64,000 nt of DNA from Komagataeibacter xylinus (GTDB lineage: Bacteria; Pseudomonadota; Alphaproteobacteria; Acetobacterales; Acetobacteraceae). The notes beneath the pieces were generated by a model. The model made no database searches and was not told the DNA's origin. It saw only the letters and a program-made list of their open reading frames with translations. The position numbers were made by a program, and so were the translations under genes. Shown here one piece after another: positions 1 to 64,000 of the stretch (its first letter is position 1; each line of letters starts with the position of its first letter). The stretch is from positions 1 to 64,000 of the forward strand of contig NZ_JARWSK010000001.1 of assembly GCF_031081985.1 (NCBI RefSeq). The letters are read 5' to 3'.

Positions 1-114
1 GAGGGATACGGTTTGCGTGCAGGCGTCATCCCTCATTACTGCACCAATCAGGCACGAAAGTACATAACACCCTCTAGACGCCCAGGCTCCTAAAAATGAG
101 GACAAGAGGCGTTG

Positions 115-384
115 ATGGGGAAGCCCAATTTCAGTGATGAGTTCAAGCGTGATGCGGTGGCGCAGATTACCGAACGGGGATATGCGGTAGCGGAACTTTC
201 GCAGCGGCTCGGGGTCATTACACATTCGCTATATGCGTGGAAGCGGCAATTCGCGAAGGTGGCAACAGGCGATACCGGCAAGGATGCCGAGATCCGGCAA
301 CTGAAGCGCGAACTGGCCCGGGTGACCAAGGAGCGTGACATCTTAAAAAAAGTCACCGCGTATTTCGCCAGGGATGCAAAGTGA
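115..384 (+). CDS. IS3-family transposase OrfA
   Basis: About 89 residues with an N-terminal helix-turn-helix (KRDAVAQITERGYAVAELSQRLGV) followed by a leucine-zipper-like helix rich in K, R and E, as in IS3-family OrfA proteins, which bind the terminal repeats. The ATG at 115 is preferred over the TTG one codon earlier. An A7 run at 345-351 (TTA AAA AAA GTC) lies near the end of the frame and is a typical -1 slippage site; slipping there joins OrfA to OrfB in the right frame to make the full transposase. OrfA stop and OrfB GTG start also overlap as GTGA. Confidence 0.9.
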   Translation: MGKPNFSDEFKRDAVAQITERGYAVAELSQRLGVITHSLYAWKRQFAKVATGDTGKDAEIRQLKRELARVTKERDILKKVTAYFARDAK

Positions 385-1256
385 GATACGCCTTCATTGC
401 CGAGTATCACGATCATTTTGGAATTCGGTCGATGTGCCGCTGTCTGGCCGTGCAGCCCAGTGGCTATTATGCTTGGTGGAAGGAGCCGCTGAGCCGACGG
501 GCTTGCGAGGACGCCCGACAGATCATGTTGATCCGTCAGGCCTGGAACGACAGTGGCAGGGTTTATGGCTACCGTAAGCTGCACGATGATCTGCTCGATC
601 AGGGCGAGACCTGCTGTCCGAACCGCGTGGCACGGCTGACAAAACTGGCGGGCATCAAAGCGCAGATTGGCTACAGGCGGCGGCCAGGTAGCCATAGTAG
701 CAGGCCATCCCTTGTCATCGACAACACGCTGGCCCGGCAGTTTGATGTCGAGGCGCCCGACAGGGTATGGGTCACAGACATCACCTACATCCGCACTCTG
801 GAAGGATTTGCCTACCTGGCAGTTGTGCTCGACCTCTATTCGCGTCGTGTCGTGGGCTGGTCGATGCAGAGCCGCCAGACCACGGACGTGGTACTGCAGG
901 CGCACCACATGGCCATCTGGCGACGAAAGCCCAAAAGCCGGGTGCTGATCCACTCGGATCAGGGCAGTCAGTTTACCAGCATGGACTGGACTGCCTTCAT
1001 ACAGGCTCACAATCTGGAACACTCGATGAGCCGACGCGGCAATTGCCACGATAATGCTGTGGCGGAGAGCTTTTTTTCATCGCTCAAGCGCGAGCGCATC
1101 CGGCGTCGAACCTACAAAACGCGCCAGGAAGCCCGACAGGACGTGTTTGACTACATAGAAATGTTCTATAATCCGGTGCGCAAGCACGTCAGAAACGGGA
1201 TGCTGTCACCCGTGCAGTTCGAACAACAGCAGATTTTGAATGCTCAAGGCGTCTAG
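381..1256 (+). CDS. IS3-family transposase OrfB (DDE integrase domain)
   Basis: 291 residues with the rve integrase core. The catalytic triad is visible: D in WVTDITY, D in HSDQGSQF and E in DNAVAESFF. The GTG start at 381 overlaps the OrfA stop, and the frame is -1 relative to OrfA, so it is probably expressed mainly as an OrfAB fusion through the A7 slippage site. It ends in NAQGV just inside the right terminal repeat. It is nearly identical to the interrupted OrfB at 49684-51893. Confidence 0.92.
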   Translation: MRYAFIAEYHDHFGIRSMCRCLAVQPSGYYAWWKEPLSRRACEDARQIMLIRQAWNDSGRVYGYRKLHDDLLDQGETCCPNRVARLTKLAGIKAQIGYRRRPGSHSSRPSLVIDNTLARQFDVEAPDRVWVTDITYIRTLEGFAYLAVVLDLYSRRVVGWSMQSRQTTDVVLQAHHMAIWRRKPKSRVLIHSDQGSQFTSMDWTAFIQAHNLEHSMSRRGNCHDNAVAESFFSSLKRERIRRRTYKTRQEARQDVFDYIEMFYNPVRKHVRNGMLSPVQFEQQQILNAQGV

Positions 1257-1267
1257 AAAACTAGGGG

Positions 1268-1705
1268 CTATTCATCCGGGCGTCTTCCCGCAGGCCAATG
1301 GAACAGTCGCTCTCCGGCCTCTATCGGCAGGTCATTGATTGATACGACCCGGCGGCGCATAAGCCCGGCGGTATCGAATTCCCACAGTTCATTGCCGTAC
1401 GACCGGAACCACCGACCCGCACCATCATGCCATTCATAGACAAAACGGACAGCCATACGGTTATTTCGGAAACCCCAGAGTTCCTTGATCAGGCGGTATT
1501 CGTGCTTCCCGTTCCATTTGCGTGTCAAGAAGGCCACGATCTCATCGCGCCCATGGATGAATTCCACCCGGTTGCGCCATTGGCTATCTACTGTATAGGC
1601 CCGTGCCACCTGTTCCGGGTTCCGGGAATTCCAGGCATCTTCGGCAAGCCGGACCTTGCGTGTCGCACTTTCAATATCAAAAGGCGGGAATGGCGGTCGT
1701 GACAT
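1268..1705 (-). CDS. DUF1348 / NTF2-like protein, 3' end altered by IS
   Basis: 145 residues from the ATG at 1705. The central part ([22 protein letters not shown]... [22 protein letters not shown]... [10 protein letters not shown]) is typical of the DUF1348 branch of the SnoaL/NTF2-like fold, small proteins of unknown enzymatic role. The stop codon is the TAG inside the terminal repeat TGAATAGCCCC of the neighbouring IS element, so the natural end has been replaced. Family members usually continue about ten residues past the HWP.GRRPDD motif, so the loss is small and the protein may still fold. An in-frame upstream ATG at 1762 is possible but lacks family similarity. Confidence 0.8.
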
Positions 1706-1800
1706 GGATAAGCCCTGTATGGTGTAGCAGTCATGGTTATTGCAGCATTGTGTTTCCTTCACGACACTGACGAAATGACAGTCATCCCTCGTTTCAGGAC

Positions 1801-1908
1801 ATGACCGGATCCATTGCCTTTGTCCTTTATCCGGATTCCCAGATGCCTGATGCGGCGGGTTCCGCCACAGCCTTCAGAATTGCAGGACGTGTGCTTGAGC
1901 AGGGTTAA
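1801..1908 (+). pseudogene. N-terminal remnant of a GlxA/FtrA-type AraC regulator
   Basis: A 35-codon open stretch starting [20 protein letters not shown] and ending RIAGRVLEQG-stop resembles the first strand and helix of the DJ-1/PfpI-like domain that begins GlxA-family AraC regulators (IAFVLYP..Q.LDAAGP..AFE.AGR). Everything downstream, including the AraC DNA-binding domain, is missing. It is divergent from the DUF1348 gene, the usual place for that gene's regulator. The call rests on a short match. Confidence 0.5.
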
Positions 1909-1974
1909 AAGTGATGGTGAAAGCGATAGCCCTACACAGGGTAGCAGGACGCCTTTGACACCCCCATTGCATCC

Positions 1975-3183
1975 TTAGCTCCCATGCCCGAGCCGATGGC
2001 CGGGTCGAAACCCATGGGACCGGGCCTGCCATGCGATCAGGAAGCCGACCGCGACAAGCCCCATCACCGCCCAGGGAAATGATGCCGCCCCCCATGTGTC
2101 TAGCAGCGCGCCGCCCAGAAGGCCTCCACCGGCTATGGCACTGTTCCACGCCACCACATTCATCGACAGCGCGACATCCGCGCCATCGCCGGCTGCATCA
2201 GCCAGTGCTGTCTGGAGCAATGTCGCAGCACCACCAAATGTCAGCCCCCATACCGTCACCCCGATCATGATGACTGCAGGCGATGCTGAGCCGATGGCGA
2301 AAGCCGCTGCCACGACAGCGAATATGGCAAGGCTGAGCAGGACGGACAGGCGCAGGGCGTGATCGACCGTGCGGCTGGTCAGCCAGATGCCGGCAAGCGC
2401 GGCGACCCCGAACAGCAGCAGGATACGATCTGCCTGCCCCGCCAGTCCGGCCGGTGTCACGAACGGCACGATGTAGGTATAGAGAACGTTGTGCGCGAGC
2501 ATCCACGCCATCACGACACCGAGGACAGACCGCACGCCCGGCATGTACAGAACATGCCGGAACGGCAGACGCTCATCATGCGCGGCACCCGGAAAGTCAG
2601 GAACTTTCACCAGCACCCATGCGATCAGCAGCATGGTCAGACCCGACATGATCCAGAAAGCCAGCCGCCAGCCAACGGCAGCGCCCAGCCATGTCCCGGC
2701 GGGCACCCCTAGCGAGAGCGCGATTGGCGTGCCGACCATGGCAATCGCCAGGGCGCGGCCCTGCTGGGCGCGCGTCACCATCCGGCGTGCATAGCCGGCC
2801 AGCAATGCCCAGGCGAGACCCGCCGCCGCACCTGCTCCATACCGGGCGACAAGGGTCATGCCGTAATGCGTCGAAAACGCGGTGATGGAATTGAATACCA
2901 CGAAGCCTATGATCGCCAGCAGCAGGACCTTCCTGCGCCGCCATCGCTGCGTGGCGAGTGTGAGCGGGATTGCCGCACTCAGCGAGCCTATGGCATAGGC
3001 CGTCACCATCTGCCCGGCGAGCGCCGGAGAAATATGCAGGCCCGCACCGATCTGAGGCAGCAGACCTGCCGGAAGGGTTTCGGTCATGATGCAGATGAAG
3101 CCGGTCATGGCCAACGCGAGCAGGCCAGCAATTGGGAAGCGTGCGTCGGTTTTTTGCGTAGGCACAGTGATGGTCGGGTTCAT
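1975..3183 (-). CDS. MFS transporter, drug/sugar efflux (DHA1/AraJ type)
   Basis: 402 residues with 12 predicted hydrophobic segments and DHA1-type features: the opening FPIAGLLALAMTGFICIMTETLPAGLLPQI, the LATQRWRRRK loop after helix 2, and the GTPIALSLGVPAGTWLGAAVGWR motif C typical of antiporters. It probably exports small molecules by proton antiport across the inner membrane; the substrate is unknown. The ATG at 3183 is chosen because the hydrophobic domain starts soon after. It is transcribed divergently from the TetR gene at 3289, with operator-like motifs between them, suggesting repression by that TetR. Confidence 0.88.
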   Translation of the reverse strand: MNPTITVPTQKTDARFPIAGLLALAMTGFICIMTETLPAGLLPQIGAGLHISPALAGQMVTAYAIGSLSAAIPLTLATQRWRRRKVLLLAIIGFVVFNSITAFSTHYGMTLVARYGAGAAAGLAWALLAGYARRMVTRAQQGRALAIAMVGTPIALSLGVPAGTWLGAAVGWRLAFWIMSGLTMLLIAWVLVKVPDFPGAAHDERLPFRHVLYMPGVRSVLGVVMAWMLAHNVLYTYIVPFVTPAGLAGQADRILLLFGVAALAGIWLTSRTVDHALRLSVLLSLAIFAVVAAAFAIGSASPAVIMIGVTVWGLTFGGAATLLQTALADAAGDGADVALSMNVVAWNSAIAGGGLLGGALLDTWGAASFPWAVMGLVAVGFLIAWQARSHGFRPGHRLGHGS

Positions 3184-3194
3184 GGGGTGCTCAT

Positions 3195-3264
3195 ATATGG
3201 ATCGTTCGATACACATATAGAGTGACAGTGGCCTTGGCAATCACTTATGGATCACTTAATATGG
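3195..3264. promoter_or_regulatory. Two operator-like motifs in the MFS/TetR divergent promoter
   Basis: The word TATGGATCGTTCGATAC (about 3196-3212, core ATCG-TT-CGAT palindromic) is repeated in degenerate form as TTATGGATCACTTAATATGG (3245-3264). The same motif occurs a third time before the SDR gene. The placement between the divergent genes fits an autoregulatory TetR operator. Confidence 0.6.
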
Positions 3265-3288
3265 AAGTCTTTCGGAAGGAACGATGAC

Positions 3289-3936
3289 ATGGCGCGGACC
3301 GGGCGTCCCCGTGAGTTTGACCGCGACAGGGCGATTGACGCCGCCACGGCGCTCTTCTGGGCGCAGGGGTATGAGCCGACCTCCCTGAACCAGCTCAAGG
3401 CCTGCATGGGCAATATCTCTCCTGCGAGTTTCTATGCCGCCTTCGGCTCGAAGGAAGCCCTGTTCCGCGAAGTCGTGCAGCGTTATCTGGACACATACGG
3501 GCAGGTGATGGCGCCGTTATGGGATGAAAGCCTGTCGCCGCGCGAGGCCATCGAACGGACGCTGCGCGGCTCGGCGCGTATGCAGTCCGCTCGTACACAT
3601 CCTGCCGGTTGTCTGGTCGTGTGCGGTGCCAGCAATTGCTCACCTCAAAATGAACCCGTTCAGGCGCTTCTTGCGGCGGAACGACAGCGCACGCGCACCG
3701 GCATCAGGGCCTGTGTGGAGCGCGCCATCGCCAATGGTGAACTGAACGCGTCCCCGGCGACAGATGTGCTGCCCGATATTCTCACGACTTTTTTCCACGG
3801 CATGACATGCGAAGCCCGGGACGGGATGCGTCCGGACACTCTGGATGCGGCCGTCACGTCGCTGCTGACGTTGTGGGATATCAACGCGGTGAAACGGGAA
3901 ACAGCAAAGCGGCCCAAGAAAAAGCTGACGGACTGA
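3289..3936 (+). CDS. TetR/AcrR family transcriptional regulator
   Basis: 215 residues. The N-terminal TetR helix-turn-helix is clear: GRPREFDRDRAIDAATALFWAQGYEPTSLNQL followed by SPASFYAAFGSKEALF. The C-terminal part (HPAGCLVVCGASNC) resembles the ligand domain of TetR_C-type regulators and has three cysteines that could sense redox-active compounds, which is inference. ATG 3289 follows a GAAGGAA ribosome site. It lies between a divergent MFS pump and a co-directional SDR/SRPBCC/BdcA-like operon; three shared operator-like motifs suggest it controls both. E. coli pairs its bdcA with a TetR regulator (BdcR) in a similar way. Confidence 0.9.
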   Translation: MARTGRPREFDRDRAIDAATALFWAQGYEPTSLNQLKACMGNISPASFYAAFGSKEALFREVVQRYLDTYGQVMAPLWDESLSPREAIERTLRGSARMQSARTHPAGCLVVCGASNCSPQNEPVQALLAAERQRTRTGIRACVERAIANGELNASPATDVLPDILTTFFHGMTCEARDGMRPDTLDAAVTSLLTLWDINAVKRETAKRPKKKLTD

Positions 3937-3971
3937 CAGCGGCGAGACGATCCGGACCCGGCACAAAATTC

Positions 3972-4037
3972 CATATCGGTCGGTCCACAAATCCTTGACC
4001 CTGCTTCATGTCCCTATTATGGATCGGTCGATATGGA
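3972..4037 (+). promoter_or_regulatory. Operator-like motifs before the SDR/SRPBCC/bdcA operon
   Basis: TTATGGATCGGTCGATATGG (4017-4036) is a third copy of the motif seen in the MFS/TetR intergenic region, with the palindromic core ATCG-GT-CGAT at 4023-4032. A half-matching ATCGGTCGGT lies at 3975-3984. This suggests a separate regulated promoter for the operon starting at 4086. Confidence 0.6.
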
Positions 4038-4085
4038 AATGGTGTCTTCGGAACCCGACGCCATGCCTCTTCAGGGAATCCGATC

Positions 4086-4847
4086 ATGAGCCCATCAAAA
4101 ATCGCCCTCGTCACGGGTGCCAATCGTGGCATCGGATACAGTATTGCCAGGCATCTTACGGCCGTCGGCATCAACGTGATCGGCACGTATCACGCCAATG
4201 CAGATGAGGCGAAGGCTGCTGAAACCGCCCTCAGCCAGAAGGACGCAAAGCTGCGCATGCTGCAGCTGGACATCGCGAACCATGCGTCGTTCACGGATTT
4301 TGCAGGGCAGGTCAAAACCCTTCTTGCAAATGAGTTCGGGCAGGGGGAACTGAATTATGTTGTCCAGAACGCGGGCAACATCATCCACACCCGCTTTGAT
4401 GCCGCGACATCCGAACAGCTCGACAATCAGTACAACATCCACTTCAAGGGCCCGTACCTGCTGACGGTAGCACTCCTGCCCCTGATCCGTGATGGTGGCC
4501 GCATTCTCAACATCACCTCTGCCGCGACGCGCTTCTACCTGCCGGATCATGGGCCCTACGCGGCCATGAAAGCTGCCACCGAAGTCATCTCGCTCTATAT
4601 GGCAAAGGAACTGGGTGCGCGGGGCATTACCGTCAACGCGGTCGCACCCGGCGCGGTGGCATCCGATTTTGGCGGTGGCCTGGTCCGTGACGATGCCACG
4701 ATCAACAAAAGCCTCGCAGAGATCACGCCGCTGGGGCGCGTCGGCCAACCTGACGACATTGGGGCCGCGGTCCGTGGCCTCCTGTCCGACGACATGCACT
4801 GGGTGAATGGCCAGCGCATTGAGGTGACGGGAGGCCAGTCGCTTTGA
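4086..4847 (+). CDS. SDR family NAD(P)-dependent oxidoreductase
   Basis: 253 residues, classical short-chain dehydrogenase. The cofactor motif is TGANRGIG near the start, NAG at about residue 95-97, the catalytic Ser in NITSAATRF, and Y..MK in GPYAAMKAA. The C-terminus ends WVNGQRIEVTGGQSL, usual for the family. Substrate unknown. It is first of a co-directional series (SDR, SRPBCC, BdcA-like SDR, aldo/keto reductase, GST) that probably reduces or conjugates reactive carbonyls. ATG 4086 lies directly before the Rossmann motif; the ribosome site is weak. Confidence 0.9.
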   Translation: MSPSKIALVTGANRGIGYSIARHLTAVGINVIGTYHANADEAKAAETALSQKDAKLRMLQLDIANHASFTDFAGQVKTLLANEFGQGELNYVVQNAGNIIHTRFDAATSEQLDNQYNIHFKGPYLLTVALLPLIRDGGRILNITSAATRFYLPDHGPYAAMKAATEVISLYMAKELGARGITVNAVAPGAVASDFGGGLVRDDATINKSLAEITPLGRVGQPDDIGAAVRGLLSDDMHWVNGQRIEVTGGQSL

Positions 4848-4878
4848 TCCCACACAGAAAAAGGCAGGGGAAGTCCGT

Positions 4879-5331
4879 ATGATCAACGTTATGGCCAGCA
4901 GCGTCCTCAATGCACCCGTTTCGTCCGTCTGGGGAGTAATCCGTGATTTTGGTGCCCTTGGTCGCTGGTTGCCGGGCGCGAAAAACTGCGTGATCGAAGG
5001 CGATGATCCCGGTGATCGTGTCGGCGCGATCCGCCGTGTTGAAATGGGCGATGTCGGTGTGATCCGTGAACAGCTTCTGGCGCTGTCGGACGTGGAGCAT
5101 GCGGTGACGTTCTCGATCATTGAATCGGCCCTGCCGATCCGGAACTACCGCTCGACCATCATGCTTCTGCCCATCACGGATGGCGATCGCACGTTTATCC
5201 GGTGGCGCGGCCAGTTCGAAGCATCGGCCGAGCACGCAGCCAGCATGGAGGCCCGGATGCCGACACACATCTATCAGCCGGCTTTCGACAGACTGGCGGA
5301 AATTCTGGCGTTGAGGGAAACACGGTCATGA
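4879..5331 (+). CDS. SRPBCC family protein (polyketide cyclase/MxaD-like)
   Basis: 150 residues with the START/Bet v1-like pattern: an opening strand (VMASSVLNAPVSSVWGVIRDFGALGRWLPG) and a long C-terminal helix (PTHIYQPAFDRLAEILA). These proteins form a hydrophobic pocket for small ligands; some are cyclases or dehydratases and many are uncharacterised. It lies 31 bases after the SDR and its stop overlaps the ATG of the BdcA-like SDR by four bases (ATGA), so the three genes are translationally linked. Confidence 0.85.
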   Translation: MINVMASSVLNAPVSSVWGVIRDFGALGRWLPGAKNCVIEGDDPGDRVGAIRRVEMGDVGVIREQLLALSDVEHAVTFSIIESALPIRNYRSTIMLLPITDGDRTFIRWRGQFEASAEHAASMEARMPTHIYQPAFDRLAEILALRETRS

Positions 5332-6041
5332 CCAGCTTTCATGGTAAATCCGTTCTCGTGCTGGGCGGCAGTCGCGGGATTGGGGCCGCCATCGTGCGTC
5401 GCTTCGCAATCGATGGCGCGAAAGTTATTTTCACGTATCTGTCATCTCCTGACGATGCCCAGGCATTGGCTACCGAGACCGGAAGCAGGGCCCTGCCCGC
5501 CGACAGTGGCGACCGCGATGCCCTCATCGCGCTGATCGCCTCGCTCGGCCCCTTGGACGTGCTGGTCGTCAATTCCGGAATTCTTGGCGCGGGTGATCCG
5601 CTGGATATGCCGCCGGATGCCATCGACCGGCTTTTCCGTATCAATACCCTCGCGCCCTATCACGCGGCAGTTGCCGCCGCACGGACCATGCCCGACGGCG
5701 GCCGCATTATCCTGATCGGCTCAGCCAATGCAGACCGGATGCCGATGCGTGGGCTTGCGGCCTACAGCGCCAGCAAGGCGGCACTGAAAGGCATGGTCAA
5801 GGGACTGGCGCGCGATTTCGGGGCGCGCGACATCACCGTCAACGTTGTCCAGCCCGGTCCCACCGATACCGACATGAACCCTGCCGACGGGCCGCTGAAG
5901 GACGTGATGCACGACTTTATGGCGATCAAGCGCCATGCCACGGGCGCGGAGATCGCGGGGCTGGTCGCGTATCTTGCCGGGCCAGAGGCTGGCATCATCA
6001 CGGGGGCTGCATACAACATTGATGGTGGCTTCGCGGCCTGA
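5328..6041 (+). CDS. bdcA: BdcA-like SDR oxidoreductase
   Basis: 237 residues. The sequence strongly resembles E. coli BdcA (YjgI): FHGKSVLVLGGSRGIGAAIVRRF, DIDRLF.IN..APYHA, GGRIILIGSANADRMPM and NVVQPGPTDTDMNPADGP. It has the SDR cofactor motif GGSRGIG and the catalytic YSASK. BdcA in E. coli was reported to bind cyclic di-GMP and promote biofilm dispersal, but it is an NADP-dependent SDR in structure; carbonyl reduction is equally likely here. The ATG overlaps the SRPBCC stop. In a cellulose-forming acetic acid bacterium a cyclic-di-GMP link would be notable, but it is only inference. Confidence 0.85.
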   Translation: MTSFHGKSVLVLGGSRGIGAAIVRRFAIDGAKVIFTYLSSPDDAQALATETGSRALPADSGDRDALIALIASLGPLDVLVVNSGILGAGDPLDMPPDAIDRLFRINTLAPYHAAVAAARTMPDGGRIILIGSANADRMPMRGLAAYSASKAALKGMVKGLARDFGARDITVNVVQPGPTDTDMNPADGPLKDVMHDFMAIKRHATGAEIAGLVAYLAGPEAGIITGAAYNIDGGFAA

Positions 6042-6089
6042 CGGAATGACTGATCCCCACCCATTCGCTGGAAAAAAGGAATGAGGGCC

Positions 6090-6980
6090 ATGACCCATTC
6101 ATCCGCTAATGCCGCCGACGCGGGCACTTTCAGGATTGGCGGCGATCTCGCCGTTCATCGGCTTGGCTTCGGTGCGATGCGCATCACAGGCCCGGGCATA
6201 TGGGGACCGCCTGCCGATCACGACGAGGCCATTCGCACGTTGCGGCGGCTTCCCGAACTCGGCGTCAACTTCATCGATACGGCGGATTCCTACGGGCCGG
6301 ATGTCTCGGAATGGCTGATCAGGGAGGCGCTGCACCCGTACCACAAGGGCCTCGTGATCGCGACCAAGGGCGGTCTGACCCGGTCAGGGCCGGATATCTG
6401 GAAGCCGGTCGGGCGGCCGGAATACCTGCTGCAGCAGGTGCACAAGAGCCTGCGTAACCTCGGCGTCGAGCAGATCGATCTGTGGCAGTTACATCGGATC
6501 GATCCCAAGGTCCCGGCCGATGAGCAGTTCGATGCGGTCAGGTCCTTCATCGACCAGAAACTGATCCGTCATGCGGGACTGAGCGAGGTGTCCGTCGACG
6601 ACATCAAGGCTGCGTCAAAGTTCTTTGACGTAGCCACCGTCCAGAACCGCTACAATCTCGTCGATCGCACCAGCGAGGACGTGCTCGACTACTGCGCTGG
6701 CCAGAACATCGGGTTCATCCCCTGGTTTCCGCTCGCCGCCGGCGACCTCGCCAAGCCCGGCTCAATTCTGGACACCATGGCAGGGAAATACGGCGCGCAC
6801 CCGAGCCAGATCGCACTGGCCTGGGTTCTGAAACGCAGCCCGGTGATGCTGCCAATCCCCGGCACCTCGAAGGTCGCTCATCTGGAGCAGAATGTCGCTG
6901 CTGCCAGCATCACACTGTCCGATGAAGATTTCGCGGCATTGGACTCAGAAGGACGAAAGGCGTTTCAGTCATCGCGGTAG
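6090..6980 (+). CDS. Aldo/keto reductase
   Basis: 296 residues, TIM-barrel aldo/keto reductase. The catalytic set is visible: D and Y in [11 protein letters not shown] in VIATKGGL and H in LWQLHRIDP. The C-terminal NADPH site shows [16 protein letters not shown] 6090 is preferred to 6081 because GAGGG is well spaced before it. It probably reduces small aldehydes or ketones using NADPH. It follows the BdcA-like gene by 48 bases on the same strand and is likely in the same operon. Confidence 0.9.
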
Positions 6981-7082
6981 GGGAGGCCCCTCGGACAGTC
7001 ACAGTCTTGGCGCCGAAAGGCCGGTGTGACTGTCCGGACGACGCCTGACATTTTCGCTTTCGATGCCAATAAGGCTGCTCCA

Positions 7083-7730
7083 ATGAAAATTTATGACTGG
7101 CCCACCGGGCCCTATCCAGCCCGTGTTCGGATTGCGCTGGTAGAAAAGAATCTCGCATCCAGCGTCGAATTCGTGCCGATCAACCTGTGGAAGGGGGAAC
7201 ACAAGACTCCGGGCTTCCTTGCCAAGAATTATTCCGGAACGTTGCCAGTTCTTGAACTGGACAACGGAATTTGCCTCGCTGAATGTACGGCGATCACGGT
7301 CTATCTTGATGCGCTTGTCGGGGAACCCACACTGACCGGTCGAACGCCGCTTGAGAAGGGCATGATCCAGATGATGACAAAACGTGCCGAGATCGAGATG
7401 CTGGACGCCATCAGCGTGTATTTTCATCATGCCACACCGGGTCTTGGTCCCGATGTGGAAGTCTACCAGAACCGGGAATGGGGCCTGCGCCAGCGCGATA
7501 AGGCCCTGCGCGGGATGCATTATTTTGATGGGGTGCTACGAAAACAGCCCTTCATAGCCGGTGAGGCTTTTTCAATGGCGGATATTGCAGTTATCGGCGG
7601 TTTTATATTCGCCAAAGCCGTAAAATTGCCGATCCCACAGGAGTGCGAAGCACTTTTAGCCTGGTTCGCGCGGATGCAGGAGCGTCCGAGTGTCCGGGCG
7701 CAACTGGCAATTGTTCCGCCAAAGCACTGA
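7083..7730 (+). CDS. Glutathione S-transferase family protein
   Basis: 215 residues. An N-terminal thioredoxin-like domain (KIYDWPTGPYPARVRIALVEKNL, then TLPVLELDNGICLAECTAITVYLD with the conserved cis-Pro and glutathione-binding E-C/S motif) is followed by an all-helical C-terminal domain with the AGEAFSMADIAVIGGF motif. It probably conjugates glutathione to electrophiles or acts as a peroxidase. ATG 7083 opens the first strand. A hairpin follows its stop. Its position after reductase genes fits a detoxification series. Confidence 0.88.
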   Translation: MKIYDWPTGPYPARVRIALVEKNLASSVEFVPINLWKGEHKTPGFLAKNYSGTLPVLELDNGICLAECTAITVYLDALVGEPTLTGRTPLEKGMIQMMTKRAEIEMLDAISVYFHHATPGLGPDVEVYQNREWGLRQRDKALRGMHYFDGVLRKQPFIAGEAFSMADIAVIGGFIFAKAVKLPIPQECEALLAWFARMQERPSVRAQLAIVPPKH

Positions 7731-7741
7731 CGCGCAAAGTA

Positions 7742-7780
7742 ATCCCGAACGGACAGATAGCGTCTGTCCTCATTCGGGAT
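7742..7780. terminator. Hairpin between convergent GST and MFS genes
   Basis: ATCCCGAACGGACAGA pairs with TCTGTCCTCATTCGGGAT around a short loop (7742-7780), just after the GST stop and before the end of the opposite MFS gene. There is no long T run, so it may be a weak or bidirectional terminator. Confidence 0.55.
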
Positions 7781-7837
7781 ACCCGGATATTTCCAGAAGG
7801 GAGATGAAAGCAGGCATTCGTGGCGGGCAATATCATT

Positions 7838-8992
7838 TTAATAAGTGCGCTGGATCAGCACCGTAACCACAGCAAGCAGGCCTGCGCTACCAGTCAGCAA
7901 CGTCAGGAGTGCTGGGGCAACGCCAAGCTGATCGATCAGCAGACCTGTAATCCACGGTAGGATACCGCCAAGCAGATAACCGCCCGTCTGGGTTAGCCCG
8001 GCCAGTCGTGTCGCCTCTGATCTGTCGCGCGCGAAATCCAGAGGCTGGATGAGCGCTATCGGGAACAGGCCCCCAGTCGCAATCCCGATCATCACGGGCG
8101 CCAGCCATGGCACAGACTTTGCAAGCAGCAGGCTGAGCGTACCCAGAATGGCGAGGCCGGAAAAAGCCAGAGCTGCCATGATGGTTGTAAGTTTTAGAGC
8201 GCGCATGATGACATGCATGCCAAAGCTGATGCCCGTCTGGAAAAGCATCATGATGGCGACAAGAAGCCCTGCCGTATGGTCGGAATAGCCCAAGGCACCA
8301 TACAGCGACGGCAGCCACGCTATTGCGATGTAATTGATTCCGGCCTGAAGACCGAAGAACAGCGTCAGTCCCAGAATGCCGCTCTGGCTGATCGTGAGAG
8401 AGGACTGTGACGCGGAGCGCGCAGGCGCAGCGATATCCTCACGCCATAGTATCCAGCAGAACCCGGCGAGTGCCGTGGGAAGCGCCCAGATAGCCAGCCC
8501 CAGCGGCCAGCTCCCGGTGACGTCACTGATGCGGGGCGTTCCGAATGCGGCCACGGCCGATCCCACGCCCATGCTGGCAGCATAGACGCTCATGGCCGCA
8601 GGCGCGCGGGCGGCAAACTCACCCTTGATGAAACCCGACAGCAGTGGCCGGATGATCGCGTCGCCTACGCCTACCCCGACAGCCGTGAAAAGCAGCAGCC
8701 CATAGCTGCCACCATCGAGGCGAAGGAGCAGGACGATCGTCAGAAGCGCCAATGCCATTATCATGGAGCGTTTCAGGCCAAGTTGCCGTTCCAGCATATG
8801 CCCGAGCGGAGAGAGTCCGCCCATGCACAGGACTGGAAGTGTGGTCAGCAAGCCCAGTTCTGCGTTGGAGATGGCAAGAGTTCGTTCGATCCGGTCGAGA
8901 ATGGGAGAGAGGGATGCAATTCCGGTACGCAGGCAGATACCGGCACCGAAGATCATCAGCCAGGGCAAAAGCGTTTTGGCGGAACGTGTCAT
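7838..8992 (-). CDS. nimT: MFS transporter, CynX/NimT family
   Basis: 384 residues, about 12 hydrophobic segments, with the CynX/NimT pattern (NAELGLLTTLPVLCMGGLSPLGHMLERQLGLKRSM near the start and a second half beginning GILGLTLFFGLQAGINYIAIAWLPSLYGALGYS). E. coli relatives export 2-nitroimidazole (NimT/YeaN) or move cyanate (CynX). ATG 8992 has a good AGAGGG ribosome site. It is divergent from an AraC regulator, exactly the nimR-nimT arrangement of E. coli. The symbol rests on family and context, not on a known substrate. Confidence 0.8.
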   Translation of the reverse strand: MTRSAKTLLPWLMIFGAGICLRTGIASLSPILDRIERTLAISNAELGLLTTLPVLCMGGLSPLGHMLERQLGLKRSMIMALALLTIVLLLRLDGGSYGLLLFTAVGVGVGDAIIRPLLSGFIKGEFAARAPAAMSVYAASMGVGSAVAAFGTPRISDVTGSWPLGLAIWALPTALAGFCWILWREDIAAPARSASQSSLTISQSGILGLTLFFGLQAGINYIAIAWLPSLYGALGYSDHTAGLLVAIMMLFQTGISFGMHVIMRALKLTTIMAALAFSGLAILGTLSLLLAKSVPWLAPVMIGIATGGLFPIALIQPLDFARDRSEATRLAGLTQTGGYLLGGILPWITGLLIDQLGVAPALLTLLTGSAGLLAVVTVLIQRTY

Positions 8993-9064
8993 GCCCTCTG
9001 CTATACAGGCTGATTTTTTATCCGGCGCTCGACAGGATGCCATAAACTGTCGAAAATATGCCAG

Positions 9065-9865
9065 ATGAAGCAATCCCGATCCCTGCAGGCCAGCAGTCTT
9101 GCTGATCGCACGCCTCCTACAGAGTTACGGCCAGTGCGCGTGCATGCGGAGCATCATGTGGAAGCAGCGGATGTTGAAGCTCATTGTCACGCTGATCTCG
9201 GGCAACTTCTGGCAACCACGCATGGCGTACTCCGCGTCACGACGGAAAATAGCCAGTGGCTGGTACCGCCCGGTCGGGCGCTCCTGCTGCCACCGGGTGT
9301 GGTGCATGCCGTTCACAGCCCCAAGGAAAGCAGGTTGCGTGCCGTGCTGATTGCGCCGCAGATGTGTCAGGATTTTCTGCCAGTCTGTCGCATCATCGCC
9401 ATTACAACGCTGTTGCAGGCACTGATCGATGCCGTGGCTCGATGCCCATCAGATTATCCCGTTCCTTCACCGGCGTCGCGCATGGTGTCGGTGCTGCTGG
9501 ACCAGATCGCGTTGGCACACTCCGAACCTCTGGGTGTACCGCGTCCTTCGGATGCACGGCTGCGGCGTGTCACGGATGCGCTGATGGCCTCTCCGGCGGA
9601 TGGCCGCTCACTATCCGAATGGCAGGATGTGGCTGGGGCCAGCAGTCGGACGCTGGCCCGGTTGTTTGAAGCTGAGGTCGGCATGAGCTTCAGTCACTAT
9701 CGCCGACAGGTGCAGATGCAGGCCGCCGTTGGCATGCTGGCATCAGGCCTGCCAGTTGGAGAGGTCGCGCACGCACTTGGTTATTCCACGGCATCCGCGT
9801 TTGCGTTTGCATTCCGCAAGACCCTCGGCAGTCCGCCCAGTCGATTTCGTGATCAGGTTGAATGA
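9065..9865 (+). CDS. nimR: AraC family regulator with cupin domain, NimR-like
   Basis: 266 residues. The N-terminal cupin half shows VEAHCHADLGQLLATTHGVLRVTTENSQWLVPPGRALLLPPGVVHAV; the C-terminal half has the two AraC helix-turn-helix units, ending VGEVAHALGYSTASAFAFAFRKTLGSPPSRFR. This architecture matches YeaM/NimR, which represses the adjacent nimT. The genes diverge from a 72-base intergenic region that must contain both promoters. Followed by a perfect hairpin. Confidence 0.85.
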   Translation: MKQSRSLQASSLADRTPPTELRPVRVHAEHHVEAADVEAHCHADLGQLLATTHGVLRVTTENSQWLVPPGRALLLPPGVVHAVHSPKESRLRAVLIAPQMCQDFLPVCRIIAITTLLQALIDAVARCPSDYPVPSPASRMVSVLLDQIALAHSEPLGVPRPSDARLRRVTDALMASPADGRSLSEWQDVAGASSRTLARLFEAEVGMSFSHYRRQVQMQAAVGMLASGLPVGEVAHALGYSTASAFAFAFRKTLGSPPSRFRDQVE

Positions 9866-9884
9866 TCTGATTATCAGTCTGTTT

Positions 9885-9906
9885 AAGAACGAAAGATTTC
9901 GTTCTT
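9885..9906 (+). terminator. Hairpin after the AraC gene
   Basis: AAGAACGAAA and TTTCGTTCTT form a perfect 10-bp stem with a two-base loop 20 bases after the AraC stop. It lacks a long downstream T run. Sequence from 9907 to 10221 is A+T-rich and holds no gene I can support. Confidence 0.55.
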
Positions 9907-10221
9907 CGTCGAGGATATTTGGCCGCGAGGCGATAAGTCCGACCGGCTGCTCCCGCCTCATATCAGATATTCAATGAGTATTGCCTTCTTGCGTAAAGCG
10001 GTCATTGAAGAGCTGACTATCCTGTCATTATTCGTCAGATCTGCCTACTGTGACAGATAGATCAGACCAAGCTCTCTACAAAAGCCACCAATGGCCCTTT
10101 ACATTTCATCTAATGTATGATTGATTGCGTCTATATACTCCTTAAGTGAAGGTAGGGAGCGACAAACACAATCAAAGCAGGTTAGCTGCAATCTATCCTG
10201 CTGAAAACTGAGGAACTCATT

Positions 10222-10656
10222 ATGCAAGTAACGCTCACACTTAATGACCTTAACGCACTTTCTGACATTGCGCGACAGGAAATTCAGGAACTTCTGTTTC
10301 CTAAAGGCGCAGGGAAGCCTGAAGGTTACGAAAATTATGATTGGGACAACGTTTATGATCTGACGGAGAAGCAGATTGAAAGACTAGTAGCTGGTCTTGG
10401 AGAATCGTCACGTAATGCATTAAAGGTGATTGCAAGTAAAGGTCCTGCAATTGATGCCAGGGATCTGGATGAGACAGGAATTTCCAGCTATGGTTCTTTT
10501 CAGTCCGGTATTCACCGTCGTCTAAGAAAAATTACAGGAGATGAAGATGCCTGCTTATTCACTTTTGACGATTGGAATGAAGACGAAGATGGAATCGGTC
10601 ACTTTGTTGTTTCTTTGAAGACCTTTGATTCTTTAAAAAAATATTTTGAGGAATAA
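10222..10656 (+). CDS. Hypothetical acidic protein, A+T-rich
   Basis: 144 residues, not recognised. The sequence is acidic, mainly helical in its first half (LTLNDLNALSDIARQEIQELLFPK) and ends in an Asp/Glu-rich stretch (FDDWNEDEDGIGHFVVSL). No signal peptide, membrane segment or metal motif is visible. Codon use is clearly more A/T-rich than in neighbouring genes, suggesting recent transfer, possibly from a mobile element. ATG 10222 is preceded by GAGGAA. It stands alone between the AraC gene and the ampC pseudogene. Confidence 0.6.
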   Translation: MQVTLTLNDLNALSDIARQEIQELLFPKGAGKPEGYENYDWDNVYDLTEKQIERLVAGLGESSRNALKVIASKGPAIDARDLDETGISSYGSFQSGIHRRLRKITGDEDACLFTFDDWNEDEDGIGHFVVSLKTFDSLKKYFEE

Positions 10657-10718
10657 TGGTAATATTTTGAAATTGAGGTTAATATAATCTCAAAAAACTG
10701 TAAGGTGCATTACATTAA

Positions 10719-10760
10719 AAATGTCCGGTTTTTCATTATGTCTAGTGAGACCGGACATTT
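10719..10760. repeat. Perfect inverted repeat around CCGGACATT word
   Basis: AAATGTCCGGT (10719-10729) is exactly reversed as ACCGGACATTT (10750-10760) with a 20-base loop. A tighter version, GTCCG-AAA-CCGGAC followed by ATT, occurs near 12206-12222, on the other side of the ampC pseudogene. It may be a terminator for the 10222 gene or a remnant of element ends. The rest of 10761-11018 contains no gene I can see. Confidence 0.5.
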
Positions 10761-11018
10761 CCGTTCGTCTGTTACAAACCGCCTGTCGATTAAACGTAAA
10801 TAGGGCAGCGGACAGGCAGCAATCGCCTCATTTCAGACGCCCAGAAGGCTGCTCGACCATTCGGTAAGCGGACCTATGATCACAAGTAATCAGTTATAAT
10901 TGCTGTGTAGTTTCATGTCTGGGCTATGACCTGTGATACCGGGAGCACCACAATTTTACTCCAGATCGCTCTATATTCTCACGAACCCACGAGAGGAATC
11001 CAAGTGTGGAGCGTATAG

Positions 11019-12167
11019 ATGAATAAGCGGTCGTACCTTGTGGCGCTCTCCATTGCCATGATCGCGTCAAATATTTCGCCTGCAAAAGCTGACAGTTTTG
11101 CTGAACAAACGCGCGATGCGTTCCAACCCGTAATGGAGGAATACGATATACCCGGCCTTGTTGTCGGCATTACCCGCAACGGCAAACATGAATTTTATGC
11201 CGCTGGCGTAGCATCACGAGCCGATAACCGTCCTGCCACACCTGATACTCTGTTTGAACTCGGCTCAATAAGCAAAATTTTCAATGTAACGCTTGCAGCA
11301 TTGGCCGAGGAACGCGGTGAACTCAGCCTTAATGACACAGTGGCACATCATGTCTGTGCAGACGCCTGCTCGATAGGCAATCGGCTGACCCTCATGGATC
11401 TGGCAACGCACCATTCGGGAGGACTGCCCTTGCAGGTGCCAGACAACATAACCGACGTCGATGGGCTGGTGACCTAGCTCAAGAACTGGCACCCGCCGGA
11501 ACCGGGAGCAAGAAGCTATTCCAACATCAGCATCGGAATGCTCGGCTACATCACCGGCAAGACCATGAACTCGAACTATAAGCAGGTCGTTCAAGACCTG
11601 CTTTTTCCGATGTTCGGGCTGCAGCATACCTGGATTGACGTACCAGAGAGCAAAATGGCCCAGTACGCCTGGGGATATGACCGAAAGACCAACGCACCAA
11701 TCCGCATGACCCTTGGCGTTTTGGCAGATGAAGCCTACGGCGTAAAATCGAGCGCCCGGGACATGCTGAAGGTTCTGGATGTGGAGATGGGGCAGGGGAC
11801 AGATTCGGAAGAATTGCGTAAGGCAGTCAGGAGAACCCAAGAAGGACAGTACAAAACAGCGTTCTTTACGCAGGATATGATCTGGGAGCAATACACCTGG
11901 CCCACTGAGCTGCAGAAGATGATACTGGGCAATGGCTATGACTTTATTATGAAGCCACAACCAGAACAGAAGTTGAGCCCGCCGCTCTCCCCCCAGAAAA
12001 ACGTTTTCCTGAACAAGACTGGATCAACGAACGGCTTTGGCGGCTATATTGCGATTCTGCCCAGTGAAAATATCGGCATAGTTGTCCTGGCGAACAAAAA
12101 CTATCCGAATGAAGCCCGGGTGAAGGCGGTCTACTCGCTCATCGAGTCACTGAATTCCAAGCCTTAG
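11019..12167 (+). pseudogene. ampC: Class C beta-lactamase (ampC) with one in-frame amber codon
   Basis: One frame runs 382 codons and is broken only by TAG at 11475-11477 (codon 153). A signal peptide (SYLVALSIAMIASNISPAKA) and all class C active-site motifs are present: S83-I-S-K86 (SxxK), Y167-S-N169 (YxN) and K333-T-G. The amber sits where relatives have Trp (GLVT-stop-LKNWHPPEPG), so a single TGG to TAG change explains it. The product before the stop lacks the YxN and KTG motifs and cannot be an active lactamase, but a single reversion or suppression would restore it. Confidence 0.88.
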
Positions 12168-12629
12168 TTGCCATCGGCAAAAATGTTTGAGTTTGAAGAC
12201 AGGTGTCCGAAACCGGACATTCCATTGCCCCCACATTGCCGTCATCTGACGATATGGACATGTGAAGCGTTTATGTGGCCAGTCCTACGAAGACTTTGCT
12301 TTGATTGCTATCCGTCGCTGTCCTACAGCTACTTGCAAAGGCTATCTGTTTGGGAACGCGCTGTGGAATCAGGGCCACCACGATATTCAAGGAGCGCATT
12401 CCGGACGCAGCGTCAACTTCGACCAGCAAAGAGATAACGGAACGATACATTCTGCCTGTGAACCTATTGGCTTCGGATCGAACGGATGTGGGTCTGGTCG
12501 GATCGCTTTAAACGGTGAGTGATAGAACTATGTGAACTTAACTCTTTGGACAGGACATTAACGCGACGAATTGGCGTGATGATCTGCACGGAGCACGCAA
12601 CCATAATCTGTATCGATCATTATTGCACG
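12168..12629. other. Intergenic stretch without a supported gene
   Basis: About 460 bases between the ampC pseudogene and the MocR promoter. Several short frames are open on both strands, but none resembles a known family or has a convincing ribosome site. The CCGGACATT repeat occurs near 12206-12222. Confidence 0.5.
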
Positions 12630-12680
12630 GATTGTATGGTATATGGTCGAATGGAATCTCATCGAATGTATGGAAATTCC
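12630..12680 (+). promoter_or_regulatory. Probable MocR operator before the MocR gene
   Basis: GATTGTATGGT at 12630-12640 recurs exactly before the first cluster gene (14233-14243). A second TGTATGG follows at about 12667-12673. MocR regulators commonly bind pairs of direct repeats, so autoregulation is plausible. Confidence 0.5.
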
Positions 12681-12685
12681 ATCCC

Positions 12686-14089
12686 ATGTCAGCATACCCG
12701 TATCTCGCCCACTGGAAAGAAGAGATCAGCCGCAGCCCGAACGCGATTTACATGACGCTGGCCGATGCCCTGGCACTTTCCATCCGCAAGGGCGACCTGA
12801 GGGAAGGCGACAGGCTACCACCACAGCGCATGATCGCAGAATATCTTGGCACCAATCTGACGACCGTGACCCGGGCATTTACCGAGGCCCGCCGACGCGG
12901 TCTGATTGACGCAACGGTCGGGCGAGGCACCTTCGTCCGTGTCGGTGCGGGGGAAAGCCACTGGCGCCATACCGGTCCAGCCGTAGTTGACCTGACCATG
13001 AACCTGCCGCCCATCCCGCAGGAACCGCCGCTTCAGCGGATTATCCAGAGCGACATCGCAGCCATCCTGAAGCAGCAGGATCTGAACAGCCTGATGTCCT
13101 ACCGGGTGACGGGTGGCACACAGGAAGAACGCCAGCTTGGCGCGAAATGGATCGCGCCCATTATCGGTCAGCGGCGAACGGAGGAAATCCTTGTCTCGCC
13201 TGGTGCCCAGAGCGCTCTGGCGGCCATCGTCAGCACCCATACCCAGCCGGGCGATATGATTGTTACCGACCGTATTGCCTATCCCGGCATCCGGACCATC
13301 GCGGCGCAGTTTGACCTTATTCTGGTTGGTGTGGATAGCGACATGGAAGGCATGATGCCGGAGCAGTTGGATCGGGTCTGCGCCGAGCATCATCCCCGGC
13401 TGCTCTACTGCATTCCGACCATCCACAATCCCACCACGGCCACGATGTCCCTGCAACGACGCAAGGACATCCTGAAGGTCGCCCAGCGCCACCATCTGCA
13501 TATCGCCGAGGATGATCCCTACAGCCTGCTGATGGACAATCCGCTGCCAGCGCTGGCGGCTCTCGACCATAGCCGTGTCAGCTATGTCGCCACGCTCGCC
13601 AAGACGCTCAGCCCGGGCCTACGCACGGCCTATGTTGCCCTGCCCAATGCGGACATGACCCGACGGGTCGCGGCGGCCATCCGGGCCATTGCGCTCACCA
13701 ATGCCGGCCTGCTCAGCGCGCTCACGGCGCGATGGATGCAGACAGGGCAGGCGCATACAATCCTGCACGCCATCCAGAAAGAACTGCGCCTGCGCCAGTC
13801 CATTGCCCACAGGGTGCTGGGGGAGGGGCATTGCATGAACCCCGACGGGCCGCATGTGTGGCTGAAACTGCCGGACTGGTGGGGCAGTGCGGATTTTGTG
13901 GCCTATGCCCGCAGGCGAGGCCTCGCGCTGGTGCCCAGCACCGTTTTCACCATCAGCGGCGAGCCGCCGCAGCGGGCGCGCATTGCATTGGGCAGCGCAC
14001 CGGATGCTGCAAGCCTTGAGGAATCCCTGCATGGCGTGCTGTCGGTGTTGCAGCACAAGCGCTCACCCGGCTTCGCCGATATTGTGTGA
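12686..14089 (+). CDS. MocR-type regulator (GntR HTH plus aminotransferase-like domain)
   Basis: 467 residues. The first 80 form a GntR winged helix (YMTLADALALSIRKGDLREGDRLPPQRMIAEYLGTNLTTVTRAF). The rest is a fold-type I aminotransferase-like domain: the PLP-binding lysine is expected in YVATLAKTLSPGLRTAY, and HNPTTATMSLQRR and AEDDPYSLL are the usual neighbours. MocR proteins sense amino compounds or PLP adducts. It lies just upstream of the Nit1C cluster on the same strand; a shared 11-bp word suggests that it controls the cluster, replacing the sigma-54 regulator NitA known from Pseudomonas. ATG 12686 is chosen to start the winged-helix domain. Confidence 0.9.
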   Translation: MSAYPYLAHWKEEISRSPNAIYMTLADALALSIRKGDLREGDRLPPQRMIAEYLGTNLTTVTRAFTEARRRGLIDATVGRGTFVRVGAGESHWRHTGPAVVDLTMNLPPIPQEPPLQRIIQSDIAAILKQQDLNSLMSYRVTGGTQEERQLGAKWIAPIIGQRRTEEILVSPGAQSALAAIVSTHTQPGDMIVTDRIAYPGIRTIAAQFDLILVGVDSDMEGMMPEQLDRVCAEHHPRLLYCIPTIHNPTTATMSLQRRKDILKVAQRHHLHIAEDDPYSLLMDNPLPALAALDHSRVSYVATLAKTLSPGLRTAYVALPNADMTRRVAAAIRAIALTNAGLLSALTARWMQTGQAHTILHAIQKELRLRQSIAHRVLGEGHCMNPDGPHVWLKLPDWWGSADFVAYARRRGLALVPSTVFTISGEPPQRARIALGSAPDAASLEESLHGVLSVLQHKRSPGFADIV

Positions 14090-14225
14090 CCTGCGCGCAG
14101 TGTCTGGAATCGATGGGAACATCTGATTCCGGGGCACGTCATGCGGGCACATGGAAAAACAAAAAGGCACTTCATTCACGACTGCGTGATTATAAAATCA
14201 CGCTAAAACAGATCCTTATGGTTGC

Positions 14226-14275
14226 CCCTTACGATTGTATGGTTGTCGTATATTTTTTGTATGTCTCTGTCTTGG
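14226..14275 (+). promoter_or_regulatory. Promoter/operator region of the Nit1C cluster
   Basis: GATTGTATGGT (14233-14243) repeats the word in front of the MocR gene, and a T-rich stretch with a further TTGTATG (14258-14264) follows. The leader of about 150 bases to the first start codon at 14430 contains no gene. Confidence 0.5.
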
Positions 14276-14429
14276 CAGGATGGCGGCATGTAATCTGATT
14301 TGAGCCGTTTGTACCTTTTTCATAAAGCATACAATATTTTGGCTCTCTGCCATCCCGTGCCACGTTTGCCTCGGCAACGCGGTCAGTCCCGGCTCTCTGC
14401 CGGAGACCGCAGCACACGGGAGACATACC

Positions 14430-14912
14430 ATGCCGAAAGTTGAACACGCTCCGTACAAAGACGGCGATTGCTTCGTCAATTATGAAAACAAGGTCTTTGA
14501 GGACGTCAAAGCCCAGCCCGGCGAAAAAGCCCTCATCACCTTCCACACCGTCGCCAATGAAGGCTCGGTCGGGTTCGTCAACCTGCTGCAGGCCACCCGC
14601 CTGATCCGCAAAGGATTTGAAACCTCGGTGCTGCTGTATGGCCCGGGCGTGACCCTTGGTGTGCAGCGCGGCTTTCCCCGCTTGGGCGATGAGGCCTTTC
14701 CGGGCCACATGAACTGCAACAAGCAGATCGTGAAAATCCTTGAGGAAGGCGGAAAAGTCTATGCCTGCCGCTTCGCGCTCCAGGCCCTCTACGGCTACGG
14801 CGAGCAGAACCTGATCCCCGGCATCACGCCGATCAACCCGCAGGACGTACTCGACATCATCCTGCTGGCCCGGCGCGACAACGCCTTCATCCTCAATACC
14901 TGGACCCTCTGA
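14430..14912 (+). CDS. nitB: MSMEG_0572/Sll0783 family nitrogen-starvation response protein
   Basis: 160 residues with a DsrE-like fold ([41 protein letters not shown]) and a conserved [15 protein letters not shown] segment containing a single Cys. It matches the MSMEG_0572/Sll0783 family, the first gene of Nit1C clusters; in Synechocystis the sll0783 gene responds to nitrogen starvation. The biochemical role is unknown. It heads a tightly packed cluster of nine genes. The symbol follows Pseudomonas nit1C naming and is tentative. Confidence 0.9.
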
Positions 14913-14936
14913 AGGCCGAAGGGAGGACCGCACGCC

Positions 14937-15911
14937 ATGTCCCGTATCGTTCGCGCCGCAGCCATCCAGATCAGCCCCGTCCTTGGTGACGATGGTCTGG
15001 GAACTGCCCGGAAAGTCTGTCAGGCCATCCGCGAGGCCGCCGAAAAAGGCGTGAAACTGGCGGTCTTTCCCGAAACCTTTGTGCCGTACTACCCCTATTT
15101 CTCGTTCATCCAGCCGGCTTTCCGCTTTGGTGGCGAGCATCTGGAACTCTACGAGCGCGCTGTCGTCATTCCCGGTCCGGTCACCGACATGGTGGCCGAG
15201 GCCGCGCGCCAGACCGGCATGGTCGTGGTGCTCGGCGTAAACGAGCGCGATTTCGGCACGCTCTACAACACGCAGATCATCTTCGACGCCACGGGTGAAA
15301 TCCTGCTCAAACGCCGCAAGATCACGCCCACCTATCATGAACGCATGGTCTGGGGGCAGGGCGATGGTTCCGGGCTGAAAGTAGTGGAAAGCGCAGCCGG
15401 TCGCATTGGCGCACTGGCCTGCTGGGAGCATTACAATCCGCTCGCCCGCTACGCGCTGATGACCCAGCACGAGGAAATCCATTGCGCCCAGTTTCCGGGC
15501 TCGTTGGTCGGGCAGATCTTTGCCGACCAGATGGAAGTCACCATCCGGCACCACGCGCTGGAATCCGGCTGCTTTGTGGTGAACGCCACGGGTTGGCTGA
15601 CGGAAGAGCAGATCAAGGAAATAGCCCGCGACCCTGCGCTGGAAGGGCCGCTGCGGGGTGGGTGCTTCACGGCGATCGTCTCGCCTGAAGGGAAGCTGCT
15701 CGGCACACCGCTGACGGAAGGCGAGGGGATGGTGATTGCCGATCTCGACTTCGCCCTGATTACCAAGCGCAAGCGGATGATGGATTCCGTGGGGCATTAC
15801 GCACGGCCCGAACTGCTCAGCCTGCTTCAGGACCGGCGACCCGCCCGCACTGTTCATTACGTTGGGGAAGCCAATCCGGTTCCCACATCTACAGATGAGG
15901 CTGCGTCATGA
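14937..15911 (+). CDS. nitC: Nit6803-type nitrilase
   Basis: 324 residues, carbon-nitrogen hydrolase superfamily. The catalytic triad is visible as E46 ([13 protein letters not shown]), K128 ([16 protein letters not shown]) and C162 ([14 protein letters not shown]). It matches the Nit6803 (Sll0784) branch that hydrolyses nitriles to carboxylates plus ammonia. In Pseudomonas species the NitC homologue is required for growth on cyanide, acting on 2-hydroxynitriles. It begins 24 bases after the first gene and ends overlapping the radical SAM start by four bases. Confidence 0.93.
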
Positions 15912-17014
15912 CCATTCCGACGCTCGGTACACTTTCTGGTCGCAAGCTCGTTACCGATCTACAGTCCTTCGGACTGCAGATCGGTGAGCAGACCGGCGGC
16001 ATCGCCCGCAAGGGAGGCGCCGGTCCTTCGGATCACAAGACGATTACCATTGCAGGCCAGACCGTCATGGTCCCGGTCTATACATCTGGCGCGCGGCATT
16101 CACCATTTCAGGCCAGCCCGCCGGACCAGCACGGGGCCAGCACGCTGCTACGCGATGGGCAGACACTGGGCACCATCCATTTCCCAGCCGCCCCGCGCTT
16201 TTATGGCCTGAGCACGGCGGATGGTATTCCCTACTGGAAGATCGCCCTGCTGCATGGTCGTGACACGCTGGCGACCACGGTGCACCAGACCTGCATCCGC
16301 TATGCCGACCGGCGCACATCCTGCCAGTTCTGCGCCATCGGCCAGTCGCTGGAGGCCGATCGCACCATTGCCTACAAGACGCCAGCACAACTGGCCGAGG
16401 TCGCCAAGGCCGCCGTGGAACTCGACGGCGTGCGCGACATGGTGCTGACCACCGGCACGCCCAACGTGGTGGACCGGGGTGCAGCCGTGCTGGCGGAATC
16501 AGCCCGTGCCATCCGGACGGCTGTGGATCTGCCGCTTCAGGTGCAGTGCGAACCGCCGCGCGATCACGACTGGTTCCAGCGCCTGCGCGACGCCGGGGCC
16601 GACAGCCTGGGTATGCATCTCGAAGCCGCAACACAGGCGGTGCGTGAGAAGATCATGCCCGGCAAGGCCACGGTCAGCGTCGATCGTTATATGGACGCTT
16701 TTGCCAGCGCCGTGCCGATCTTCGGGCGCGGACAGGTCAATACCTACATTCTGGCAGGTCTTGGCGACAGCGCTGGAGACATTCTGGCCTTGGCCGAACG
16801 GCTGATCGCACTTGGGGTCTATCCCTTCGTGGTGCCGTTCGTGCCCATTTCCGGCACACCGCTGGAAAATCATGCGCCGCCTTCGGCCGATTTCATGAAG
16901 TCCGTGCTCGCACCACTCGGGCGGATGTTGCGCGAGGCGAACATGAAATCCACCGACATCCGCGCCGGGTGTGGCCGGTGTGGCGCCTGTTCCTCCCTTT
17001 CGGCGTACGAATAA
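15908..17014 (+). CDS. nitD: MSMEG_0568 family radical SAM protein
   Basis: 368 residues. The iron-sulfur motif is unusual, C129-x9-C139-x2-C142 ([18 protein letters not shown]), not the common CX3CX2C. A C-terminal C355-GR-C358-GA-C361 could bind a second cluster or metal. A TIM-barrel-like middle ([33 protein letters not shown]) resembles the lipoyl/biotin-synthase-like radical SAM fold. Family context is the Nit1C cluster; the reaction is unknown. Its stop shares one base with the next start codon. Confidence 0.92.
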
Positions 17015-17577
17015 TGACCACGATCCTCGAAGGCGTGGACGACCGCCCGTTCATCCCTACGGAATATGTCGTGCGTCTGGCCCGCACGCCGTGGGAACGG
17101 GCGGGCTACCATGCGCTGCGCCGCGACGTGTTCTGTACCGAACAGCAGGTCTTTGCGGATGATGACCGGGACGCAATCGACGCGGTTGCCATTCCCATCA
17201 TCGCGGCGTGCTGCATGGCGGGTATGCCGGACCGGGTGGTGGGCGCGGTGCGCATCCATGAAGCCGAACCCGGCGTCTGGCGCGGTTCCCGTCTGGTCGT
17301 CCATGAAGACCATCGCAAACTGGGGCGGATCGGCGCGGAACTCATCCGCATGGCGGTCAGCACGGCACACGGGCTTGGGGCCACGCGCTTCCTGGCCCAG
17401 GTACAGGAACAGAACGTGCTGTTCTTCCGCCGCCTGCACTGGACAAGCCTTGGAGCCATGACCCTGCATGGGCTGCCCCATCACGACATGCAGGCCGACC
17501 TCTCACGCTATCCGGCGCATGGCCAGGACCAGACCTGGCTGCTGCGCCCGCAGCCTCGTAACCGGCAGGTGGCATGA
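17014..17577 (+). CDS. nitE: MSMEG_0567/Sll0786 family GNAT N-acetyltransferase
   Basis: 187 residues with the GNAT core: RAGYHALRRDVFCTEQQVF, RLVVHEDHRKLGRIGAELIRMAV for acetyl-CoA binding and FLAQVQEQNVLFFRRLHW. It matches the Nit1C acetyltransferase. The acceptor is unknown; an amine made by other cluster enzymes is a reasonable guess. Its start overlaps the radical SAM stop by one base, and its stop overlaps the next start as ATGA. Confidence 0.9.
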   Translation: MTTILEGVDDRPFIPTEYVVRLARTPWERAGYHALRRDVFCTEQQVFADDDRDAIDAVAIPIIAACCMAGMPDRVVGAVRIHEAEPGVWRGSRLVVHEDHRKLGRIGAELIRMAVSTAHGLGATRFLAQVQEQNVLFFRRLHWTSLGAMTLHGLPHHDMQADLSRYPAHGQDQTWLLRPQPRNRQVA

Positions 17578-18548
17578 TGGCACACGAACTGACGACACTG
17601 CTGCGCACGCTTCGACACGGTCGGGCCCTTGCGGGCAAACAGGATATTGCCGAAACCGTCGCAATTCTTGGTCGTGATACAAGCGATGGTATCCGACTTG
17701 GCGATGACTGCGCCGCCATACCGGATGGCGATGGCTATCTCCTGCTGGCCAGCGAGGGGTTTCAGGACAGCTTCGTGCGCGCCATGCCGTGGTTTGCCGG
17801 GTATTGCGGCGTGATGGTCAATATCAGTGACATCGCGGCCATGGGCGGTCGCCCTGTGGCTGTAGTGGACGCGTTGTGGAGCGATACATCCGAGGCGGCT
17901 GCGTCCATTCTGACCGGTCTGCATGAAGGTGCGCGCACCTATGGCGTGCCGGTTGTCGGCGGCCATACCAACATGCGCAGCACCCATAATTCGCTGTCAG
18001 TCGCGATCCTTGGCCGTGCCCGTCATCTGCTGACCAGTTTCGATGCCCGACCGGGCGAAGTCCTGATCGCCGCCCTCGACCTGCGCGGCCGCTGGCACGA
18101 CCCGCACCCGTTCTGGGATGCCAGTTCCGCACTGTGTCATACTGAGGGGGCGGCACGCCTTCGAGATGATCTCGATCTCTTGCCCGGCATTGCCGAGGAC
18201 GGCCTGAGCCGCGCCGCCAAGGATATCAGCATGGCCGGACTGCTGGGCACCGCGCTCATGCTGGCCGAATGTTCGGGTATCGGCATGACCATCACGCTCG
18301 ATGACATTCCACGTCCCGACGATGCACCAATGGAACGCTGGCTGTCCGCATTCCCCAGCTATGGCTATCTGCTGACGGCCCGGCCCGAGGCGGCCGGGGC
18401 AATCATGGCCCGCTTTCATGGGCGGGGCATAGCGGCTTCTGTCATCGGTCAGTGTAACAGCACGCAGCGGCTGGATGTCACATGGGCGAACGAGAAGGAA
18501 ACCTTCTGGGATCTCGCCCGGATGCCGCTCATGGGGTGTGCGCCATGA
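17574..18548 (+). CDS. nitF: Sll0787 family AIR-synthase-like protein
   Basis: 324 residues of the PurM/ThiL/SelD ATP-binding superfamily. The N-terminal motif IRLGDDCAAIPDGDGYLLLASEGF and the NISDIAAMGGRPVAVVDALW segment are typical; GHTNMRS and AAKDISMAGLLGTALML follow. Relatives phosphorylate small substrates by making acyl- or phospho-intermediates with ATP. In the Nit1C cluster its substrate is unknown. ATGA overlap with the acetyltransferase stop shows tight coupling. Confidence 0.9.
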   Translation: MMAHELTTLLRTLRHGRALAGKQDIAETVAILGRDTSDGIRLGDDCAAIPDGDGYLLLASEGFQDSFVRAMPWFAGYCGVMVNISDIAAMGGRPVAVVDALWSDTSEAAASILTGLHEGARTYGVPVVGGHTNMRSTHNSLSVAILGRARHLLTSFDARPGEVLIAALDLRGRWHDPHPFWDASSALCHTEGAARLRDDLDLLPGIAEDGLSRAAKDISMAGLLGTALMLAECSGIGMTITLDDIPRPDDAPMERWLSAFPSYGYLLTARPEAAGAIMARFHGRGIAASVIGQCNSTQRLDVTWANEKETFWDLARMPLMGCAP

Positions 18549-19723
18549 GCCTCTCCATCGGCATCCTGACCCATTCCACCAATCCGCGTGGCGGCGTGGT
18601 GCATGGCATGGCGCTGGCCGAAGCCCTGTGCGACGCAGGCCACGACGCCACGCTCATCGCGCCGGATGTAACCGGGGCCGGTTTCTTCCGCACGCCCCGC
18701 TGCGCCACAAACTGTATCCCGGCCGTGCCCGAGACCGACCTGCCAACGCTGGTGGAGCGCCGCATTGGCGAGATCAGGGACGCCCTGCGTGGGCAGCATT
18801 TTGACGTGCTGCATGCGCAGGACCCGATCAGCGCCAATGCACTGGCCGAACTGGTGGAAGAGGGACGGATACCGGGCTTTGCCCGCACGGTCCACCATCT
18901 TGACCATTTCACGCACCCGGTCCTTGCCGCGCGGCAGGAACGGGGGATCAGGGCGGCGGCCAAACTGTTTACCGTCAGCACAATGTGGGAAGATGTCCTG
19001 CGCAACGACCATGGCCGCGAAGCCCCGGTCGTGGGCAACGGGGTTGATCCCGTGCGCTTTTCGCCCCTACCAACTGCGCACGATGCCGCGTTGCGGGCGC
19101 GGTATCATCTGCCTGCCGATCAGCACCTGATTCTGTCCGTGGGCGGAATCGAGCGGCGCAAGAACACGCTGCAATTGCTCGACGCATTTCTGGCCCTTCG
19201 CCGCGAGCGGCCTGATGTGCATCTGGTTGTGGCGGGCGGGGCCTCGCTGCTGGATCATTCTGCCTACCGCACCCGGTTCATGGCGCGTCTGCGCGAAAGC
19301 GGTGCGGCCGATCATGTCACCATCACCGGGCCGGTTGCGGATGAAGACATGCCTTCATTCTACCGGCAGGCGGACGTGCTGGCCTATCCATCCGTAACCG
19401 AGGGGTTCGGGCTGTGCCCGCTGGAAGCCCTGGCTTGCGGCACGCCTGTTATTGTGCCGGCAATCGCACCTTTCACGGAGCATTTTTCGGCAACGGATGC
19501 GCTGTGGTGCCAACCGGCGCACCCCGACACTTTGTTCAGAGCGTTGCGCGACGCCCTACGCGTCGAAAGCCGTGACCATTTCCGGGCCAGCGGCCCCGCA
19601 ACCGCCCGCCGTTTCGACTGGGGCAGCGTCGCCAGCCGTCACCTCCCCGCATACCGGCGTCTAGCGGCGCTGCCGCACGCTGGCATCCCTGCTTCAGGAG
19701 TTTTGTCACCATGCCCGAAATGA
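18545..19723 (+). CDS. MSMEG_0565 family glycosyltransferase
   Basis: 392 residues, GT4-type GT-B fold. The donor-binding motif is EGFGLCPLEALACGTPVIV, preceded by LSVGGIERRKNTLQLLDAF. It matches the MSMEG_0565 family found only in some Nit1C clusters (actinobacteria, cyanobacteria). Its start overlaps the AIR-synthase-like stop and its end overlaps the next gene by 13 bases. A glycosylated product or carrier is suggested, but no substrate is known. Confidence 0.9.
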   Translation: MSLSIGILTHSTNPRGGVVHGMALAEALCDAGHDATLIAPDVTGAGFFRTPRCATNCIPAVPETDLPTLVERRIGEIRDALRGQHFDVLHAQDPISANALAELVEEGRIPGFARTVHHLDHFTHPVLAARQERGIRAAAKLFTVSTMWEDVLRNDHGREAPVVGNGVDPVRFSPLPTAHDAALRARYHLPADQHLILSVGGIERRKNTLQLLDAFLALRRERPDVHLVVAGGASLLDHSAYRTRFMARLRESGAADHVTITGPVADEDMPSFYRQADVLAYPSVTEGFGLCPLEALACGTPVIVPAIAPFTEHFSATDALWCQPAHPDTLFRALRDALRVESRDHFRASGPATARRFDWGSVASRHLPAYRRLAALPHAGIPASGVLSPCPK

Positions 19724-19998
19724 CCTTTCGCGTGCGCTGGCCCGATGGGAAGGAGACTGACTGTTACTCCCCCTCGCTGGTCATAAGGGACCACTTCACG
19801 CCCGGTCAGGATTATCCGGTCCGGGAGTTTCTTGAAAAGGCGGACACCGCCCTGACGGACGCCAGCGAGCGTGTTCGCGCCCGCTACGGCTTCCCATGCA
19901 GCCGCGCCCTTGGCCAGCTTCAGACCATAAGGCAGGCCAGTGCGCCTTTTCTGAACCAGTCCGACGCGCAGGTGCGCGTCCTGTCTTTCAGTTATTGA
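19711..19998 (+). CDS. nitG: MSMEG_0570 family nitrogen-starvation response protein
   Basis: 95 residues, small soluble protein. The opening MTFRVRWPDGKETDCYSPSLVI and the RARYGFPCSRALGQL segment match the MSMEG_0570 family, always found in Nit1C clusters; function unknown. Two conserved cysteines are present. It overlaps the glycosyltransferase gene by 13 bases and is followed 17 bases later by the flavoprotein gene. Confidence 0.9.
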   Translation: MPEMTFRVRWPDGKETDCYSPSLVIRDHFTPGQDYPVREFLEKADTALTDASERVRARYGFPCSRALGQLQTIRQASAPFLNQSDAQVRVLSFSY

Positions 19999-20014
19999 GA
20001 CGAAAAGAACGACC

Positions 20015-21262
20015 ATGACACAGAACGAGAAAAGCATCCCCGTCATCATCGTGGGTGGCGGACAGGCCGGGCTCTCCATGAGCTGGTATCTCTGCCGCGA
20101 GAAGGTGGAGCACATCGTCTTTGAGGCAAAGACCGCCTGCCATTCGTGGGATGATGAGCGCTGGGACAATTTCTGCCTGGTCACACCGAACTGGCAGTGC
20201 GAACTTCCCGGTCATCCCTACAAGGGGAAAGACCCGCACGGCTTCATGGTGAAGCAGGAAATTATTGACTACGTGAAGGGATTTGTTGCCTCCTTCAACC
20301 CGCCCCTGCGTGAACACACGGCCGTCACCTCCATCACCCGCCATGAAGGTGGTGGCTATCGCGTGGTAGCAGGTGGTGAGACGTGGCACGCGAAACATGT
20401 TGTTATCGCATCCGGCGCATATCAGGACGCGGTCATCCCCGGTTATGCCAGCGGCATCGACCCCGCCATTCATCAGGTTCATTCGCAGGATTATCGCAAC
20501 GCAGCCCAGTTGCCTGAAGGCGCGGTTCTGGTCGTGGGCAGCGGCCAGTCCGGCGCGCAGATTGTCGAGGACCTGTTCCTTGAAAAACGCAAGGTCCATC
20601 TCTGTGTCGGCTCCGCCCCGCGCGTCTCGCGCTTCTACCGTGGCCGTGATGTTGTGGACTGGCTTGCGGACATGTACTTCTACGACCTGACGGTGGATAA
20701 TCACCCCCTGCGTGACGGCGCACGCGACAAGACCAATCATTATGTCACGGGCCGAAATGGCGGACATGACCTTGATCTGCGCAAGTTCGCGAAGGAAGGC
20801 GTGGGCCTGCACGGCACGTTGGAGACAATCCGTGACGAGGTGGCGCACTTCGCGCCGGATCTTGCGGAAAACCTTGATGATGCGGACAAGACCAATGCCG
20901 ACATCAAGAAATCCATTGACGCCTACATCGCCCGTGAAGGGATCACGGCTCCGACCGAAGCCCCTTATGTGCCTGTGTGGGAGCCCGATGGCAGTAACAC
21001 CCCGCTCGACCTGAAGGCTGCCGGGATCACTTCGATCCTCTGGTGCATCGGCTTCCGCCCGAACTATCGCTGGATCGACGTGCCGGTCTTCAATGGGGCC
21101 AACAAGCCGGTCTGGCATCGCGGCGTGACCGATGCGCCGGGCTTCTACTTCCTCGGCCTGCCATGGCTGCACACCTGGGGATCGGGACGGTTCTCAGGCG
21201 TTTCGCGCGATGCCGCGTGGCTGGCCAGCCAGATCACCGGCAAAGACGTGTCTGTAGCCTGA
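20015..21262 (+). CDS. nitH: MSMEG_0569 family flavin-dependent oxidoreductase
   Basis: 415 residues. Two dinucleotide-binding motifs are visible, IIVGGGQAGLSMSWYL for FAD at the N-terminus and VLVVGSGQSGAQIVEDLF near residue 170 for NAD(P)H, as in N-hydroxylating and Baeyer-Villiger-type flavin monooxygenases. The C-terminus has FLGLPWLHTWGSGRFSGVSRDA. The family belongs to Nit1C clusters. N- or C-oxygenation of a cluster intermediate is a reasonable inference. Confidence 0.92.
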   Translation: MTQNEKSIPVIIVGGGQAGLSMSWYLCREKVEHIVFEAKTACHSWDDERWDNFCLVTPNWQCELPGHPYKGKDPHGFMVKQEIIDYVKGFVASFNPPLREHTAVTSITRHEGGGYRVVAGGETWHAKHVVIASGAYQDAVIPGYASGIDPAIHQVHSQDYRNAAQLPEGAVLVVGSGQSGAQIVEDLFLEKRKVHLCVGSAPRVSRFYRGRDVVDWLADMYFYDLTVDNHPLRDGARDKTNHYVTGRNGGHDLDLRKFAKEGVGLHGTLETIRDEVAHFAPDLAENLDDADKTNADIKKSIDAYIAREGITAPTEAPYVPVWEPDGSNTPLDLKAAGITSILWCIGFRPNYRWIDVPVFNGANKPVWHRGVTDAPGFYFLGLPWLHTWGSGRFSGVSRDAAWLASQITGKDVSVA

Positions 21263-21276
21263 ACGGAGTAACCGCC

Positions 21277-23049
21277 ATGCTTCCATGGACAACATATGAG
21301 GCAATGTATGATGCGGCACGGAACCAGCCAGAACAGTTCTGGCTGGCTGCGGCGCAACGCATCACATGGAAGCAGGTACCTGTGAGCGCATGCAGGGCGC
21401 GGGCGGATGGCTGGCATGACTGGTTTCCCGACGCCACGCTTAATACCTGCCATAACGCCGTGGACCGACATGTTGAAAATGGTCGCGGTGAACAGGCAGC
21501 ATTGATCTGGCATTCCTGCGCCACAAAGGAACGGCAGGTGGTAACCTACCGGGAACTACAGGACAGGGTGGCCCGGTTTGCCGGTGGCCTGCGCGCGCTG
21601 GGGGTAGGGCAGGGCGACCGCGTCCTGATCGCCATGCCGACCATGATCGAGACGGCCATCGCCATGCTGGCCTGTGCGCGGATCGGCGCCGTGCATGTGG
21701 TGGTTTTCGCCGGTTACGCCGGGCCTGAACTGGCACGACGGATTGATGACGCAGCACCGAAGGTCATCATCATTGCCAGTTGCAGCTTTCAGGGGCAGAC
21801 GCCCATTCCATCCGCACCTGCCCTGAATGAGGCGCTGGCCAAAACGACGCACAGACCACAGGCCTGCGTGATCGTGCAGCGAGAAGCCTGTCCGGCATCG
21901 CTTCTGCCAGTGCGGGATCATGATTTTCGCACGTTGGAACAGTCCGCACCGGCAGAGCCGGTCACGCTGCGCTCCGAAGATCCCCTGTATATTCTTCACA
22001 CGTCCGGCACGACGGGGCATGCGAAAGGCATTGTGCGTGACAATGGCGGGCATGCTGTGGCCCTCGCCCTGTCCATGGAGCTGATCTATGGCTGCAAACC
22101 CGGCGATACGTTCTTCACCACATCGGACCTGGGCTGGGTGGTTGGCCATTCCTACGGCGTCTATGCGCCGCTGATCAGCGGCTGCACCAGCGTGATCGTG
22201 GAAGGCGGCGCATCGGCTTCCGCTATCCGCGCGCTTTGCCATGAGCACGAGGTGAAATGCCTGTTCACCACACCCACCCAGATGCGCCTCATGCGGCAGG
22301 AAAGCCGCAACCTGTCAGGGGCCATCCTGCCAGCACTTGCCCGCATTTTCGTGGCTGGGGAATATGCGGATCCGACATTGCTGGAGTGGGCACGATCCTA
22401 TTTTTGCAAACCCGTGGTCAATCACTGGTGGCAGACTGAAACGGGGTGGAGCATCACCGCTCATTTTTTTGGCCTGCCCGAGCGCGAGCCGGTCTCGCTC
22501 ATGAACGACATTGGGCGGCCTGCACCGGGATTTCGCCCGGAAATTGTGCCGTCCATACCCGGTGAACAGTGCGGCGAGATTGTCCTTTCGCTGCCGCTGC
22601 CGCCCGGCTGTCTGGCAGGAGTGTGGAAAGAAGGGGCGATCCATGTTCCTGCAGCTTATCTGGACGAGACCGGCCAGTATTATCGCACCTTTGACGAAGG
22701 CATGATCGAGGCTAGTCGCACCGTGCATATGCTCGGGCGTTCCGATGATGTCATCAAGGTCGCAGGACGGCGGATTTCGGGCGTGCAGATCGAAAAGATC
22801 ATCGCCACCCATCCAGCCGTTCATGCGTGTGCCGTAGTTGCAATTCCGGACGAACTGCGAGGGCAGCGACCTGTCGCTTATGTGGTTCCAGATCCCGAAG
22901 CGGAATGCGCGCCTTCTTCCGAGGAAATCGTTGCGCGGGTCAACGAAGTCCTCGGGCGCTGGATTGGCTTGAAAGAAGTCCGCTTCGTCAGGCAACTGCC
23001 GACCACCGTGTCCGGAAAGATCACGCGGAAGCGCCTGCTGGTCTCCTGA
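21277..23049 (+). CDS. PrpE/Acs-like acyl-CoA synthetase
   Basis: 590 residues, ANL superfamily. Motifs: YILHTSGTTGHAKGIVRDNGG (ATP loop), FTTSDLGWVVGHSYGVYAPL, WWQTETGW and the C-terminal catalytic lysine in TVSGKITRKRLL. These resemble propionyl-CoA synthetase more than acetyl-CoA synthetase. It starts 14 bases after the flavoprotein gene and so belongs to the cluster operon. It is not a core Nit1C member; it might activate the carboxylate released by the nitrilase, which is inference. Confidence 0.88.
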   Translation: MLPWTTYEAMYDAARNQPEQFWLAAAQRITWKQVPVSACRARADGWHDWFPDATLNTCHNAVDRHVENGRGEQAALIWHSCATKERQVVTYRELQDRVARFAGGLRALGVGQGDRVLIAMPTMIETAIAMLACARIGAVHVVVFAGYAGPELARRIDDAAPKVIIIASCSFQGQTPIPSAPALNEALAKTTHRPQACVIVQREACPASLLPVRDHDFRTLEQSAPAEPVTLRSEDPLYILHTSGTTGHAKGIVRDNGGHAVALALSMELIYGCKPGDTFFTTSDLGWVVGHSYGVYAPLISGCTSVIVEGGASASAIRALCHEHEVKCLFTTPTQMRLMRQESRNLSGAILPALARIFVAGEYADPTLLEWARSYFCKPVVNHWWQTETGWSITAHFFGLPEREPVSLMNDIGRPAPGFRPEIVPSIPGEQCGEIVLSLPLPPGCLAGVWKEGAIHVPAAYLDETGQYYRTFDEGMIEASRTVHMLGRSDDVIKVAGRRISGVQIEKIIATHPAVHACAVVAIPDELRGQRPVAYVVPDPEAECAPSSEEIVARVNEVLGRWIGLKEVRFVRQLPTTVSGKITRKRLLVS

Positions 23050-23194
23050 CGTTGGCAGTATCGTAATGGGCTGGAGGATCTTCTCGTGCCTGAACATGCG
23101 GTGTGAGCGGATCAACCGGGTCGGCTCAGGGTTTGGAATCTCTCTTTCTGCTCCTGACTGGATTTTATCCGGGGCAGAAAACATACATCCCCTA

Positions 23195-24565
23195 TCAGGC
23201 GACGCGGATCAGCTTGCGGTTGATGAACTCCTCGATGCCGAGGAAGGACAGTTCGCGGCCAAATCCCGAATTCTTGATCCCGCCAAAGGGTAGTTCAGGG
23301 GCTGCGGCCGTGGCCGTGTTGATGAACATCATGCCGGTCTCGACCGCTTCGGCCACTTGTTCCGCCCGGCCAAGGTCACGCGAGAACACGGAACCACCGA
23401 GGCCGTAAGGGGAGTCATTGGCCAGTTCGATGGCCTCATGCTCGCCTACGACCTTATGCACGACGGCAACGGGACCGAAAATCTCCTGATAGAAGACCGG
23501 ATTGTCCTTCGCCACGTTGGTCAGGATGGTCGGTTCCATGAAGAAGCCCGTCCGCTCCATCCGCTTGCCCCCGGCCACCAGCGTCGCCCCTGTCTTGACG
23601 GCTTCGTCGGTCTGCGCCAGTGCGGTGTCGAGTGCCTTCCTGCTGCTCATCGGGCCATGGGTCGTGCCTTCGGCCAGCGGGTCGCCGATGCGAAACTGTG
23701 TGATCGCCTTTTTCAGACCCGCGAGGAAGGCATCATAGACCTTCTCATGCACGATCATCCGCTTGGCCGCCGTGCAGACCTGCCCGTTATTGGCGAACCG
23801 GCCCCATGTCGCCCACTTGACCGCGAGTTCAAGGTCCGCATCATCCAGCACGATGAAGGCATCGCTGCCGCCAAGTTCCATCGTGTCCTTCTTCAGCGCC
23901 GCCCCAGCTTCGGCCGCGACCGTCTGGCCCGCACGTTCGCTGCCCGTCAGGGCGACGCCACGGATGCGGACATCCTTGATCAGTTCAGCCGACTGGTCAT
24001 TGTCGAGGAAGATGTTGGTATAGACGCCAGCAGGCGCGCCCGCATCGTGGAACAGCTTTTCAAACGCCAGCGCGCATTGCGGCACGTTGGGCGCGTGCTT
24101 GGCGATGACCACGTTGCCCGCCATCAGGTTCGGCCCCGCCACGCGGGCCAACTGGTAATAGGGGAAATTCCATGGCTCGATGCAGTAGATCAGGCCAAGC
24201 GGCTGGTTGATGATCTTTGCATGGCCTTCCTTGACCTTCAGGTGCGTGGGGGCAAGGAATTCTGCCGCACCATCGGCATAGAAGGACAGGATATCGGCGG
24301 TGATGTCGATTTCCTCCAGCGCGTCGGGCAGCGCCTTGCCCATTTCGGTCGCGATCAGGCGCGCATGGGCCACCCGGTCGCGGCGCAGCAGGTCGGCGGC
24401 CTTTGACATGATGACCTTGCGGGCCGCGATGTCGCGCTTTTTCCAGTCGGTCTTCCACACATGATCCGCGCGATCCACAATCGCCTTCATCTGCGCGTCG
24501 GTATGCAGTTCAAACGTGCGTTCCACGGTTTCCGTGGTCGGGTTGAGGGTCTGGTAAAAACTCAT
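23195..24565 (-). CDS. NAD(P)-dependent aldehyde dehydrogenase (Sad/YneI type)
   Basis: 456 residues, ALDH superfamily. Motifs: IEPWNFPYYQLAR, FTGSE-equivalent ALTGSERAGQ, catalytic Glu in MELGGSDAFIVLDDAD and nucleophile Cys in NNGQVCTAAKR. It is closest to E. coli Sad (YneI), a succinate-semialdehyde dehydrogenase that also takes other small aldehydes. It lies 17 bases downstream of the Old Yellow Enzyme gene and is probably in its operon. A paralogue lies at 52583. ATG 24565 follows AGGGAAATG. Confidence 0.9.
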   Translation of the reverse strand: MSFYQTLNPTTETVERTFELHTDAQMKAIVDRADHVWKTDWKKRDIAARKVIMSKAADLLRRDRVAHARLIATEMGKALPDALEEIDITADILSFYADGAAEFLAPTHLKVKEGHAKIINQPLGLIYCIEPWNFPYYQLARVAGPNLMAGNVVIAKHAPNVPQCALAFEKLFHDAGAPAGVYTNIFLDNDQSAELIKDVRIRGVALTGSERAGQTVAAEAGAALKKDTMELGGSDAFIVLDDADLELAVKWATWGRFANNGQVCTAAKRMIVHEKVYDAFLAGLKKAITQFRIGDPLAEGTTHGPMSSRKALDTALAQTDEAVKTGATLVAGGKRMERTGFFMEPTILTNVAKDNPVFYQEIFGPVAVVHKVVGEHEAIELANDSPYGLGGSVFSRDLGRAEQVAEAVETGMMFINTATAAAPELPFGGIKNSGFGRELSFLGIEEFINRKLIRVA

Positions 24566-24581
24566 GGGTACATTTCCCTGT

Positions 24582-25706
24582 TTATTGATTATGGAAAGGG
24601 TAGTCGGTGTAGCCATGCGCGCCGCCGCCATACATCGTTGCCGGGTCCAGCGGATTGAGCGGCCAGCCCTGTTCCAGCCGCGCGGGCAGGTCCGGATTGG
24701 CGATGAACTTCCGGCCAAAGCCGATCATGTCCGCCCATCCATGGCCCAGCACATGCTGTGCCTTGTGCAGGTCGTAGCGGCCCGCGCACAGGATGCGGCC
24801 GCCAAAGATGTCGCGCACGCTGGCGCGGAAGGCGTCCGGCATTTCGGGTGCATTGTCCCAGTCGGCCTCGGCCAGCGAGACATAGGCGATGCCTGCCTCG
24901 GCCAGCACGCGCACGGCTGCGGTGTAGGTCTCTGCCGGATTGTCCTCCAGCAGGCCGAGATAGACGCGTTCTTCCGTGGTCGTGCTGAACAGCGGGGAAA
25001 ACCGCACGCCCATTCTGTCGGGCGTGACGACGGCGGCGACGGCCTCCACCACTTCGTGCAGGAAGCGCAGGCGGTTGGACAGGCTGCCGCCATAGGCATC
25101 GGTGCGGAAATTGGTCCGTTCGGATAGGAACTGGTTGATCAGGTAGCCATTGGCCGCGTGGATCTCCACCCCATCGAACCCGGCGGACAGCGCGTTGCGC
25201 GCCGCCTGCGCATACATCTCCACCAGTTCGTGGATTTCAGGAATAGACAGTGCGCGTGGCATGTCGGGTGGCACCAGTTTTCCCGTGCCCGGCCCCGTGG
25301 GGATGAATACGTTGACATCTGTTGCCGCAACCGCCGACGGAGCGATCGGGGCCTCATGACCGGGCTGCAATGCGCGGTGGGACACGCGGCCGACATGCCA
25401 TAACTGCGCAAAGATGGGCCGCCGCTTTGCGTGTACCGCGTCAGTGACCAGTTTCCAGCCCGCGACCTGTTCAGGGGAGTAGATGCCCGGTGTCCAGGCA
25501 TAGCCCTGCCCGCGGGGTTCGATCTGCGTGCCTTCGGTAATCAGGAAACCCGCCTGCGTGCGCTGTGCGTAATATTCGGCCATCAGCGCATTGGGAATAT
25601 CGCCGGGCTGGGTGCTGCGGCAGCGTGTCAGAGGTGGCAGGAAGATCCGGTTTTCCAGCGACAGGTCGCCCAGCCGCACAGGTCCGAATAAAGAAGATGA
25701 AGACAT
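24582..25706 (-). CDS. Old Yellow Enzyme family alkene reductase (NemA-like)
   Basis: 374 residues, FMN-dependent TIM barrel. Visible: FLPPLTRCRSTQPGDIPN, AQLWHVGRVSH, the H-x2-N substrate pair in VEIHAANGYLINQFLS, and NFRTDAYGGSLSNRLRF. Such enzymes reduce activated C=C bonds in enals, nitroesters and maleimides using NADPH. The gene diverges from an HxlR regulator with an inverted repeat between them, and the ALDH downstream could take the aldehyde product further. Confidence 0.92.
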   Translation of the reverse strand: MSSSSLFGPVRLGDLSLENRIFLPPLTRCRSTQPGDIPNALMAEYYAQRTQAGFLITEGTQIEPRGQGYAWTPGIYSPEQVAGWKLVTDAVHAKRRPIFAQLWHVGRVSHRALQPGHEAPIAPSAVAATDVNVFIPTGPGTGKLVPPDMPRALSIPEIHELVEMYAQAARNALSAGFDGVEIHAANGYLINQFLSERTNFRTDAYGGSLSNRLRFLHEVVEAVAAVVTPDRMGVRFSPLFSTTTEERVYLGLLEDNPAETYTAAVRVLAEAGIAYVSLAEADWDNAPEMPDAFRASVRDIFGGRILCAGRYDLHKAQHVLGHGWADMIGFGRKFIANPDLPARLEQGWPLNPLDPATMYGGGAHGYTDYPFHNQ

Positions 25707-25716
25707 GATCAACCCT

Positions 25717-25756
25717 GTTTACAAATGCAGGCCATCCGTCCGGCCCGCATGTAAAC
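25717..25756. promoter_or_regulatory. Inverted repeat in OYE/HxlR promoter region
   Basis: GTTTACAAATGCAGGCC (25717-25733) faces GGCCCGCATGTAAAC (25742-25756), an imperfect palindrome with TTTAC...GTAAA outer arms. It is 10 bases upstream of the OYE start codon, a good position for the HxlR regulator to act. Confidence 0.6.
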
Positions 25757-25821
25757 ATTGACCCAGCCTGCGGTGTGCGCAAGAACGCACATAAACCGCC
25801 ACTAGTGTCAGGAATGATACC

Positions 25822-26184
25822 ATGCCCCGCATCCGTCATACCACGCTGGCCTGCAGTCCCGGCTGCACGGTGGAAGCCACGCTCGAACTGTTCGGGGGCA
25901 AGTGGAAGGCGCTGATCCTGTACCACCTGTTCGAGGACGGGGTGCTGCGGTTTGGCGAACTGCGCCGCCGCCTGCCCAACGTCACGCAGCGGATGCTGAC
26001 CAACCAGTTGCGAGAACTCGAAGCCGACGGCCTGGTGTCACGCACCGTCTTCCCCGAGGTGCCGCCGCATGTGGAATATGCCCTGACCGAGTTGGGCAAG
26101 ACGCTGAAGCCGGTCATTCAGGCGCTCAAGATGTGGGGAGATCGCTATGCCCATTCTGTCCAGCGGAACAAAGCTGCTGATTGA
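25822..26184 (+). CDS. HxlR family transcriptional regulator
   Basis: 120 residues, winged-helix HxlR domain: TLELFGGKWKALILYHLFEDGVLRFGELRRRLPNVTQRMLTNQLRELEADGLV. Two N-terminal cysteines (C11, C15) resemble the redox/electrophile-sensing cysteines of HypR, YodB and QorR. Divergent from the OYE gene, which it probably controls in response to quinones or aldehydes. Confidence 0.9.
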   Translation: MPRIRHTTLACSPGCTVEATLELFGGKWKALILYHLFEDGVLRFGELRRRLPNVTQRMLTNQLRELEADGLVSRTVFPEVPPHVEYALTELGKTLKPVIQALKMWGDRYAHSVQRNKAAD

Positions 26185-26451
26185 GATTGGCTGAGAATGT
26201 TTGCAAAAAACCAAGGAGACGGCTGGCTTCACTTTCCTCGCGATGGAATAATCCATAATCAGGCAGCCCGAGATTTCGGGAAATACGATATTTGGTGATT
26301 ATCTATCGCCGAAGTATTGATCGCCTTCAGGACGTGAGCAGGCAGAGGCTGGACATTGCCGGATTACTCGGTCGCGACCTGGCTGGCTACCGCCGTAAGA
26401 AATGCCTGATGGGGGAAAGACATCACGCCGTATGCCGACAGGAGTGCTGTT

Positions 26452-27303
26452 CTACTTCAAGGAAGCGGCCCGGATCGTAGCCTCCAGCCAAGCACTAATG
26501 CGTGTCGCGACCTCTGCCTCAATGCCAAAATAGCCGTGTGGCGTAAGCGAACTACACTTCTTTTCAGACCGGGTTATGCCGCCTGCCACCATTAACACGG
26601 TGACTTCACGACTGCCCGTCATGGCCGCGCCAATTCGCTTTGCATCCTGTGGCGGGGCAACATTGCATCGGTCATCGTAATTGGCGACAACGAGAACAGG
26701 CGCCTGCACCTTCTCCGGATGGGCGCTGAAAACGGTTTCTCCGCTGCCGCCCATAACGGATACCGATTCAGTCAGCACAACACCGGCAATATCCCCTGAA
26801 GCGGCATGGGCTGCGCCATTGACGGCAGCAATGGCACCCTGGCTTGTACCAAGTAGAAAAACAGGCCCTGAGTCCTGTCTATGCACGAAAGCGATGATAT
26901 CCTCGACAAGATGGGCATAATGCGCGGAACTACGCTGCCCGCGCAGATTGAGACGGCCAACTGTATCGGGAATGAGAACCGCAAACCCCTGCCTGTTCCA
27001 CGCGGCACGCGTTCGCACGACGAAGTTGTCGCCATGACGGATGTGCCCGTCCTGCCCGAGGCCAATGTCACCAGTTCCGCCCGGGAACATGATGATCGTT
27101 GCCAATGGCCGTTCCGGGGAACTGAAAATGGCCCGGACAGACCCGCCTGCACGGAGAGGTATATTCAGGACACGTTCAGTGATGCCCGGATCTGGAATGT
27201 TGCCAGTCATTCCTAGTGCGGTGCGATCACCGGCAAATCCCACGCATGGCAGGAGAACGCAGGCAGCCAGCACGATAATCGTGCAGCACAGATAGTTCGG
27301 CAT
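26452..27303 (-). CDS. Secreted alpha/beta hydrolase-like protein
   Basis: 283 residues from ATG 27303, with a signal-type N-terminus (YLCCTIIVLAACVLLPCVGFAG). The fold is dienelactone-hydrolase/BAAT-like: MFPGGTGDIGLGQDGHI, nucleophile Ser in LLGTSQGAIAAVN, Asp in NYDDRC and His in SLTPHGYFGIEAEVA. It probably hydrolyses an ester in the periplasm; the substrate is unknown. Upstream in-frame ATGs at 27330 and 27339 are possible. About 270 bases between the HxlR gene and its end hold no supported gene. Confidence 0.75.
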   Translation of the reverse strand: MPNYLCCTIIVLAACVLLPCVGFAGDRTALGMTGNIPDPGITERVLNIPLRAGGSVRAIFSSPERPLATIIMFPGGTGDIGLGQDGHIRHGDNFVVRTRAAWNRQGFAVLIPDTVGRLNLRGQRSSAHYAHLVEDIIAFVHRQDSGPVFLLGTSQGAIAAVNGAAHAASGDIAGVVLTESVSVMGGSGETVFSAHPEKVQAPVLVVANYDDRCNVAPPQDAKRIGAAMTGSREVTVLMVAGGITRSEKKCSSLTPHGYFGIEAEVATRISAWLEATIRAASLK

Positions 27304-27437
27304 GGGCCTGTGCTGACTGCTTCTGATCATTTCACCCAATGCCCAGGCCCATTATTGCTCATGGTCCGAAGACCAGACGTGGTCTCCGAGCCGCCTCATA
27401 TATCATTGTGGCGTTCCGTTTGTGGAACGGCCAGCCT

Positions 27438-28199
27438 TCAGATGGCCTGACCGCCAGAGACTTCGATCCGCTGCGCGTTGACCCAGCGATTATCCTCGGA
27501 CAAAAGCGAGGCAATCATGGGGCCAATATCGTCAGGAAGGCCGGGACGCCCAAGTGCAGTGATCTCCCCAATATGGCGGGCAATGTCCGGATTGTCCCGT
27601 ACCATGCCGCCCGAGAAATCGGTCTGGATCGCGCCTGGCGCTACCGTATTGACGGCAATGCGGCGGGAGCCGAGTTCCTTGGCCATGTAGCGTGTCATCA
27701 CTTCCACCGCGCCCTTCATCGCGGCATAGGCAATCCAGCCGGGATAGGAAAAGCGCGTCAGGCCGGATGAGATGTTCACGATCCGCCCACCATCCGCGAT
27801 CAGCGGCAGTAGGGTCTGCGTCAGGAAGAACGGACCCTTGACGTGAACGCGGTAGGCGGCATCGAAATCCTCTTCGGTCACCTCGCCGAACAGCCCCTCA
27901 TGGGACGTACCGGCCATGTTGACCAGATAATTGAAACGCGCGGCTCCCCATTCGCCCAACACGCGTCGGACCTCATTGGCAAAGGCAGGAAAGGCGTGTG
28001 TATCGCCGGTGTCGAGTTGCAGGGCCACCGCGCGGGTGCCGCTGCTCTGGACATTCTCGGCCACCTCATCGGCTGCGGATCTGTTGGTGTGGTAGGTGAA
28101 AATCGACGAGACGCCGCGTCGGGCGAGAGCCTCAACGGTGGCGCGGCCCAGTCCACGGCTGCCGCCGGTGACAATGGCAATGGTGTTCGCGTCTGGCAT
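27438..28199 (-). CDS. SDR family oxidoreductase
   Basis: 253 residues, classical SDR: TGGSRGLGRATVEALA, NMAG, ISSGLTRF, YAAMKGAVEVMTRYMAKELGSR and NAQRIEVSGGQAI. It resembles the SDR at 4086 throughout and is probably a paralogue. ATG 28199 follows GGAGAG. Divergent from a LysR gene 101 bases away, which is likely its regulator. Confidence 0.9.
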   Translation of the reverse strand: MPDANTIAIVTGGSRGLGRATVEALARRGVSSIFTYHTNRSAADEVAENVQSSGTRAVALQLDTGDTHAFPAFANEVRRVLGEWGAARFNYLVNMAGTSHEGLFGEVTEEDFDAAYRVHVKGPFFLTQTLLPLIADGGRIVNISSGLTRFSYPGWIAYAAMKGAVEVMTRYMAKELGSRRIAVNTVAPGAIQTDFSGGMVRDNPDIARHIGEITALGRPGLPDDIGPMIASLLSEDNRWVNAQRIEVSGGQAI

Positions 28200-28300
28200 G
28201 GGTCTCTCCATCTGATGAGGGACCGATCTTGGTCACAACGCCGCCTGTTCGATAAGATCGCTCTTTCCGCCAGCATTGTTTTGCGCCATGGAATAATCCC

Positions 28301-29203
28301 ATGGACAGGCTTGCTACACTCGACCTCTTCGTCCGCATTGTTGACCGCAGCAGCTTCAGCGCCGCGGCAGCAGATTGCGGCGTCTCCCGCCCGGTTGCGA
28401 CCGCTGCGATCAAGGCGCTGGAGCAGAGGCTCGGCACCCGACTGCTGCACCGATCGACCCGCCACGTCCGGCCAACCGAGGAAGGGGCCGCCTATTATCG
28501 CCGCTGCGTGGCGATCCTGGCGGACCTTGAAGATGCCGATCGTGGTGCGAGTGGCGCTGTGGCCGGCCTGTTGCGCGCTGACGTCATTGGGCGTCTGGCC
28601 CGTATGACCCTGCTGCCAGCATTGCCGGACTTCCTTGCGCGCCATCCGGCGCTAACCGTTCATGTTGGCGAGGGCGAACGGTTTGTCGATCTGGTGCGCG
28701 AAGGGGTGGACTGCGTGGTCCGGACCGGAACCCTGCCGGACAGTGACATGATCGCCCGGCCACTGGGTGTGATGGAAGAGGTGACGGTCGCCAGCCCGGC
28801 CTATCTGGCGCGGCACGGAATGCCCGCCTCTCCTGACGATCTCGATGGACATCAGATGATCGGCTTCGTATCCTCACGCACCGGTCAGCCTCTGCCACTG
28901 GAGTTTATGCGCGGCGAGGAGGTGATTGAGGTCTCGCTTCCCGCACGCCTGCTGGTCGGCGGCGTTGATACCTGCGCCGAAGCGGCCAGGCTCGGCTTTG
29001 GCCTCGTGCAGGTGCCGCGCTATGGCCTTGAGGATGACCTTGCAAATGGCACGCTGATCGAAGTCCTCCCTGATTTCCCACCCACGCCAACGCCGGTTTC
29101 TGTGCTTTACCCGAGCAACAGGCAGCTTTCTCCGCGTGTGCGGGTGTTCGTGGACTGGCTGGTGGAGATTATTGGCCCGCGCCTTCATCCACAATGCGCG
29201 TAA
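28301..29203 (+). CDS. LysR family transcriptional regulator
   Basis: 300 residues. N-terminal helix-turn-helix (DLFVRIVDRSSFSAAAADCGVSRPVATAAIKALEQRLGTRLLHRSTR) and a type 2 periplasmic-binding-like effector domain. It belongs to the large LysR group with short effector domains that often control adjacent oxidoreductases. Divergent from the SDR at 27438; the shared intergenic region is 101 bases. Confidence 0.9.
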   Translation: MDRLATLDLFVRIVDRSSFSAAAADCGVSRPVATAAIKALEQRLGTRLLHRSTRHVRPTEEGAAYYRRCVAILADLEDADRGASGAVAGLLRADVIGRLARMTLLPALPDFLARHPALTVHVGEGERFVDLVREGVDCVVRTGTLPDSDMIARPLGVMEEVTVASPAYLARHGMPASPDDLDGHQMIGFVSSRTGQPLPLEFMRGEEVIEVSLPARLLVGGVDTCAEAARLGFGLVQVPRYGLEDDLANGTLIEVLPDFPPTPTPVSVLYPSNRQLSPRVRVFVDWLVEIIGPRLHPQCA

Positions 29204-29209
29204 GCGTCC

Positions 29210-30151
29210 CTACGCGGGCGCGAAGGCGAGATAGAGCGAGATCGTGGCAATCGAGAACACGGTGGAGGCCAGAACGACCCGTCCGGTAAGGGCTGCCTCC
29301 CGATCATAGAATTCCGCCAGCATGAACGAGCCGGTTCCCGTGGGGAGGGCGGCAAGAAGCACGGCAATATGTGTCATCGCCGGCGGCAGGTGCAGCACGG
29401 GCGCTGCGATGATCCACGTAACCAGAGGCTGGGCGATCAGTTTCAGGCCGACAAGAATGGCGGCAGTCGACGGGCGTGCAGACGCACCACCGGCCGAATT
29501 CCCGGCAAGGAACAGACCGAGGGCGATCAGGGCGCAGGGGGATGCAGCCCCGCCGAGAAGCTTCAGGAAGGCATGAACGGGTCCCGGCAGATGCCCACCG
29601 GATACCATGACAAGGCCACCAAGGGCTGGCGCCACCAGCAAAGGATTTTTCACCAGCGAAAAGAGCGTTTTCGCAACGATGTCGCGCGGTCGTGCTTCAG
29701 TCTGCAATCCGGCCTCGATCAGGACAATCGCTATAACAAACAGTACACAGACCGTCACGATCGTGGCGATGAGCGTCGGCGCCATGCCGGTATCGCCGAC
29801 AAGAGACAGGACGAGCGGGAAACCGACGAACCCCGTATTGGCGTAGCTCGCGTTCAGTCCGTCAATGGCGGCATCGGCAAGATGATGTCCTGTTGATACC
29901 CGCCACCACAGCGTCCCGGCAAACACGATAAAACAGCCGAGCGTGAACGCCGCAATGAATCCCGGCTCCCACAGATCAGTCATTTTTGCATTCGCCACGA
30001 TGTCGAACAGCACCGCGGGCAGCGCAAGGTAGACGACGAGCCGATTGACCTCGCGCGTGGCATTGGGACCCAGCGCGCCTGATTTGCGTGCGATCCATCC
30101 GGTAAGGATGAGGGCGAAGATAGGCAGGACGATCAGCAGATTGTTCAGCAT
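29210..30151 (-). CDS. AEC family transporter (auxin efflux carrier/malonate type)
   Basis: 313 residues with ten hydrophobic segments in two similar halves: LIVLPIFALILTGWIARKSGAL at the start, NASYANTGFVGFPLVLSLVGDTG in the middle and GTGSFMLAEFYDREAALTGRVVLASTVFSIATISL at the end. The family moves organic anions or auxin-like molecules. Divergent from a LysR regulator at 30251; convergent with the previous LysR gene with six bases between stops. Confidence 0.9.
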   Translation of the reverse strand: MLNNLLIVLPIFALILTGWIARKSGALGPNATREVNRLVVYLALPAVLFDIVANAKMTDLWEPGFIAAFTLGCFIVFAGTLWWRVSTGHHLADAAIDGLNASYANTGFVGFPLVLSLVGDTGMAPTLIATIVTVCVLFVIAIVLIEAGLQTEARPRDIVAKTLFSLVKNPLLVAPALGGLVMVSGGHLPGPVHAFLKLLGGAASPCALIALGLFLAGNSAGGASARPSTAAILVGLKLIAQPLVTWIIAAPVLHLPPAMTHIAVLLAALPTGTGSFMLAEFYDREAALTGRVVLASTVFSIATISLYLAFAPA

Positions 30152-30250
30152 CAGGGATCTCGGGCGGTCAGCAAAAGCGTGACGCTACCGGAGGCTATTG
30201 ATATAATCCAATGCTCATATGGTTCACGATCAATGCTTTCAGGGTATCAG

Positions 30251-31138
30251 ATGGACACGCGGCATATGCGGTATTTCATGGCCCTGGCGGAGACGCTTCA
30301 TTTCGGTCGGGCCGCCGGGCGGATGAACATGAGCCAGCCGCCGTTCAGTCGCCAGATTGCCATGATCGAGCGCACGTTGGGCGTGAAGCTGTTTGAACGA
30401 AACTCGCGCAATGTGGCGCTGACCCCAGCCGGAAAACACTTCATGAAAGACTGCCGAAACGTGCTCGGGCAGTTTGAGGAGGCCTGCCGGGATGTCGGGC
30501 TGATTGCCAGCGGCATGAAAGGCGAGATGCGGTTTGGATTCATGATGCACGCCGCCCACAGCGTCGTGCCGCAACTTGTGCAGCTTTATGCGGAGGCAAG
30601 GCCGGATGTCCGCCTTGTGCTTGATGAACGCACGCCGACAGAAATCGATGAGATGCTGGTGGCAGGAACACTGGATGCCGCCGTAACATTTGACTGCGGA
30701 TATGCGCCGCACCTGCAGACCGTGCTGCTGGCCAGGGAGCGATTACGCATCATCATGCGAAAGGACCATCCCCTTGCCACGGTCGGCCAGATCGGCCCTG
30801 AGGAACTCCGCGAGGAGAAGATCATCGCGGCACCTGCCGCGACGGCGCCGGCTCTGCGATCCGCGATCAACAGCTATTTTTCGGCCAGGGGAATTGTCCC
30901 GCATGTCGTGCTTGAACCGCGGTTGCAGCACACGATCATCCAGCTTGTTGCAAAAGGGCTGGGCGTAGCCCTTATCCCCGCATCGCTGTGTACCGAACTG
31001 GGGGCAGGACTGATATCACGGGCTTTGACAAATGCGCCTCAACTGGACGTTGTCCTTCGCGCGCCGATTACTACAAAAAACCCCGCAGTCTCGACATTCA
31101 TGGAAATCGGGAAATCGATACAGCGGGCTTTACTCTAA
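30251..31138 (+). CDS. LysR family transcriptional regulator
   Basis: 295 residues. MRYFMALAETLHFGRAAGRMNMSQPPFSRQIAMIERTLGVKLFERNSR is the LysR helix-turn-helix of the BenM/CatR-like branch, which senses aromatic or organic acids; EMRFGFMMHAAHSVVPQLV opens the effector domain. ATG 30251 fits the family start; ATG 30233 is also in frame. Probably regulates the divergent AEC transporter. Confidence 0.9.
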   Translation: MDTRHMRYFMALAETLHFGRAAGRMNMSQPPFSRQIAMIERTLGVKLFERNSRNVALTPAGKHFMKDCRNVLGQFEEACRDVGLIASGMKGEMRFGFMMHAAHSVVPQLVQLYAEARPDVRLVLDERTPTEIDEMLVAGTLDAAVTFDCGYAPHLQTVLLARERLRIIMRKDHPLATVGQIGPEELREEKIIAAPAATAPALRSAINSYFSARGIVPHVVLEPRLQHTIIQLVAKGLGVALIPASLCTELGAGLISRALTNAPQLDVVLRAPITTKNPAVSTFMEIGKSIQRALL

Positions 31139-31197
31139 ATCCATGTAACCTATGCAGAGAGGCTGCTTCCAATATCTTCGCTATCCGTATTCCATCG

Positions 31198-31827
31198 TCA
31201 TGAGTAGAGTAATTTCATGATGTCTTCCGACGCCAGACCCAGACCAAGCATAATCATGATCGCTCCGGATATGTAGCCGGTCACGATGGATGCTCTGGGG
31301 CGGCTGCTTAATATTGTCCGCGCGCCAAATCCGACCATCAGATAGATGGATACGCAGTTTATTGTGTGAATGATGCCCAAGATCCCGATCTGTAAAAAGA
31401 TCGGCCACGATGAACCCGGATTTGTAAACTGGGGCAAAAGGGCAAGAAAAAACAGAAGAGCCTTGGGGTTCAGGCCACTGATGGCGAACCCTTTGGTAAT
31501 CCAGCGCCGTGCGCTTGTTTCCCGTTCCTGTCCCTCTTTCGGCAAGGGAGGATGACGCAGCAGGGAAATGCCGAGTTTTATGAGATAGGCCGCGCCTGCA
31601 AATGTCAGAATGGTGACTGCAAGCGGCATGCTGGCCACAAGCGCACCGATACCACCAGTGACTGTTCCTGTAATGGCGATATATCCCACAAACAGGCCAA
31701 ATACCGCGGGAATGACTGCGGCATGAGCACGTATCCCAGCGGAAATGACATACGCCCAGTCAGCACCAGGAGTTGCGGCAAGGAGGATGGAGATCGTCCA
31801 GAAGGCAAGAAGTGTATGCAAAATCAT
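31198..31827 (-). CDS. LysE/RhtB family amino acid exporter
   Basis: 209 residues with six hydrophobic segments. ATPGADWAYVISAGIRA is the conserved first motif and GFAISGLNPKALLFFLALLPQF the second. Members export amino acids or their analogues. Divergent from an Lrp/AsnC regulator, the usual pair for such exporters. Confidence 0.92.
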   Translation of the reverse strand: MILHTLLAFWTISILLAATPGADWAYVISAGIRAHAAVIPAVFGLFVGYIAITGTVTGGIGALVASMPLAVTILTFAGAAYLIKLGISLLRHPPLPKEGQERETSARRWITKGFAISGLNPKALLFFLALLPQFTNPGSSWPIFLQIGILGIIHTINCVSIYLMVGFGARTILSSRPRASIVTGYISGAIMIMLGLGLASEDIMKLLYS

Positions 31828-32026
31828 CGAAGACGCGTCGCTTTAGAAGAAAATTCACAAGGTCCCACGGCGTTTCATGCTCTCCGATTATGATCCGGAT
31901 CACCATTCCTGCGACGCGAGAGAGGGCAGGATAGCGCGGACCAGCGGATATGGGGTTGCGTTTATGCCAATTTTTCCGCCAATATCTGGCATATGATTGC
32001 GCCAGAATGTTTATGCATGATATAAA

Positions 32027-32485
32027 ATGCCAATGAAACTGGATGCGATTGATCGGCGTATTCTTCACGTTCTTCAGGAAGATGGCCGCTGCCCTAACAA
32101 TGAACTTGCCAGGCGCGTCGGGCTTTCTCCCTCGCCATGTCTGCGCCGGGTGCGGATGCTGGAAAAAAGTGGCGTTATCGAAGGATATGTCGCCGTTGTG
32201 AATCCCGCAAAAGCCGGGTTCGGCGTGACGGCTTTTGTCAGGATATGGCTGACGGGAGAAGACGAACGGCAGTCCGAGCATTTTGTCGAGGAAATTGGAA
32301 AACTTCCACAGGTGACGGAAGCGCATGTCCTTGCGGGAGATTGTGATTTCCAGTTGCGCGTTGTCGCCGAAGACCTTCCAGGACTGAGACGTTTTCAGAG
32401 CGAATACCTTGCGCTGATCAAAGGCGTGCGAAGTATGAAGACCGACATTCCTCTCCTGAAGGTCAAGAACGCAAGCTTTGCATAA
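32027..32485 (+). CDS. Lrp/AsnC family transcriptional regulator
   Basis: 152 residues. Helix-turn-helix LDAIDRRILHVLQEDGRCPNNELARRVGLSPSPCLRRVRMLEKSGVIEGY followed by the RAM ligand domain (VTEAHVLAGDCDFQLRVVAEDL). A second in-frame ATG at 32033 is equally possible. It lies 199 bases from the divergent LysE gene and is expected to regulate it in response to an amino acid. Confidence 0.92.
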   Translation: MPMKLDAIDRRILHVLQEDGRCPNNELARRVGLSPSPCLRRVRMLEKSGVIEGYVAVVNPAKAGFGVTAFVRIWLTGEDERQSEHFVEEIGKLPQVTEAHVLAGDCDFQLRVVAEDLPGLRRFQSEYLALIKGVRSMKTDIPLLKVKNASFA

Positions 32486-32609
32486 GATCTCTCACCAATC
32501 ATGCTGGAGATGATGGAAGCGAAGCGGGCTGCCAATTATATTGGCTCGTTCTTGAAAGCATCGTCTGGAGATCAATTCTTCCGTTCTGATCTGACAGAAT
32601 GCACAACAT

Positions 32610-33512
32610 TCAGGCACGTAAATACGCCTGAAGGCGCGGAATGACAAAGTCGAGAAACACCCTCACGCGCTGGGGTGTCTGTTTGCTGCCAAGATAGAGC
32701 GCATGGATCTGTTCTTCGTCCTGCGCGTCCGCATGAGCCAGAACCTCAATGAGACGGCCGGCCTTGATGTCATCGCGCACATGATAGTCGCCGAGCCGCG
32801 CCAGCCCTGCACCCCGTAGCGTCAGCCGTCTGACTGTCTCGCCGTTATTGGCAAGTAGGGGACCTCGGACGATACGATCCGTAATGCGGCCTTTCTCCTG
32901 CAGCGGCCAGACAGGGGCGGCACGCCGGAAATTGAAGCCAAGGCATTTGTGTTGGTCCAGATCATCAATGCGCTGCGGTGTGCCAAACCGTCTCAGGTAA
33001 TCCGGCGATCCGACAATCTTGCGTCGTGCCGTGCCGATACGCCGGGCTGTCAGATTTGAATCCTGCAACGGTCCGACCCGAAAGGCGATATCCGTGCGGT
33101 CAAGATAAAGGTCCGTCAGTTCATCGGAGAGCGACAGATCAATGACGATATCCGGATAGGCATCCCAAAATTCGGGAAGGAGAGGCTCAAGCGCCAGCGC
33201 TCCAAAGGCCACCGAAGCATTGATGCGCACAGTGCCGCCCGGCCGAACCGATCCTGTGGTGAGCGCATGTTCCATATCGTCAAGTTCGGCGATCAGCGCC
33301 TGAGCACGCTCGTAGTAAAGCTGCCCTTCCGGCGTAACGGAAAGCCGCCGTGTCGAACGTTCGAGCAGGCGTACGCCAAGGCGTGTTTCAACGCGGGCGA
33401 TCAGTTTGCTTATCGTCGAGGGCGTTGTCATTGACAGGCGGGCTGCCTCGGAAAAACTGCCGCTTTCCACGACACGCAGAAACATCTGCATTTCGCCAAT
33501 CCGGTTATCCAT
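32610..33512 (-). CDS. LysR family transcriptional regulator
   Basis: 300 residues: MQMFLRVVESGSFSEAARLSMTTPSTISKLIARVETRLGVRLLERSTRRLSVTPEG plus an effector domain. ATG 33512 (MDNRIGEM) is preferred. Divergent from the MdaB/sorbosone-dehydrogenase pair, which it probably controls. Confidence 0.9.
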   Translation of the reverse strand: MDNRIGEMQMFLRVVESGSFSEAARLSMTTPSTISKLIARVETRLGVRLLERSTRRLSVTPEGQLYYERAQALIAELDDMEHALTTGSVRPGGTVRINASVAFGALALEPLLPEFWDAYPDIVIDLSLSDELTDLYLDRTDIAFRVGPLQDSNLTARRIGTARRKIVGSPDYLRRFGTPQRIDDLDQHKCLGFNFRRAAPVWPLQEKGRITDRIVRGPLLANNGETVRRLTLRGAGLARLGDYHVRDDIKAGRLIEVLAHADAQDEEQIHALYLGSKQTPQRVRVFLDFVIPRLQAYLRA

Positions 33513-33712
33513 CAGCACCTCTTTGATGAAACAGGTTCACAAGTGTTGTGGAGAAGCAACGGATTATCAAAGCCTGTCAAGTTTATCATGTTGCGTAGGG
33601 AACAGATGCCGCTCGCACCACTGATGCGCCGTCATATTGAAAATTCTTCCGGACAATGGTTCTGAATTCTGAGCAGGCATATCCGGGATGCTTTTTGCAG
33701 GACATTATTACG

Positions 33713-34324
33713 ATGAAAAACATTCTTCTTCTGAACGGCGGCAAGGCTTTCGCCCATTCTCATGGTCGTCTGAACGACACGTTGCATGACGCCGCCCTTG
33801 AACTCCTGTCGAACGCGGGTTTCAACACGCGGCAGACAAAAATCGATGCTGGCTATGATATTCAGGCCGAAGTCGAGAATATCCTGTGGGCGGATCTGGT
33901 CATCTACCAGATGCCGGGCTGGTGGATGGGCGCGCCGTGGACGGTCAAGAAGTATGTTGATGAAGTCTTCACCGCCGGTCATGGCACGCTTTATGCCAAT
34001 GATGGGCGCAGCCGGTCGCATCCTGAGCGCAAATACGGTTCAGGCGGCCTGCTGCAGGGGAAGCATTACATGCTTTCCCTGACATGGAACGCCCCGGAAG
34101 AGGCCTTTGTCGATCCGGCACAGTTCTTTGAAGGGAAGGGGATTGATGCGGTCTATTTCCCGTTCCACAAGGCGAACCAGTTTCTGGGTATGGCACCGCT
34201 TGCAACGTATCTTGCGTCAAACGTTATGAAGGAACCGGCGGTTGATCGGACCGTCGCGCGCTACCGTGCCCATCTTGCAGACGTTCTTGGCTTTGTCCTG
34301 CCAGAGGGCGGTGCTGAAGCATAG
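33713..34324 (+). CDS. mdaB: NAD(P)H quinone oxidoreductase, MdaB-like
   Basis: 203 residues, flavodoxin-like fold. KNILLLNGGKAFAHSHGRLN, WADLVIYQMPGWWMGAPWTVKKYVDEVFTAGHG and GLLQGKHYMLSLTWNAPEEAF closely follow MdaB, an FAD enzyme that reduces quinones by two electrons with NADPH. It lies 48 bases before the sorbosone-dehydrogenase-like gene on the same strand and opposite a LysR regulator. Confidence 0.9.
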   Translation: MKNILLLNGGKAFAHSHGRLNDTLHDAALELLSNAGFNTRQTKIDAGYDIQAEVENILWADLVIYQMPGWWMGAPWTVKKYVDEVFTAGHGTLYANDGRSRSHPERKYGSGGLLQGKHYMLSLTWNAPEEAFVDPAQFFEGKGIDAVYFPFHKANQFLGMAPLATYLASNVMKEPAVDRTVARYRAHLADVLGFVLPEGGAEA

Positions 34325-34372
34325 CACGAATCGCAGGGTTTTTTCCGGGTAACATGGAACCGAGAGAATAAC

Positions 34373-35716
34373 ATGAAGACATGGATACGTTGGGGGAGTG
34401 CCGGAGTGATCGGCCTTGCAGTGCTGGGTGCAGCGACATGGGAACTCATCCTGCGTCCGGAAACCGCATCCCTTCCCGTGACGGCAGGAACAGGCCCGCA
34501 CCCAGATCTGCCGCAGCCCAACCATACCCTGTTTCCGACTGTCAATGTCGCGACACCTGTGGGTTGGGCGGAGGGAAAGGTACCCACACCCGCTCAGGGG
34601 CTGGCGGTTGCGCCCTATGCGAAGGGGCTTGACCATCCCCGATGGCTTTATCGGTTACCCAATGGCGATATTCTGGTGGCCGAGAGCAACTCGCCCAAAA
34701 CGGATGTCCAGACGCTCAAGAATCGCATTGCGGGGTTTGTGATGGGCAAGGTTGGCGCGGGGGAGGCCAGCCCGAACCGGATTATCCTGCTGCGCGACAC
34801 AAAGGGCAATGGGTCAGCGGATACCCGCACGGTGTTCCTCGACCATCTCTACTCGCCCTTCGGCATGGCGCTGGTGGGCAATGATCTCTATGTCGCCAAC
34901 GCCAACGCAATCCTTCGTTTTCCCTATCATGAAGGTGATACGCGGATTGATGCGCCGGGAACCAAAGTTGTGGACCTGCCGGCAGGCTACAACCATCACT
35001 GGACAAAAAACCTGCTCGCCAGCCCGGACGGGCGTTTCCTGTATGTGACCATCGGGTCCAATAGCAATGTCGCCGATAACGGGATGGACGTCGAAGAGGG
35101 GCGGGCGCGGATCGACAGGCTTGATCTGAACACGGGAAAGCTGACGCCCTATGCAACCGGGCTGCGCAACCCGAACGGCCTGGCCTTTGAGCCGGAGAGC
35201 GGTGCCCTGTGGGTGGTGGTCAACGAGCGTGACGAAATCGGCAGCGACCTCGTTCCCGACTACATCACCTCGGTCAAGGAAGGCGCATTCTATGGCTGGC
35301 CTTACAGCTATTACGGCCAGCATGTTGATACACGGGTCTCGCCGCAGCGACCGGACCTTGTGGCACAGGCAATTGCGCCGGATTACGCGCTTGGCCCGCA
35401 TACGGCCTCCCTTGGCATCACCTTCTCTCAGGATGCCACCCGGCTTCCGGATGCCTGGCGTCATGGGCTGTTCGTCGCACAGCATGGATCGTGGAACCGT
35501 CGCCCCAAGAGTGGCTACAAGGTCATCTATGTGCCGTTCGCCGATGGGAAGCCGTCCGGGCCGCCGGTTGATGCACTTACGGGTTTCCTGACGACCGACG
35601 AAGAGCATGTGCATGGTCGACCCGTGGGCCTCACGGTTGACAGGTCGGGCGCATTGCTGGTGGCAGACGATGTGGGTGGTGTTGTGTGGCGTGTGTCCGG
35701 TAACACCGCCGAATGA
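34373..35716 (+). CDS. PQQ-dependent sugar/L-sorbosone dehydrogenase-like protein
   Basis: 447 residues. An N-terminal hydrophobic segment ([19 protein letters not shown]) anchors or exports it. The rest is a six-bladed propeller of the soluble glucose/sorbosone dehydrogenase family: [72 protein letters not shown] and [22 protein letters not shown]. Relatives in Gluconacetobacter oxidise L-sorbosone or other sugars in the periplasm using PQQ. The substrate here is unknown. Ends in a strong hairpin terminator. Confidence 0.85.
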
Positions 35717-35752
35717 GTGGGGTGCAGACTGGCCGCACCCGGCTCATTTTTT
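35713..35752 (+). terminator. Intrinsic terminator after the dehydrogenase gene
   Basis: ATGAGTGGGGTGC pairs with GCACCCGGCTCAT across an eight-base loop and is followed by T6. The stem begins within the last codons, overlapping the TGA stop. Confidence 0.85.
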
Positions 35753-35843
35753 AGATCCGTTCAGAACTGACGCATCAGGAGAAAGGTTACCTGAAAAAGA
35801 GGAACCGGCGTCATCGAGGCCCGTATCTGGAGCGATCAGTATC

Positions 35844-36347
35844 TCAGGTCATGACGGCTTCGAGGCTGTATTCCTTCGCGTCCAGCCCGAGAAACGCGCA
35901 GATCGCTGTGACAACCAGCATATGGTCGTCACGCTGATCCAGTCCCGAGACGGTTACGGAGCCGATCACGCCGGTTTTGTCCAGTACGATCGGGAAGGCT
36001 CCGCCATAGGGAGCATAATCCCGGAGCGATAAACCATAGCGTTCCTCTAGCGTCACGCCCTTTGTTTTCAGTTCAAGCCCGATTGCGTAACTGCTCCGCC
36101 GATAGTGATCGACCATGTTGGATTTGCGGCGGATCCAGTCGGTATTGTCCGGCGTCGATCCCGGCAGGGCAGCAAAGAACAGGGGACGGTTGAAGGTCCG
36201 GACATCTATGGCGATCGGTGCCCGGTTCGTCTGTCCCCATTCCCGCAGGAACTGGCCGAGCTGCCATGCATCGGCCTCGTCGAATTTTGCAAAGGCGAGT
36301 TCGCGTTCCTGCTGCGCGATCATGCGCAGGTCATCTGCTATGGCCAT
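35844..36347 (-). CDS. UPF0303 / heme-degrading-domain-like protein
   Basis: 167 residues. The pattern WGQTNRAPIAIDVRTFNRPLFFAALPGSTPDNTDWIRRK and YGLSLRDYAPYGGAFPIVLDKTGVIGSVTVSGLDQRDDHMLVV matches the UPF0303/HbpS-GlcG-related family; biochemical role not established. It overlaps the Gfo/Idh/MocA gene by 10 bases and is last in a three-gene operon with the DeoR regulator. Confidence 0.85.
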   Translation of the reverse strand: MAIADDLRMIAQQERELAFAKFDEADAWQLGQFLREWGQTNRAPIAIDVRTFNRPLFFAALPGSTPDNTDWIRRKSNMVDHYRRSSYAIGLELKTKGVTLEERYGLSLRDYAPYGGAFPIVLDKTGVIGSVTVSGLDQRDDHMLVVTAICAFLGLDAKEYSLEAVMT

Positions 36348-37408
36348 GCGGCGATTTCCTCATTGGTAAGATCCAGCCCGACGGATGCTTTCTCATGGGC
36401 GGAGCGGTTTGCGGCTTCGATAACGGCCATCACGGCCAGTGCCTGAATCGGCGGTATCGGGTTCGGGCCAATCCCTGTCAATGCATCCACGATGCCAGCG
36501 TAATAACGCCGCTGATCGCCCATGAGTGCCGGAATCTCCTGTTCCGATCCATTTCCACCGTAGGCAAGAAGCGGGTCGGGATCATGCCCCCAGCCAGCAT
36601 CGCCGGGTGTCATGCCTGCAAGGAGTTGGGCTTCCTGACCGTCCGGCCTGCGTTTGAGGATGCTGCCTTTCTCGCCGTGTATGATGAAACGCGGCACCCC
36701 GCCTGCCACCAGCATACTGCCGTGCAGGATCACGCGATGTCGGTCATATTCCAGCACCACATGCGCCCAGTCATCCGACAGGGCGCCTTCACGTTGCATC
36801 ATCAGGTCGCCATGCACGGCAAGAGGCAGGCCAAACAGGCACAGCGCCTGATCGACCAGATGCGGGCCAAGATCGAACCACAGGCCGGCCCCCGGCTCGT
36901 TGCCTTCGCGCCAGCGTTTGCGGACCACGGGCCGGAAGCGGTCGAAATGGGATTCAAAATGCGTCACCCGACCGATCAGTCCGCCGGCAATAGCATTCTT
37001 CACGCTCAGGAAATCACTGTCCCAGCGCCGGTTATGGAAGACTGACAGCAATCTGTCCTGCCGGGCCGCCAGCGCCACCAGTTCGCGCGCCTGCGCCAGA
37101 GTCAGCGTGAAGGGCTTGTCCACGACGACGTTCTTGCCAGCAAGCAGCGCCTGTCGTGCCAGCGGTGCATGACACTCGTTCGGGGTTGCGATGACAACAA
37201 GATCGACATCCTCACTTGCCATGAGTGCTGCGGGATCAGCGTCAACCGCAACGTCAGGCAGATCGGCATGCACCTTCTCGCTGTTGCTCGATGCGACACG
37301 GGTAATCCGCATGCGCGGTTCCGCCATCAGCAGGGGCTTGTGGAATGTCTTTCCCGCAAATCCATAGCCAATCAGGCCGACGCGGATAAGGGGAGGAAAC
37401 TGGCTCAT
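36338..37408 (-). CDS. Gfo/Idh/MocA family oxidoreductase
   Basis: 356 residues. Rossmann start GLIGYGFAGKTFHKPLL, the conserved EKP-equivalent motif VVVDKPFTLTLAQAREL, and NRRWDSDFLSVK plus GAGLWFDLGPHLVDQAL in the substrate domain. It resembles the YdgJ/YhhX branch that oxidises sugars or polyols with NAD(P). Located 13 bases after the DeoR gene, so sugar-related regulation is likely. Confidence 0.9.
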   Translation of the reverse strand: MSQFPPLIRVGLIGYGFAGKTFHKPLLMAEPRMRITRVASSNSEKVHADLPDVAVDADPAALMASEDVDLVVIATPNECHAPLARQALLAGKNVVVDKPFTLTLAQARELVALAARQDRLLSVFHNRRWDSDFLSVKNAIAGGLIGRVTHFESHFDRFRPVVRKRWREGNEPGAGLWFDLGPHLVDQALCLFGLPLAVHGDLMMQREGALSDDWAHVVLEYDRHRVILHGSMLVAGGVPRFIIHGEKGSILKRRPDGQEAQLLAGMTPGDAGWGHDPDPLLAYGGNGSEQEIPALMGDQRRYYAGIVDALTGIGPNPIPPIQALAVMAVIEAANRSAHEKASVGLDLTNEEIAAWP

Positions 37409-37421
37409 GATCCGATGCCCT

Positions 37422-38165
37422 TCAGGATGCTATGATGAATTCCGGCCCCGCCTGCCCTATGTCGGCGCTGGCCGGGGAGCGGTCCGAATAGACACGGCAG
37501 AATTGCGCCAGGTCTGCGACGTTGTGCGGCTCGACACGACCAAATTTGAGATGATCGGCGAGCAGCCAGGCTTCGCTGGCAGCGTCGATCATGCTCCGCT
37601 TCATGTCGGCGTCGCGTTCCTCGCCTGCTGTCACCGATCCGCGGGCACTGACCGCGCAGGCCCCGAGGATGGCAATGTCGGCGCGATACAGGCCCAGAAC
37701 GGACCGGGCGGCCGCACCGGAGAACAGCCGTTGCCGGGAATCCCATTCCCCACCCGCCAGAATCAGCCGGAGTGCTGGGCGTCCCTCGATCCGGCTGGCG
37801 ATATCGAGCGAATTGGTGATGACCGTTGCTGGCATTGTCAGTGCCTCGGCCATTGCAAGCGTTGTGCTGCCGGCATCAAGGAATAACGTGGTCCCGGCCG
37901 GAACGGCCGCCGCCGCTGCTTCACCAATCCGTTTTTTCTGCTCGGGCAGCAGGCTGGAGCGTGTCGTGCGCGCCATGCCGCCAAGATTAATCGACACGGC
38001 CCCGCCGTGTGTCTTGTGAAGGCACCCCTGCTTTTCCAGTTCGCACAGGTCGCGCCGAATGGTGTCATCCGACACGCCCAGAGCCGCCGCCGCTTCGGAC
38101 ACGAGCAGTTCGCCCGTGTCGGTCAGCATGGCGAGCAGGCGATGTTGCCGTGAAAGTTTGCTCAT
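37422..38165 (-). CDS. DeoR family transcriptional regulator
   Basis: 247 residues. Helix-turn-helix RQHRLLAMLTDTGELLVSEAAAALGVSDDTIRRDLCELEKQGCLHKTHGGAV and a ribose-phosphate-isomerase-like sugar-phosphate domain (AVPAGTTLFLDAGSTTLAMAEAL). First gene of the operon deoR-gfo-UPF0303; probably autoregulated and released by a sugar phosphate. The 90 bases upstream are A+T-rich. Confidence 0.9.
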   Translation of the reverse strand: MSKLSRQHRLLAMLTDTGELLVSEAAAALGVSDDTIRRDLCELEKQGCLHKTHGGAVSINLGGMARTTRSSLLPEQKKRIGEAAAAAVPAGTTLFLDAGSTTLAMAEALTMPATVITNSLDIASRIEGRPALRLILAGGEWDSRQRLFSGAAARSVLGLYRADIAILGACAVSARGSVTAGEERDADMKRSMIDAASEAWLLADHLKFGRVEPHNVADLAQFCRVYSDRSPASADIGQAGPEFIIAS

Positions 38166-38254
38166 ATGCGGTCACTAACAAATGCCGCACAAAAACGCAA
38201 TATAATGCATAAAACCGCAAATGTTGGTTATGGGCGGCGGATTTCCGGCTTTTT

Positions 38255-38560
38255 TCAGGGAATCAGCAGGAACTTGCCGGTCGTCTTGCAGCTTTCCATG
38301 CCGGCATGGGGGGCGTCGGCCAGCGGGTAGGTGCCGCCGATGTGGACCTTCAGCCTGCCTTCGATGATCCAGTTGAAAAGTTGCGCCGAATGGGCGTGCA
38401 GCAGGTCCGGCGTAGGGACGTGGTTCCTGAAGACCGCATAGCCGATCTTGACGCTGTTTGGGATGCTGGTGATTTCCACCGGGCAGAACCAGCAGAGCGT
38501 GCCAGAGCGGCGCAGCGCATCGAGCGATGCCTTCCACGACACAGGACCCATACCATCTTT
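38255..38560 (-). pseudogene. 3' remnant of a quinone oxidoreductase gene
   Basis: The last 100 codons read ASLDALRRSGTLCWF, then LLHAHSAQLFNWIIEGRLKVHIGGTYPLADAPHAGMES and TTGKFLLIP-stop, the C-terminus of QorA-like zinc-independent quinone oxidoreductases. The cofactor-binding and substrate domains upstream are missing; beyond about 38560 the similarity stops. No start codon or ribosome site serves it. Sequence from there to 38874 contains no other recognisable gene. Confidence 0.8.
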
Positions 38561-38874
38561 GCCGCCGTGTCTGGTGCGTAGCTTATGGCCAGAAGTCGCG
38601 CGGATATTGCGCTGTTCGACAAGATTATTGACAGTTATTGCAAGAGCGGACTTCTGGAATAATCTCAGCGTGGATTGTGCGCGTGGCATGGCGTTGCGTC
38701 GCCGCGCATAGGCAACTTCCTCCACTCTAGGTCATTTTCGGTATAACTGCCTGCGAACCACGAAAACTGTCTGGATTGACCTGCTTCAGCACAGGTTATT
38801 GCAACCGATCCGGCGTTGTATGACCTGAGATGTCTCCGCGCGAAAGATGAAATCCTGACCAATGGAGTGCCGTG

Positions 38875-39093
38875 ATGCCCTATTCATCAATCAACGATCT
38901 GCCAGACCGTGTCCGTCTGCATCTGCCCACCCATGCCCAGGAAATTTTCCGGGCCGCATTCAACAATGCCTGGACCGAATATGGTGCAAAAGGTGAAGAC
39001 CCCGAGGAAGCGGCCAATCGCGTGGCGTGGGCGGCAGTGAAGCGTAAATACGTCAAGGACGGTAACGTCTGGGTCGCACGGCATGATGCCTGA
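38875..39093 (+). CDS. chaB: ChaB family protein
   Basis: 72 residues with the ChaB fold: PYSSINDLPDRVRLHLPTHAQEIFRAAFNNAW and AANRVAWAAVKRKYVK. ChaB was described as a putative cation-transport regulator of ChaA in E. coli; its real function is unclear. ATG 38875 is preferred over the GTG before it. No chaA neighbour is present. Confidence 0.9.
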   Translation: MPYSSINDLPDRVRLHLPTHAQEIFRAAFNNAWTEYGAKGEDPEEAANRVAWAAVKRKYVKDGNVWVARHDA

Positions 39094-39146
39094 CGGACCT
39101 GTAGTGTTTCAGAAGCATCTGCCTGTCCTCTGAAGGAACGTATCAC

Positions 39147-40262
39147 TCACGCGAACCGGTCAAACAGATCGACCACGCTGCCGGGTGCATCCGGTCCAAA
39201 AAACAGGGCCAGATTTTGCGCGGACCGGCGCGCCACTTCGTGGCTTCGGGGAAAAAGCGTCGCCTCATAGGCCGCTACAGCCGCGTTCATGTCATCGGGG
39301 TAGGCGATGAGCGATTGGCCGAGTTCCGCGCCGTCATACAGGGCAAGATTGGCCCCTTCACCCGCGAATGGGGACATGAGATGTGCGGCATCGCCAATCA
39401 GGGTCATGCCGGGTTGGTGCTGCCAGCGCAGTCCGGGCGGCAGGGCATGGATCAGGCGGATCGCTGGCTCGGTAATACTGTCGGTAATGAAGCGTGTCAG
39501 GTACGGTGCCCAGCCTGCAAACTGCCGTGCGATTACGTCCAGTCCCGCGTGGCTATCGCTGAAATCAATGGACTCGAGCCATGTTTCCGGCCGGTTCAGC
39601 GCCACATATCCCGTCACACTTCCATCGGCATTGCGATGCACGATGATACCCTTGCCCGGTGCCACCGCCATCAGGGTGCCTGTGCCGATTATCGCACTAT
39701 GCGCATCGGCCACAGGACATGCGATCTCGATAAAGCAGGTGCCTGAATAAACGGGTCGGGCAGTGGTAAGAAGCGGCCGGACCTTCGACCACGCACCATC
39801 GGCACCGACAAGCAGATCTGCTGTGGTTCTGGCACCATTGGCAAAAACGATCTCATGCTGGCCGTTGGCAACTGGCGATACGGACATGACCTTATGGCCC
39901 CACCGGATCGCAGCAGGGGGCAGGGAAGCAATCAGCATGTGGCGCAGCTCGCCCCGGTCAACTTCCGGGCGCGGGGACAGGGTCTGTCCAGCCCGGTCGA
40001 ACAGGATGATCCCGTTCTTGTCCACAACGCGCTTCGCATCCTCGCCCGGACGGACAAGGCGGCGGAAAGCATCATGCAGCCCCGCCGCTTTCAGCGCGCG
40101 CTGGCCGTTATGTTCGTGGATATCAAGCAGGCCGCCCTGTTTTCTGGCGGCGGGTGATGTCTCGGCCTCGTAGACCGTGGCCTCGATCCCGTGCAGGTGC
40201 AGGATACGGGCAAGAATCAGGCCGGCAGGGCCCGCTCCGATGATCGCAATGGTCCGTCGCAT
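39147..40262 (-). CDS. FAD-dependent monooxygenase (TetX-like)
   Basis: 371 residues, class A flavoprotein hydroxylase. FAD motif IAIIGAGPAGLILARILH, DG motif LLVGADGAWSKVRPLL and GD motif MTLIGDAAHLMSPFAGEGANLALYDGAEL. It resembles TetX-type enzymes that hydroxylate aromatic or polyketide compounds. ATG 40262 follows AGGGAGCG. A perfect hairpin-forming palindrome lies 19 bases upstream. Confidence 0.9.
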   Translation of the reverse strand: MRRTIAIIGAGPAGLILARILHLHGIEATVYEAETSPAARKQGGLLDIHEHNGQRALKAAGLHDAFRRLVRPGEDAKRVVDKNGIILFDRAGQTLSPRPEVDRGELRHMLIASLPPAAIRWGHKVMSVSPVANGQHEIVFANGARTTADLLVGADGAWSKVRPLLTTARPVYSGTCFIEIACPVADAHSAIIGTGTLMAVAPGKGIIVHRNADGSVTGYVALNRPETWLESIDFSDSHAGLDVIARQFAGWAPYLTRFITDSITEPAIRLIHALPPGLRWQHQPGMTLIGDAAHLMSPFAGEGANLALYDGAELGQSLIAYPDDMNAAVAAYEATLFPRSHEVARRSAQNLALFFGPDAPGSVVDLFDRFA

Positions 40263-40280
40263 GATCGCGCTCCCTGTAAC

Positions 40281-40300
40281 GCATCGGCATCTGCCGATGC
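40281..40300. repeat. Perfect 20-bp palindrome before the monooxygenase gene
   Basis: GCATCGGCATCTGCCGATGC: nine-base arms with a two-base centre, positioned in the 5' leader of the monooxygenase. It could be an operator or a leader hairpin. The remaining 240 bases to the TetR gene show no gene. Confidence 0.55.
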
Positions 40301-40539
40301 GGGCTGTGTTTTTCGGAGACGCTGGCCGATCATGCCACGGCATGAAGGACGTATGTGCGACAGCCTCGGGAACTGAAAGTAGGCCACGGACAGTCGTTTT
40401 TCGCGGAAGCCGGGCATTACAGGAAGCTGGACGTATCTGCAAGGAACGGCGGTTCAGACAGATCCATCACGCGGGCAACGGCCCGTTCGGGAACATACCC
40501 GATATAATTGTCAGGCTGGCTTCTGCGCGCCCCGCGCAA

Positions 40540-41121
40540 TTACGATGCCGACACCCGTGACCCGGCAATGAGAATATCAACAAGGCGCTTCGCACTGGTC
40601 TCCCAACCGGGACCAGCCGCGTAGTTCGAAACCCCGGCCAGGGCACGCAGCAGGTCAACAGGCTCGATATCCGCGCTGATGTCGCCACTGGCAACGGCAG
40701 CGGCCACAAGCCCGTCGATCGCACCCTGCAGGACCGTGCCGGACTGGGCATAAAGTGCACTCGTGCCGCCTGCCAGCCCGTTGAGGGCAGGGGCGATCAC
40801 CAGCTTGGCGGCAATATAGTCAACAAACAGCCGCATCCACGCCCGCAGCGCCTCCACGGGCGGATGCTGCGCAGCAAGGACCGGTGCAGCATCGGCAAGG
40901 CGGTCGAGTTCAGCGCGATAGACTGCCTCGATCAGCGCATCGCGATTGGGAAAATGACGGTAAAGCGTGCCGATCCCCACACCGGCACGACGGGCGACCT
41001 CATCCAGCGGAATATCGGTTTCCCCCGCCGTGAAGGCCGCCTTGGCCACGTTCAGCAGGTTTGTCCTGTTGCGCTGCCCATCGCTGCGCGGTCGGCGGCG
41101 CGGCTTTTTTTCCTCGGTCAC
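40540..41121 (-). CDS. TetR family transcriptional regulator
   Basis: 193 residues from GTG 41121, which has an excellent AGAGGGA ribosome site. Helix-turn-helix: RTNLLNVAKAAFTAGETDIPLDEVARRAGVGIGTLYRHFPNRDALIEAVY. The C-terminal domain is of the SbtR type. Divergent from an SDR gene with two palindromic operator-like sites between them, so it should repress that SDR and itself. Confidence 0.9.
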   Translation of the reverse strand: MTEEKKPRRRPRSDGQRNRTNLLNVAKAAFTAGETDIPLDEVARRAGVGIGTLYRHFPNRDALIEAVYRAELDRLADAAPVLAAQHPPVEALRAWMRLFVDYIAAKLVIAPALNGLAGGTSALYAQSGTVLQGAIDGLVAAAVASGDISADIEPVDLLRALAGVSNYAAGPGWETSAKRLVDILIAGSRVSAS

Positions 41122-41139
41122 CGGTTTCCCTCTTGTTAA

Positions 41140-41180
41140 GCGGAGTAATTCTCCGCATATATAAAGCGGAGCCATGCTCC
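41140..41180. promoter_or_regulatory. Two palindromic operators in the TetR/SDR promoter
   Basis: GCGGAG-TAATT-CTCCGC (41140-41156) and GGAGC-CAT-GCTCC (41168-41180, preceded by GC) share the GGAG...CTCC core. They lie 19 and 45 bases from the GTG start of the TetR gene, in the divergent promoter region. Confidence 0.75.
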
Positions 41181-41242
41181 ATATAACATCCCGCAGGCCA
41201 TTTTGGCAAAAAACGGATGCATCCTTTCAGGGAGTTTCCCTC

Positions 41243-42223
41243 ATGACACAGACTTTTGGCGCAAGCTCGACAACAGAAGATGTCCTCTCCGGCGTATCGC
41301 TGAAGGGCAAACGGGTCCTTGTAACTGGCGTTTCTGCCGGTCTGGGCGTTGAAACCGCACGTGCCCTTGCCGCACATGGTGCCCATGTGGTGGGTGCCGC
41401 GCGCAATCTGGAAAAAGCAGAGCATGCCACCACGCAGGTCCGCGCGGATGCGGCGCGTGGGGGAGGGAGCTTTGAACTGGTCGCCCTTGACCTTGCGGAT
41501 CTGGGCAGTGTCCGCGCCTGCGCAGATCAACTGAACGCAACCGGTCTGCCGTTCGATCTGGTCATCGCCAATGCGGGCGTGATGGCCACGCCGTTTGGTC
41601 ATACAAAGGACGGGTTCGAGACACAGTTCGGCACCAACCACCTGGGGCACTTCGTCCTCGTCAACCGCATTGCGGGGCTGATGCACGCCGGTGCGCGGTT
41701 GGTCAATGTATCCTCGGCCGGACATCGCTTTGCGGATGTGGACCTGAAGGACCCGAATTTCGAGCATACGCCGTATGATCCGTTCATCGCCTACGGCCGT
41801 TCCAAGACAGCCAACATCCTGTTTGCCATAGCCTTTGACGCACGGCACCGCACGCACGGCGTGCGCGCCACAGCGGTGCATCCGGGTGGAATCCTGACCG
41901 AACTGACGCGTTACATGCCAGCAGGCGGCATTGAGGCGATGGTGGCGCGGATCAATGAACAGGCTGCGGCTGAAGGCAAACCGCCGTTCCAGTTCAAGAC
42001 CATTCCACAGGGGGCGGCCACGTCCGTCTGGGCGGATGTAGTGGGGGCTGCTGACGCGGTCGGCGGCCATTACTGTGAAGACTGCCACGTAAGCCCGGTC
42101 GTGCCCGATGACCAGCCGATCAGCTTGGTCAGTGCGGGCGTAAGGGCCTATGCGGTCGATCCCGAGCATGCCGAGGCATTGTGGGCAAAAAGCGAGGAAA
42201 TGGTCGGGGAGAAATTCTCCTGA
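41243..42223 (+). CDS. SDR family oxidoreductase (retinol dehydrogenase-like)
   Basis: 326 residues. Cofactor motif TGVSAGLGVETARALA, NAGVM, catalytic Ser in NVSSAGHRF and YGRSK. The length and the GTNHLGHFVLVNRI segment place it in the WWOX/retinol-dehydrogenase-like SDR group. ATG 41243 follows CAGGGAG. Expression is probably controlled by the divergent TetR through the two palindromes. Confidence 0.9.
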   Translation: MTQTFGASSTTEDVLSGVSLKGKRVLVTGVSAGLGVETARALAAHGAHVVGAARNLEKAEHATTQVRADAARGGGSFELVALDLADLGSVRACADQLNATGLPFDLVIANAGVMATPFGHTKDGFETQFGTNHLGHFVLVNRIAGLMHAGARLVNVSSAGHRFADVDLKDPNFEHTPYDPFIAYGRSKTANILFAIAFDARHRTHGVRATAVHPGGILTELTRYMPAGGIEAMVARINEQAAAEGKPPFQFKTIPQGAATSVWADVVGAADAVGGHYCEDCHVSPVVPDDQPISLVSAGVRAYAVDPEHAEALWAKSEEMVGEKFS

Positions 42224-42350
42224 AGCATCCATGTTCCTGTTTGTGGCATAATGGATGTTCCTGACGCCCATAAGACAGTTTACCGATATGAATGGCCCGG
42301 GCGCAGGGGGATGGAAGATGTCTCCCTACGCTTCCGTGCGAGGATATTGA

Positions 42351-43466
42351 ATGCGCCTTGTTGTTTTCGGCCTGCCCCTTCTTGTCGTGATCCTCAACTG
42401 GCTCTGGCCGTTGCCCCTTCCGCTGGGGCTGAAGGGGATTGCTGCGGCACTGGTGGTCGTGGCCGCACTTTACCACTACTGGTCCCGGCTTTCCTCAGGT
42501 TCCATCTTTGCTCCCGAATTTCCCCAGCCTGTCATTATCCTGTTCAACTGGGCATTCGGAGCGATCCTTTTTCTTACCCTGCTCCAGGTCATGCTTGATC
42601 TCGGTGCGCTGCTCGTTGCGCTGGTAACGTGGCAGCCGGTGCATATCCCGGTGGCGGCGCGGGCGGCCGTGGGTGGTCTTGCCGGGATGCTTTCCGCTAT
42701 CGGCGTTGCCAATGCGCTGCGGGTGCCGCCGATCAGGGACGTGAGTGTGACCATTCCCGGCCTGTCGCCAGCATTTGACGGCTATCAGCTGGTCCAGTTG
42801 ACCGACATGCATATCAGCCGGTTGTTCCCCGCCAGATGGGCAAGGGCGGTTGTCGAGCGCACCAACGCGGCCGGTGCCGACATGATTGTCGTGACGGGCG
42901 ATTTCATTGACGGCTCAGTGGCCATGCGCCGTGCTGACGTGGCACCGCTTGCGGGGCTACATGCGCTGGACGGTGTTCTGGCGATCCCGGGAAACCATGA
43001 ATATTTCTTCGATTATGGCGACTGGATGCAGCACCTGTCGGAACTGGGCTTCCACATGCTGCTCAACCGCCATGTAGTCATAACGAGGGCAGGGGCCGGA
43101 CTGGTCATTGCAGGCGTTACCGACCGGTCGGCACCCGCGCATGGGCAGGCTGGTCCTGATCTGGCTGCGGCCCTTGCGGGGATTCCTGCCGGTGCCCCGA
43201 TTGTGCTGCTTGATCACCAGCCCGGTGATGCGCATGAAGCTGCCGTACAGGGTGTTGCCCTGCAACTGTCGGGGCATACACACGGCGGGATGATTGTTGG
43301 CCTCGACCGCCTTGTCGCACGCGGCAACAGCGGGTTTGTCTCCGGGCGCTATGATCTGGGGGGCATGGTGCTTTACGTCAGCAATGGCACCGGGCTGTGG
43401 CCGGGCTTCGCGCTCCGGCTGGGCAGGCCATCCGAAATCACCCGTTTCATCCTGCGTGCAGGATAA
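42351..43466 (+). CDS. Membrane-anchored metallophosphoesterase
   Basis: 371 residues. Four N-terminal hydrophobic segments (to about residue 120) precede a calcineurin-like domain with the metal motifs LTDMHIS, VVTGDFIDGS, GNHEYF and SGHTHGG. This is the YkuE/YaeI-like architecture; substrates are phosphodiesters or lipid head groups. It stands alone between the SDR and the nitronate monooxygenase gene, and is followed by a short hairpin. Confidence 0.9.
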   Translation: MRLVVFGLPLLVVILNWLWPLPLPLGLKGIAAALVVVAALYHYWSRLSSGSIFAPEFPQPVIILFNWAFGAILFLTLLQVMLDLGALLVALVTWQPVHIPVAARAAVGGLAGMLSAIGVANALRVPPIRDVSVTIPGLSPAFDGYQLVQLTDMHISRLFPARWARAVVERTNAAGADMIVVTGDFIDGSVAMRRADVAPLAGLHALDGVLAIPGNHEYFFDYGDWMQHLSELGFHMLLNRHVVITRAGAGLVIAGVTDRSAPAHGQAGPDLAAALAGIPAGAPIVLLDHQPGDAHEAAVQGVALQLSGHTHGGMIVGLDRLVARGNSGFVSGRYDLGGMVLYVSNGTGLWPGFALRLGRPSEITRFILRAG

Positions 43467-43483
43467 GGGGAAATTTTATCCTG
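43459..43483 (+). terminator. Short hairpin over the metallophosphoesterase stop
   Basis: CAGGATAA (43459-43466) pairs perfectly with TTATCCTG (43476-43483). It includes the TAA stop codon. The following 260 bases to the next gene hold no supported gene. Confidence 0.5.
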
Positions 43484-43742
43484 TTCTTGAAAATTTCAAT
43501 ATTCTAATGCGCTTTTCTGTGTCGTTCGAGTGATGGATCCTGTCCGTCCGGTCCTGCAGGGGACCTCTTTTTACGCAGTGAACACGTATGCGCATAGTAT
43601 GATCGGCTGCACCAGAACTTCATTGCCCGTGAGGATGAGACCGCACTGGGGAAAAGCGTGATGATATGGTTTTGAACGCCGTATCCAGCAATATGAACTA
43701 CCATCAGGGCAAGAAGAAAACCGGTTTGCACGATGAGAAACG

Positions 43743-44813
43743 ATGATGAACTGGCCTGAACATCTCGGCCTGACAATTCCGTTGGTACAGGCACCGATGG
43801 CCGGTGTCTCCACGCCGGCCCTTGCTGCTGCTGTTTCTCAGGCCGGGGCACTTGGTTCAATCGGGGTAGGGGCCGCTGGTGTTGCAGTCGCGCATAAAAT
43901 GATCTGCCAGATACGCCAGCAGACGGCGGCCCCTTTCAACGTCAATCTGTTCGCGCATAAGGCACCCGAAATCGACCCGGCCCGTGACAGGGTCTGGCTA
44001 GCATGGCTGAAACCGCTTTTTGCCGAGTTCAATGCTCTCCCACCAGCCAGCCTGCATCCCATATACCGAAGCTTCAATGATGATCCGGACATGCTCGACA
44101 TGCTTGTGCACATGAAGCCACCGGTCATCAGTTTCCATTTCGGGCTTCCTTTCACCGAGAAGATTACGACCCTGAAGGCGACAGGTGCCGTCTTGCTGGC
44201 AACAGTCACCAGTCTGGAGGAAGCCCGCGCTGCGGAGACCGCAGGGATGGATGCGATTGTAGCGCAAGGGATCGAGGCGGGCGGCCATCGTGGCATTTTC
44301 GATCCGGCGGGGCACGATGATGCTCTGGGAACATTTGCCCTGACCCGCCTTCTTGTGCGCAAATGCCGCATTCCGGTGATTGCCGCAGGCGGTATCATGG
44401 ATGGAGCAGGCATGGCGGCTGCCCTTGCCCTGGGTGCCGTCGCCGTACAGATGGGCACGGCCTTTATTCTCTGCCCGGAGACAGATGCGGACGAAGCGTA
44501 CCGAAAGGCTCTGGCAGGACCAGCCGCGTTTCATACACGCATGACCGATCTCGTTTCAGGACGGCCTGCGCGCTGTCTTTCAAACCGGTTTACGGGTCTG
44601 AGTGACAGTGCCGACATTCCACCGGTTCCCGATTACCCCATTGCCTATGATGCGGGGAAAACACTCAACAAGGTCGCCAGAAACTGTGGTGAAAGTGGTT
44701 TTGGTGCTTATTGGGCCGGACAAGGCGCCCCACTGGCTCGGGCTATGCCAGTGGGTCAACTCATAGACAAACTGAAGGAAGAACTGCATAGGGCACGTTA
44801 TTTAGAGACATAA
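43743..44813 (+). CDS. Nitronate monooxygenase (2-nitropropane dioxygenase family)
   Basis: 356 residues, FMN-binding TIM barrel: PLVQAPMAGVSTPALAAAVSQAGALGSIGVGAA, IVAQGIEAGGHRG (with the catalytic His), PVIAAGGIMDGAGMAAALALGAVAVQMGTAF. Detoxifies propionate-3-nitronate and other nitronates, forming nitrite or nitrate. Two ATGs are adjacent at the start. Its presence with a Nit1C cluster in the same region adds to the nitrogen-detoxification theme, though they are 20 kb apart. Confidence 0.92.
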   Translation: MMNWPEHLGLTIPLVQAPMAGVSTPALAAAVSQAGALGSIGVGAAGVAVAHKMICQIRQQTAAPFNVNLFAHKAPEIDPARDRVWLAWLKPLFAEFNALPPASLHPIYRSFNDDPDMLDMLVHMKPPVISFHFGLPFTEKITTLKATGAVLLATVTSLEEARAAETAGMDAIVAQGIEAGGHRGIFDPAGHDDALGTFALTRLLVRKCRIPVIAAGGIMDGAGMAAALALGAVAVQMGTAFILCPETDADEAYRKALAGPAAFHTRMTDLVSGRPARCLSNRFTGLSDSADIPPVPDYPIAYDAGKTLNKVARNCGESGFGAYWAGQGAPLARAMPVGQLIDKLKEELHRARYLET

Positions 44814-44965
44814 TCGCTCTAAGCTGTCCGGCGTTGCCAACTTCATTCAAAACTGGACAGTATGGTTTGATACCTTGTGGTGAATGTCGAGGACGCTCTA
44901 GCGCTGTCGGAAGTCACTGATCTCTGAAATCGAATATGCCTCAGGAATTTTCTATCTCCTCCTTT

Positions 44966-44988
44966 TGTGTACATGATATGATGACACA
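44966..44988. promoter_or_regulatory. Inverted repeat before the antitoxin gene
   Basis: TGTGT (44966-44970) and ACACA (44984-44988) form a short inverted repeat overlapping the likely promoter, 13 bases before the antitoxin start. It fits an antitoxin autoregulation site. The ribosome site AAGGAGGGG follows. Confidence 0.4.
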
Positions 44989-45001
44989 TAAGGAGGGGAC
45001 C

Positions 45002-45229
45002 ATGAGCGAGCATCTTTCAGATAACGCGCCATCCCCACAGAAAATCGGTGTTCGGGAGTTCCGGGGAAACCTGACAGCGTATCTGCGTCAGGTCAGACAG
45101 GGTGGCAAGATCCTCGTGACGTCTCACGATCTGGTTGTCGCTGAACTGCGTCCGTCTGCTCCTTCCTATCGTTCCCGTCGTAAGCCAGGAGCTCTTCGCG
45201 GGAGGATCAGAATGAGCGAAAGATTTTGA
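45002..45229 (+). CDS. Phd/YefM-type antitoxin, C-terminus frameshifted
   Basis: 75 residues. KIGVREFRGNLTAYLRQVRQGGKILVTSHDLVVAELRP is the Phd/YefM DNA-binding fold. In its own frame it ends RIRMSERF-stop. One frame over, the DNA continues AKDFDQTPPDILESMERNL-stop, the C-terminus expected for this family, ending in GTGA with the toxin start. So one base was gained or lost near 45215-45220. The DNA-binding part is intact; the toxin-neutralising tail is lost. Very strong ribosome site. Confidence 0.8.
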   Translation: MSEHLSDNAPSPQKIGVREFRGNLTAYLRQVRQGGKILVTSHDLVVAELRPSAPSYRSRRKPGALRGRIRMSERF

Positions 45230-45271
45230 TCAGACACCGCCGGACATTCTTGAAAGCATGGAACGCAACCT

Positions 45272-45499
45272 GTGAAGGTTCTGCTCGATACGCATGCGTT
45301 GCTCTGGTAGCTTTCGGACTCCGACAGGCTGGGGAGAATGCACGGGAGATCATAGCAGATCCTCATGTCTGTGCCTCTGCATCATCGTGATCCGTTTGAC
45401 CATCTCCTGATGGCGCAGGCGCAAGCTGAACACGCCACATTCCTTTCGGAAGACGGACAAATGGATCATTACCCCATCAAGCGAATACGCTGTTCGTGA
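45272..45499 (+). pseudogene. PIN-domain toxin (VapC type), decayed
   Basis: Starts GTG with VKVLLDTHALLW then TAG at codon 13, continuing LSDSDRL; PIN toxins of this group read HALLWWLSDS. A frame change follows (NAREIIADPHVC in another frame), a central segment is deleted, and the end is LHHRDPFDHLLMAQAQAEHATFLSEDGQM. The first catalytic Asp (LLDTHA) and the DPFD motif remain, but no active toxin can be made. The start overlaps the original antitoxin stop. Confidence 0.85.
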
Positions 45500-45680
45500 A
45501 ACAGAAACTGCCGTCAGAATACGCCCTCATCTAAGACGAAAGACGATCAATGGTACGTTCCGAACAGCAGACATCAGTATCGACATATAGCAATCCGTAA
45601 GCGGCTGAAGAACGTCGGCGCACTTGGTAGCAAAGATAGGGCCGCGCAGGCTAAATACCTGCATCGACCCTAGCTTGGTT

Positions 45681-46688
45681 TTAGCCTTCGACGGTTCTAG
45701 TTTTCTCGCTGTCGAGTAACGCCATCTGTTTTGGATCGTAACGTTCTCCGGCCGCCGCCCCTTTGGGAACAGCCTGCTCGATAGCAGCCAGATCATCGGG
45801 CGTCAGCACAAGATCAAGCGCACCCAGCGCCTCGGAGAGCCGATCGCGCCTACGGGCCCCTACAAGTGGTACGATATCGTCACCCTGTGCGGCCACCCAG
45901 GCAATTGCCAACTGGGCCACGCTCGCGCCCTTGGTGGCTGCAATTTCGCGCAATGTTTCCACAAGGGCCAGATTGTGCTCGACATTGCCTTCCTGAAAGC
46001 GGGGGCTACGAACCCGAAAGTCCCCTGGCCCCTTCGCTCCTTGCCAGTGCCCGCTGATTAGACCGCGCGCGAGCACGCCATACGCCGTTATGCCGATGCC
46101 GAGTTCACGACAGGCAGGAAGAATTTTGTCCTCGATGCCACGCGAGATCAGCGAATATTCAATCTGAAGATCGCTGATCGGATGGACGGAAGCCGCGCGC
46201 CGGATGGTTTCCGGGCCAACTTCGGAAAGGCCGATGTGCCGGACATAACCAGCCTGAACCATCTCGGCAATGGCACCAATCGTCTCTTCAACCGGCACTG
46301 CCGGGTCCAGCCGTGCAGGCCGGTAGATGTCGATATGATCAAGCCCTAGCCGTTGCAGGGTATAGGCCAGGAAGTTCTTCATGGCGGCAGGCCGCGCGTC
46401 GTAGGAACCCCAGTTGCCGCCCGGATCCCGCATTGCACCAAACTTGACGCTGACAAGGAATCTGTCGCGAGGAATATCCCTGATCGCCTCACCGATCAGC
46501 ATCTCGTTATGGCCCATGCCATAGAAATCGCCGGTGTCGAGAAGCGTGATCCCAGCGTCCAGCGCGGCATGGACGGTAGCGATGCTTTCTTTCCGGTCAG
46601 CCGGACCATACATGCCGGACATGCTCATACACCCAAGACCGATTTCGGATACCTCAGGGCCGCTCTTACCAAGTTGCCGCAATTTCAT
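45681..46688 (-). CDS. Aldo/keto reductase
   Basis: 335 residues. MKLRQLGKSGPEVSEIGLGCMSMSGMYGPADRK, catalytic D and Y in LLDTGDFYGMGHNE, K in VSVKFG; the usual His of AKRs is replaced by P-A in DIYRPARLDP, as in several AKR11/13-type members that read YRP/YQPAR. Reduces aldehydes with NADPH; substrate unknown. No regulator adjoins it. The 180 bases downstream to the toxin remnant are empty. Confidence 0.9.
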   Translation of the reverse strand: MKLRQLGKSGPEVSEIGLGCMSMSGMYGPADRKESIATVHAALDAGITLLDTGDFYGMGHNEMLIGEAIRDIPRDRFLVSVKFGAMRDPGGNWGSYDARPAAMKNFLAYTLQRLGLDHIDIYRPARLDPAVPVEETIGAIAEMVQAGYVRHIGLSEVGPETIRRAASVHPISDLQIEYSLISRGIEDKILPACRELGIGITAYGVLARGLISGHWQGAKGPGDFRVRSPRFQEGNVEHNLALVETLREIAATKGASVAQLAIAWVAAQGDDIVPLVGARRRDRLSEALGALDLVLTPDDLAAIEQAVPKGAAAGERYDPKQMALLDSEKTRTVEG

Positions 46689-46841
46689 ATTTGAGAAAAA
46701 TCCCTATTTCTTGAAGCAGAACCCTATCACACAGGCGTTCGATGGAACAAACGGACACGCGATAGTCGCCTCATCTCGGAGATTTAGTATATCGCCAAGC
46801 GAACTCTTAAGCGGACGCTTGCTTGCCTTACTGATAGCAAC

Positions 46842-47435
46842 TCACTCCCGAAACAATCCCAGCCGGTTCAAACCACGGAACACCCTCTGTCCCTGAAAAC
46901 TCAGTGCGATCATAACAAAGAGGGTGACGGGACCGAGTATGCCCTGCAGCGCATGGGCTCGCGCGACAGGCAGATGTTGCGCCATCCAAAACCAGACAAA
47001 AGCCCGTACCGCAAAATAAGCGGCCCAGACCCATGTATACGCCCGGAAGAACGTCTGCAGATCATGCCGGTCTGTGGGGAAGGGTTTACCCTGCCGCTGT
47101 TCGGCAATGTCCTGCACCAGTGGTTTGCGCCCGAGTGCGCCGATGACAAACATACTCGCAATCAGCAGGTTGGCAGCAACACTCTCAAACGAAGCCCAGG
47201 CCTCTCTTCTTGTCGCGAGGTCCAGCGCGGCCAGTGCCAGAGCCAGCCCGTTGAACAGATGCCAGACCCGTGGAAAGCCCAGAGCGCCCTGCCAGCGACG
47301 TAGTCCGTCAGCCAGAACGAAAGCCAGTACCGCCATGGAGGCATAATGCTCATAGCCGAGCGCGTCACAGCCCCAGAACAGCAGCAATCCGCCGGTTTCG
47401 AGCAGAAGGGCCTTTAAAGTAGCAGCCCGGCTCAT
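46842..47435 (-). CDS. YciB/IspZ-like membrane protein
   Basis: 197 residues with five or six hydrophobic segments. GRKPLVQDIAEQRQGKPFP and FFRAYTWVWAAYFAVRAFVWFWM resemble the intracellular septation protein A (YciB) family, but the match is partial and this is not the chromosomal ispZ context. It overlaps the carotenoid oxygenase gene by four bases, so the two are translated together. It may be a membrane partner in the same pathway; function unknown. Confidence 0.65.
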   Translation of the reverse strand: MSRAATLKALLLETGGLLLFWGCDALGYEHYASMAVLAFVLADGLRRWQGALGFPRVWHLFNGLALALAALDLATRREAWASFESVAANLLIASMFVIGALGRKPLVQDIAEQRQGKPFPTDRHDLQTFFRAYTWVWAAYFAVRAFVWFWMAQHLPVARAHALQGILGPVTLFVMIALSFQGQRVFRGLNRLGLFRE

Positions 47436-48718
47436 CGCAACAGCCCTCCGGTCAGAAGAACATCCGGCACAAAACTGCCATGAAAGCCGTCAGGAACCCT
47501 CTGCGGCAGGATTACGGAAGCGACCGGACCATCAGCGACATGGGCTGCATCAAAAACGGCCAGTCGCGACGAAGGAAAATCCGGTCGCCAGATCACGCTC
47601 AGAAGCCAGCCGTCATCTGATCTGGCACAGGGGTGGCGCGGTACGAAGACCGGTTCCGAGACCGACGCCTGCATTCCGAAATCGAACTGATCGACTGTTC
47701 CATCGCCTGGATTGAGCCGCGCGATGGCCTGAAAGCCCGAATGCTCCGCATAAACGCGGCTTGTGCAGTAGATCTGGTCATACCGGCTTCCCGCGAGACG
47801 ATCATCTATCCTTCCGAATTCGCCACACATATCATGCAAGGGTTCGACCCGAACCGGTGCATGCCCGTTGAGCGCCACGCTCCATCTGCAGGGGCGCCCC
47901 TGTCTCTGCGTGGGCTGTTGTCCGTCCGGACCGGGAAACAGTGGCGGCGTGTCATATACGAACAGGTCGAAATAGAGGCGTTCGTGATCCTCCCATGCAT
48001 TGGCAATATGAAAGGCGTAGACGGTCGGTGCCTCATACCACCGCACGGCGTCGCCAGACTCCCCACGTTCCAGCACAGCCAGATAACTGCCCAGATCAGG
48101 ACGCCACGCAAACCTGAACGTGTCGACAGACTCCCTGACAAGTGGAAAGACCGGCAGGGCAATGTGTCGGGTTGTAACGGCTGCATCATGGATCATGCTG
48201 CTGAATGGCGCTTCAAAGCGTGTTTCCCAGTTCAGGTGACCCGACCTGTCCAGAGTTCCACAACGGATGGCATGTGATCCAGCTCCGTCAGCAGCATAGC
48301 CAAAAAAGACGAGTTCCCCCGTTAAAGGATCATGCTTCGGGTGCGCCGTGAAAGGACCAGGCTGGTAACACGCGCCCGAGCGTGTCAGCGTCGACGGCGT
48401 CAGGGCAACCGGTGGATGCGCTTCTTCCAGGGCCATCAGTGAGCCCGCATGGAAAACGGCATGCGTATTGGCTTTCCCGAGAGCATGCTCTGTCTGTGGC
48501 AGGACCCAACGGTTGCGGTAGGAACATCGCCCATCCGCGAACGAGACGGCATGGATCATGCCATCACCCACAAACCAGTGTCCTTCTGGCGTTCCCGGAC
48601 GAGGATTGGGACCGTTACGATACAGCGTCCCTTGCAGGCCGGACGGCAATTTTCCCCGCACTGCAAGTCCACATACGTCGATTTCCTGCTCGATCGGCGC
48701 TCTGTTGGCTACCATCAT
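47432..48718 (-). CDS. Carotenoid oxygenase family protein
   Basis: 428 residues, seven-bladed propeller with His-bound iron. PSGLQGTLYRNGPNPRPGTPEGHWFVGDGMIHAVSFADG, TAHPKHDPLTGELVFFGYAADG, MIHDAAVTTRHIALPVFP and DGFHGSFVP provide the iron ligands. Cleaves carotenoids, apocarotenoids or stilbene-like phenylpropanoids. No carotenoid biosynthesis genes are in the window, so a plant-derived substrate is likely. Two adjacent ATGs start it. Divergent from a TetR regulator with two palindromes between. Confidence 0.9.
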   Translation of the reverse strand: MMVANRAPIEQEIDVCGLAVRGKLPSGLQGTLYRNGPNPRPGTPEGHWFVGDGMIHAVSFADGRCSYRNRWVLPQTEHALGKANTHAVFHAGSLMALEEAHPPVALTPSTLTRSGACYQPGPFTAHPKHDPLTGELVFFGYAADGAGSHAIRCGTLDRSGHLNWETRFEAPFSSMIHDAAVTTRHIALPVFPLVRESVDTFRFAWRPDLGSYLAVLERGESGDAVRWYEAPTVYAFHIANAWEDHERLYFDLFVYDTPPLFPGPDGQQPTQRQGRPCRWSVALNGHAPVRVEPLHDMCGEFGRIDDRLAGSRYDQIYCTSRVYAEHSGFQAIARLNPGDGTVDQFDFGMQASVSEPVFVPRHPCARSDDGWLLSVIWRPDFPSSRLAVFDAAHVADGPVASVILPQRVPDGFHGSFVPDVLLTGGLLR

Positions 48719-48726
48719 CTTCTCCG

Positions 48727-48790
48727 GTCTTTACGACGTAAAGACTGATGGATGAAGAAAGTGCTCGTCAAGTTATTTTTACAGTGTAAA
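48727..48790. promoter_or_regulatory. Two palindromic operators before oxygenase and TetR genes
   Basis: GTCTTTACGACGTAAAGAC (48727-48745) is a perfect 9-1-9 palindrome; TTTACAGTGTAAA (48778-48790) is a perfect 6-1-6 palindrome sharing TTTAC...GTAAA. One is beside each start codon of the divergent genes, as expected for a TetR that controls both. Confidence 0.8.
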
Positions 48791-48810
48791 TTTACGTCTG
48801 GAGGATCAGG

Positions 48811-49374
48811 ATGAAGACGCCCACGAAAAGCAGCTATCATCATGGAGACCTGCAAAAAGCCCTGCTGTACACTGCCCGGCTCATGCTGGAAAAAGATGGC
48901 ATTGCGTCCCTGAAGCTTAGGGCGATTACCCGGAATGCCGGCGTCTCCGCGACGGCCGCAACCCCGCATTTTGGCAACCTGACCGGTCTGCTGAGCGCGC
49001 TAGCCGCACAGGGTTTCGATGAGCTTTCCGAAGCCATGTCGCCCGTATATGCCAAAGAGCCCCGAGATGTCGGTCTGGCCTACGTCCGTTTTGCGATCGC
49101 CAATCCGGGGCTCTTCACACTTATGTTTCGCAGTGACGCCGTCGACTCGGATCATCCGGCCCTTGCGACAGCGTCAGCCGGAGCATTTGCCAGACTGGCG
49201 GCTCTTCCGGCATCTGATCAGCCCGGCATCTCTCCGGAAGCAGCCATGGCCTGTCTCTGGGCGAAGGTTCATGGACTGGCCGTGCTTGCGATAGACGGGT
49301 TACTTGCGGCACTGATCCGGCACAGCGGCACAGCCCTCACGATCGATCAGCTGGTTGAGGAGGCTTTTCGTTGA
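48811..49374 (+). CDS. TetR family regulator (WHG domain)
   Basis: 187 residues. HHGDLQKALLYTARLMLEKDGIASLKLRAITRNAGVSATAATPHFGNLTGLLSALAAQGF is the helix-turn-helix, and FAIANPGLFTLMFRSD opens the TetR_C_33/WHG ligand domain. Probably represses the divergent carotenoid oxygenase operon through the two palindromes. Ends 64 bases before the remnant of the next gene. Confidence 0.9.
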   Translation: MKTPTKSSYHHGDLQKALLYTARLMLEKDGIASLKLRAITRNAGVSATAATPHFGNLTGLLSALAAQGFDELSEAMSPVYAKEPRDVGLAYVRFAIANPGLFTLMFRSDAVDSDHPALATASAGAFARLAALPASDQPGISPEAAMACLWAKVHGLAVLAIDGLLAALIRHSGTALTIDQLVEEAFR

Positions 49375-49438
49375 CATCCTGTTGGCTTCCGTAGCAGCAG
49401 AGCTTTGCTGCTGTCTTCACGTGACGTCATTGGGTGCC

Positions 49439-49693
49439 TTAACTGAACTTACTGATCAACCAGCTGAAAAACGTGGCGTGCCAGAGCGTCTGGGCGCCGA
49501 GCTGGCAGTGTTCCGCCCCACCGGAGAGGGTGGCGAAGGTGACCGTTTCGACGGATCGTGCGGTGGTGCAGGCCTTTGCAAAATCATCAGCCTGAGAGAC
49601 AGGGACGAAGTGGTCATGTTCGCCAACGAGGATCAGGACGTCAGCAGTGATTTTTCTGGCCACGTCTTTGAGTGTATAAGGTCTTATGGCTTT
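49439..49693 (-). pseudogene. C-terminal fragment of an alpha/beta hydrolase
   Basis: The minus frame reads KAIRPYTLKDVARKITADVLILVGEHDHFVPVSQADDF then TLSGGAEHCQLGAQTLWHATFFSWLI, with the acid (GEHDHFVP) and His (GAEHCQLG) residues of an alpha/beta hydrolase. It is cut by the IS element at 49693; the N-terminal part, including the nucleophile, is not found on the other side of the IS. Confidence 0.8.
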
Positions 49694-50500
49694 GAATAGC
49701 CCCTAGATTTCTGGACGCCTTGAGCATTCAAAATCTGCTGTTGTTCGAACTGCACGGGTGACAGCATCCTGTTCCTGACATGCTTGCGTACCGGATTATA
49801 GAACATTTCTATGGTGTTAGGCACGTCCTGCCGGGCTCCCTGGCGCGTTTTACAGGTTCGACGCCGGATGCGCTCGCATCTGAGCGATGAGAAAAAACTT
49901 TCCGCCACAGTATTGTCGTGACAATTACCGCGGCGGCTCATCGAATGTTCCAGATTGTGAGCCCGTATGAAGGCAATCCAGTCCATGCTGGTAAACTGAC
50001 TGCCCTGATCCGGGTGGATCAGCACCCGGCTTTTGGGCTTTCGTCGCCTGATGGCCATATGGAGCGCCTGCAGCACCACATCCGTGGTCTGGCGGCTCTG
50101 CATCGACCAGCCCACGACACGACGCGAATAGAGGTCGAGCACGACTGCCAGGTAGGCAAACCCTTTCATGGTGCGGATATAAGTGATGTCTGTGACCCAT
50201 ACCCTGTCGGGCGCCTCGACATCAAACTGCCGGGCCAGCGTGTTGTCGATTACGGGGGATGGCCTGCCACTATGGCTACCTGGCCGTCGCCTGTAGCCAA
50301 TCTGCGCTTTGATGCCCGCCAGTTTTGTCAGGCGTGCCACGCGGTTCGGACAGCAGGTCTCGCCCTGATCGAGCAGATCATCGTGCAGCTTACGGTAGCC
50401 ATAAACCCTGCCACTGTCGCTCCAGGCCTGACGGATCAACTTGGTCTGAATTGCCCCGGGTTTTGTGGAGACAGCAAGACCCGAGAGGTAAGAAGAATTC

Positions 50501-50824
50501 ATGAGTAACAAATCGAAGCGTTTTCCGCCTGAATTTCGTGAACGTGCAGCCTGCATGGTTCTGGAGGAAGAGAAGAACCATCCTTCGCGGTGGTCTGCGG
50601 TGATGATGATCGCCCCAAAGCTGGATATTCACCCTGACACGCTGTCAAAATGGACCCGTCTGCATGAGCGGGCCAATGCGCCTGCGGTGAGTGAGTTGCC
50701 TGATCGGGAGAAGATCAGGCAACTGGAGCGAGAGAACCGCGAATTGCGGCAGGCCAATGAAATCCTGCGTAAGGCTTCTGCGTATTTTGCCCAGGCGGAA
50801 CTCGACCGCCGGTTCAGGCCATGA
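50501..50824 (+). CDS. Inner IS transposase OrfA
   Basis: 107 residues: helix-turn-helix KRFPPEFRERAACMVLEEEKNHPSRWSAVMMIAPKLDIHPDTLSKW and a coiled coil DREKIRQLERENRELRQANEILRKASAYFAQAELDRR, the IS3-group OrfA pattern. The stop overlaps the OrfB start as ATGA. Confidence 0.93.
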   Translation: MSNKSKRFPPEFRERAACMVLEEEKNHPSRWSAVMMIAPKLDIHPDTLSKWTRLHERANAPAVSELPDREKIRQLERENRELRQANEILRKASAYFAQAELDRRFRP

Positions 50825-51711
50825 CGCGCTTCATTGAGGAGCACCGGCAGACATATGGTGTCGGGTCAATCTGCAAGATCCTGCCGATTGCACCATCTGT
50901 CTATTATGCAACCGTTGCCAGGCAGAAAAATTCCTGTGTGCGCAGCCAGAAAGACAAAGAGTTGTGCAATGAAATCCGTAGAGTATGGAACGATAATTTT
51001 TGTGTCTATGGAGCGCGCAAGGTCTGGCATCAGCTCAGACGCGAAGGCAGGACTATCGCCCGCTGCACGGTAGAGCGGCTGATGCGCCAGATGGGACTTG
51101 AAGGCGTCATTCGTGGCAAGGGGATCAGAACCACACGGCCTGATCCGCAACGTCCGTGTCCGCAGGATCTGGTGCAACGCCAGTTTCATGCTCCAGCCCC
51201 CAACAGGCTCTGGGTTTCGGATTTTACTTACGTTTCCACATGGCAGGGCTTTGTTTATGTGGCCTTCATCATTGATGTGTTTGCCCGCGTGATTGTGGGC
51301 TGGCGCGTCTCGTCCACTGCCCATACCGACTTCGTACTGGATGCCCTGGAGCAGGCTCTGTGCCAGAGGCAGCCTGAGGGAAAAGTGACCCATCATTCGG
51401 ACCGCGGCTGTCAGTATGTGTCCATTCGCTACACGCAAAGACTGGCTGAAGCGGGTCTCGTTGCTTCTGTCGGAAGCGTTGGTGATTCCTATGATAACGC
51501 TCTGGCTGAGACCATAAATGGTCTCTACAAAACTGAACTCATCTATCGGCAGGGGCCATGGAAAAACAGGGAAGCGGTTGAACTGGCAACACTTAAATGG
51601 GTCGACTGGTTCAACAATCGACGGATCCTGTCCTCCATTGGAAACATCCCCCCAGCAGAAGCTGAGGCTCGCTTTTATGCACAACAGAAATCACATGCAT
51701 TAGCTGCGTAG
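50821..51711 (+). CDS. Inner IS transposase OrfB
   Basis: 296 residues, rve integrase core with the DDE residues in WVSDFTYVS, HHSDRGCQYVS and DNALAETINGLYK. The N-terminal HTH_21-type helices (IEEHRQTYGVGSICKIL) are present. Complete and unbroken. Confidence 0.93.
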   Translation: MTRFIEEHRQTYGVGSICKILPIAPSVYYATVARQKNSCVRSQKDKELCNEIRRVWNDNFCVYGARKVWHQLRREGRTIARCTVERLMRQMGLEGVIRGKGIRTTRPDPQRPCPQDLVQRQFHAPAPNRLWVSDFTYVSTWQGFVYVAFIIDVFARVIVGWRVSSTAHTDFVLDALEQALCQRQPEGKVTHHSDRGCQYVSIRYTQRLAEAGLVASVGSVGDSYDNALAETINGLYKTELIYRQGPWKNREAVELATLKWVDWFNNRRILSSIGNIPPAEAEARFYAQQKSHALAA

Positions 51712-51889
51712 TTCAGATAAAAACGTCTCCACAAAACCCGGGGCAATTCAGTCTGTCGGATATCCTCGCAAGCCCGTCGGCTCAACGGCTCCTTCCGCCA
51801 GGCATAGTAGCCACTGGGTTGCACGGCCAGACAGCGGCACATCGCCCGAACTCCAAAATGATCGCGATGCTCGGCAATGAAGGCGTATC

Positions 51890-52159
51890 TCACTTTGCAT
51901 CCCTGGCGAAATACGCGGTGGCTTTTTTTAAGATGTCGCGCTCCTCGGTGACCCGGGCCAGTTCGCGTTTCAACTGCCGGATCTCGGAATCCTTGCCGGC
52001 ATCGCCCGATACCACCTTCGCGAATTGCCGCTTCCACGCATACATCGAATGTGTGCTGACCCCGAGCCGCTGCGAAACTTCCGCTACTGGATATCCCCGC
52101 CCGGTAATCTGCGCCACCGCATCACGCTTGAACTCATCACTGAAATTGGGCTTCCCCAT
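51890..52159 (-). CDS. IS3 transposase OrfA, copy 2
   Basis: 89 residues, differing from copy 1 at a few positions (for example ITGRGYPVAEVSQRLGVSTHSMYAW). The A-run slippage site near 51930 is retained. Intact, but its OrfB partner is split by the inner element. Confidence 0.88.
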   Translation of the reverse strand: MGKPNFSDEFKRDAVAQITGRGYPVAEVSQRLGVSTHSMYAWKRQFAKVVSGDAGKDSEIRQLKRELARVTEERDILKKATAYFARDAK

Positions 52160-52218
52160 CAACGCCTCCTGTCCTCATTTTTGGGAGCCTGGGCGTCCAG
52201 AAATCTAGGGGCTATTCA

Positions 52219-52384
52219 AGCCCTAGCGCCGCTCATGATCGGCAGGCTTTCCAAATATGGTGGCATTGACGCGAAAACCGTTGCGAAGGCGATTGCCAGA
52301 CTTGTGGGGCAGGCAGGTGATGGATACCGGACATATGACAACGCGGACCTGCGCCGCATCGCCAGTCAGACTGCAAGCCGATGA
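52219..52384 (+). pseudogene. C-terminal fragment of an NAD(P)-binding oxidoreductase-like gene
   Basis: Begins directly at the IS end and reads LAPLMIGRLSKYGGIDAKTVAKAIARLVGQAGDG then YDNADLRRIASQTA-stop. This looks like the C-terminal helices of NAD(P)H-binding/semialdehyde-dehydrogenase-like Rossmann proteins. The 5' part is absent. It is unrelated to the hydrolase fragment on the other side of the IS. Confidence 0.65.
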
Positions 52385-52544
52385 GGGTGCCCGGTTCGGA
52401 ACAGCCCGATCAGATTTCTTCAGGCTTCGATCTGGACGCCCGGATTCAGTCTGCCCCAATATAAATTAGTACAAACCGTTCAACAGACATAAAATAGGCA
52501 GGCAACAGGTTGCTTCTTATTGCCGGTTCCCGTTGAGGGAGAGA

Positions 52545-52567
52545 CCGGGCACGCATCATTGTGCCCG
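52545..52567 (-). terminator. Hairpin after the ALDH gene
   Basis: CGGGCAC and GTGCCCG form a seven-base stem with an eight-base loop, 16 bases beyond the ALDH stop. No T run follows on the minus strand. Confidence 0.5.
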
Positions 52568-52582
52568 ATCTCGCCTGTTTCG

Positions 52583-53974
52583 TCAGAACGCCGCGTCGAT
52601 ATCGACCACGTTGATCAGCTTGTGGTTGATGAACTCCTTGATGCCAAGACCGATCAGTTCACGGCCATAGCCCGAGTTCTTGATACCACCGAACGGCAGG
52701 TCCGCCTTGGGCGACAACGGATGGTTGATAAACACCATGCCGGTGCGAATGGCGCGCGCCACCTGTACACCGCGGGCCTCATCCTGCGTAAATACGGAGC
52801 CACCCAGCCCGTAAGGGGAGTCATTGGCGATACGGATGGCGTCCGCATCATTCTTTGCACGGTAGATCTGGGTTACTGGGCCAAAGAATTCCCAGTGGCG
52901 GGCCGCATTCTTCCCATCAAGGTTGGACATCAGCAGCGGCTGGAAAAACGCGCCCTGTTCGGGCACCGGCGCGCCGATGATCTCGACCTTTGCACCCAGG
53001 TCCATCGCCCGCGTAACCTGATCGCGCAGGTCGTCCGCTGCGGCCTGTGAGGACAGGGGGGCCAGTGTGGTGGTCGGGTCCATCGGGTCACCGGCCTTCA
53101 GGGCGGCGACACCTTCCTTGTACAGGGCAAGGAACTGGTCATAAACCGCATCCGCCACGATCAGCCGCTTGGCCGAGACACAGACCTGACCGGCATTCCA
53201 GTGGCGACCGATAACCGCCCAGCGGGCCGCTTTTTCAACATCGGCGTCATCCAGAACGATGAAGGCATCCGCGCCGCCCAGTTCCATGGTCGCCTTTTTC
53301 AGCGCCTTGCCCGCAATGCCGGCAATCACGGTGCCAGCACCTTCCGAACCCGTCAGAGCGACACCGCATACGCGCGGGTCGTTCAGGATCATGGCAGTAT
53401 GGGGACGTGCCGCATACAGGTTGCGGAACAGGCCCTTGGGCAGCCCCGCTTCGGCCATCAGCGTATCAAAGGCGGCAGCGCATTGCGGCAGGTTGGAGGC
53501 ATGCTTGAGCAGCACGGCGTTACCAGCCGAAAGCTGCGGCGCGATAATGCGCACGACCTGATAGAAAGGAAAATTCCACGGTTCGATCGCCAGCACGATG
53601 CCCAGCGGTTCGTGAACCAGAACGGGCTTGCCTTCCGCCGGGTTGGCGACGGGGAGTATTTCCGGCTTCAGCAGTTCTTCGGCGTGGTTTGCGTAGTATT
53701 CGAAAATCTCGGCGGAAAGAATGACTTCTTTCTTTGACTCTTCGAACAGCTTGCCCATTTCCAGCGTGCCAAGGCGGGCATATTTGTCAATGTCACGGCG
53801 CAGGATGGCGGCCGCCGCGTTCATGACCTTTGCCCGGTCGGCAAAGGACGTGTCGCGCCAGCTTTCAAAAGCGGTATGCGCTTCGGCCAGTGCGGCCTGC
53901 ACTTCCGCATCCGTGGCATCGGTGAAGGTGGCGACAACTTCATTGGTATAGGGATTGGTTGATGCGTAAGCCAT
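52583..53974 (-). CDS. NAD(P)-dependent aldehyde dehydrogenase
   Basis: 463 residues. IEPWNFPFYQVVR, ALTGSEGAGTVIAG, catalytic Glu in MELGGADAFIVLDDAD and Cys in WNAGQVCVSAKR. Paralogous to the ALDH at 23195 (shared PFGGIKNSG.GREL..LGI.EFIN.KLI ending). Lies 80 bases after an alcohol dehydrogenase and a NemR-like regulator on the same strand, so the operon can both reduce and oxidise aldehydes. Confidence 0.92.
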   Translation of the reverse strand: MAYASTNPYTNEVVATFTDATDAEVQAALAEAHTAFESWRDTSFADRAKVMNAAAAILRRDIDKYARLGTLEMGKLFEESKKEVILSAEIFEYYANHAEELLKPEILPVANPAEGKPVLVHEPLGIVLAIEPWNFPFYQVVRIIAPQLSAGNAVLLKHASNLPQCAAAFDTLMAEAGLPKGLFRNLYAARPHTAMILNDPRVCGVALTGSEGAGTVIAGIAGKALKKATMELGGADAFIVLDDADVEKAARWAVIGRHWNAGQVCVSAKRLIVADAVYDQFLALYKEGVAALKAGDPMDPTTTLAPLSSQAAADDLRDQVTRAMDLGAKVEIIGAPVPEQGAFFQPLLMSNLDGKNAARHWEFFGPVTQIYRAKNDADAIRIANDSPYGLGGSVFTQDEARGVQVARAIRTGMVFINHPLSPKADLPFGGIKNSGYGRELIGLGIKEFINHKLINVVDIDAAF

Positions 53975-54054
53975 TTTGGATATCTGTCCCTTAATATAGC
54001 CAGTTATGTCCGGGAACGGCGTGTGGCCGTATCCCGGTGGTTGTTCAGTGGAAA

Positions 54055-55212
54055 TCAGGCAGCGGCTTCAAGTATCAGGCGGCTGACATCAAGCGTGACA
54101 TCACCGTTTTCGCCCAGGTGGGTCATGCCGTGATCTTCAAGCTGACCAACCAGGTCGTTGATGCCTTCCGCCCCGATGCCGTAGGCAGACAGGCGGGTCG
54201 GCACGCCAAGGTTTTCAAAGAATTCCTCGGTCTTGCGAATGACGGCATCGATCCGCTCGTCTTCCGTGCCTTCGGTCAGGTTCCACACCCGTGCGGCGTA
54301 TTGCAGCAGCTTGGCGCGCTTTTCGGCGCGGCGCACCTTCAGCAGGGCAGGGAACACCATGGCCAGCGTGCGGGCGTGGTCGATATGGTATTTCGCCGTG
54401 ATTTCATGTCCGATCATGTGCGTGGTCCAGTCATGAGGCACGCCCGCGCCGATCAGGCCATTCAGCGCCAGGGTTGCAACCCACATGAGGTTGGAGCGCA
54501 GGTCATAATCTTCCGGTGTTGCGACAATACGCGGCCCGATTTCCACCAGGCTGGACAGCAGCCCCTCGGAAAAGCGGTCCTGTGCCATGCCATCGACCGG
54601 ATAGGTCATGTACTGCTCCATCACATGCACGAAGGAGTCCACGACACCATTGATGACCTGCTTCATGGGCAGGCTCATGGTGCGCATGGGGTCCAGCACG
54701 GAAAAGCGCGGATAGACCAGCGGGTTGGAGAACAGCAGCTTGTCGCCCGTGGACTGGCGTGAAATCACGCTCAGGCAGTTCATTTCGGACCCGGTGGCGG
54801 GCAGGGTGACAACGGTGCCCAGCGGCAGCGCCTTTTTCGCGGCCTCGCCCTTGCTGACCAGAATGTCCCACGGCTCGCCTTCATACGGCACGGCGGCAGC
54901 CACGAACTTGGTGCCATCCATGACCGACCCGCCGCCCACGGCCAGCAGGAAATCGAGCTTTTCCGCCCGCACCATGGTCACGGCCTTCATCAGGGTTTCG
55001 TAAGTCGGGTTGGCTTCAATGCCACCAAACTCACGGAAGGTCCGGTTGCCCAGGGCCGCACGGACTTCGTTCAGCGTGCCGCTGCGCTCGGCGCTGGAAC
55101 CACCATACAGCACGAGCACGCGGGCTTCGGGCGACAGTTGGTCATCAAGGCGCGCAATCATGCCTTTGCCAAACAGGACCCGCGTGGGGTTGTAGAATTC
55201 GAAATTCTGCAT
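54055..55212 (-). CDS. Iron-containing alcohol dehydrogenase (YqhD/BDH type)
   Basis: 385 residues. MQNFEFYNPTRVLFGKGMIARL is the typical YqhD start; AVGGGSVMDGTKFVAAA is the NADPH site and GVPHDWTTHMIGHEITAKYHIDHARTLAMVFP holds the metal His residues. YqhD reduces methylglyoxal, acrolein and other short aldehydes. ATG 55212. Two GACCGGTC operator copies lie directly upstream, and the NemR-like gene is 86 bases upstream on the same strand. Confidence 0.92.
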   Translation of the reverse strand: MQNFEFYNPTRVLFGKGMIARLDDQLSPEARVLVLYGGSSAERSGTLNEVRAALGNRTFREFGGIEANPTYETLMKAVTMVRAEKLDFLLAVGGGSVMDGTKFVAAAVPYEGEPWDILVSKGEAAKKALPLGTVVTLPATGSEMNCLSVISRQSTGDKLLFSNPLVYPRFSVLDPMRTMSLPMKQVINGVVDSFVHVMEQYMTYPVDGMAQDRFSEGLLSSLVEIGPRIVATPEDYDLRSNLMWVATLALNGLIGAGVPHDWTTHMIGHEITAKYHIDHARTLAMVFPALLKVRRAEKRAKLLQYAARVWNLTEGTEDERIDAVIRKTEEFFENLGVPTRLSAYGIGAEGINDLVGQLEDHGMTHLGENGDVTLDVSRLILEAAA

Positions 55213-55225
55213 CTTTACACCTATT

Positions 55226-55256
55226 GGACCGGTCGTCTCTATTAGACCGGTCATCT
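55226..55256. promoter_or_regulatory. Two GACCGGTC operator sites before the alcohol dehydrogenase
   Basis: GGACCGGTCGTCT (55226-55238) and AGACCGGTCATCT (55244-55256). The eight-base core GACCGGTC is self-complementary. Same word as before the TetR gene. Confidence 0.85.
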
Positions 55257-55297
55257 ATTAAAATCGCAGGACAGGCCGTTGTGGCCCGTCCGGCACG

Positions 55298-55891
55298 CTA
55301 GATTTCCAGAAGCCGCCTGCTTGCCTCCCAGGCATGATCAAACGGCGGAGAACTATGGGTGATTTTTACCATGAGCGTTGACCCCAGCCAGAGCTGGTAA
55401 AGGGAGGCCGCCAGCATCAGCGCGGGCTGTGTGCTGCCGATGGACCCTTCTTCCTGCCCGCTGGCAATGACGGTGCTGATCCGGTCAATGACCGTGCGGG
55501 TACCGACATCGAGAATGGCGCGCATCCGTTCGGACAGGTCCGAGACTTCCGCTGCAAGCTTTACGATGAGGCATTTGTTGCCAATCTGCCCTTCGATATG
55601 GGTATCGCGCCAGAACTGGCAGTAGCGGGTAATCCGCTGTGCGGCGTTCTCATCATCGTTTCCCAGGATGTCATCCATCTTTATCAGGTAATCGTCGATA
55701 TAGGTCTGGAGCAGGGCCTCGCCAAAGGCTTCCTTTGATTCGAAGTAATGGTAGAACGACCCCTTGGGGATGCCCGCGACATCGAGTATCTGCGCCAGAC
55801 CGACGGCCGAGAAACCACGCTGGCCGATAAGCGGGCGGGCCGCTTCCAGAATGTGCTGCCGGGCAGCGCGATGTTTCTCTGCGATCTTCAT
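55298..55891 (-). CDS. TetR family regulator, NemR-like electrophile sensor
   Basis: 197 residues. Helix-turn-helix ILEAARPLIGQRGFSAVGLAQILDVAGIPKGSFYHYFESKEAF. The segment GNKCLIVKLAAEVSDLSERMR matches NemR, with C107 at the place of the E. coli redox Cys106 that senses electrophiles, quinones, methylglyoxal and hypochlorous acid. Four GACCGGTC sites flank the gene and the adh start, so autoregulation and control of the downstream adh-aldh genes are expected. Confidence 0.88.
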   Translation of the reverse strand: MKIAEKHRAARQHILEAARPLIGQRGFSAVGLAQILDVAGIPKGSFYHYFESKEAFGEALLQTYIDDYLIKMDDILGNDDENAAQRITRYCQFWRDTHIEGQIGNKCLIVKLAAEVSDLSERMRAILDVGTRTVIDRISTVIASGQEEGSIGSTQPALMLAASLYQLWLGSTLMVKITHSSPPFDHAWEASRRLLEI

Positions 55892-55909
55892 GGAAGTCTA
55901 TATACGGGT

Positions 55910-55950
55910 GACCGGTCTAGATGTCCAGACAAAAATTAGACCGGTCGTCT
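55910..55950. promoter_or_regulatory. Two GACCGGTC operator sites before the NemR-like gene
   Basis: TGACCGGTCTAG (core 55910-55917) and AGACCGGTCGTCT (55938-55950). They lie 19 and 47 bases upstream of the TetR start codon. Confidence 0.85.
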
Positions 55951-56665
55951 CTTTCTTGTTTTATGACTGAACGAGCCCGTGCGCACCGGCACATAAAACG
56001 TATTATAAAAAAGTAATTTCCGAACATGACCGACAATAAGATCGATATAGTTCTCTAAAATGGTCGCATCGCAATCCAGGGAATATACTATTTTAAATGA
56101 AAATCATTTTCATTGGGCGGATTTTTTAAAAATCTGCCCTTATCTTCCTAATATTCAGGTTCACGTCAGGTTTCTCTGGTATCAGCGTCAAGTCATTATC
56201 ATGATGGCGTAGGTTTATATATCATGGGGGAATAAACATATAGGTCATGCAAAGAAGACCGTTAAGCTGTCTGTATGCAGCCTGCATTGATTGTCTGCAT
56301 GTCCAGATCGTCCGGGCAAAAAAAGCGGAACAGACGACATATGTATGACCCTGACGCAGGCCATCCGCCCGCAGGTGGGTGGCATGTGCATGATGACCAT
56401 GCCCATAGCCTGCGCTGTGCAACGCCATGCCGCCACGCATGGCGTGCTCGTCTGACGTGGCGAAACAGCGTGTCTTTGACATGATTTCTGACCCGTTTCC
56501 CTGCCCGCGCATTCAAGTGGCGAGCCTCATCTGCCATGGGGGGCGCAGGACAATGTCTTCCCATCGGTTTTCACAGAGGCCTTATTATAATGCGGGACCG
56601 CATGACGTAGTCCCTGCTTTCGGTCAGGTCCGACATCAACATCATGATGGCGCGCCTGTCATTCC
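55951..56665. other. Long A+T-rich leader before the RND operon
   Basis: About 715 bases. It contains a Fur-box-like palindrome (56096-56114), an A/T-rich tract and, from 56275, small open frames with His-rich segments on both strands (GGWHVHDDHAHS on plus near 56370; GHGHHAHATH on minus). A short plus frame ending HQHHDGAPVIP overlaps the start of the outer membrane gene as ATGA. None is convincing as a protein by itself. Confidence 0.5.
56096..56114. promoter_or_regulatory. Fur-box-like perfect palindrome
   Basis: AATGAAAATCATTTTCATT is a perfect 9-1-9 inverted repeat. Its centre TGAAAATCATTTTCA matches the Fur consensus TGATAATNATTATCA at all but two bases. It sits in the long leader region of the metal-efflux operon. 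Confidence 0.6.
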
Positions 56666-57934
56666 ATGATGGACCGAAGCATGAACCGCACCATGCGCCC
56701 GCTTCTGTCCATCGCCATAGCCTGCGCCGTGGCGTGGGGTCAGCCCGCGCGGGCGCAGATGTCGCAGTCCGGCCCGTCATTCCATGAAGCGGTCGGCATG
56801 GCCTGGGCCATTGATCCCGTCCGCACCGAACTGCAGGTCGGCCACCATTCCGCCCGTGCCCGCGCCAGCGCGGCGGGGTCATGGTTTGCCGGTGGTCCAA
56901 CCCTGTCGGGTGAATATATGGATGACCACATGCTGGGCAGTAACGAAGGCTATACAACCTATCAGGGTGGGGTGTCCGTGCCGCTGTGGCTGCCGGGACA
57001 GGGCAGCGCCACGCAACAGGTCGCCAGCGCGGAAGCCGCGTCGATTGATGAACAGCTCAATGTCGAACACATGGCGCTGTCCATCCGGGTGCTCGACGCT
57101 GGCGCCGCCGCCCTGATCGCGCGCAGCCGGGTGGATGTGGCCCGCACCCTGTATGATGCGACCGCGCGCATGGCTACAAGCGCCACGCACGCGGTGCATG
57201 GGGGCGAACTGGCCGCGACCGACGGGCAGATGGCGCAGGCAGCGATGGAAAATGCCCGCAACGAACTGGCCCTGGCGCAGGAGGAGGCCGAAAACGCGAC
57301 CGCTGCGCTGGAAGTCCTCCTCGGTCGCCCGGTCGTGCCGGATCTCGCGCGTTACGGCGAAGGCGACGTCACCCACGCCCGCTTCATCGCCCCGCGCGAC
57401 ATGGAAGACAATGATCCCCGCATCAGGGTGGCGCACCGCAATGTTGAAGCTGCCGAGGCCAACATGAAGCTGGCGCGCCGTTCCTTCATGCCCAACCCGG
57501 AAATTGGCGTGGATGCCATCCATGAAAAGCAGTACGGCAGCCCGTGGGATGACCGCGTGGGGCTGAATTTCAGCATTCCCCTGCCCAGCGAGGTCCGCAA
57601 TACCCCCATTATGTCCGAAGCACATAACCGGCTGGCTACGGCCACCAGCCAGGAGACACAGGCACGACGCATGGTGCACCTGGAACTGCTACGCGTGCGC
57701 GAACGCCTGATTACAGCCACCACGGCACGGCAGGCCACCCGCAGCGCCGCTGAAAGCATGGAGAAGCGCGCCGTGGCACAGGAACGCGCCTGGCGGGCAG
57801 GCGAAGCCAGCCTGGACACGGCACTTGCCGCCCGGCAGGCGGCAGCCAATACCCGACTGGCCAGCGCGCGGGCGGAGGTGGAGTGGCATGTGGCCAGCAT
57901 CCGCATGCTGGTCGCGACAGGCATCGTGCCATGA
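56666..57934 (+). CDS. TolC-family outer membrane factor (CusC/CzcC-like)
   Basis: 422 residues with a signal peptide (RPLLSIAIACAVAWGQPARAQ) and two outer-membrane-efflux repeats rich in coiled coil; EIGVDAIHEKQYGSPWDDRVGLNFSIPLP and a second helix block ending ASIRMLV. No lipobox, unlike CusC. Forms the outer membrane channel of the RND complex. Its stop overlaps the adaptor start (ATGA). Confidence 0.88.
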   Translation: MMDRSMNRTMRPLLSIAIACAVAWGQPARAQMSQSGPSFHEAVGMAWAIDPVRTELQVGHHSARARASAAGSWFAGGPTLSGEYMDDHMLGSNEGYTTYQGGVSVPLWLPGQGSATQQVASAEAASIDEQLNVEHMALSIRVLDAGAAALIARSRVDVARTLYDATARMATSATHAVHGGELAATDGQMAQAAMENARNELALAQEEAENATAALEVLLGRPVVPDLARYGEGDVTHARFIAPRDMEDNDPRIRVAHRNVEAAEANMKLARRSFMPNPEIGVDAIHEKQYGSPWDDRVGLNFSIPLPSEVRNTPIMSEAHNRLATATSQETQARRMVHLELLRVRERLITATTARQATRSAAESMEKRAVAQERAWRAGEASLDTALAARQAAANTRLASARAEVEWHVASIRMLVATGIVP

Positions 57935-59082
57935 AGCCCGTTACCCTCGCCCTGCTGCTGCTCATGCCCGGTTGCCTTGCGGCCCGGGCGGAGGAAGCCA
58001 CGCTGCCGCCCGTGGTCAAGCTGGATGCGGCGGCACTCACCAATGAAGGCATCAGCGTGGTCACGGCCACGCCCGGCACGGTTGCGCCCGTGCTGCCGGT
58101 CATGAGCCGGGTCACGGCCGATACGACACGGGTCGTGCATATCCATCCCGCAGGCAGCGGCAAGGTGCTGGCGGTGCTGGTGCAGCCGGGCGCGCATGCG
58201 GCGCGCGGGCAGGCGCTGGTGCGCTATCAGGACCATTCCCTGCATGTCGCGCGCCTGCAGGCAGCCCAGATGCGCGCCGCACTCACGGCGGCCATCGCGG
58301 CCCGTGCGGATGCCGCCGGTGCCGTGCAGCGGGCGAAAGCGCTGGCGGGCGAGAGCATCTCCATGGCCGAACTGCGCCGCAGGCAGGACGTGCTGGCGCA
58401 GGCAGACGCCACCCTGCGCGCCCGGCAGGCGGATGTGGACACGCTGGGCCACCGCTTTGCCGAGGAGTTCAATTCATCATCGGAACAGGACAGCAAGGGT
58501 GTGGAGGATGAGACCTCAACCCTGATTTCCCCGCTCGATGGCACGGTACAGGCGATCAATACATCGGTGGCCGGCGACGTGGACCCGACCGTGGATGTGG
58601 CGACCGTGGCCGACCTGTCCGGCATATGGCTTGTCTCCGACATCCCGCCCGACCAGGCGGCGCGGATCGGATCAGGCGGCCAGCAGGTGACACAAGCGCC
58701 CGGTGGCCCGCTCATCTCACGTATCGATACGGTGGATGGCATGGCCAGCCCGCTGACCGGGCTGGTCCGGGTCATCAGCGCCGTGGCCAACCCTGGCGGC
58801 GCCCTGGTGCCCGGCATGGTAATGGATGCCACGTTGGCGCAGCGCGACAGCATGGCGGGCATTGTCGTGCCATCCGAAGCCCTGCAGCATATTGACGGGC
58901 GCAGTGCCGTGTTCGTGCGGGTGAGCGAAACCGATTACCGGCCCGTCGTGGTCGATGTGGCGCTTGATGACGGGGTGCGGGCGGTCATCCGTTCCGGGCT
59001 GGAAGGCGGCGAGCCGGTCGTATCCCATGGCAGCTTCGCCCTGCGTTCGGTCATCGGCCTTGCCGGGATGGATGCGGACTGA
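57931..59082 (+). CDS. RND efflux periplasmic adaptor (CusB/CzcB-like)
   Basis: 383 residues, signal peptide TLALLLLMPGCLAARA with a possible lipid-attachment Cys (MPGC). HIHPAGSGKVLAVLVQPGAHAARGQALVRYQ is the lipoyl half, an alpha-helical hairpin follows, then TLISPLDGTVQAINTSVAGDVDPTVDVATVADLSGIWLVSDI. No Met-rich N-terminal copper motif as in CusB is evident. Links pump and channel. TGATG overlap with the pump gene. Confidence 0.9.
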   Translation: MKPVTLALLLLMPGCLAARAEEATLPPVVKLDAAALTNEGISVVTATPGTVAPVLPVMSRVTADTTRVVHIHPAGSGKVLAVLVQPGAHAARGQALVRYQDHSLHVARLQAAQMRAALTAAIAARADAAGAVQRAKALAGESISMAELRRRQDVLAQADATLRARQADVDTLGHRFAEEFNSSSEQDSKGVEDETSTLISPLDGTVQAINTSVAGDVDPTVDVATVADLSGIWLVSDIPPDQAARIGSGGQQVTQAPGGPLISRIDTVDGMASPLTGLVRVISAVANPGGALVPGMVMDATLAQRDSMAGIVVPSEALQHIDGRSAVFVRVSETDYRPVVVDVALDDGVRAVIRSGLEGGEPVVSHGSFALRSVIGLAGMDAD

Positions 59083-62000
59083 TGGCGCACAGATACCTCG
59101 AGGCCCTGCTGCGCGGGCGCATGCTGGTTCTGGGCGGCCTTGGCCTGCTGCTGGCGGCAGGCATCATGGTGGTGCTTGGCCTGCCGGTGGAGGCGGTGCC
59201 CGATATCTCGCCCAGGCAGGTGCTCGTCTCGGTCGTTGCCCCCGGTCTTGCGACGGAAGAGGTGGAAAAGCTCATCACCTTCCCGCTTGAGGCCAGCATG
59301 ACTGGCATTCCCGGCATGACCGACCTGCGCTCCGTCTCCCGTGGCGGGGTGTCGGTGGTGTATGTGCAGTTTGCCGACGGGACCGACATCAACCTGGACC
59401 GCACCCGCGTCAATGAACGTATAGAGCAGGCCCGCGCCAGCATATCCGTGCCCGGCATTACGGTCAGCATGGGGCCGCTGGCCACTGGCATGGGCGAGAT
59501 CATGCAGTTCCAGATCCGTGGCGCCGGGCGCTCGCTCATGGACCTTAACCGCATCATGAACTGGACCGTGGTGCCGCAGATGCGCCTCGTGCCCGGCGTG
59601 GTGGATGTCAACGTCAATGGCGGGGCGGAAGAAACCTACGAGGTGACGCTGGACCCTGCGCGGCTGATTGGCAGCAACCTGTCGGTGGGCGAGGTCTATC
59701 GCGCGGTTGATGCCAGCAATGCGGCATCGGGCGGCGGGTGGATCACCCATCATGCCGAACAGCAGAGCGTGGTCGGGCGCGGGCTGGTGGGCAGCCTGGC
59801 GGATTTTGGCAATATCGCCGTGCGCACCAACCCCGATGGCTCCGCCGTGCGGCTGCGCGACCTCGGGCGCATCACCACCGGCGCGCGCACCCGGCTGGGG
59901 GCCGTGACCCGTGATGGGCAGGGCGAGATCGTGATCGGCGTGGTGATGATGGAAAGCGGGGCGAGTTCCAACGCCACCCTTGCCGCGATAGACCGCGCCC
60001 TGCCGGGCATAAGGCAGGCGCTGCCCGCCGGGGTTACGATCGAACCCTATTACACCCGCGCCACCCTGACCGGGCAGACCATCGCCACCGTGCGTGACAA
60101 TCTGGTTATGGGCGCGGTGCTGGTGGCAGGCGTGCTGGTGGTGGTGATCGGCCACTGGCAGGCGGCGCTGGTCATCGCCTCGGTCATTCCGGTGGCCCTT
60201 GTCTGCGCCATGGCGGGGATGCGACAGTTCGGCATTTCCGCCAACCTGCTCAGCCTTGGCGCGATCGATTTCGGCATGATCGTCGATGGCTCGCTGGTGG
60301 TGATCGAGCATGTGCTCTCCCGGCGCGAGGAAGAGCCGGAGATGGAATTCATGCCGCTGGTGATCTCCTCGGTGCAGGAGGTCATGCGCCCGGTGGGGTT
60401 CGCCATACTGGTCATCATCATGGTCTATCTGCCCATCCTCACCCTGCAGGGGATCGAGGGGCACATGTTCCGCCCCATGGCGCAGACGGTCATCATGGCG
60501 TTGCTGGCGTCGCTTGCGTACTGCTTCATCTGCATCCCCGTGCTGGCCAGCCTAGCGCTGGGGGGCGTGCGGCCTGCGGGCGATACGCGGCTGATCGCCT
60601 TCATGCGCCGGCCCTATACGCGCATGGTGACATGGGGCGAGGGGCATCCGCGCATCCTGTTTGGCGGTACGATCGCGGTGCTGGTCCTCTCGGCGGGGCT
60701 GGCCACGCGGCTGGGCGGCGAGTTCATTCCCCAGCTTGACGAGGGCGCGCTGGCGGTCACCACCACGCGGCTCCCTTCGGCCTCGCTTGACACCGTTCTG
60801 GCCTCGGTCACGAAGCAGGAGCAGATCCTGCGCCGCTTCCCCGAAGTGCGCTCCGTGGTCAGCAATACCGGCACATCGGCCATTCCCACCGACCCGATGG
60901 GCATGAACGAGACCGACAGCTTCATTTTCCTCAACCCGCCCTCCACATGGAAAACCGCCCGCACGCAGGCCGGGCTTGTCGCCGCGATGGACGACACGTT
61001 GCGGCGCGAACTGCCCGATGCGCTGTATTCATGGAGCCAGCCGGTGCAGATGCGCATGGATGACCTGCTCTCTGGCGTGCGCACGCAGATTGCCGTCTCG
61101 ATCTTTGGCGATGACCTGACCACGCTGGCCGAACTGGGCGACCGGGTCGTGGCCGCCATGTCAGGCGTGAAGGGTGCGGCGGACGTGTCGGCGGCGGGCG
61201 ATGGCACCGTGCCGCTGATCGTGGCTGACATCGACCGCACGCAGGCGGCAAGCCGCAACGTGGCGGTGCAGGACATTCTGGATACGGTGGAGGCGATTGG
61301 CGGGCATATCGGCGCCCGGCCGGTCATTGTCGATAACGCCATCATCAGCACGCAGGTGCGTCTTGACCTGCGCATTGCCGGTTCGACTGCCGCGATCGGT
61401 GCGCTGCAGGTCCGGCGCATGGACGGGCAGGGCAGCGTCATGCTCTCACAGGTGGCGCATGTGCATGAAGTCGATGGGCCGCCGCGCATAAGCCGCGACC
61501 GGGTGCGCCGCCGCATGGTGGTGCAGGCCAACGTGCGCGGGCGGGATCTGGCATCCTACGTGGCCGAGGCGCAGGCCCGCGTAGCGCGCGACGTAAAACT
61601 GCCCGCAGGTTATGCCATGCAGTGGGACGGGCAGTTCCGTAACCTGCAATCCGCCATGCAGCGGCTGGAAATCGTGCTGCCCATTGCGCTTGGCCTGATC
61701 TTTGCGCTGCTGGTGGTGGCGTTCGGGGCCATACGGCCAGCGCTGCTGGTCTTCATCAACCTGCCGGTGGCGGCGACCGGCGGCATCGTGGCGCTGACGC
61801 TGCGCGGCCTGCCGTTCAGCATTTCAGCAGGGATCGGCTTCATCGCGCTGTTTGGGGTTGCGATCCTCAACGGCGTGGTACTGCTCAGCGAGATCGCGGC
61901 CCTGAGGGCACGCGGCATGGCGGTGGCGCAGGCGGCCTTTGCGGCGGCCGAATCCCGCTTCCGCCCGGTCATGGCCACGGCCCTTGTGGCCAGCCTCGGG

Positions 62001-62156
62001 TTTTTTCCCATGGCGTTTTCCGATAGCGCCGGGGCGGAGGTGGAACGCCCGCTGGCCAGCGTGGTGATTGGCGGGCTGGTCACCTCCACGCTGCTGACCC
62101 TGCTGGTGCTGCCATCGCTTTATGCCCGCGTCATGCGCGAGAAAGGGCAGGACTGA
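59082..62156 (+). CDS. Heavy-metal-type RND efflux pump (CusA/CzcA family)
   Basis: 1024 residues, 12 predicted membrane helices and two large periplasmic loops. The HME-RND proton-relay motif is D396-FGMIV-D402-GSLVVI-E409. GLPVEAVPDISPRQVLVSVVAPGLATEEVEKLITFPLEASMTGIPGM is typical of the family. Expels metal cations (Cu, Ag, Zn, Co, Ni or Cd) or possibly other ions; which one cannot be read with certainty. Overlaps adaptor and response regulator by one base each, so the whole operon is translationally chained. Confidence 0.92.
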   Translation: MAHRYLEALLRGRMLVLGGLGLLLAAGIMVVLGLPVEAVPDISPRQVLVSVVAPGLATEEVEKLITFPLEASMTGIPGMTDLRSVSRGGVSVVYVQFADGTDINLDRTRVNERIEQARASISVPGITVSMGPLATGMGEIMQFQIRGAGRSLMDLNRIMNWTVVPQMRLVPGVVDVNVNGGAEETYEVTLDPARLIGSNLSVGEVYRAVDASNAASGGGWITHHAEQQSVVGRGLVGSLADFGNIAVRTNPDGSAVRLRDLGRITTGARTRLGAVTRDGQGEIVIGVVMMESGASSNATLAAIDRALPGIRQALPAGVTIEPYYTRATLTGQTIATVRDNLVMGAVLVAGVLVVVIGHWQAALVIASVIPVALVCAMAGMRQFGISANLLSLGAIDFGMIVDGSLVVIEHVLSRREEEPEMEFMPLVISSVQEVMRPVGFAILVIIMVYLPILTLQGIEGHMFRPMAQTVIMALLASLAYCFICIPVLASLALGGVRPAGDTRLIAFMRRPYTRMVTWGEGHPRILFGGTIAVLVLSAGLATRLGGEFIPQLDEGALAVTTTRLPSASLDTVLASVTKQEQILRRFPEVRSVVSNTGTSAIPTDPMGMNETDSFIFLNPPSTWKTARTQAGLVAAMDDTLRRELPDALYSWSQPVQMRMDDLLSGVRTQIAVSIFGDDLTTLAELGDRVVAAMSGVKGAADVSAAGDGTVPLIVADIDRTQAASRNVAVQDILDTVEAIGGHIGARPVIVDNAIISTQVRLDLRIAGSTAAIGALQVRRMDGQGSVMLSQVAHVHEVDGPPRISRDRVRRRMVVQANVRGRDLASYVAEAQARVARDVKLPAGYAMQWDGQFRNLQSAMQRLEIVLPIALGLIFALLVVAFGAIRPALLVFINLPVAATGGIVALTLRGLPFSISAGIGFIALFGVAILNGVVLLSEIAALRARGMAVAQAAFAAAESRFRPVMATALVASLGFFPMAFSDSAGAEVERPLASVVIGGLVTSTLLTLLVLPSLYARVMREKGQD

Positions 62157-62827
62157 TGCGTATCCTTATTGTGGAAGATGAACATGACCTTGGGGCGGCC
62201 GTGCAGGAACGCGTGCGGCTGGACGGGCATGCCGTGGACCGGTTCACGACACTCGAAGACGCACGCGCGGCCATGGCCACCGTGGAATACGACTTCATGC
62301 TGCTCGACCTTGGCCTGCCGGATGGCAACGGGCGCGACCTGCTGCGCGAGATCCGCCGGACATCATCGAATATCGCCATCCTCATCACCACGGCGGAGGA
62401 CCAGATCAGCGACCGCATTGCAGGGCTGAGCGAGGGGGCGGACGACTATATCGTCAAGCCCTATGACTTGAACGAGCTCGTGGCCCGCATCGCCGCCGTG
62501 GGCCGCCGGTATGCATCACCGCGCAGGCAGGCGCGCTGCCGCGTGGGCGACATCACGATAGACCGGGAAAACCGTTCGGTGTCGCGTGGCGGCGGGCGGC
62601 TGGATCTGACCGCGCGGGAATGGGCGATCATGGAACTGCTGTCGCGCAGTCCGGGCCGGATCTATTCGCGCCAGCAGATTGATACCGCGCTGTACGCGCT
62701 GGACCGGGACGTGGACAGCAACACGGTGGAGGTATTCATAAGCCGCCTGCGCAAGAAGGTGGGCAATGCCGTCATCCGGACCGTGCGCGGGCGCGGATAC
62801 TGCCTGGCGGACGGAATGGCGGAATGA
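62156..62827 (+). CDS. OmpR-family response regulator
   Basis: 223 residues. Receiver domain with phosphoacceptor D51 (FMLLDLGLPDGNG), acidic pair E7-D8 and K at VKPYDLNEL, then a winged helix (LDLTAREWAIMELLSRSPGRIYSRQQI, VEVFISRLRKKVG). Resembles CusR/CopR/QseB regulators. Starts at the last base of the pump stop; its own stop overlaps the kinase start. Confidence 0.93.
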   Translation: MRILIVEDEHDLGAAVQERVRLDGHAVDRFTTLEDARAAMATVEYDFMLLDLGLPDGNGRDLLREIRRTSSNIAILITTAEDQISDRIAGLSEGADDYIVKPYDLNELVARIAAVGRRYASPRRQARCRVGDITIDRENRSVSRGGGRLDLTAREWAIMELLSRSPGRIYSRQQIDTALYALDRDVDSNTVEVFISRLRKKVGNAVIRTVRGRGYCLADGMAE

Positions 62828-64000
62828 AAAGCTGGAGCCTGTCTACACGCATCATCAGCAGTGTACTCATGGTCGTCATACTGGGGCTGCTTGTCCTCAG
62901 CTTCGCCGTGGGCGGATTTACCCGTTACGAGGTGACGGAACGGCTGGACAATTCCCTGCAGGAGGTTTCCGAGCGCCTGCAGACGGCGGTGGCGACGCGA
63001 CTGCACGATTCCGGCGCGGCGCCATCCATCGCCTGGCTGCCGGAGGTCGGGCCGCGCACATTGGCCTATCAGATCGTGGACGTGACCGGGCATGTCGTGC
63101 TGCGTTCCCAGAATGCCCCGCAGGATGCATTCGAGCGCGCGTGGCGGACCGGGTTTGCCAATGTTCCGCATTTTCGCGTTTATGTCGCGTCACCCGTGGC
63201 GGAGAAATACCGTGTCCTTGTGGGGGAACCGACCTTCCACCGGCGCGAGGCCGTCCGGCGCGCGATGCTGATCTCTGTCGTGCCCATGCTGCTTTTCCTG
63301 CCGGTGATCTGGTTGCTGGTGCGCCTGATCGTGCGGCGCGCCCTGCGCCCGCTGGACCGCCTGCATGACGAGATGCGCGCACGTGGCAGCGGCAACCTCC
63401 AGCCCATTCCGCCCCTTGACCTGCCTGATGAACTGATTTCCATCCAGCGCGCGATCAATACGTTGCTGGCGCGACTGGAGGCGGCGCTTTCTACCGAGCG
63501 GGCTTTTGCCGCCAGCGCCGCGCATGAACTGCGCAACCCGCTGGCCGCGCTGCTGGCACAGGTGCAGATGCTGGGCCGGATGGTGCCCGCAGGATCGGAT
63601 GCGTACAGGCGGGTGGACATCATTGGCGACCGGACCCGCCGCTTGGGGCGCACGGTGGAAAAGCTGCTGCAGTTTTCACGCGCCTCGTCCGGTGTCGCCT
63701 TCCGGCGTGACCGTTTTGACCTGCTGACCGTTGTGCATGTGCTGGTCGATGACCTTGGCCATAACCCGCATGATGGCCGGAGTATCGGCCTGACACCCAA
63801 TGGTGTTGACCATATATTCGTGCATGGCGACATGGACGCTACCGGCATCATGCTGCGCAACCTGCTTGAGAACGCCCTGCTGCATGGGAGGGACAGCGCA
63901 CCCGTGCGGGTGGCTGTCCTGCCTGGTGGTGGCATTGACATCACCAATGACTGCCCCGCGCTGCCACCGGACGTGCTGGCGCGCCTGACCAGCCCGTTCG
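62824..64000 (+). CDS. Sensor histidine kinase, partial (cut by window end)
   Basis: 392 codons seen, no stop. Two membrane segments (about residues 10-32 and 149-169) enclose a periplasmic sensor of about 115 residues without obvious metal motifs, then a HAMP linker (RRALRPLDRLHDEMRARG), the H-box SAAHELRNPLA with H234 and the N-box NLLENALLHG. It probably phosphorylates the adjacent response regulator in response to periplasmic metal or envelope stress. ATG 62824 overlaps the regulator stop. Confidence 0.92.
   Translation, partial: MKSWSLSTRIISSVLMVVILGLLVLSFAVGGFTRYEVTERLDNSLQEVSERLQTAVATRLHDSGAAPSIAWLPEVGPRTLAYQIVDVTGHVVLRSQNAPQDAFERAWRTGFANVPHFRVYVASPVAEKYRVLVGEPTFHRREAVRRAMLISVVPMLLFLPVIWLLVRLIVRRALRPLDRLHDEMRARGSGNLQPIPPLDLPDELISIQRAINTLLARLEAALSTERAFAASAAHELRNPLAALLAQVQMLGRMVPAGSDAYRRVDIIGDRTRRLGRTVEKLLQFSRASSGVAFRRDRFDLLTVVHVLVDDLGHNPHDGRSIGLTPNGVDHIFVHGDMDATGIMLRNLLENALLHGRDSAPVRVAVLPGGGIDITNDCPALPPDVLARLTSPF

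Follow-up and report, generated by a model that had tools for sequence, protein, structure and literature searches.

The gene cluster Nit1C was first described in 2005 and, according to the accessible text of that description, nothing outside the cluster was conserved among the species known at the time (PMC1199592). In Pseudomonas pseudoalcaligenes CECT5344, nit1C is accompanied by a divergent gene for the sigma-54 regulator NitA. Elsewhere in Pseudomonas, switches of MocR type have been linked with cyanide and with either a nitrilase or a terminal oxidase. A MocR mutant was constitutive for the cio-cluster proteins and the nitrilase Nit4 (unpublished data stated in the accessible part of PMC8567248), and the available text of PMC10790758 ties MpaR of P. 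aeruginosa to the cyanide-dependent ccoN4; both serve as precedents for the regulator discussed here. In the accessible open-licence literature, taken without supplements, MocR is not mentioned as a neighbour of Nit1C, the papers containing both terms speak of the cio cluster, and no PrpE or LnmK partner of Nit1C is mentioned. A literature search for the Nit1C product under a candidate compound name gave matches concerning an unrelated cyanobactin.

Gene content of the Nit1C locus

The window analysed here is a stretch of 64,000 nucleotides from Komagataeibacter xylinus. An NCBIfam profile search of its proteins placed all eight Nit1C families (8/8) above their curated cut-offs, confirming what the initial annotation had read from the sequence. 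On the + strand follow each other the genes of the MSMEG_0572/Sll0783 family (14430–14912; TIGR04044, 269.9 bits, cut-off 109.85; invariant Cys113), the Nit6803 family nitrilase (14937–15911; TIGR04048, 570.9 bits, cut-off 502.6), the MSMEG_0568 family radical SAM enzyme (15908–17014; TIGR04043, 586.8 bits, cut-off 303.7), the MSMEG_0567/Sll0786 GNAT (17014–17577; TIGR04045, 232.7 bits, cut-off 68.45), the sll0787 AIR synthase-like protein (17574–18548; TIGR04049, 429.9 bits, cut-off 321.3), the MSMEG_0565 family glycosyltransferase (18545–19723; TIGR04047, 444.9 bits, cut-off 259.85), the MSMEG_0570 family protein (19711–19998; TIGR04042, 133.1 bits, cut-off 79.85) and the MSMEG_0569 family flavin-dependent oxidoreductase (20015–21262; TIGR04046, 665.6 bits, cut-off 498.35). 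The core is contiguous (14430–21262), with junctions, computed from the ORF ends, from a 13-base overlap up to a 24-base gap, and the tight one-strand layout initially annotated therefore stands. The outer boundaries were also right, as the MocR ATG lies at 12686 and the ligase stop ends at 23049. The sole long gap is the 340 bases from mocR to MSMEG_0572.

The window shares all core families with Nit1C as described (PMC1199592) and with nit1C of strain CECT5344, and its glycosyltransferase gene precedes that of MSMEG_0570, as the accessible text of PMC1199592 gives for Burkholderia and Rubrivivax. It differs from the described cluster by an added PrpE-like ligase and by the presence of the block on plasmids of relatives. 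Whereas NitA is divergent in strain CECT5344, the gene adjoining Nit1C in the window is a co-directional mocR, and no divergent sigma-54 activator was found there. Scans of the sequence returned 2 promoters against 2.7 expected and 10 terminators against 7.0 expected.

The MocR regulator and its linkage to Nit1C

The mocR gene (12686–14089, + strand) encodes a protein of 467 aa with a GntR-type HTH (PF00392) and a fold-type I aminotransferase domain (PF00155), both over cut-off, which is the plan of the MocR subfamily and is common to the EhuR/EnuR ectoine regulators. EhuR (NF052286) was the best model, but its 365.7–365.9 bits stay below the curated cut-off of 480 and the identity was rejected; its position assigns the protein to Nit1C. 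All 34 regulators scanned (34/34) are matched by the EhuR model and also by several further MocR models. Across the 34 aligned out of 52 regulators (set A2), K306 and R432 are invariant, together with other pocket positions. By analogy we take K306 to be the PLP lysine, while Arg432 presumably contacts a carboxylate of the effector; the roles of the other pocket positions are likewise our assumption. Because the PLP lysine position and the other pocket positions are invariant in all 34, the PLP-type switch of the initial annotation is plausible. The invariant Arg432 agrees more readily with a carboxylate-bearing, amino-acid-like effector than with cyanide itself.

A neighbourhood survey located MocR within 1 kb of Nit1C at 84 of 94 distinct proteobacterial loci versus 0 of 38 cyanobacterial ones; the class of other proteobacteria includes L171, whose phylum is not named, one family locus (L055) was scored as adjacent from an incomplete match where its contig ends, and the counts are not independent events, since closely related loci are frequent among them. 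Within this sample proteobacterial Nit1C usually has MocR as its partner, which goes against the 2005 view of no conservation outside the cluster. The pairing of Nit1C with MocR and the PrpE-like gene, as the initial annotation had it, is real, chance neighbourhood being ruled out by the counts. The cyanobacterial loci carry the core with neither MocR nor ligase, so that the core chemistry requires neither of them. Of the 22 outgroup loci only L082 lacks MocR; the upstream genes of L082 and L189 were scanned for a sigma-54 activator, and a divergent one is present at L082 only. At four Rhizobium loci MocR was not found within the stretch read around Nit1C. The MocR distance in genome G277 is about 6.1 kb.

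These data reverse the initial idea that MocR is a local stand-in for NitA, since MocR is the common case in the sampled proteobacteria, and they rule out a replacement of NitA specific to acetic acid bacteria. The MocR of Acetobacteraceae forms a second clade, and a single MocR origin for all Nit1C loci was rejected (AU p 0.003). In the core-gene tree, which left out L041, L042, L043, L049, L067, L084 and any locus lacking one or more of the four genes, and in which L045 and L052 were assigned to the co-type by hand, the co-type cores form a clade (98/96), whose sister L062 carries the other MocR (100/100). The trees indicate that the usual MocR was swapped once for a second-clade MocR in Acetobacteraceae, and the distinctive feature of the window locus appears to be this replacement of one MocR by another.

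Operator-like motifs

The gap between mocR and MSMEG_0572 contains three putative MocR operator repeats: ATTGTATG (14234–14241, + strand), TTGTATG 22 bases further on (14257–14263, + strand) and the inverted CATACAA (14328–14334, − strand). Another putative MocR site, ATTGTATG, is located 5' of mocR (12631–12638, + strand), its TTGTATG beginning 54 bases before the ATG, and at co-directional loci 18 of the 24 stretches preceding mocR contain TTGTATG. The gap also holds an imperfect palindrome, TTCACGACTGCGTGATT (14175–14191), whose arms are mostly kept in near relatives; it can be made out in 12 of the 13 gaps aligned, in some with base changes, and not in L051.

The gap motif is mainly ATTGTATG at the present locus and ATTGA(C/T/A)(T/C)G elsewhere, with partial overlap. 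Relative to mononucleotide shuffles, which give lenient expectations, TTGTATG has 31 sites in 17 co-directional gaps (at least one in 13) against 0.6 expected, and ATTGA(C/T/A)(T/C)G occurs 154 times across 52 non-redundant divergent gaps, 48 of which have at least one site, against 2.9 expected. In the cyanobacterial upstream stretches both counts are close to expectation (5 versus 2.8 and 1 versus 2.3). TTGTATG also occurs in 9 of the 52 divergent gaps (14 sites, 2.0 expected), so that motif type and MocR clade do not correspond cleanly. The divergent-type motif is absent at L062, L069, L080 and L171; in four co-type gaps (L056, L058, L061, L063) TTGTATG is missing or only TTGTACG is seen; and neither motif was found at the sigma-54 locus L082 or the planctomycete locus L174. 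Eight Rhizobium and Methyloversatilis loci, where MocR is not just upstream, have 2–5 motif sites each. The window's pair TTGTATG-N3-40-TTGTATG is the only one in its 3.53 Mb genome, and the six pairs in 6 genomes (none in G215) all lie upstream of MSMEG_0572, against 0 for the reversed control.

The PrpE-like acyl-CoA ligase

The last gene of the block (21277–23049, + strand, ATG at 21277) encodes a PrpE-like AMP-forming acyl-CoA ligase of 590 aa. True PrpE membership was rejected, as the scores remain below the cut-offs (NF007815, 526.1 bits against 955; TIGR02316, 492.6 against 827.4), and the protein is a Nit1C-linked paralogue. All 19 homologues of at least 59% identity in 299 family genomes sit at Nit1C. 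In a tree that left out L038, L041, L042, L043, L049 and L064, the 17 Nit1C ligases of Acetobacteraceae form a group (98/97) that also takes in one other row. A common origin that includes the ligase of Klebsiella gave an AU p of 0.07; at 499 aa the protein of Klebsiella is the shorter one, and its branch is long.

The pocket motifs GWVVGH and WWQTE were found in 22/22 ligases of other loci and AGE in 21/22 (the exception, L035, is a fragment), and 18/22 have GKI-R within the last 30 residues. The window ligase has all four, and its GWVVGH, AGE and WWQTE match the nearest PDB sequence, 5gxd. With the roles that we assume for these pocket motifs and the C-terminal GK lysine, the substrate is probably small and of propionyl type.

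Plasmid location

The whole block (12606–23065, + strand) is shared with plasmids of named Komagataeibacter and Acetobacter strains, for example over query positions 607–11066 of the window part 12000–24800 in K. medellinensis. All 20 records listed belong to Komagataeibacter or Acetobacter (84.0–93.9% identity over 79–97% of the query), and the eight Komagataeibacter plasmid records among the matches listed have 89–94% DNA identity, which fits the initial assignment to an acetic acid bacterium.

Possible function and control of the operon

The gene content, the conserved linkage, the two MocR clades, the enriched gap motifs, the Nit1C-linked ligase group and the plasmids of relatives are read from sequence. 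On this basis we consider it fairly probable that the locus is a mobile plasmid-type Nit1C operon of eight core genes and a PrpE-like ligase, controlled by MocR, in which the ligase is an acyl-donor enzyme. Core and ligase would most likely be co-transcribed from the mocR–MSMEG_0572 gap under control of the MocR encoded just upstream. The regulator would hold PLP, bind the repeats in the gap and before its own gene, and switch when PLP forms an adduct with an amino acid or another amine. Its inducer would most likely be a nitrile or an amino compound derived from cyanide. Nit1C would hydrolyse a nitrile and then modify its product, and the GNAT may receive its donor, a short and probably propionyl-type acyl-CoA, from the ligase. 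With a conserved regulator whose operator-like sites can be read, compounds that form PLP adducts offer a route to the inducer. It is highly improbable that MocR acts solely on its own gene or on other targets and owes its position to inherited hitch-hiking. The site upstream of mocR and the four Rhizobium loci with no MocR nearby would agree with it, but the two MocR clades, the enrichment of motifs in the gap before MSMEG_0572, the uniqueness of the motif pair in the genome and the retention of motifs where MocR is not just upstream all argue against it.

The initial annotation suggested that the ligase could activate the nitrile-derived acid, and the occupation of the slot after the core bears on this. 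At 80 resolved loci the slot holds a PrpE-like ligase in 26, an LnmK-type protein in 25, both in 0 and neither in 29 (two co-type loci, L048 and L060, four divergent-type Acetobacteraceae and 23 of 48 others). The LnmK-family protein (Pnap_2097; TIGR04098/TIGR04099), of a family unlike the ligase, is over cut-off in Rhizobium, Azospirillum, a Rhodobacterales strain and Caballeronia, and was found by tblastn in others such as Methyloversatilis. Activation of free acids is not expected of LnmK-family proteins, and their presence in the same slot therefore favours the acyl-donor role; the two enzymes may be functionally equivalent, both giving short acyl thioesters. That two unrelated enzyme families can occupy this slot suggests that the Nit1C product carries an acyl group. 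A catabolic pathway, in which the ligase activates the very carboxylic acid made by the nitrilase for breakdown or modification, is accordingly rather unlikely in our judgement. It has in its favour that nitrilase and ligase share one operon, that a small-acid ligase would suit a small nitrile, and that Pseudomonas NitC hydrolyses a cyanohydrin formed from cyanide (accessible text of PMC11049912), but release of ammonia needs no ligase, and the LnmK-family protein never occurs with PrpE.

A further alternative, possible but less than probable, is a cyanide-tolerance island, in which MocR would detect cyanide through its PLP adduct and control two outputs, Nit1C for assimilation and a bd oxidase of cyanide-insensitive type. 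Among seven plasmid stretches of acetic acid bacteria examined, four have cytochrome bd oxidase genes near the block: cydAB directly follows the ligase gene in K. medellinensis, K. europaeus and K. oboediens pKOB1, whereas in A. ascendens it comes 4 kb later. At L051 and L125, cydA is divergent from a co-clade mocR, with TTGTATG towards each start. MpaR (above) is a precedent, and the cio cluster of P. pseudoalcaligenes includes a MocR gene, nit1C of this species serving in cyanide assimilation (accessible parts of PMC8567248 and PMC10138600). Against this, cydAB is absent at that place in the window and in the other 3/7 plasmid stretches, cydA was not found at 22 outgroup and 80 named loci (many stretches being short, and 2/80 repeating Acetobacteraceae loci), the ligase–cydA gap of K. 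medellinensis has no TTGTATG, Arg432 points to an amino-acid-like effector, and the oxidase type is a guess from length (477 aa) and DUF2474. A wider extension of the acyl-donor reading, which we put forward only tentatively, is that proteobacterial Nit1C is biosynthetic, adding a propionyl-type acyl group through a FeeM-like GNAT with a PrpE-like or LnmK-family donor maker, that PLP-adduct-sensing MocR regulators, using related ATTGNN(T/C)G operators, were recruited on two occasions, and that some acetic acid bacteria have wired in a bd-type oxidase. The regulator sites and the two-enzyme slot make the old question of the Nit1C product testable.

Features of the core proteins

Searches of PDB and Pfam with the MSMEG_0570 protein gave no usable match, and the Pfam FeeM match of the GNAT is below threshold (24.1 against 27). 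Set A1 comprised 30 of 55 MSMEG_0572 proteins and set A3 42 sequences. MSMEG_0572 had no significant match in PDB, where the DsrE/DsrF-like entry 3mc3 appeared at E 0.95, and the weak DsrE/DsrF-like match (PF02635) of the window protein, at 17.6 bits and E 0.0044, does not reach the gathering cut-off of 22.7. At E up to 10, a DsrE match was seen in 35 of 42 MSMEG_0572 members, the best at E 0.00053.

The Nit1C cluster and its surroundings

The cluster is real and Nit1C itself is already known; the additions to it are a lineage-specific swap of the regulator and an added ligase. Profile searches placed all eight Nit1C families above their curated cut-offs at 14430-21262 on the plus strand, with junctions ranging from a 13-base overlap to a 24-base gap. 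This bears out the initial annotation, which had read the eight genes as a tightly joined Nit1C cluster on one strand and gave correct coordinates. A MocR-type gene (12686-14089) lies on the same strand, 340 bases 5' of the core, and the PrpE-like ligase (21277-23049) is located 14 bases 3' of it. MSMEG_0572 weakly matches DsrE in 35 of 42 members, with the window member below the cut-off, and its Cys113 is invariant; from these two features, a sulfur-handling role is possible. Searches of the PDB and Pfam yielded no usable match for MSMEG_0570, leaving it unassigned.

Further upstream, a beta-lactamase-family (PF00144) protein is apparently divided over the ORFs 11019-11477 and 11538-12167, which match profile positions 2-116 and 152-320, respectively. 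The gene at 11019-12167 is probably broken. The ORF at 10222-10656 encodes 144 aa with a GC3 of 0.32, against 0.52-0.79 in the other ORFs listed, is without a match in the Pfam scan and was perhaps recently acquired.

MocR is a regular neighbour of proteobacterial Nit1C

The radical SAM gene exceeded the cut-off in 33 of 299 Acetobacteraceae genomes, giving 32 loci for comparison besides that of the window. MocR adjoins MSMEG_0572 in 31 of the 32, although in L055 the match is partial, where the contig ends; in the remaining locus, of genome G277, a MocR of the co-type clade (see below) lies about 6.1 kb upstream. Outside the family, MSMEG_0572 exceeded the cut-off in 10 of 385 genomes of the class and 16 of 398 of the phylum, both counts including the window's genome and sharing two others. 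MocR is divergent and adjacent in 21 of these 22 outside loci. At L082 the divergent gene instead encodes a sigma-54 activator that has PAS domains, which is how PMC11049912 describes the arrangement of Pseudomonas NitA.

The best 80 of at least 587 relatives in a genome scan comprised 40 proteobacterial, 38 cyanobacterial, one planctomycete and one without phylum. Pooling yielded 141 loci, or 133 with identical MSMEG_0572 DNA counted once. Among the non-redundant loci, MocR is no more than 1 kb away in 34 of the 35 from Acetobacteraceae and in 50 of the 59 others classed as proteobacterial (more distant in four of the 59, none seen in five), which confirms the regulator as a true neighbour, as first proposed. 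It adjoins none of the 38 cyanobacterial loci, four of which end too close to judge. Among the proteobacteria sampled, the MocR-Nit1C pairing is thus the general case and, within the reach of the literature searches, unreported. Within its main text, PMC5320631 contains no word beginning with "nitril"; PMC5333837 and PMC10138600, which mention both Nit1C and MocR, speak of the cio cluster, and PMC1199592 describes the Nit1C cluster.

Two MocR clades

In a tree of 81 regulators, 27 divergent MocRs form one clade (100/97) and 26 Acetobacteraceae MocRs another (100/99), and paralogues from places other than Nit1C join each. A single group for all Nit1C MocRs was rejected as a constrained topology (p-AU 0.003), with the groups fixed by gene orientation before the tree was made. 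When four core proteins are concatenated for a tree, the loci with a co-directional upstream MocR (co-type) form one clade (98/96), with L062, which belongs to Acetobacteraceae but carries the other MocR, as its sister (100/100). Together, the core tree and the MocR clades are most simply explained by one MocR having been replaced by another, once, in the lineage of the co-type loci. The MocR of L045 belongs to the Acetobacteraceae clade with its gene orientation flipped. Residues N248, D276, Y279, K306 and R432 are invariant in 34 aligned regulators; by analogy with aminotransferases and GabR, they would be cofactor contacts, the PLP lysine and the carboxylate arginine.

Operator-like sites

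In an alignment of 13 mocR-MSMEG_0572 gaps, TTGTATG repeats and an imperfect palindrome stand out. Compared with expectations from mononucleotide shuffles, TTGTATG is enriched: 17 co-type gaps contain 31 copies (at least one in 13; 0.6 expected), and 24 stretches 5' of mocR contain 21 (at least one in 18; 1.0 expected). The gap contains none at L058, L061 or L063, and only TTGTACG at L056. Two copies spaced as TTGTATG-N3-40-TTGTATG occur once in the window's 3.53 Mb genome, at 14235-14263, and six times over six genomes, always 5' of MSMEG_0572; G215 has none, and the reversed control gave none in the six. The palindrome, TTCACGA-CTG-CGTGATT at 14175-14191, is distinct from the repeats and could perhaps bind a second regulator.

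Among 52 non-redundant divergent gaps, again with expectations from shuffles, word counts found ATTGACTG in 27 (0.6 expected), and ATTGA(C/T/A)(T/C)G has 154 sites in 48 (2.9 expected). Of 106 successive pairs of the latter, 21 are on the same strand 11-13 bases apart, the commonest spacing. The gaps of L062, L069, L080 and L171 lack it, L062 (G178) doing so despite its divergent-type MocR. A clean split of motifs between the two types was rejected, as TTGTATG also has 14 sites in divergent gaps (2.0 expected), spread over 9 of the 52, including those of L069 and L080. Both motifs were near expectation in 38 cyanobacterial control stretches, and neither occurs at the sigma-54 locus L082 or the planctomycete L174.

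Eight stretches from Rhizobium and Methyloversatilis without MocR just upstream carry 2-5 sites each. The stretches examined for L183, L189, L191 and L205, all from Rhizobium of the R. leguminosarum group, contained no MocR, but each has 2-5 ATTGA(C/T/A)(T/C)G sites 5' of MSMEG_0572. Judging by these sites, MocR may act there from elsewhere.

The ligase slot

Ligase homologues were found at E 1e-120 in 172 of 299 family genomes. All 19 with at least 59% identity sit at Nit1C, so the PrpE-like gene also held up as a true neighbour; the others among the matches listed have at most 50% identity, four of them (G249, G179, G217, G181) likewise at Nit1C. The copy in G281 is interrupted. In the ligase tree, 17 Nit1C ligases from Acetobacteraceae form a group (98/97) that includes one other row.

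Ten proteins from the tails of other clusters were scanned by profile. The LnmK family (Pnap_2097) exceeded the cut-off at Rhizobium L189, Azospirillum L169, Rhodobacterales L140 and Caballeronia L221, the Klebsiella protein (499 aa) is AMP-binding and PrpE-like, and that of L033 is of outer-membrane assembly type; those of L209, L187, L077 and L154 had no profile match, and not all of these ORFs are necessarily genes. Across 80 proteobacterial loci resolved by tblastn, which are not independent owing to related loci, 26 have PrpE and 25 have the LnmK type; no locus has both, and 29 have neither. LnmK converts methylmalonyl-CoA to a propionyl thioester. This suggests a propionyl-type thioester as the common output of the slot, which would therefore have an acyl-donor role.

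Respiratory neighbours and plasmids

cydAB lies 3' of the ligase in three of seven plasmid stretches from acetic acid bacteria and 4 kb further on in a fourth; it is not there in the other three. Of the 32 loci from the family, L038, L040, L041, L042 and L051 have cydA nearby, as does G277 through L125; the window has no cydA match within its 64 kb. In L051 and L125, cydA and mocR are transcribed divergently, and a single TTGTATG lies towards the start of each. PMC8567248 links a MocR of Pseudomonas pseudoalcaligenes with the cio cluster and the nitrilase Nit4, as unpublished data, and PMC10790758 links MpaR with the cyanide-dependent expression of an oxidase. Along with these regulators, the cydA neighbourhood is compatible with a cyanide-related signal.

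Plasmids of named acetic acid bacteria carry DNA that matches the block, which spans roughly 12606-23065. Some match to 12000-24800 was found in 457 plasmid records, 21 of which cover at least 80% in one place. The 20 matches listed come from Komagataeibacter xylinus, medellinensis, nataicola, europaeus, saccharivorans and oboediens, and Acetobacter ascendens, oryzoeni and pasteurianus, with two records each for K. oboediens and A. oryzoeni. Two mocR copies with at least 96% identity are present in each of G1047 and G1038, genomes of the same genus, in line with the two K. oboediens plasmid records carrying the block. Transposase or integrase genes are near the block in six of the seven stretches. 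In K. xylinus CGMCC 17276 pB the block is followed by aldehyde dehydrogenase and alkene reductase genes, as in the window; over the 24 kb further right, plasmids match in pieces only, none of 122 records exceeding 80%.

Nit1C with a divergent MocR is also found on a Klebsiella and a Caballeronia plasmid. On the latter (C. zhejiangensis p2, L221), a methylmalonyl-CoA mutase gene lies directly 3' of the LnmK-type gene. The former (L218, K. pneumoniae NZ_CP034124.1) is a large IncFIB/IncHI1B plasmid that also carries an AMP-binding gene at this locus. The first three core genes match 534 plasmid records, 374 of them from Klebsiella and 30 from Escherichia.
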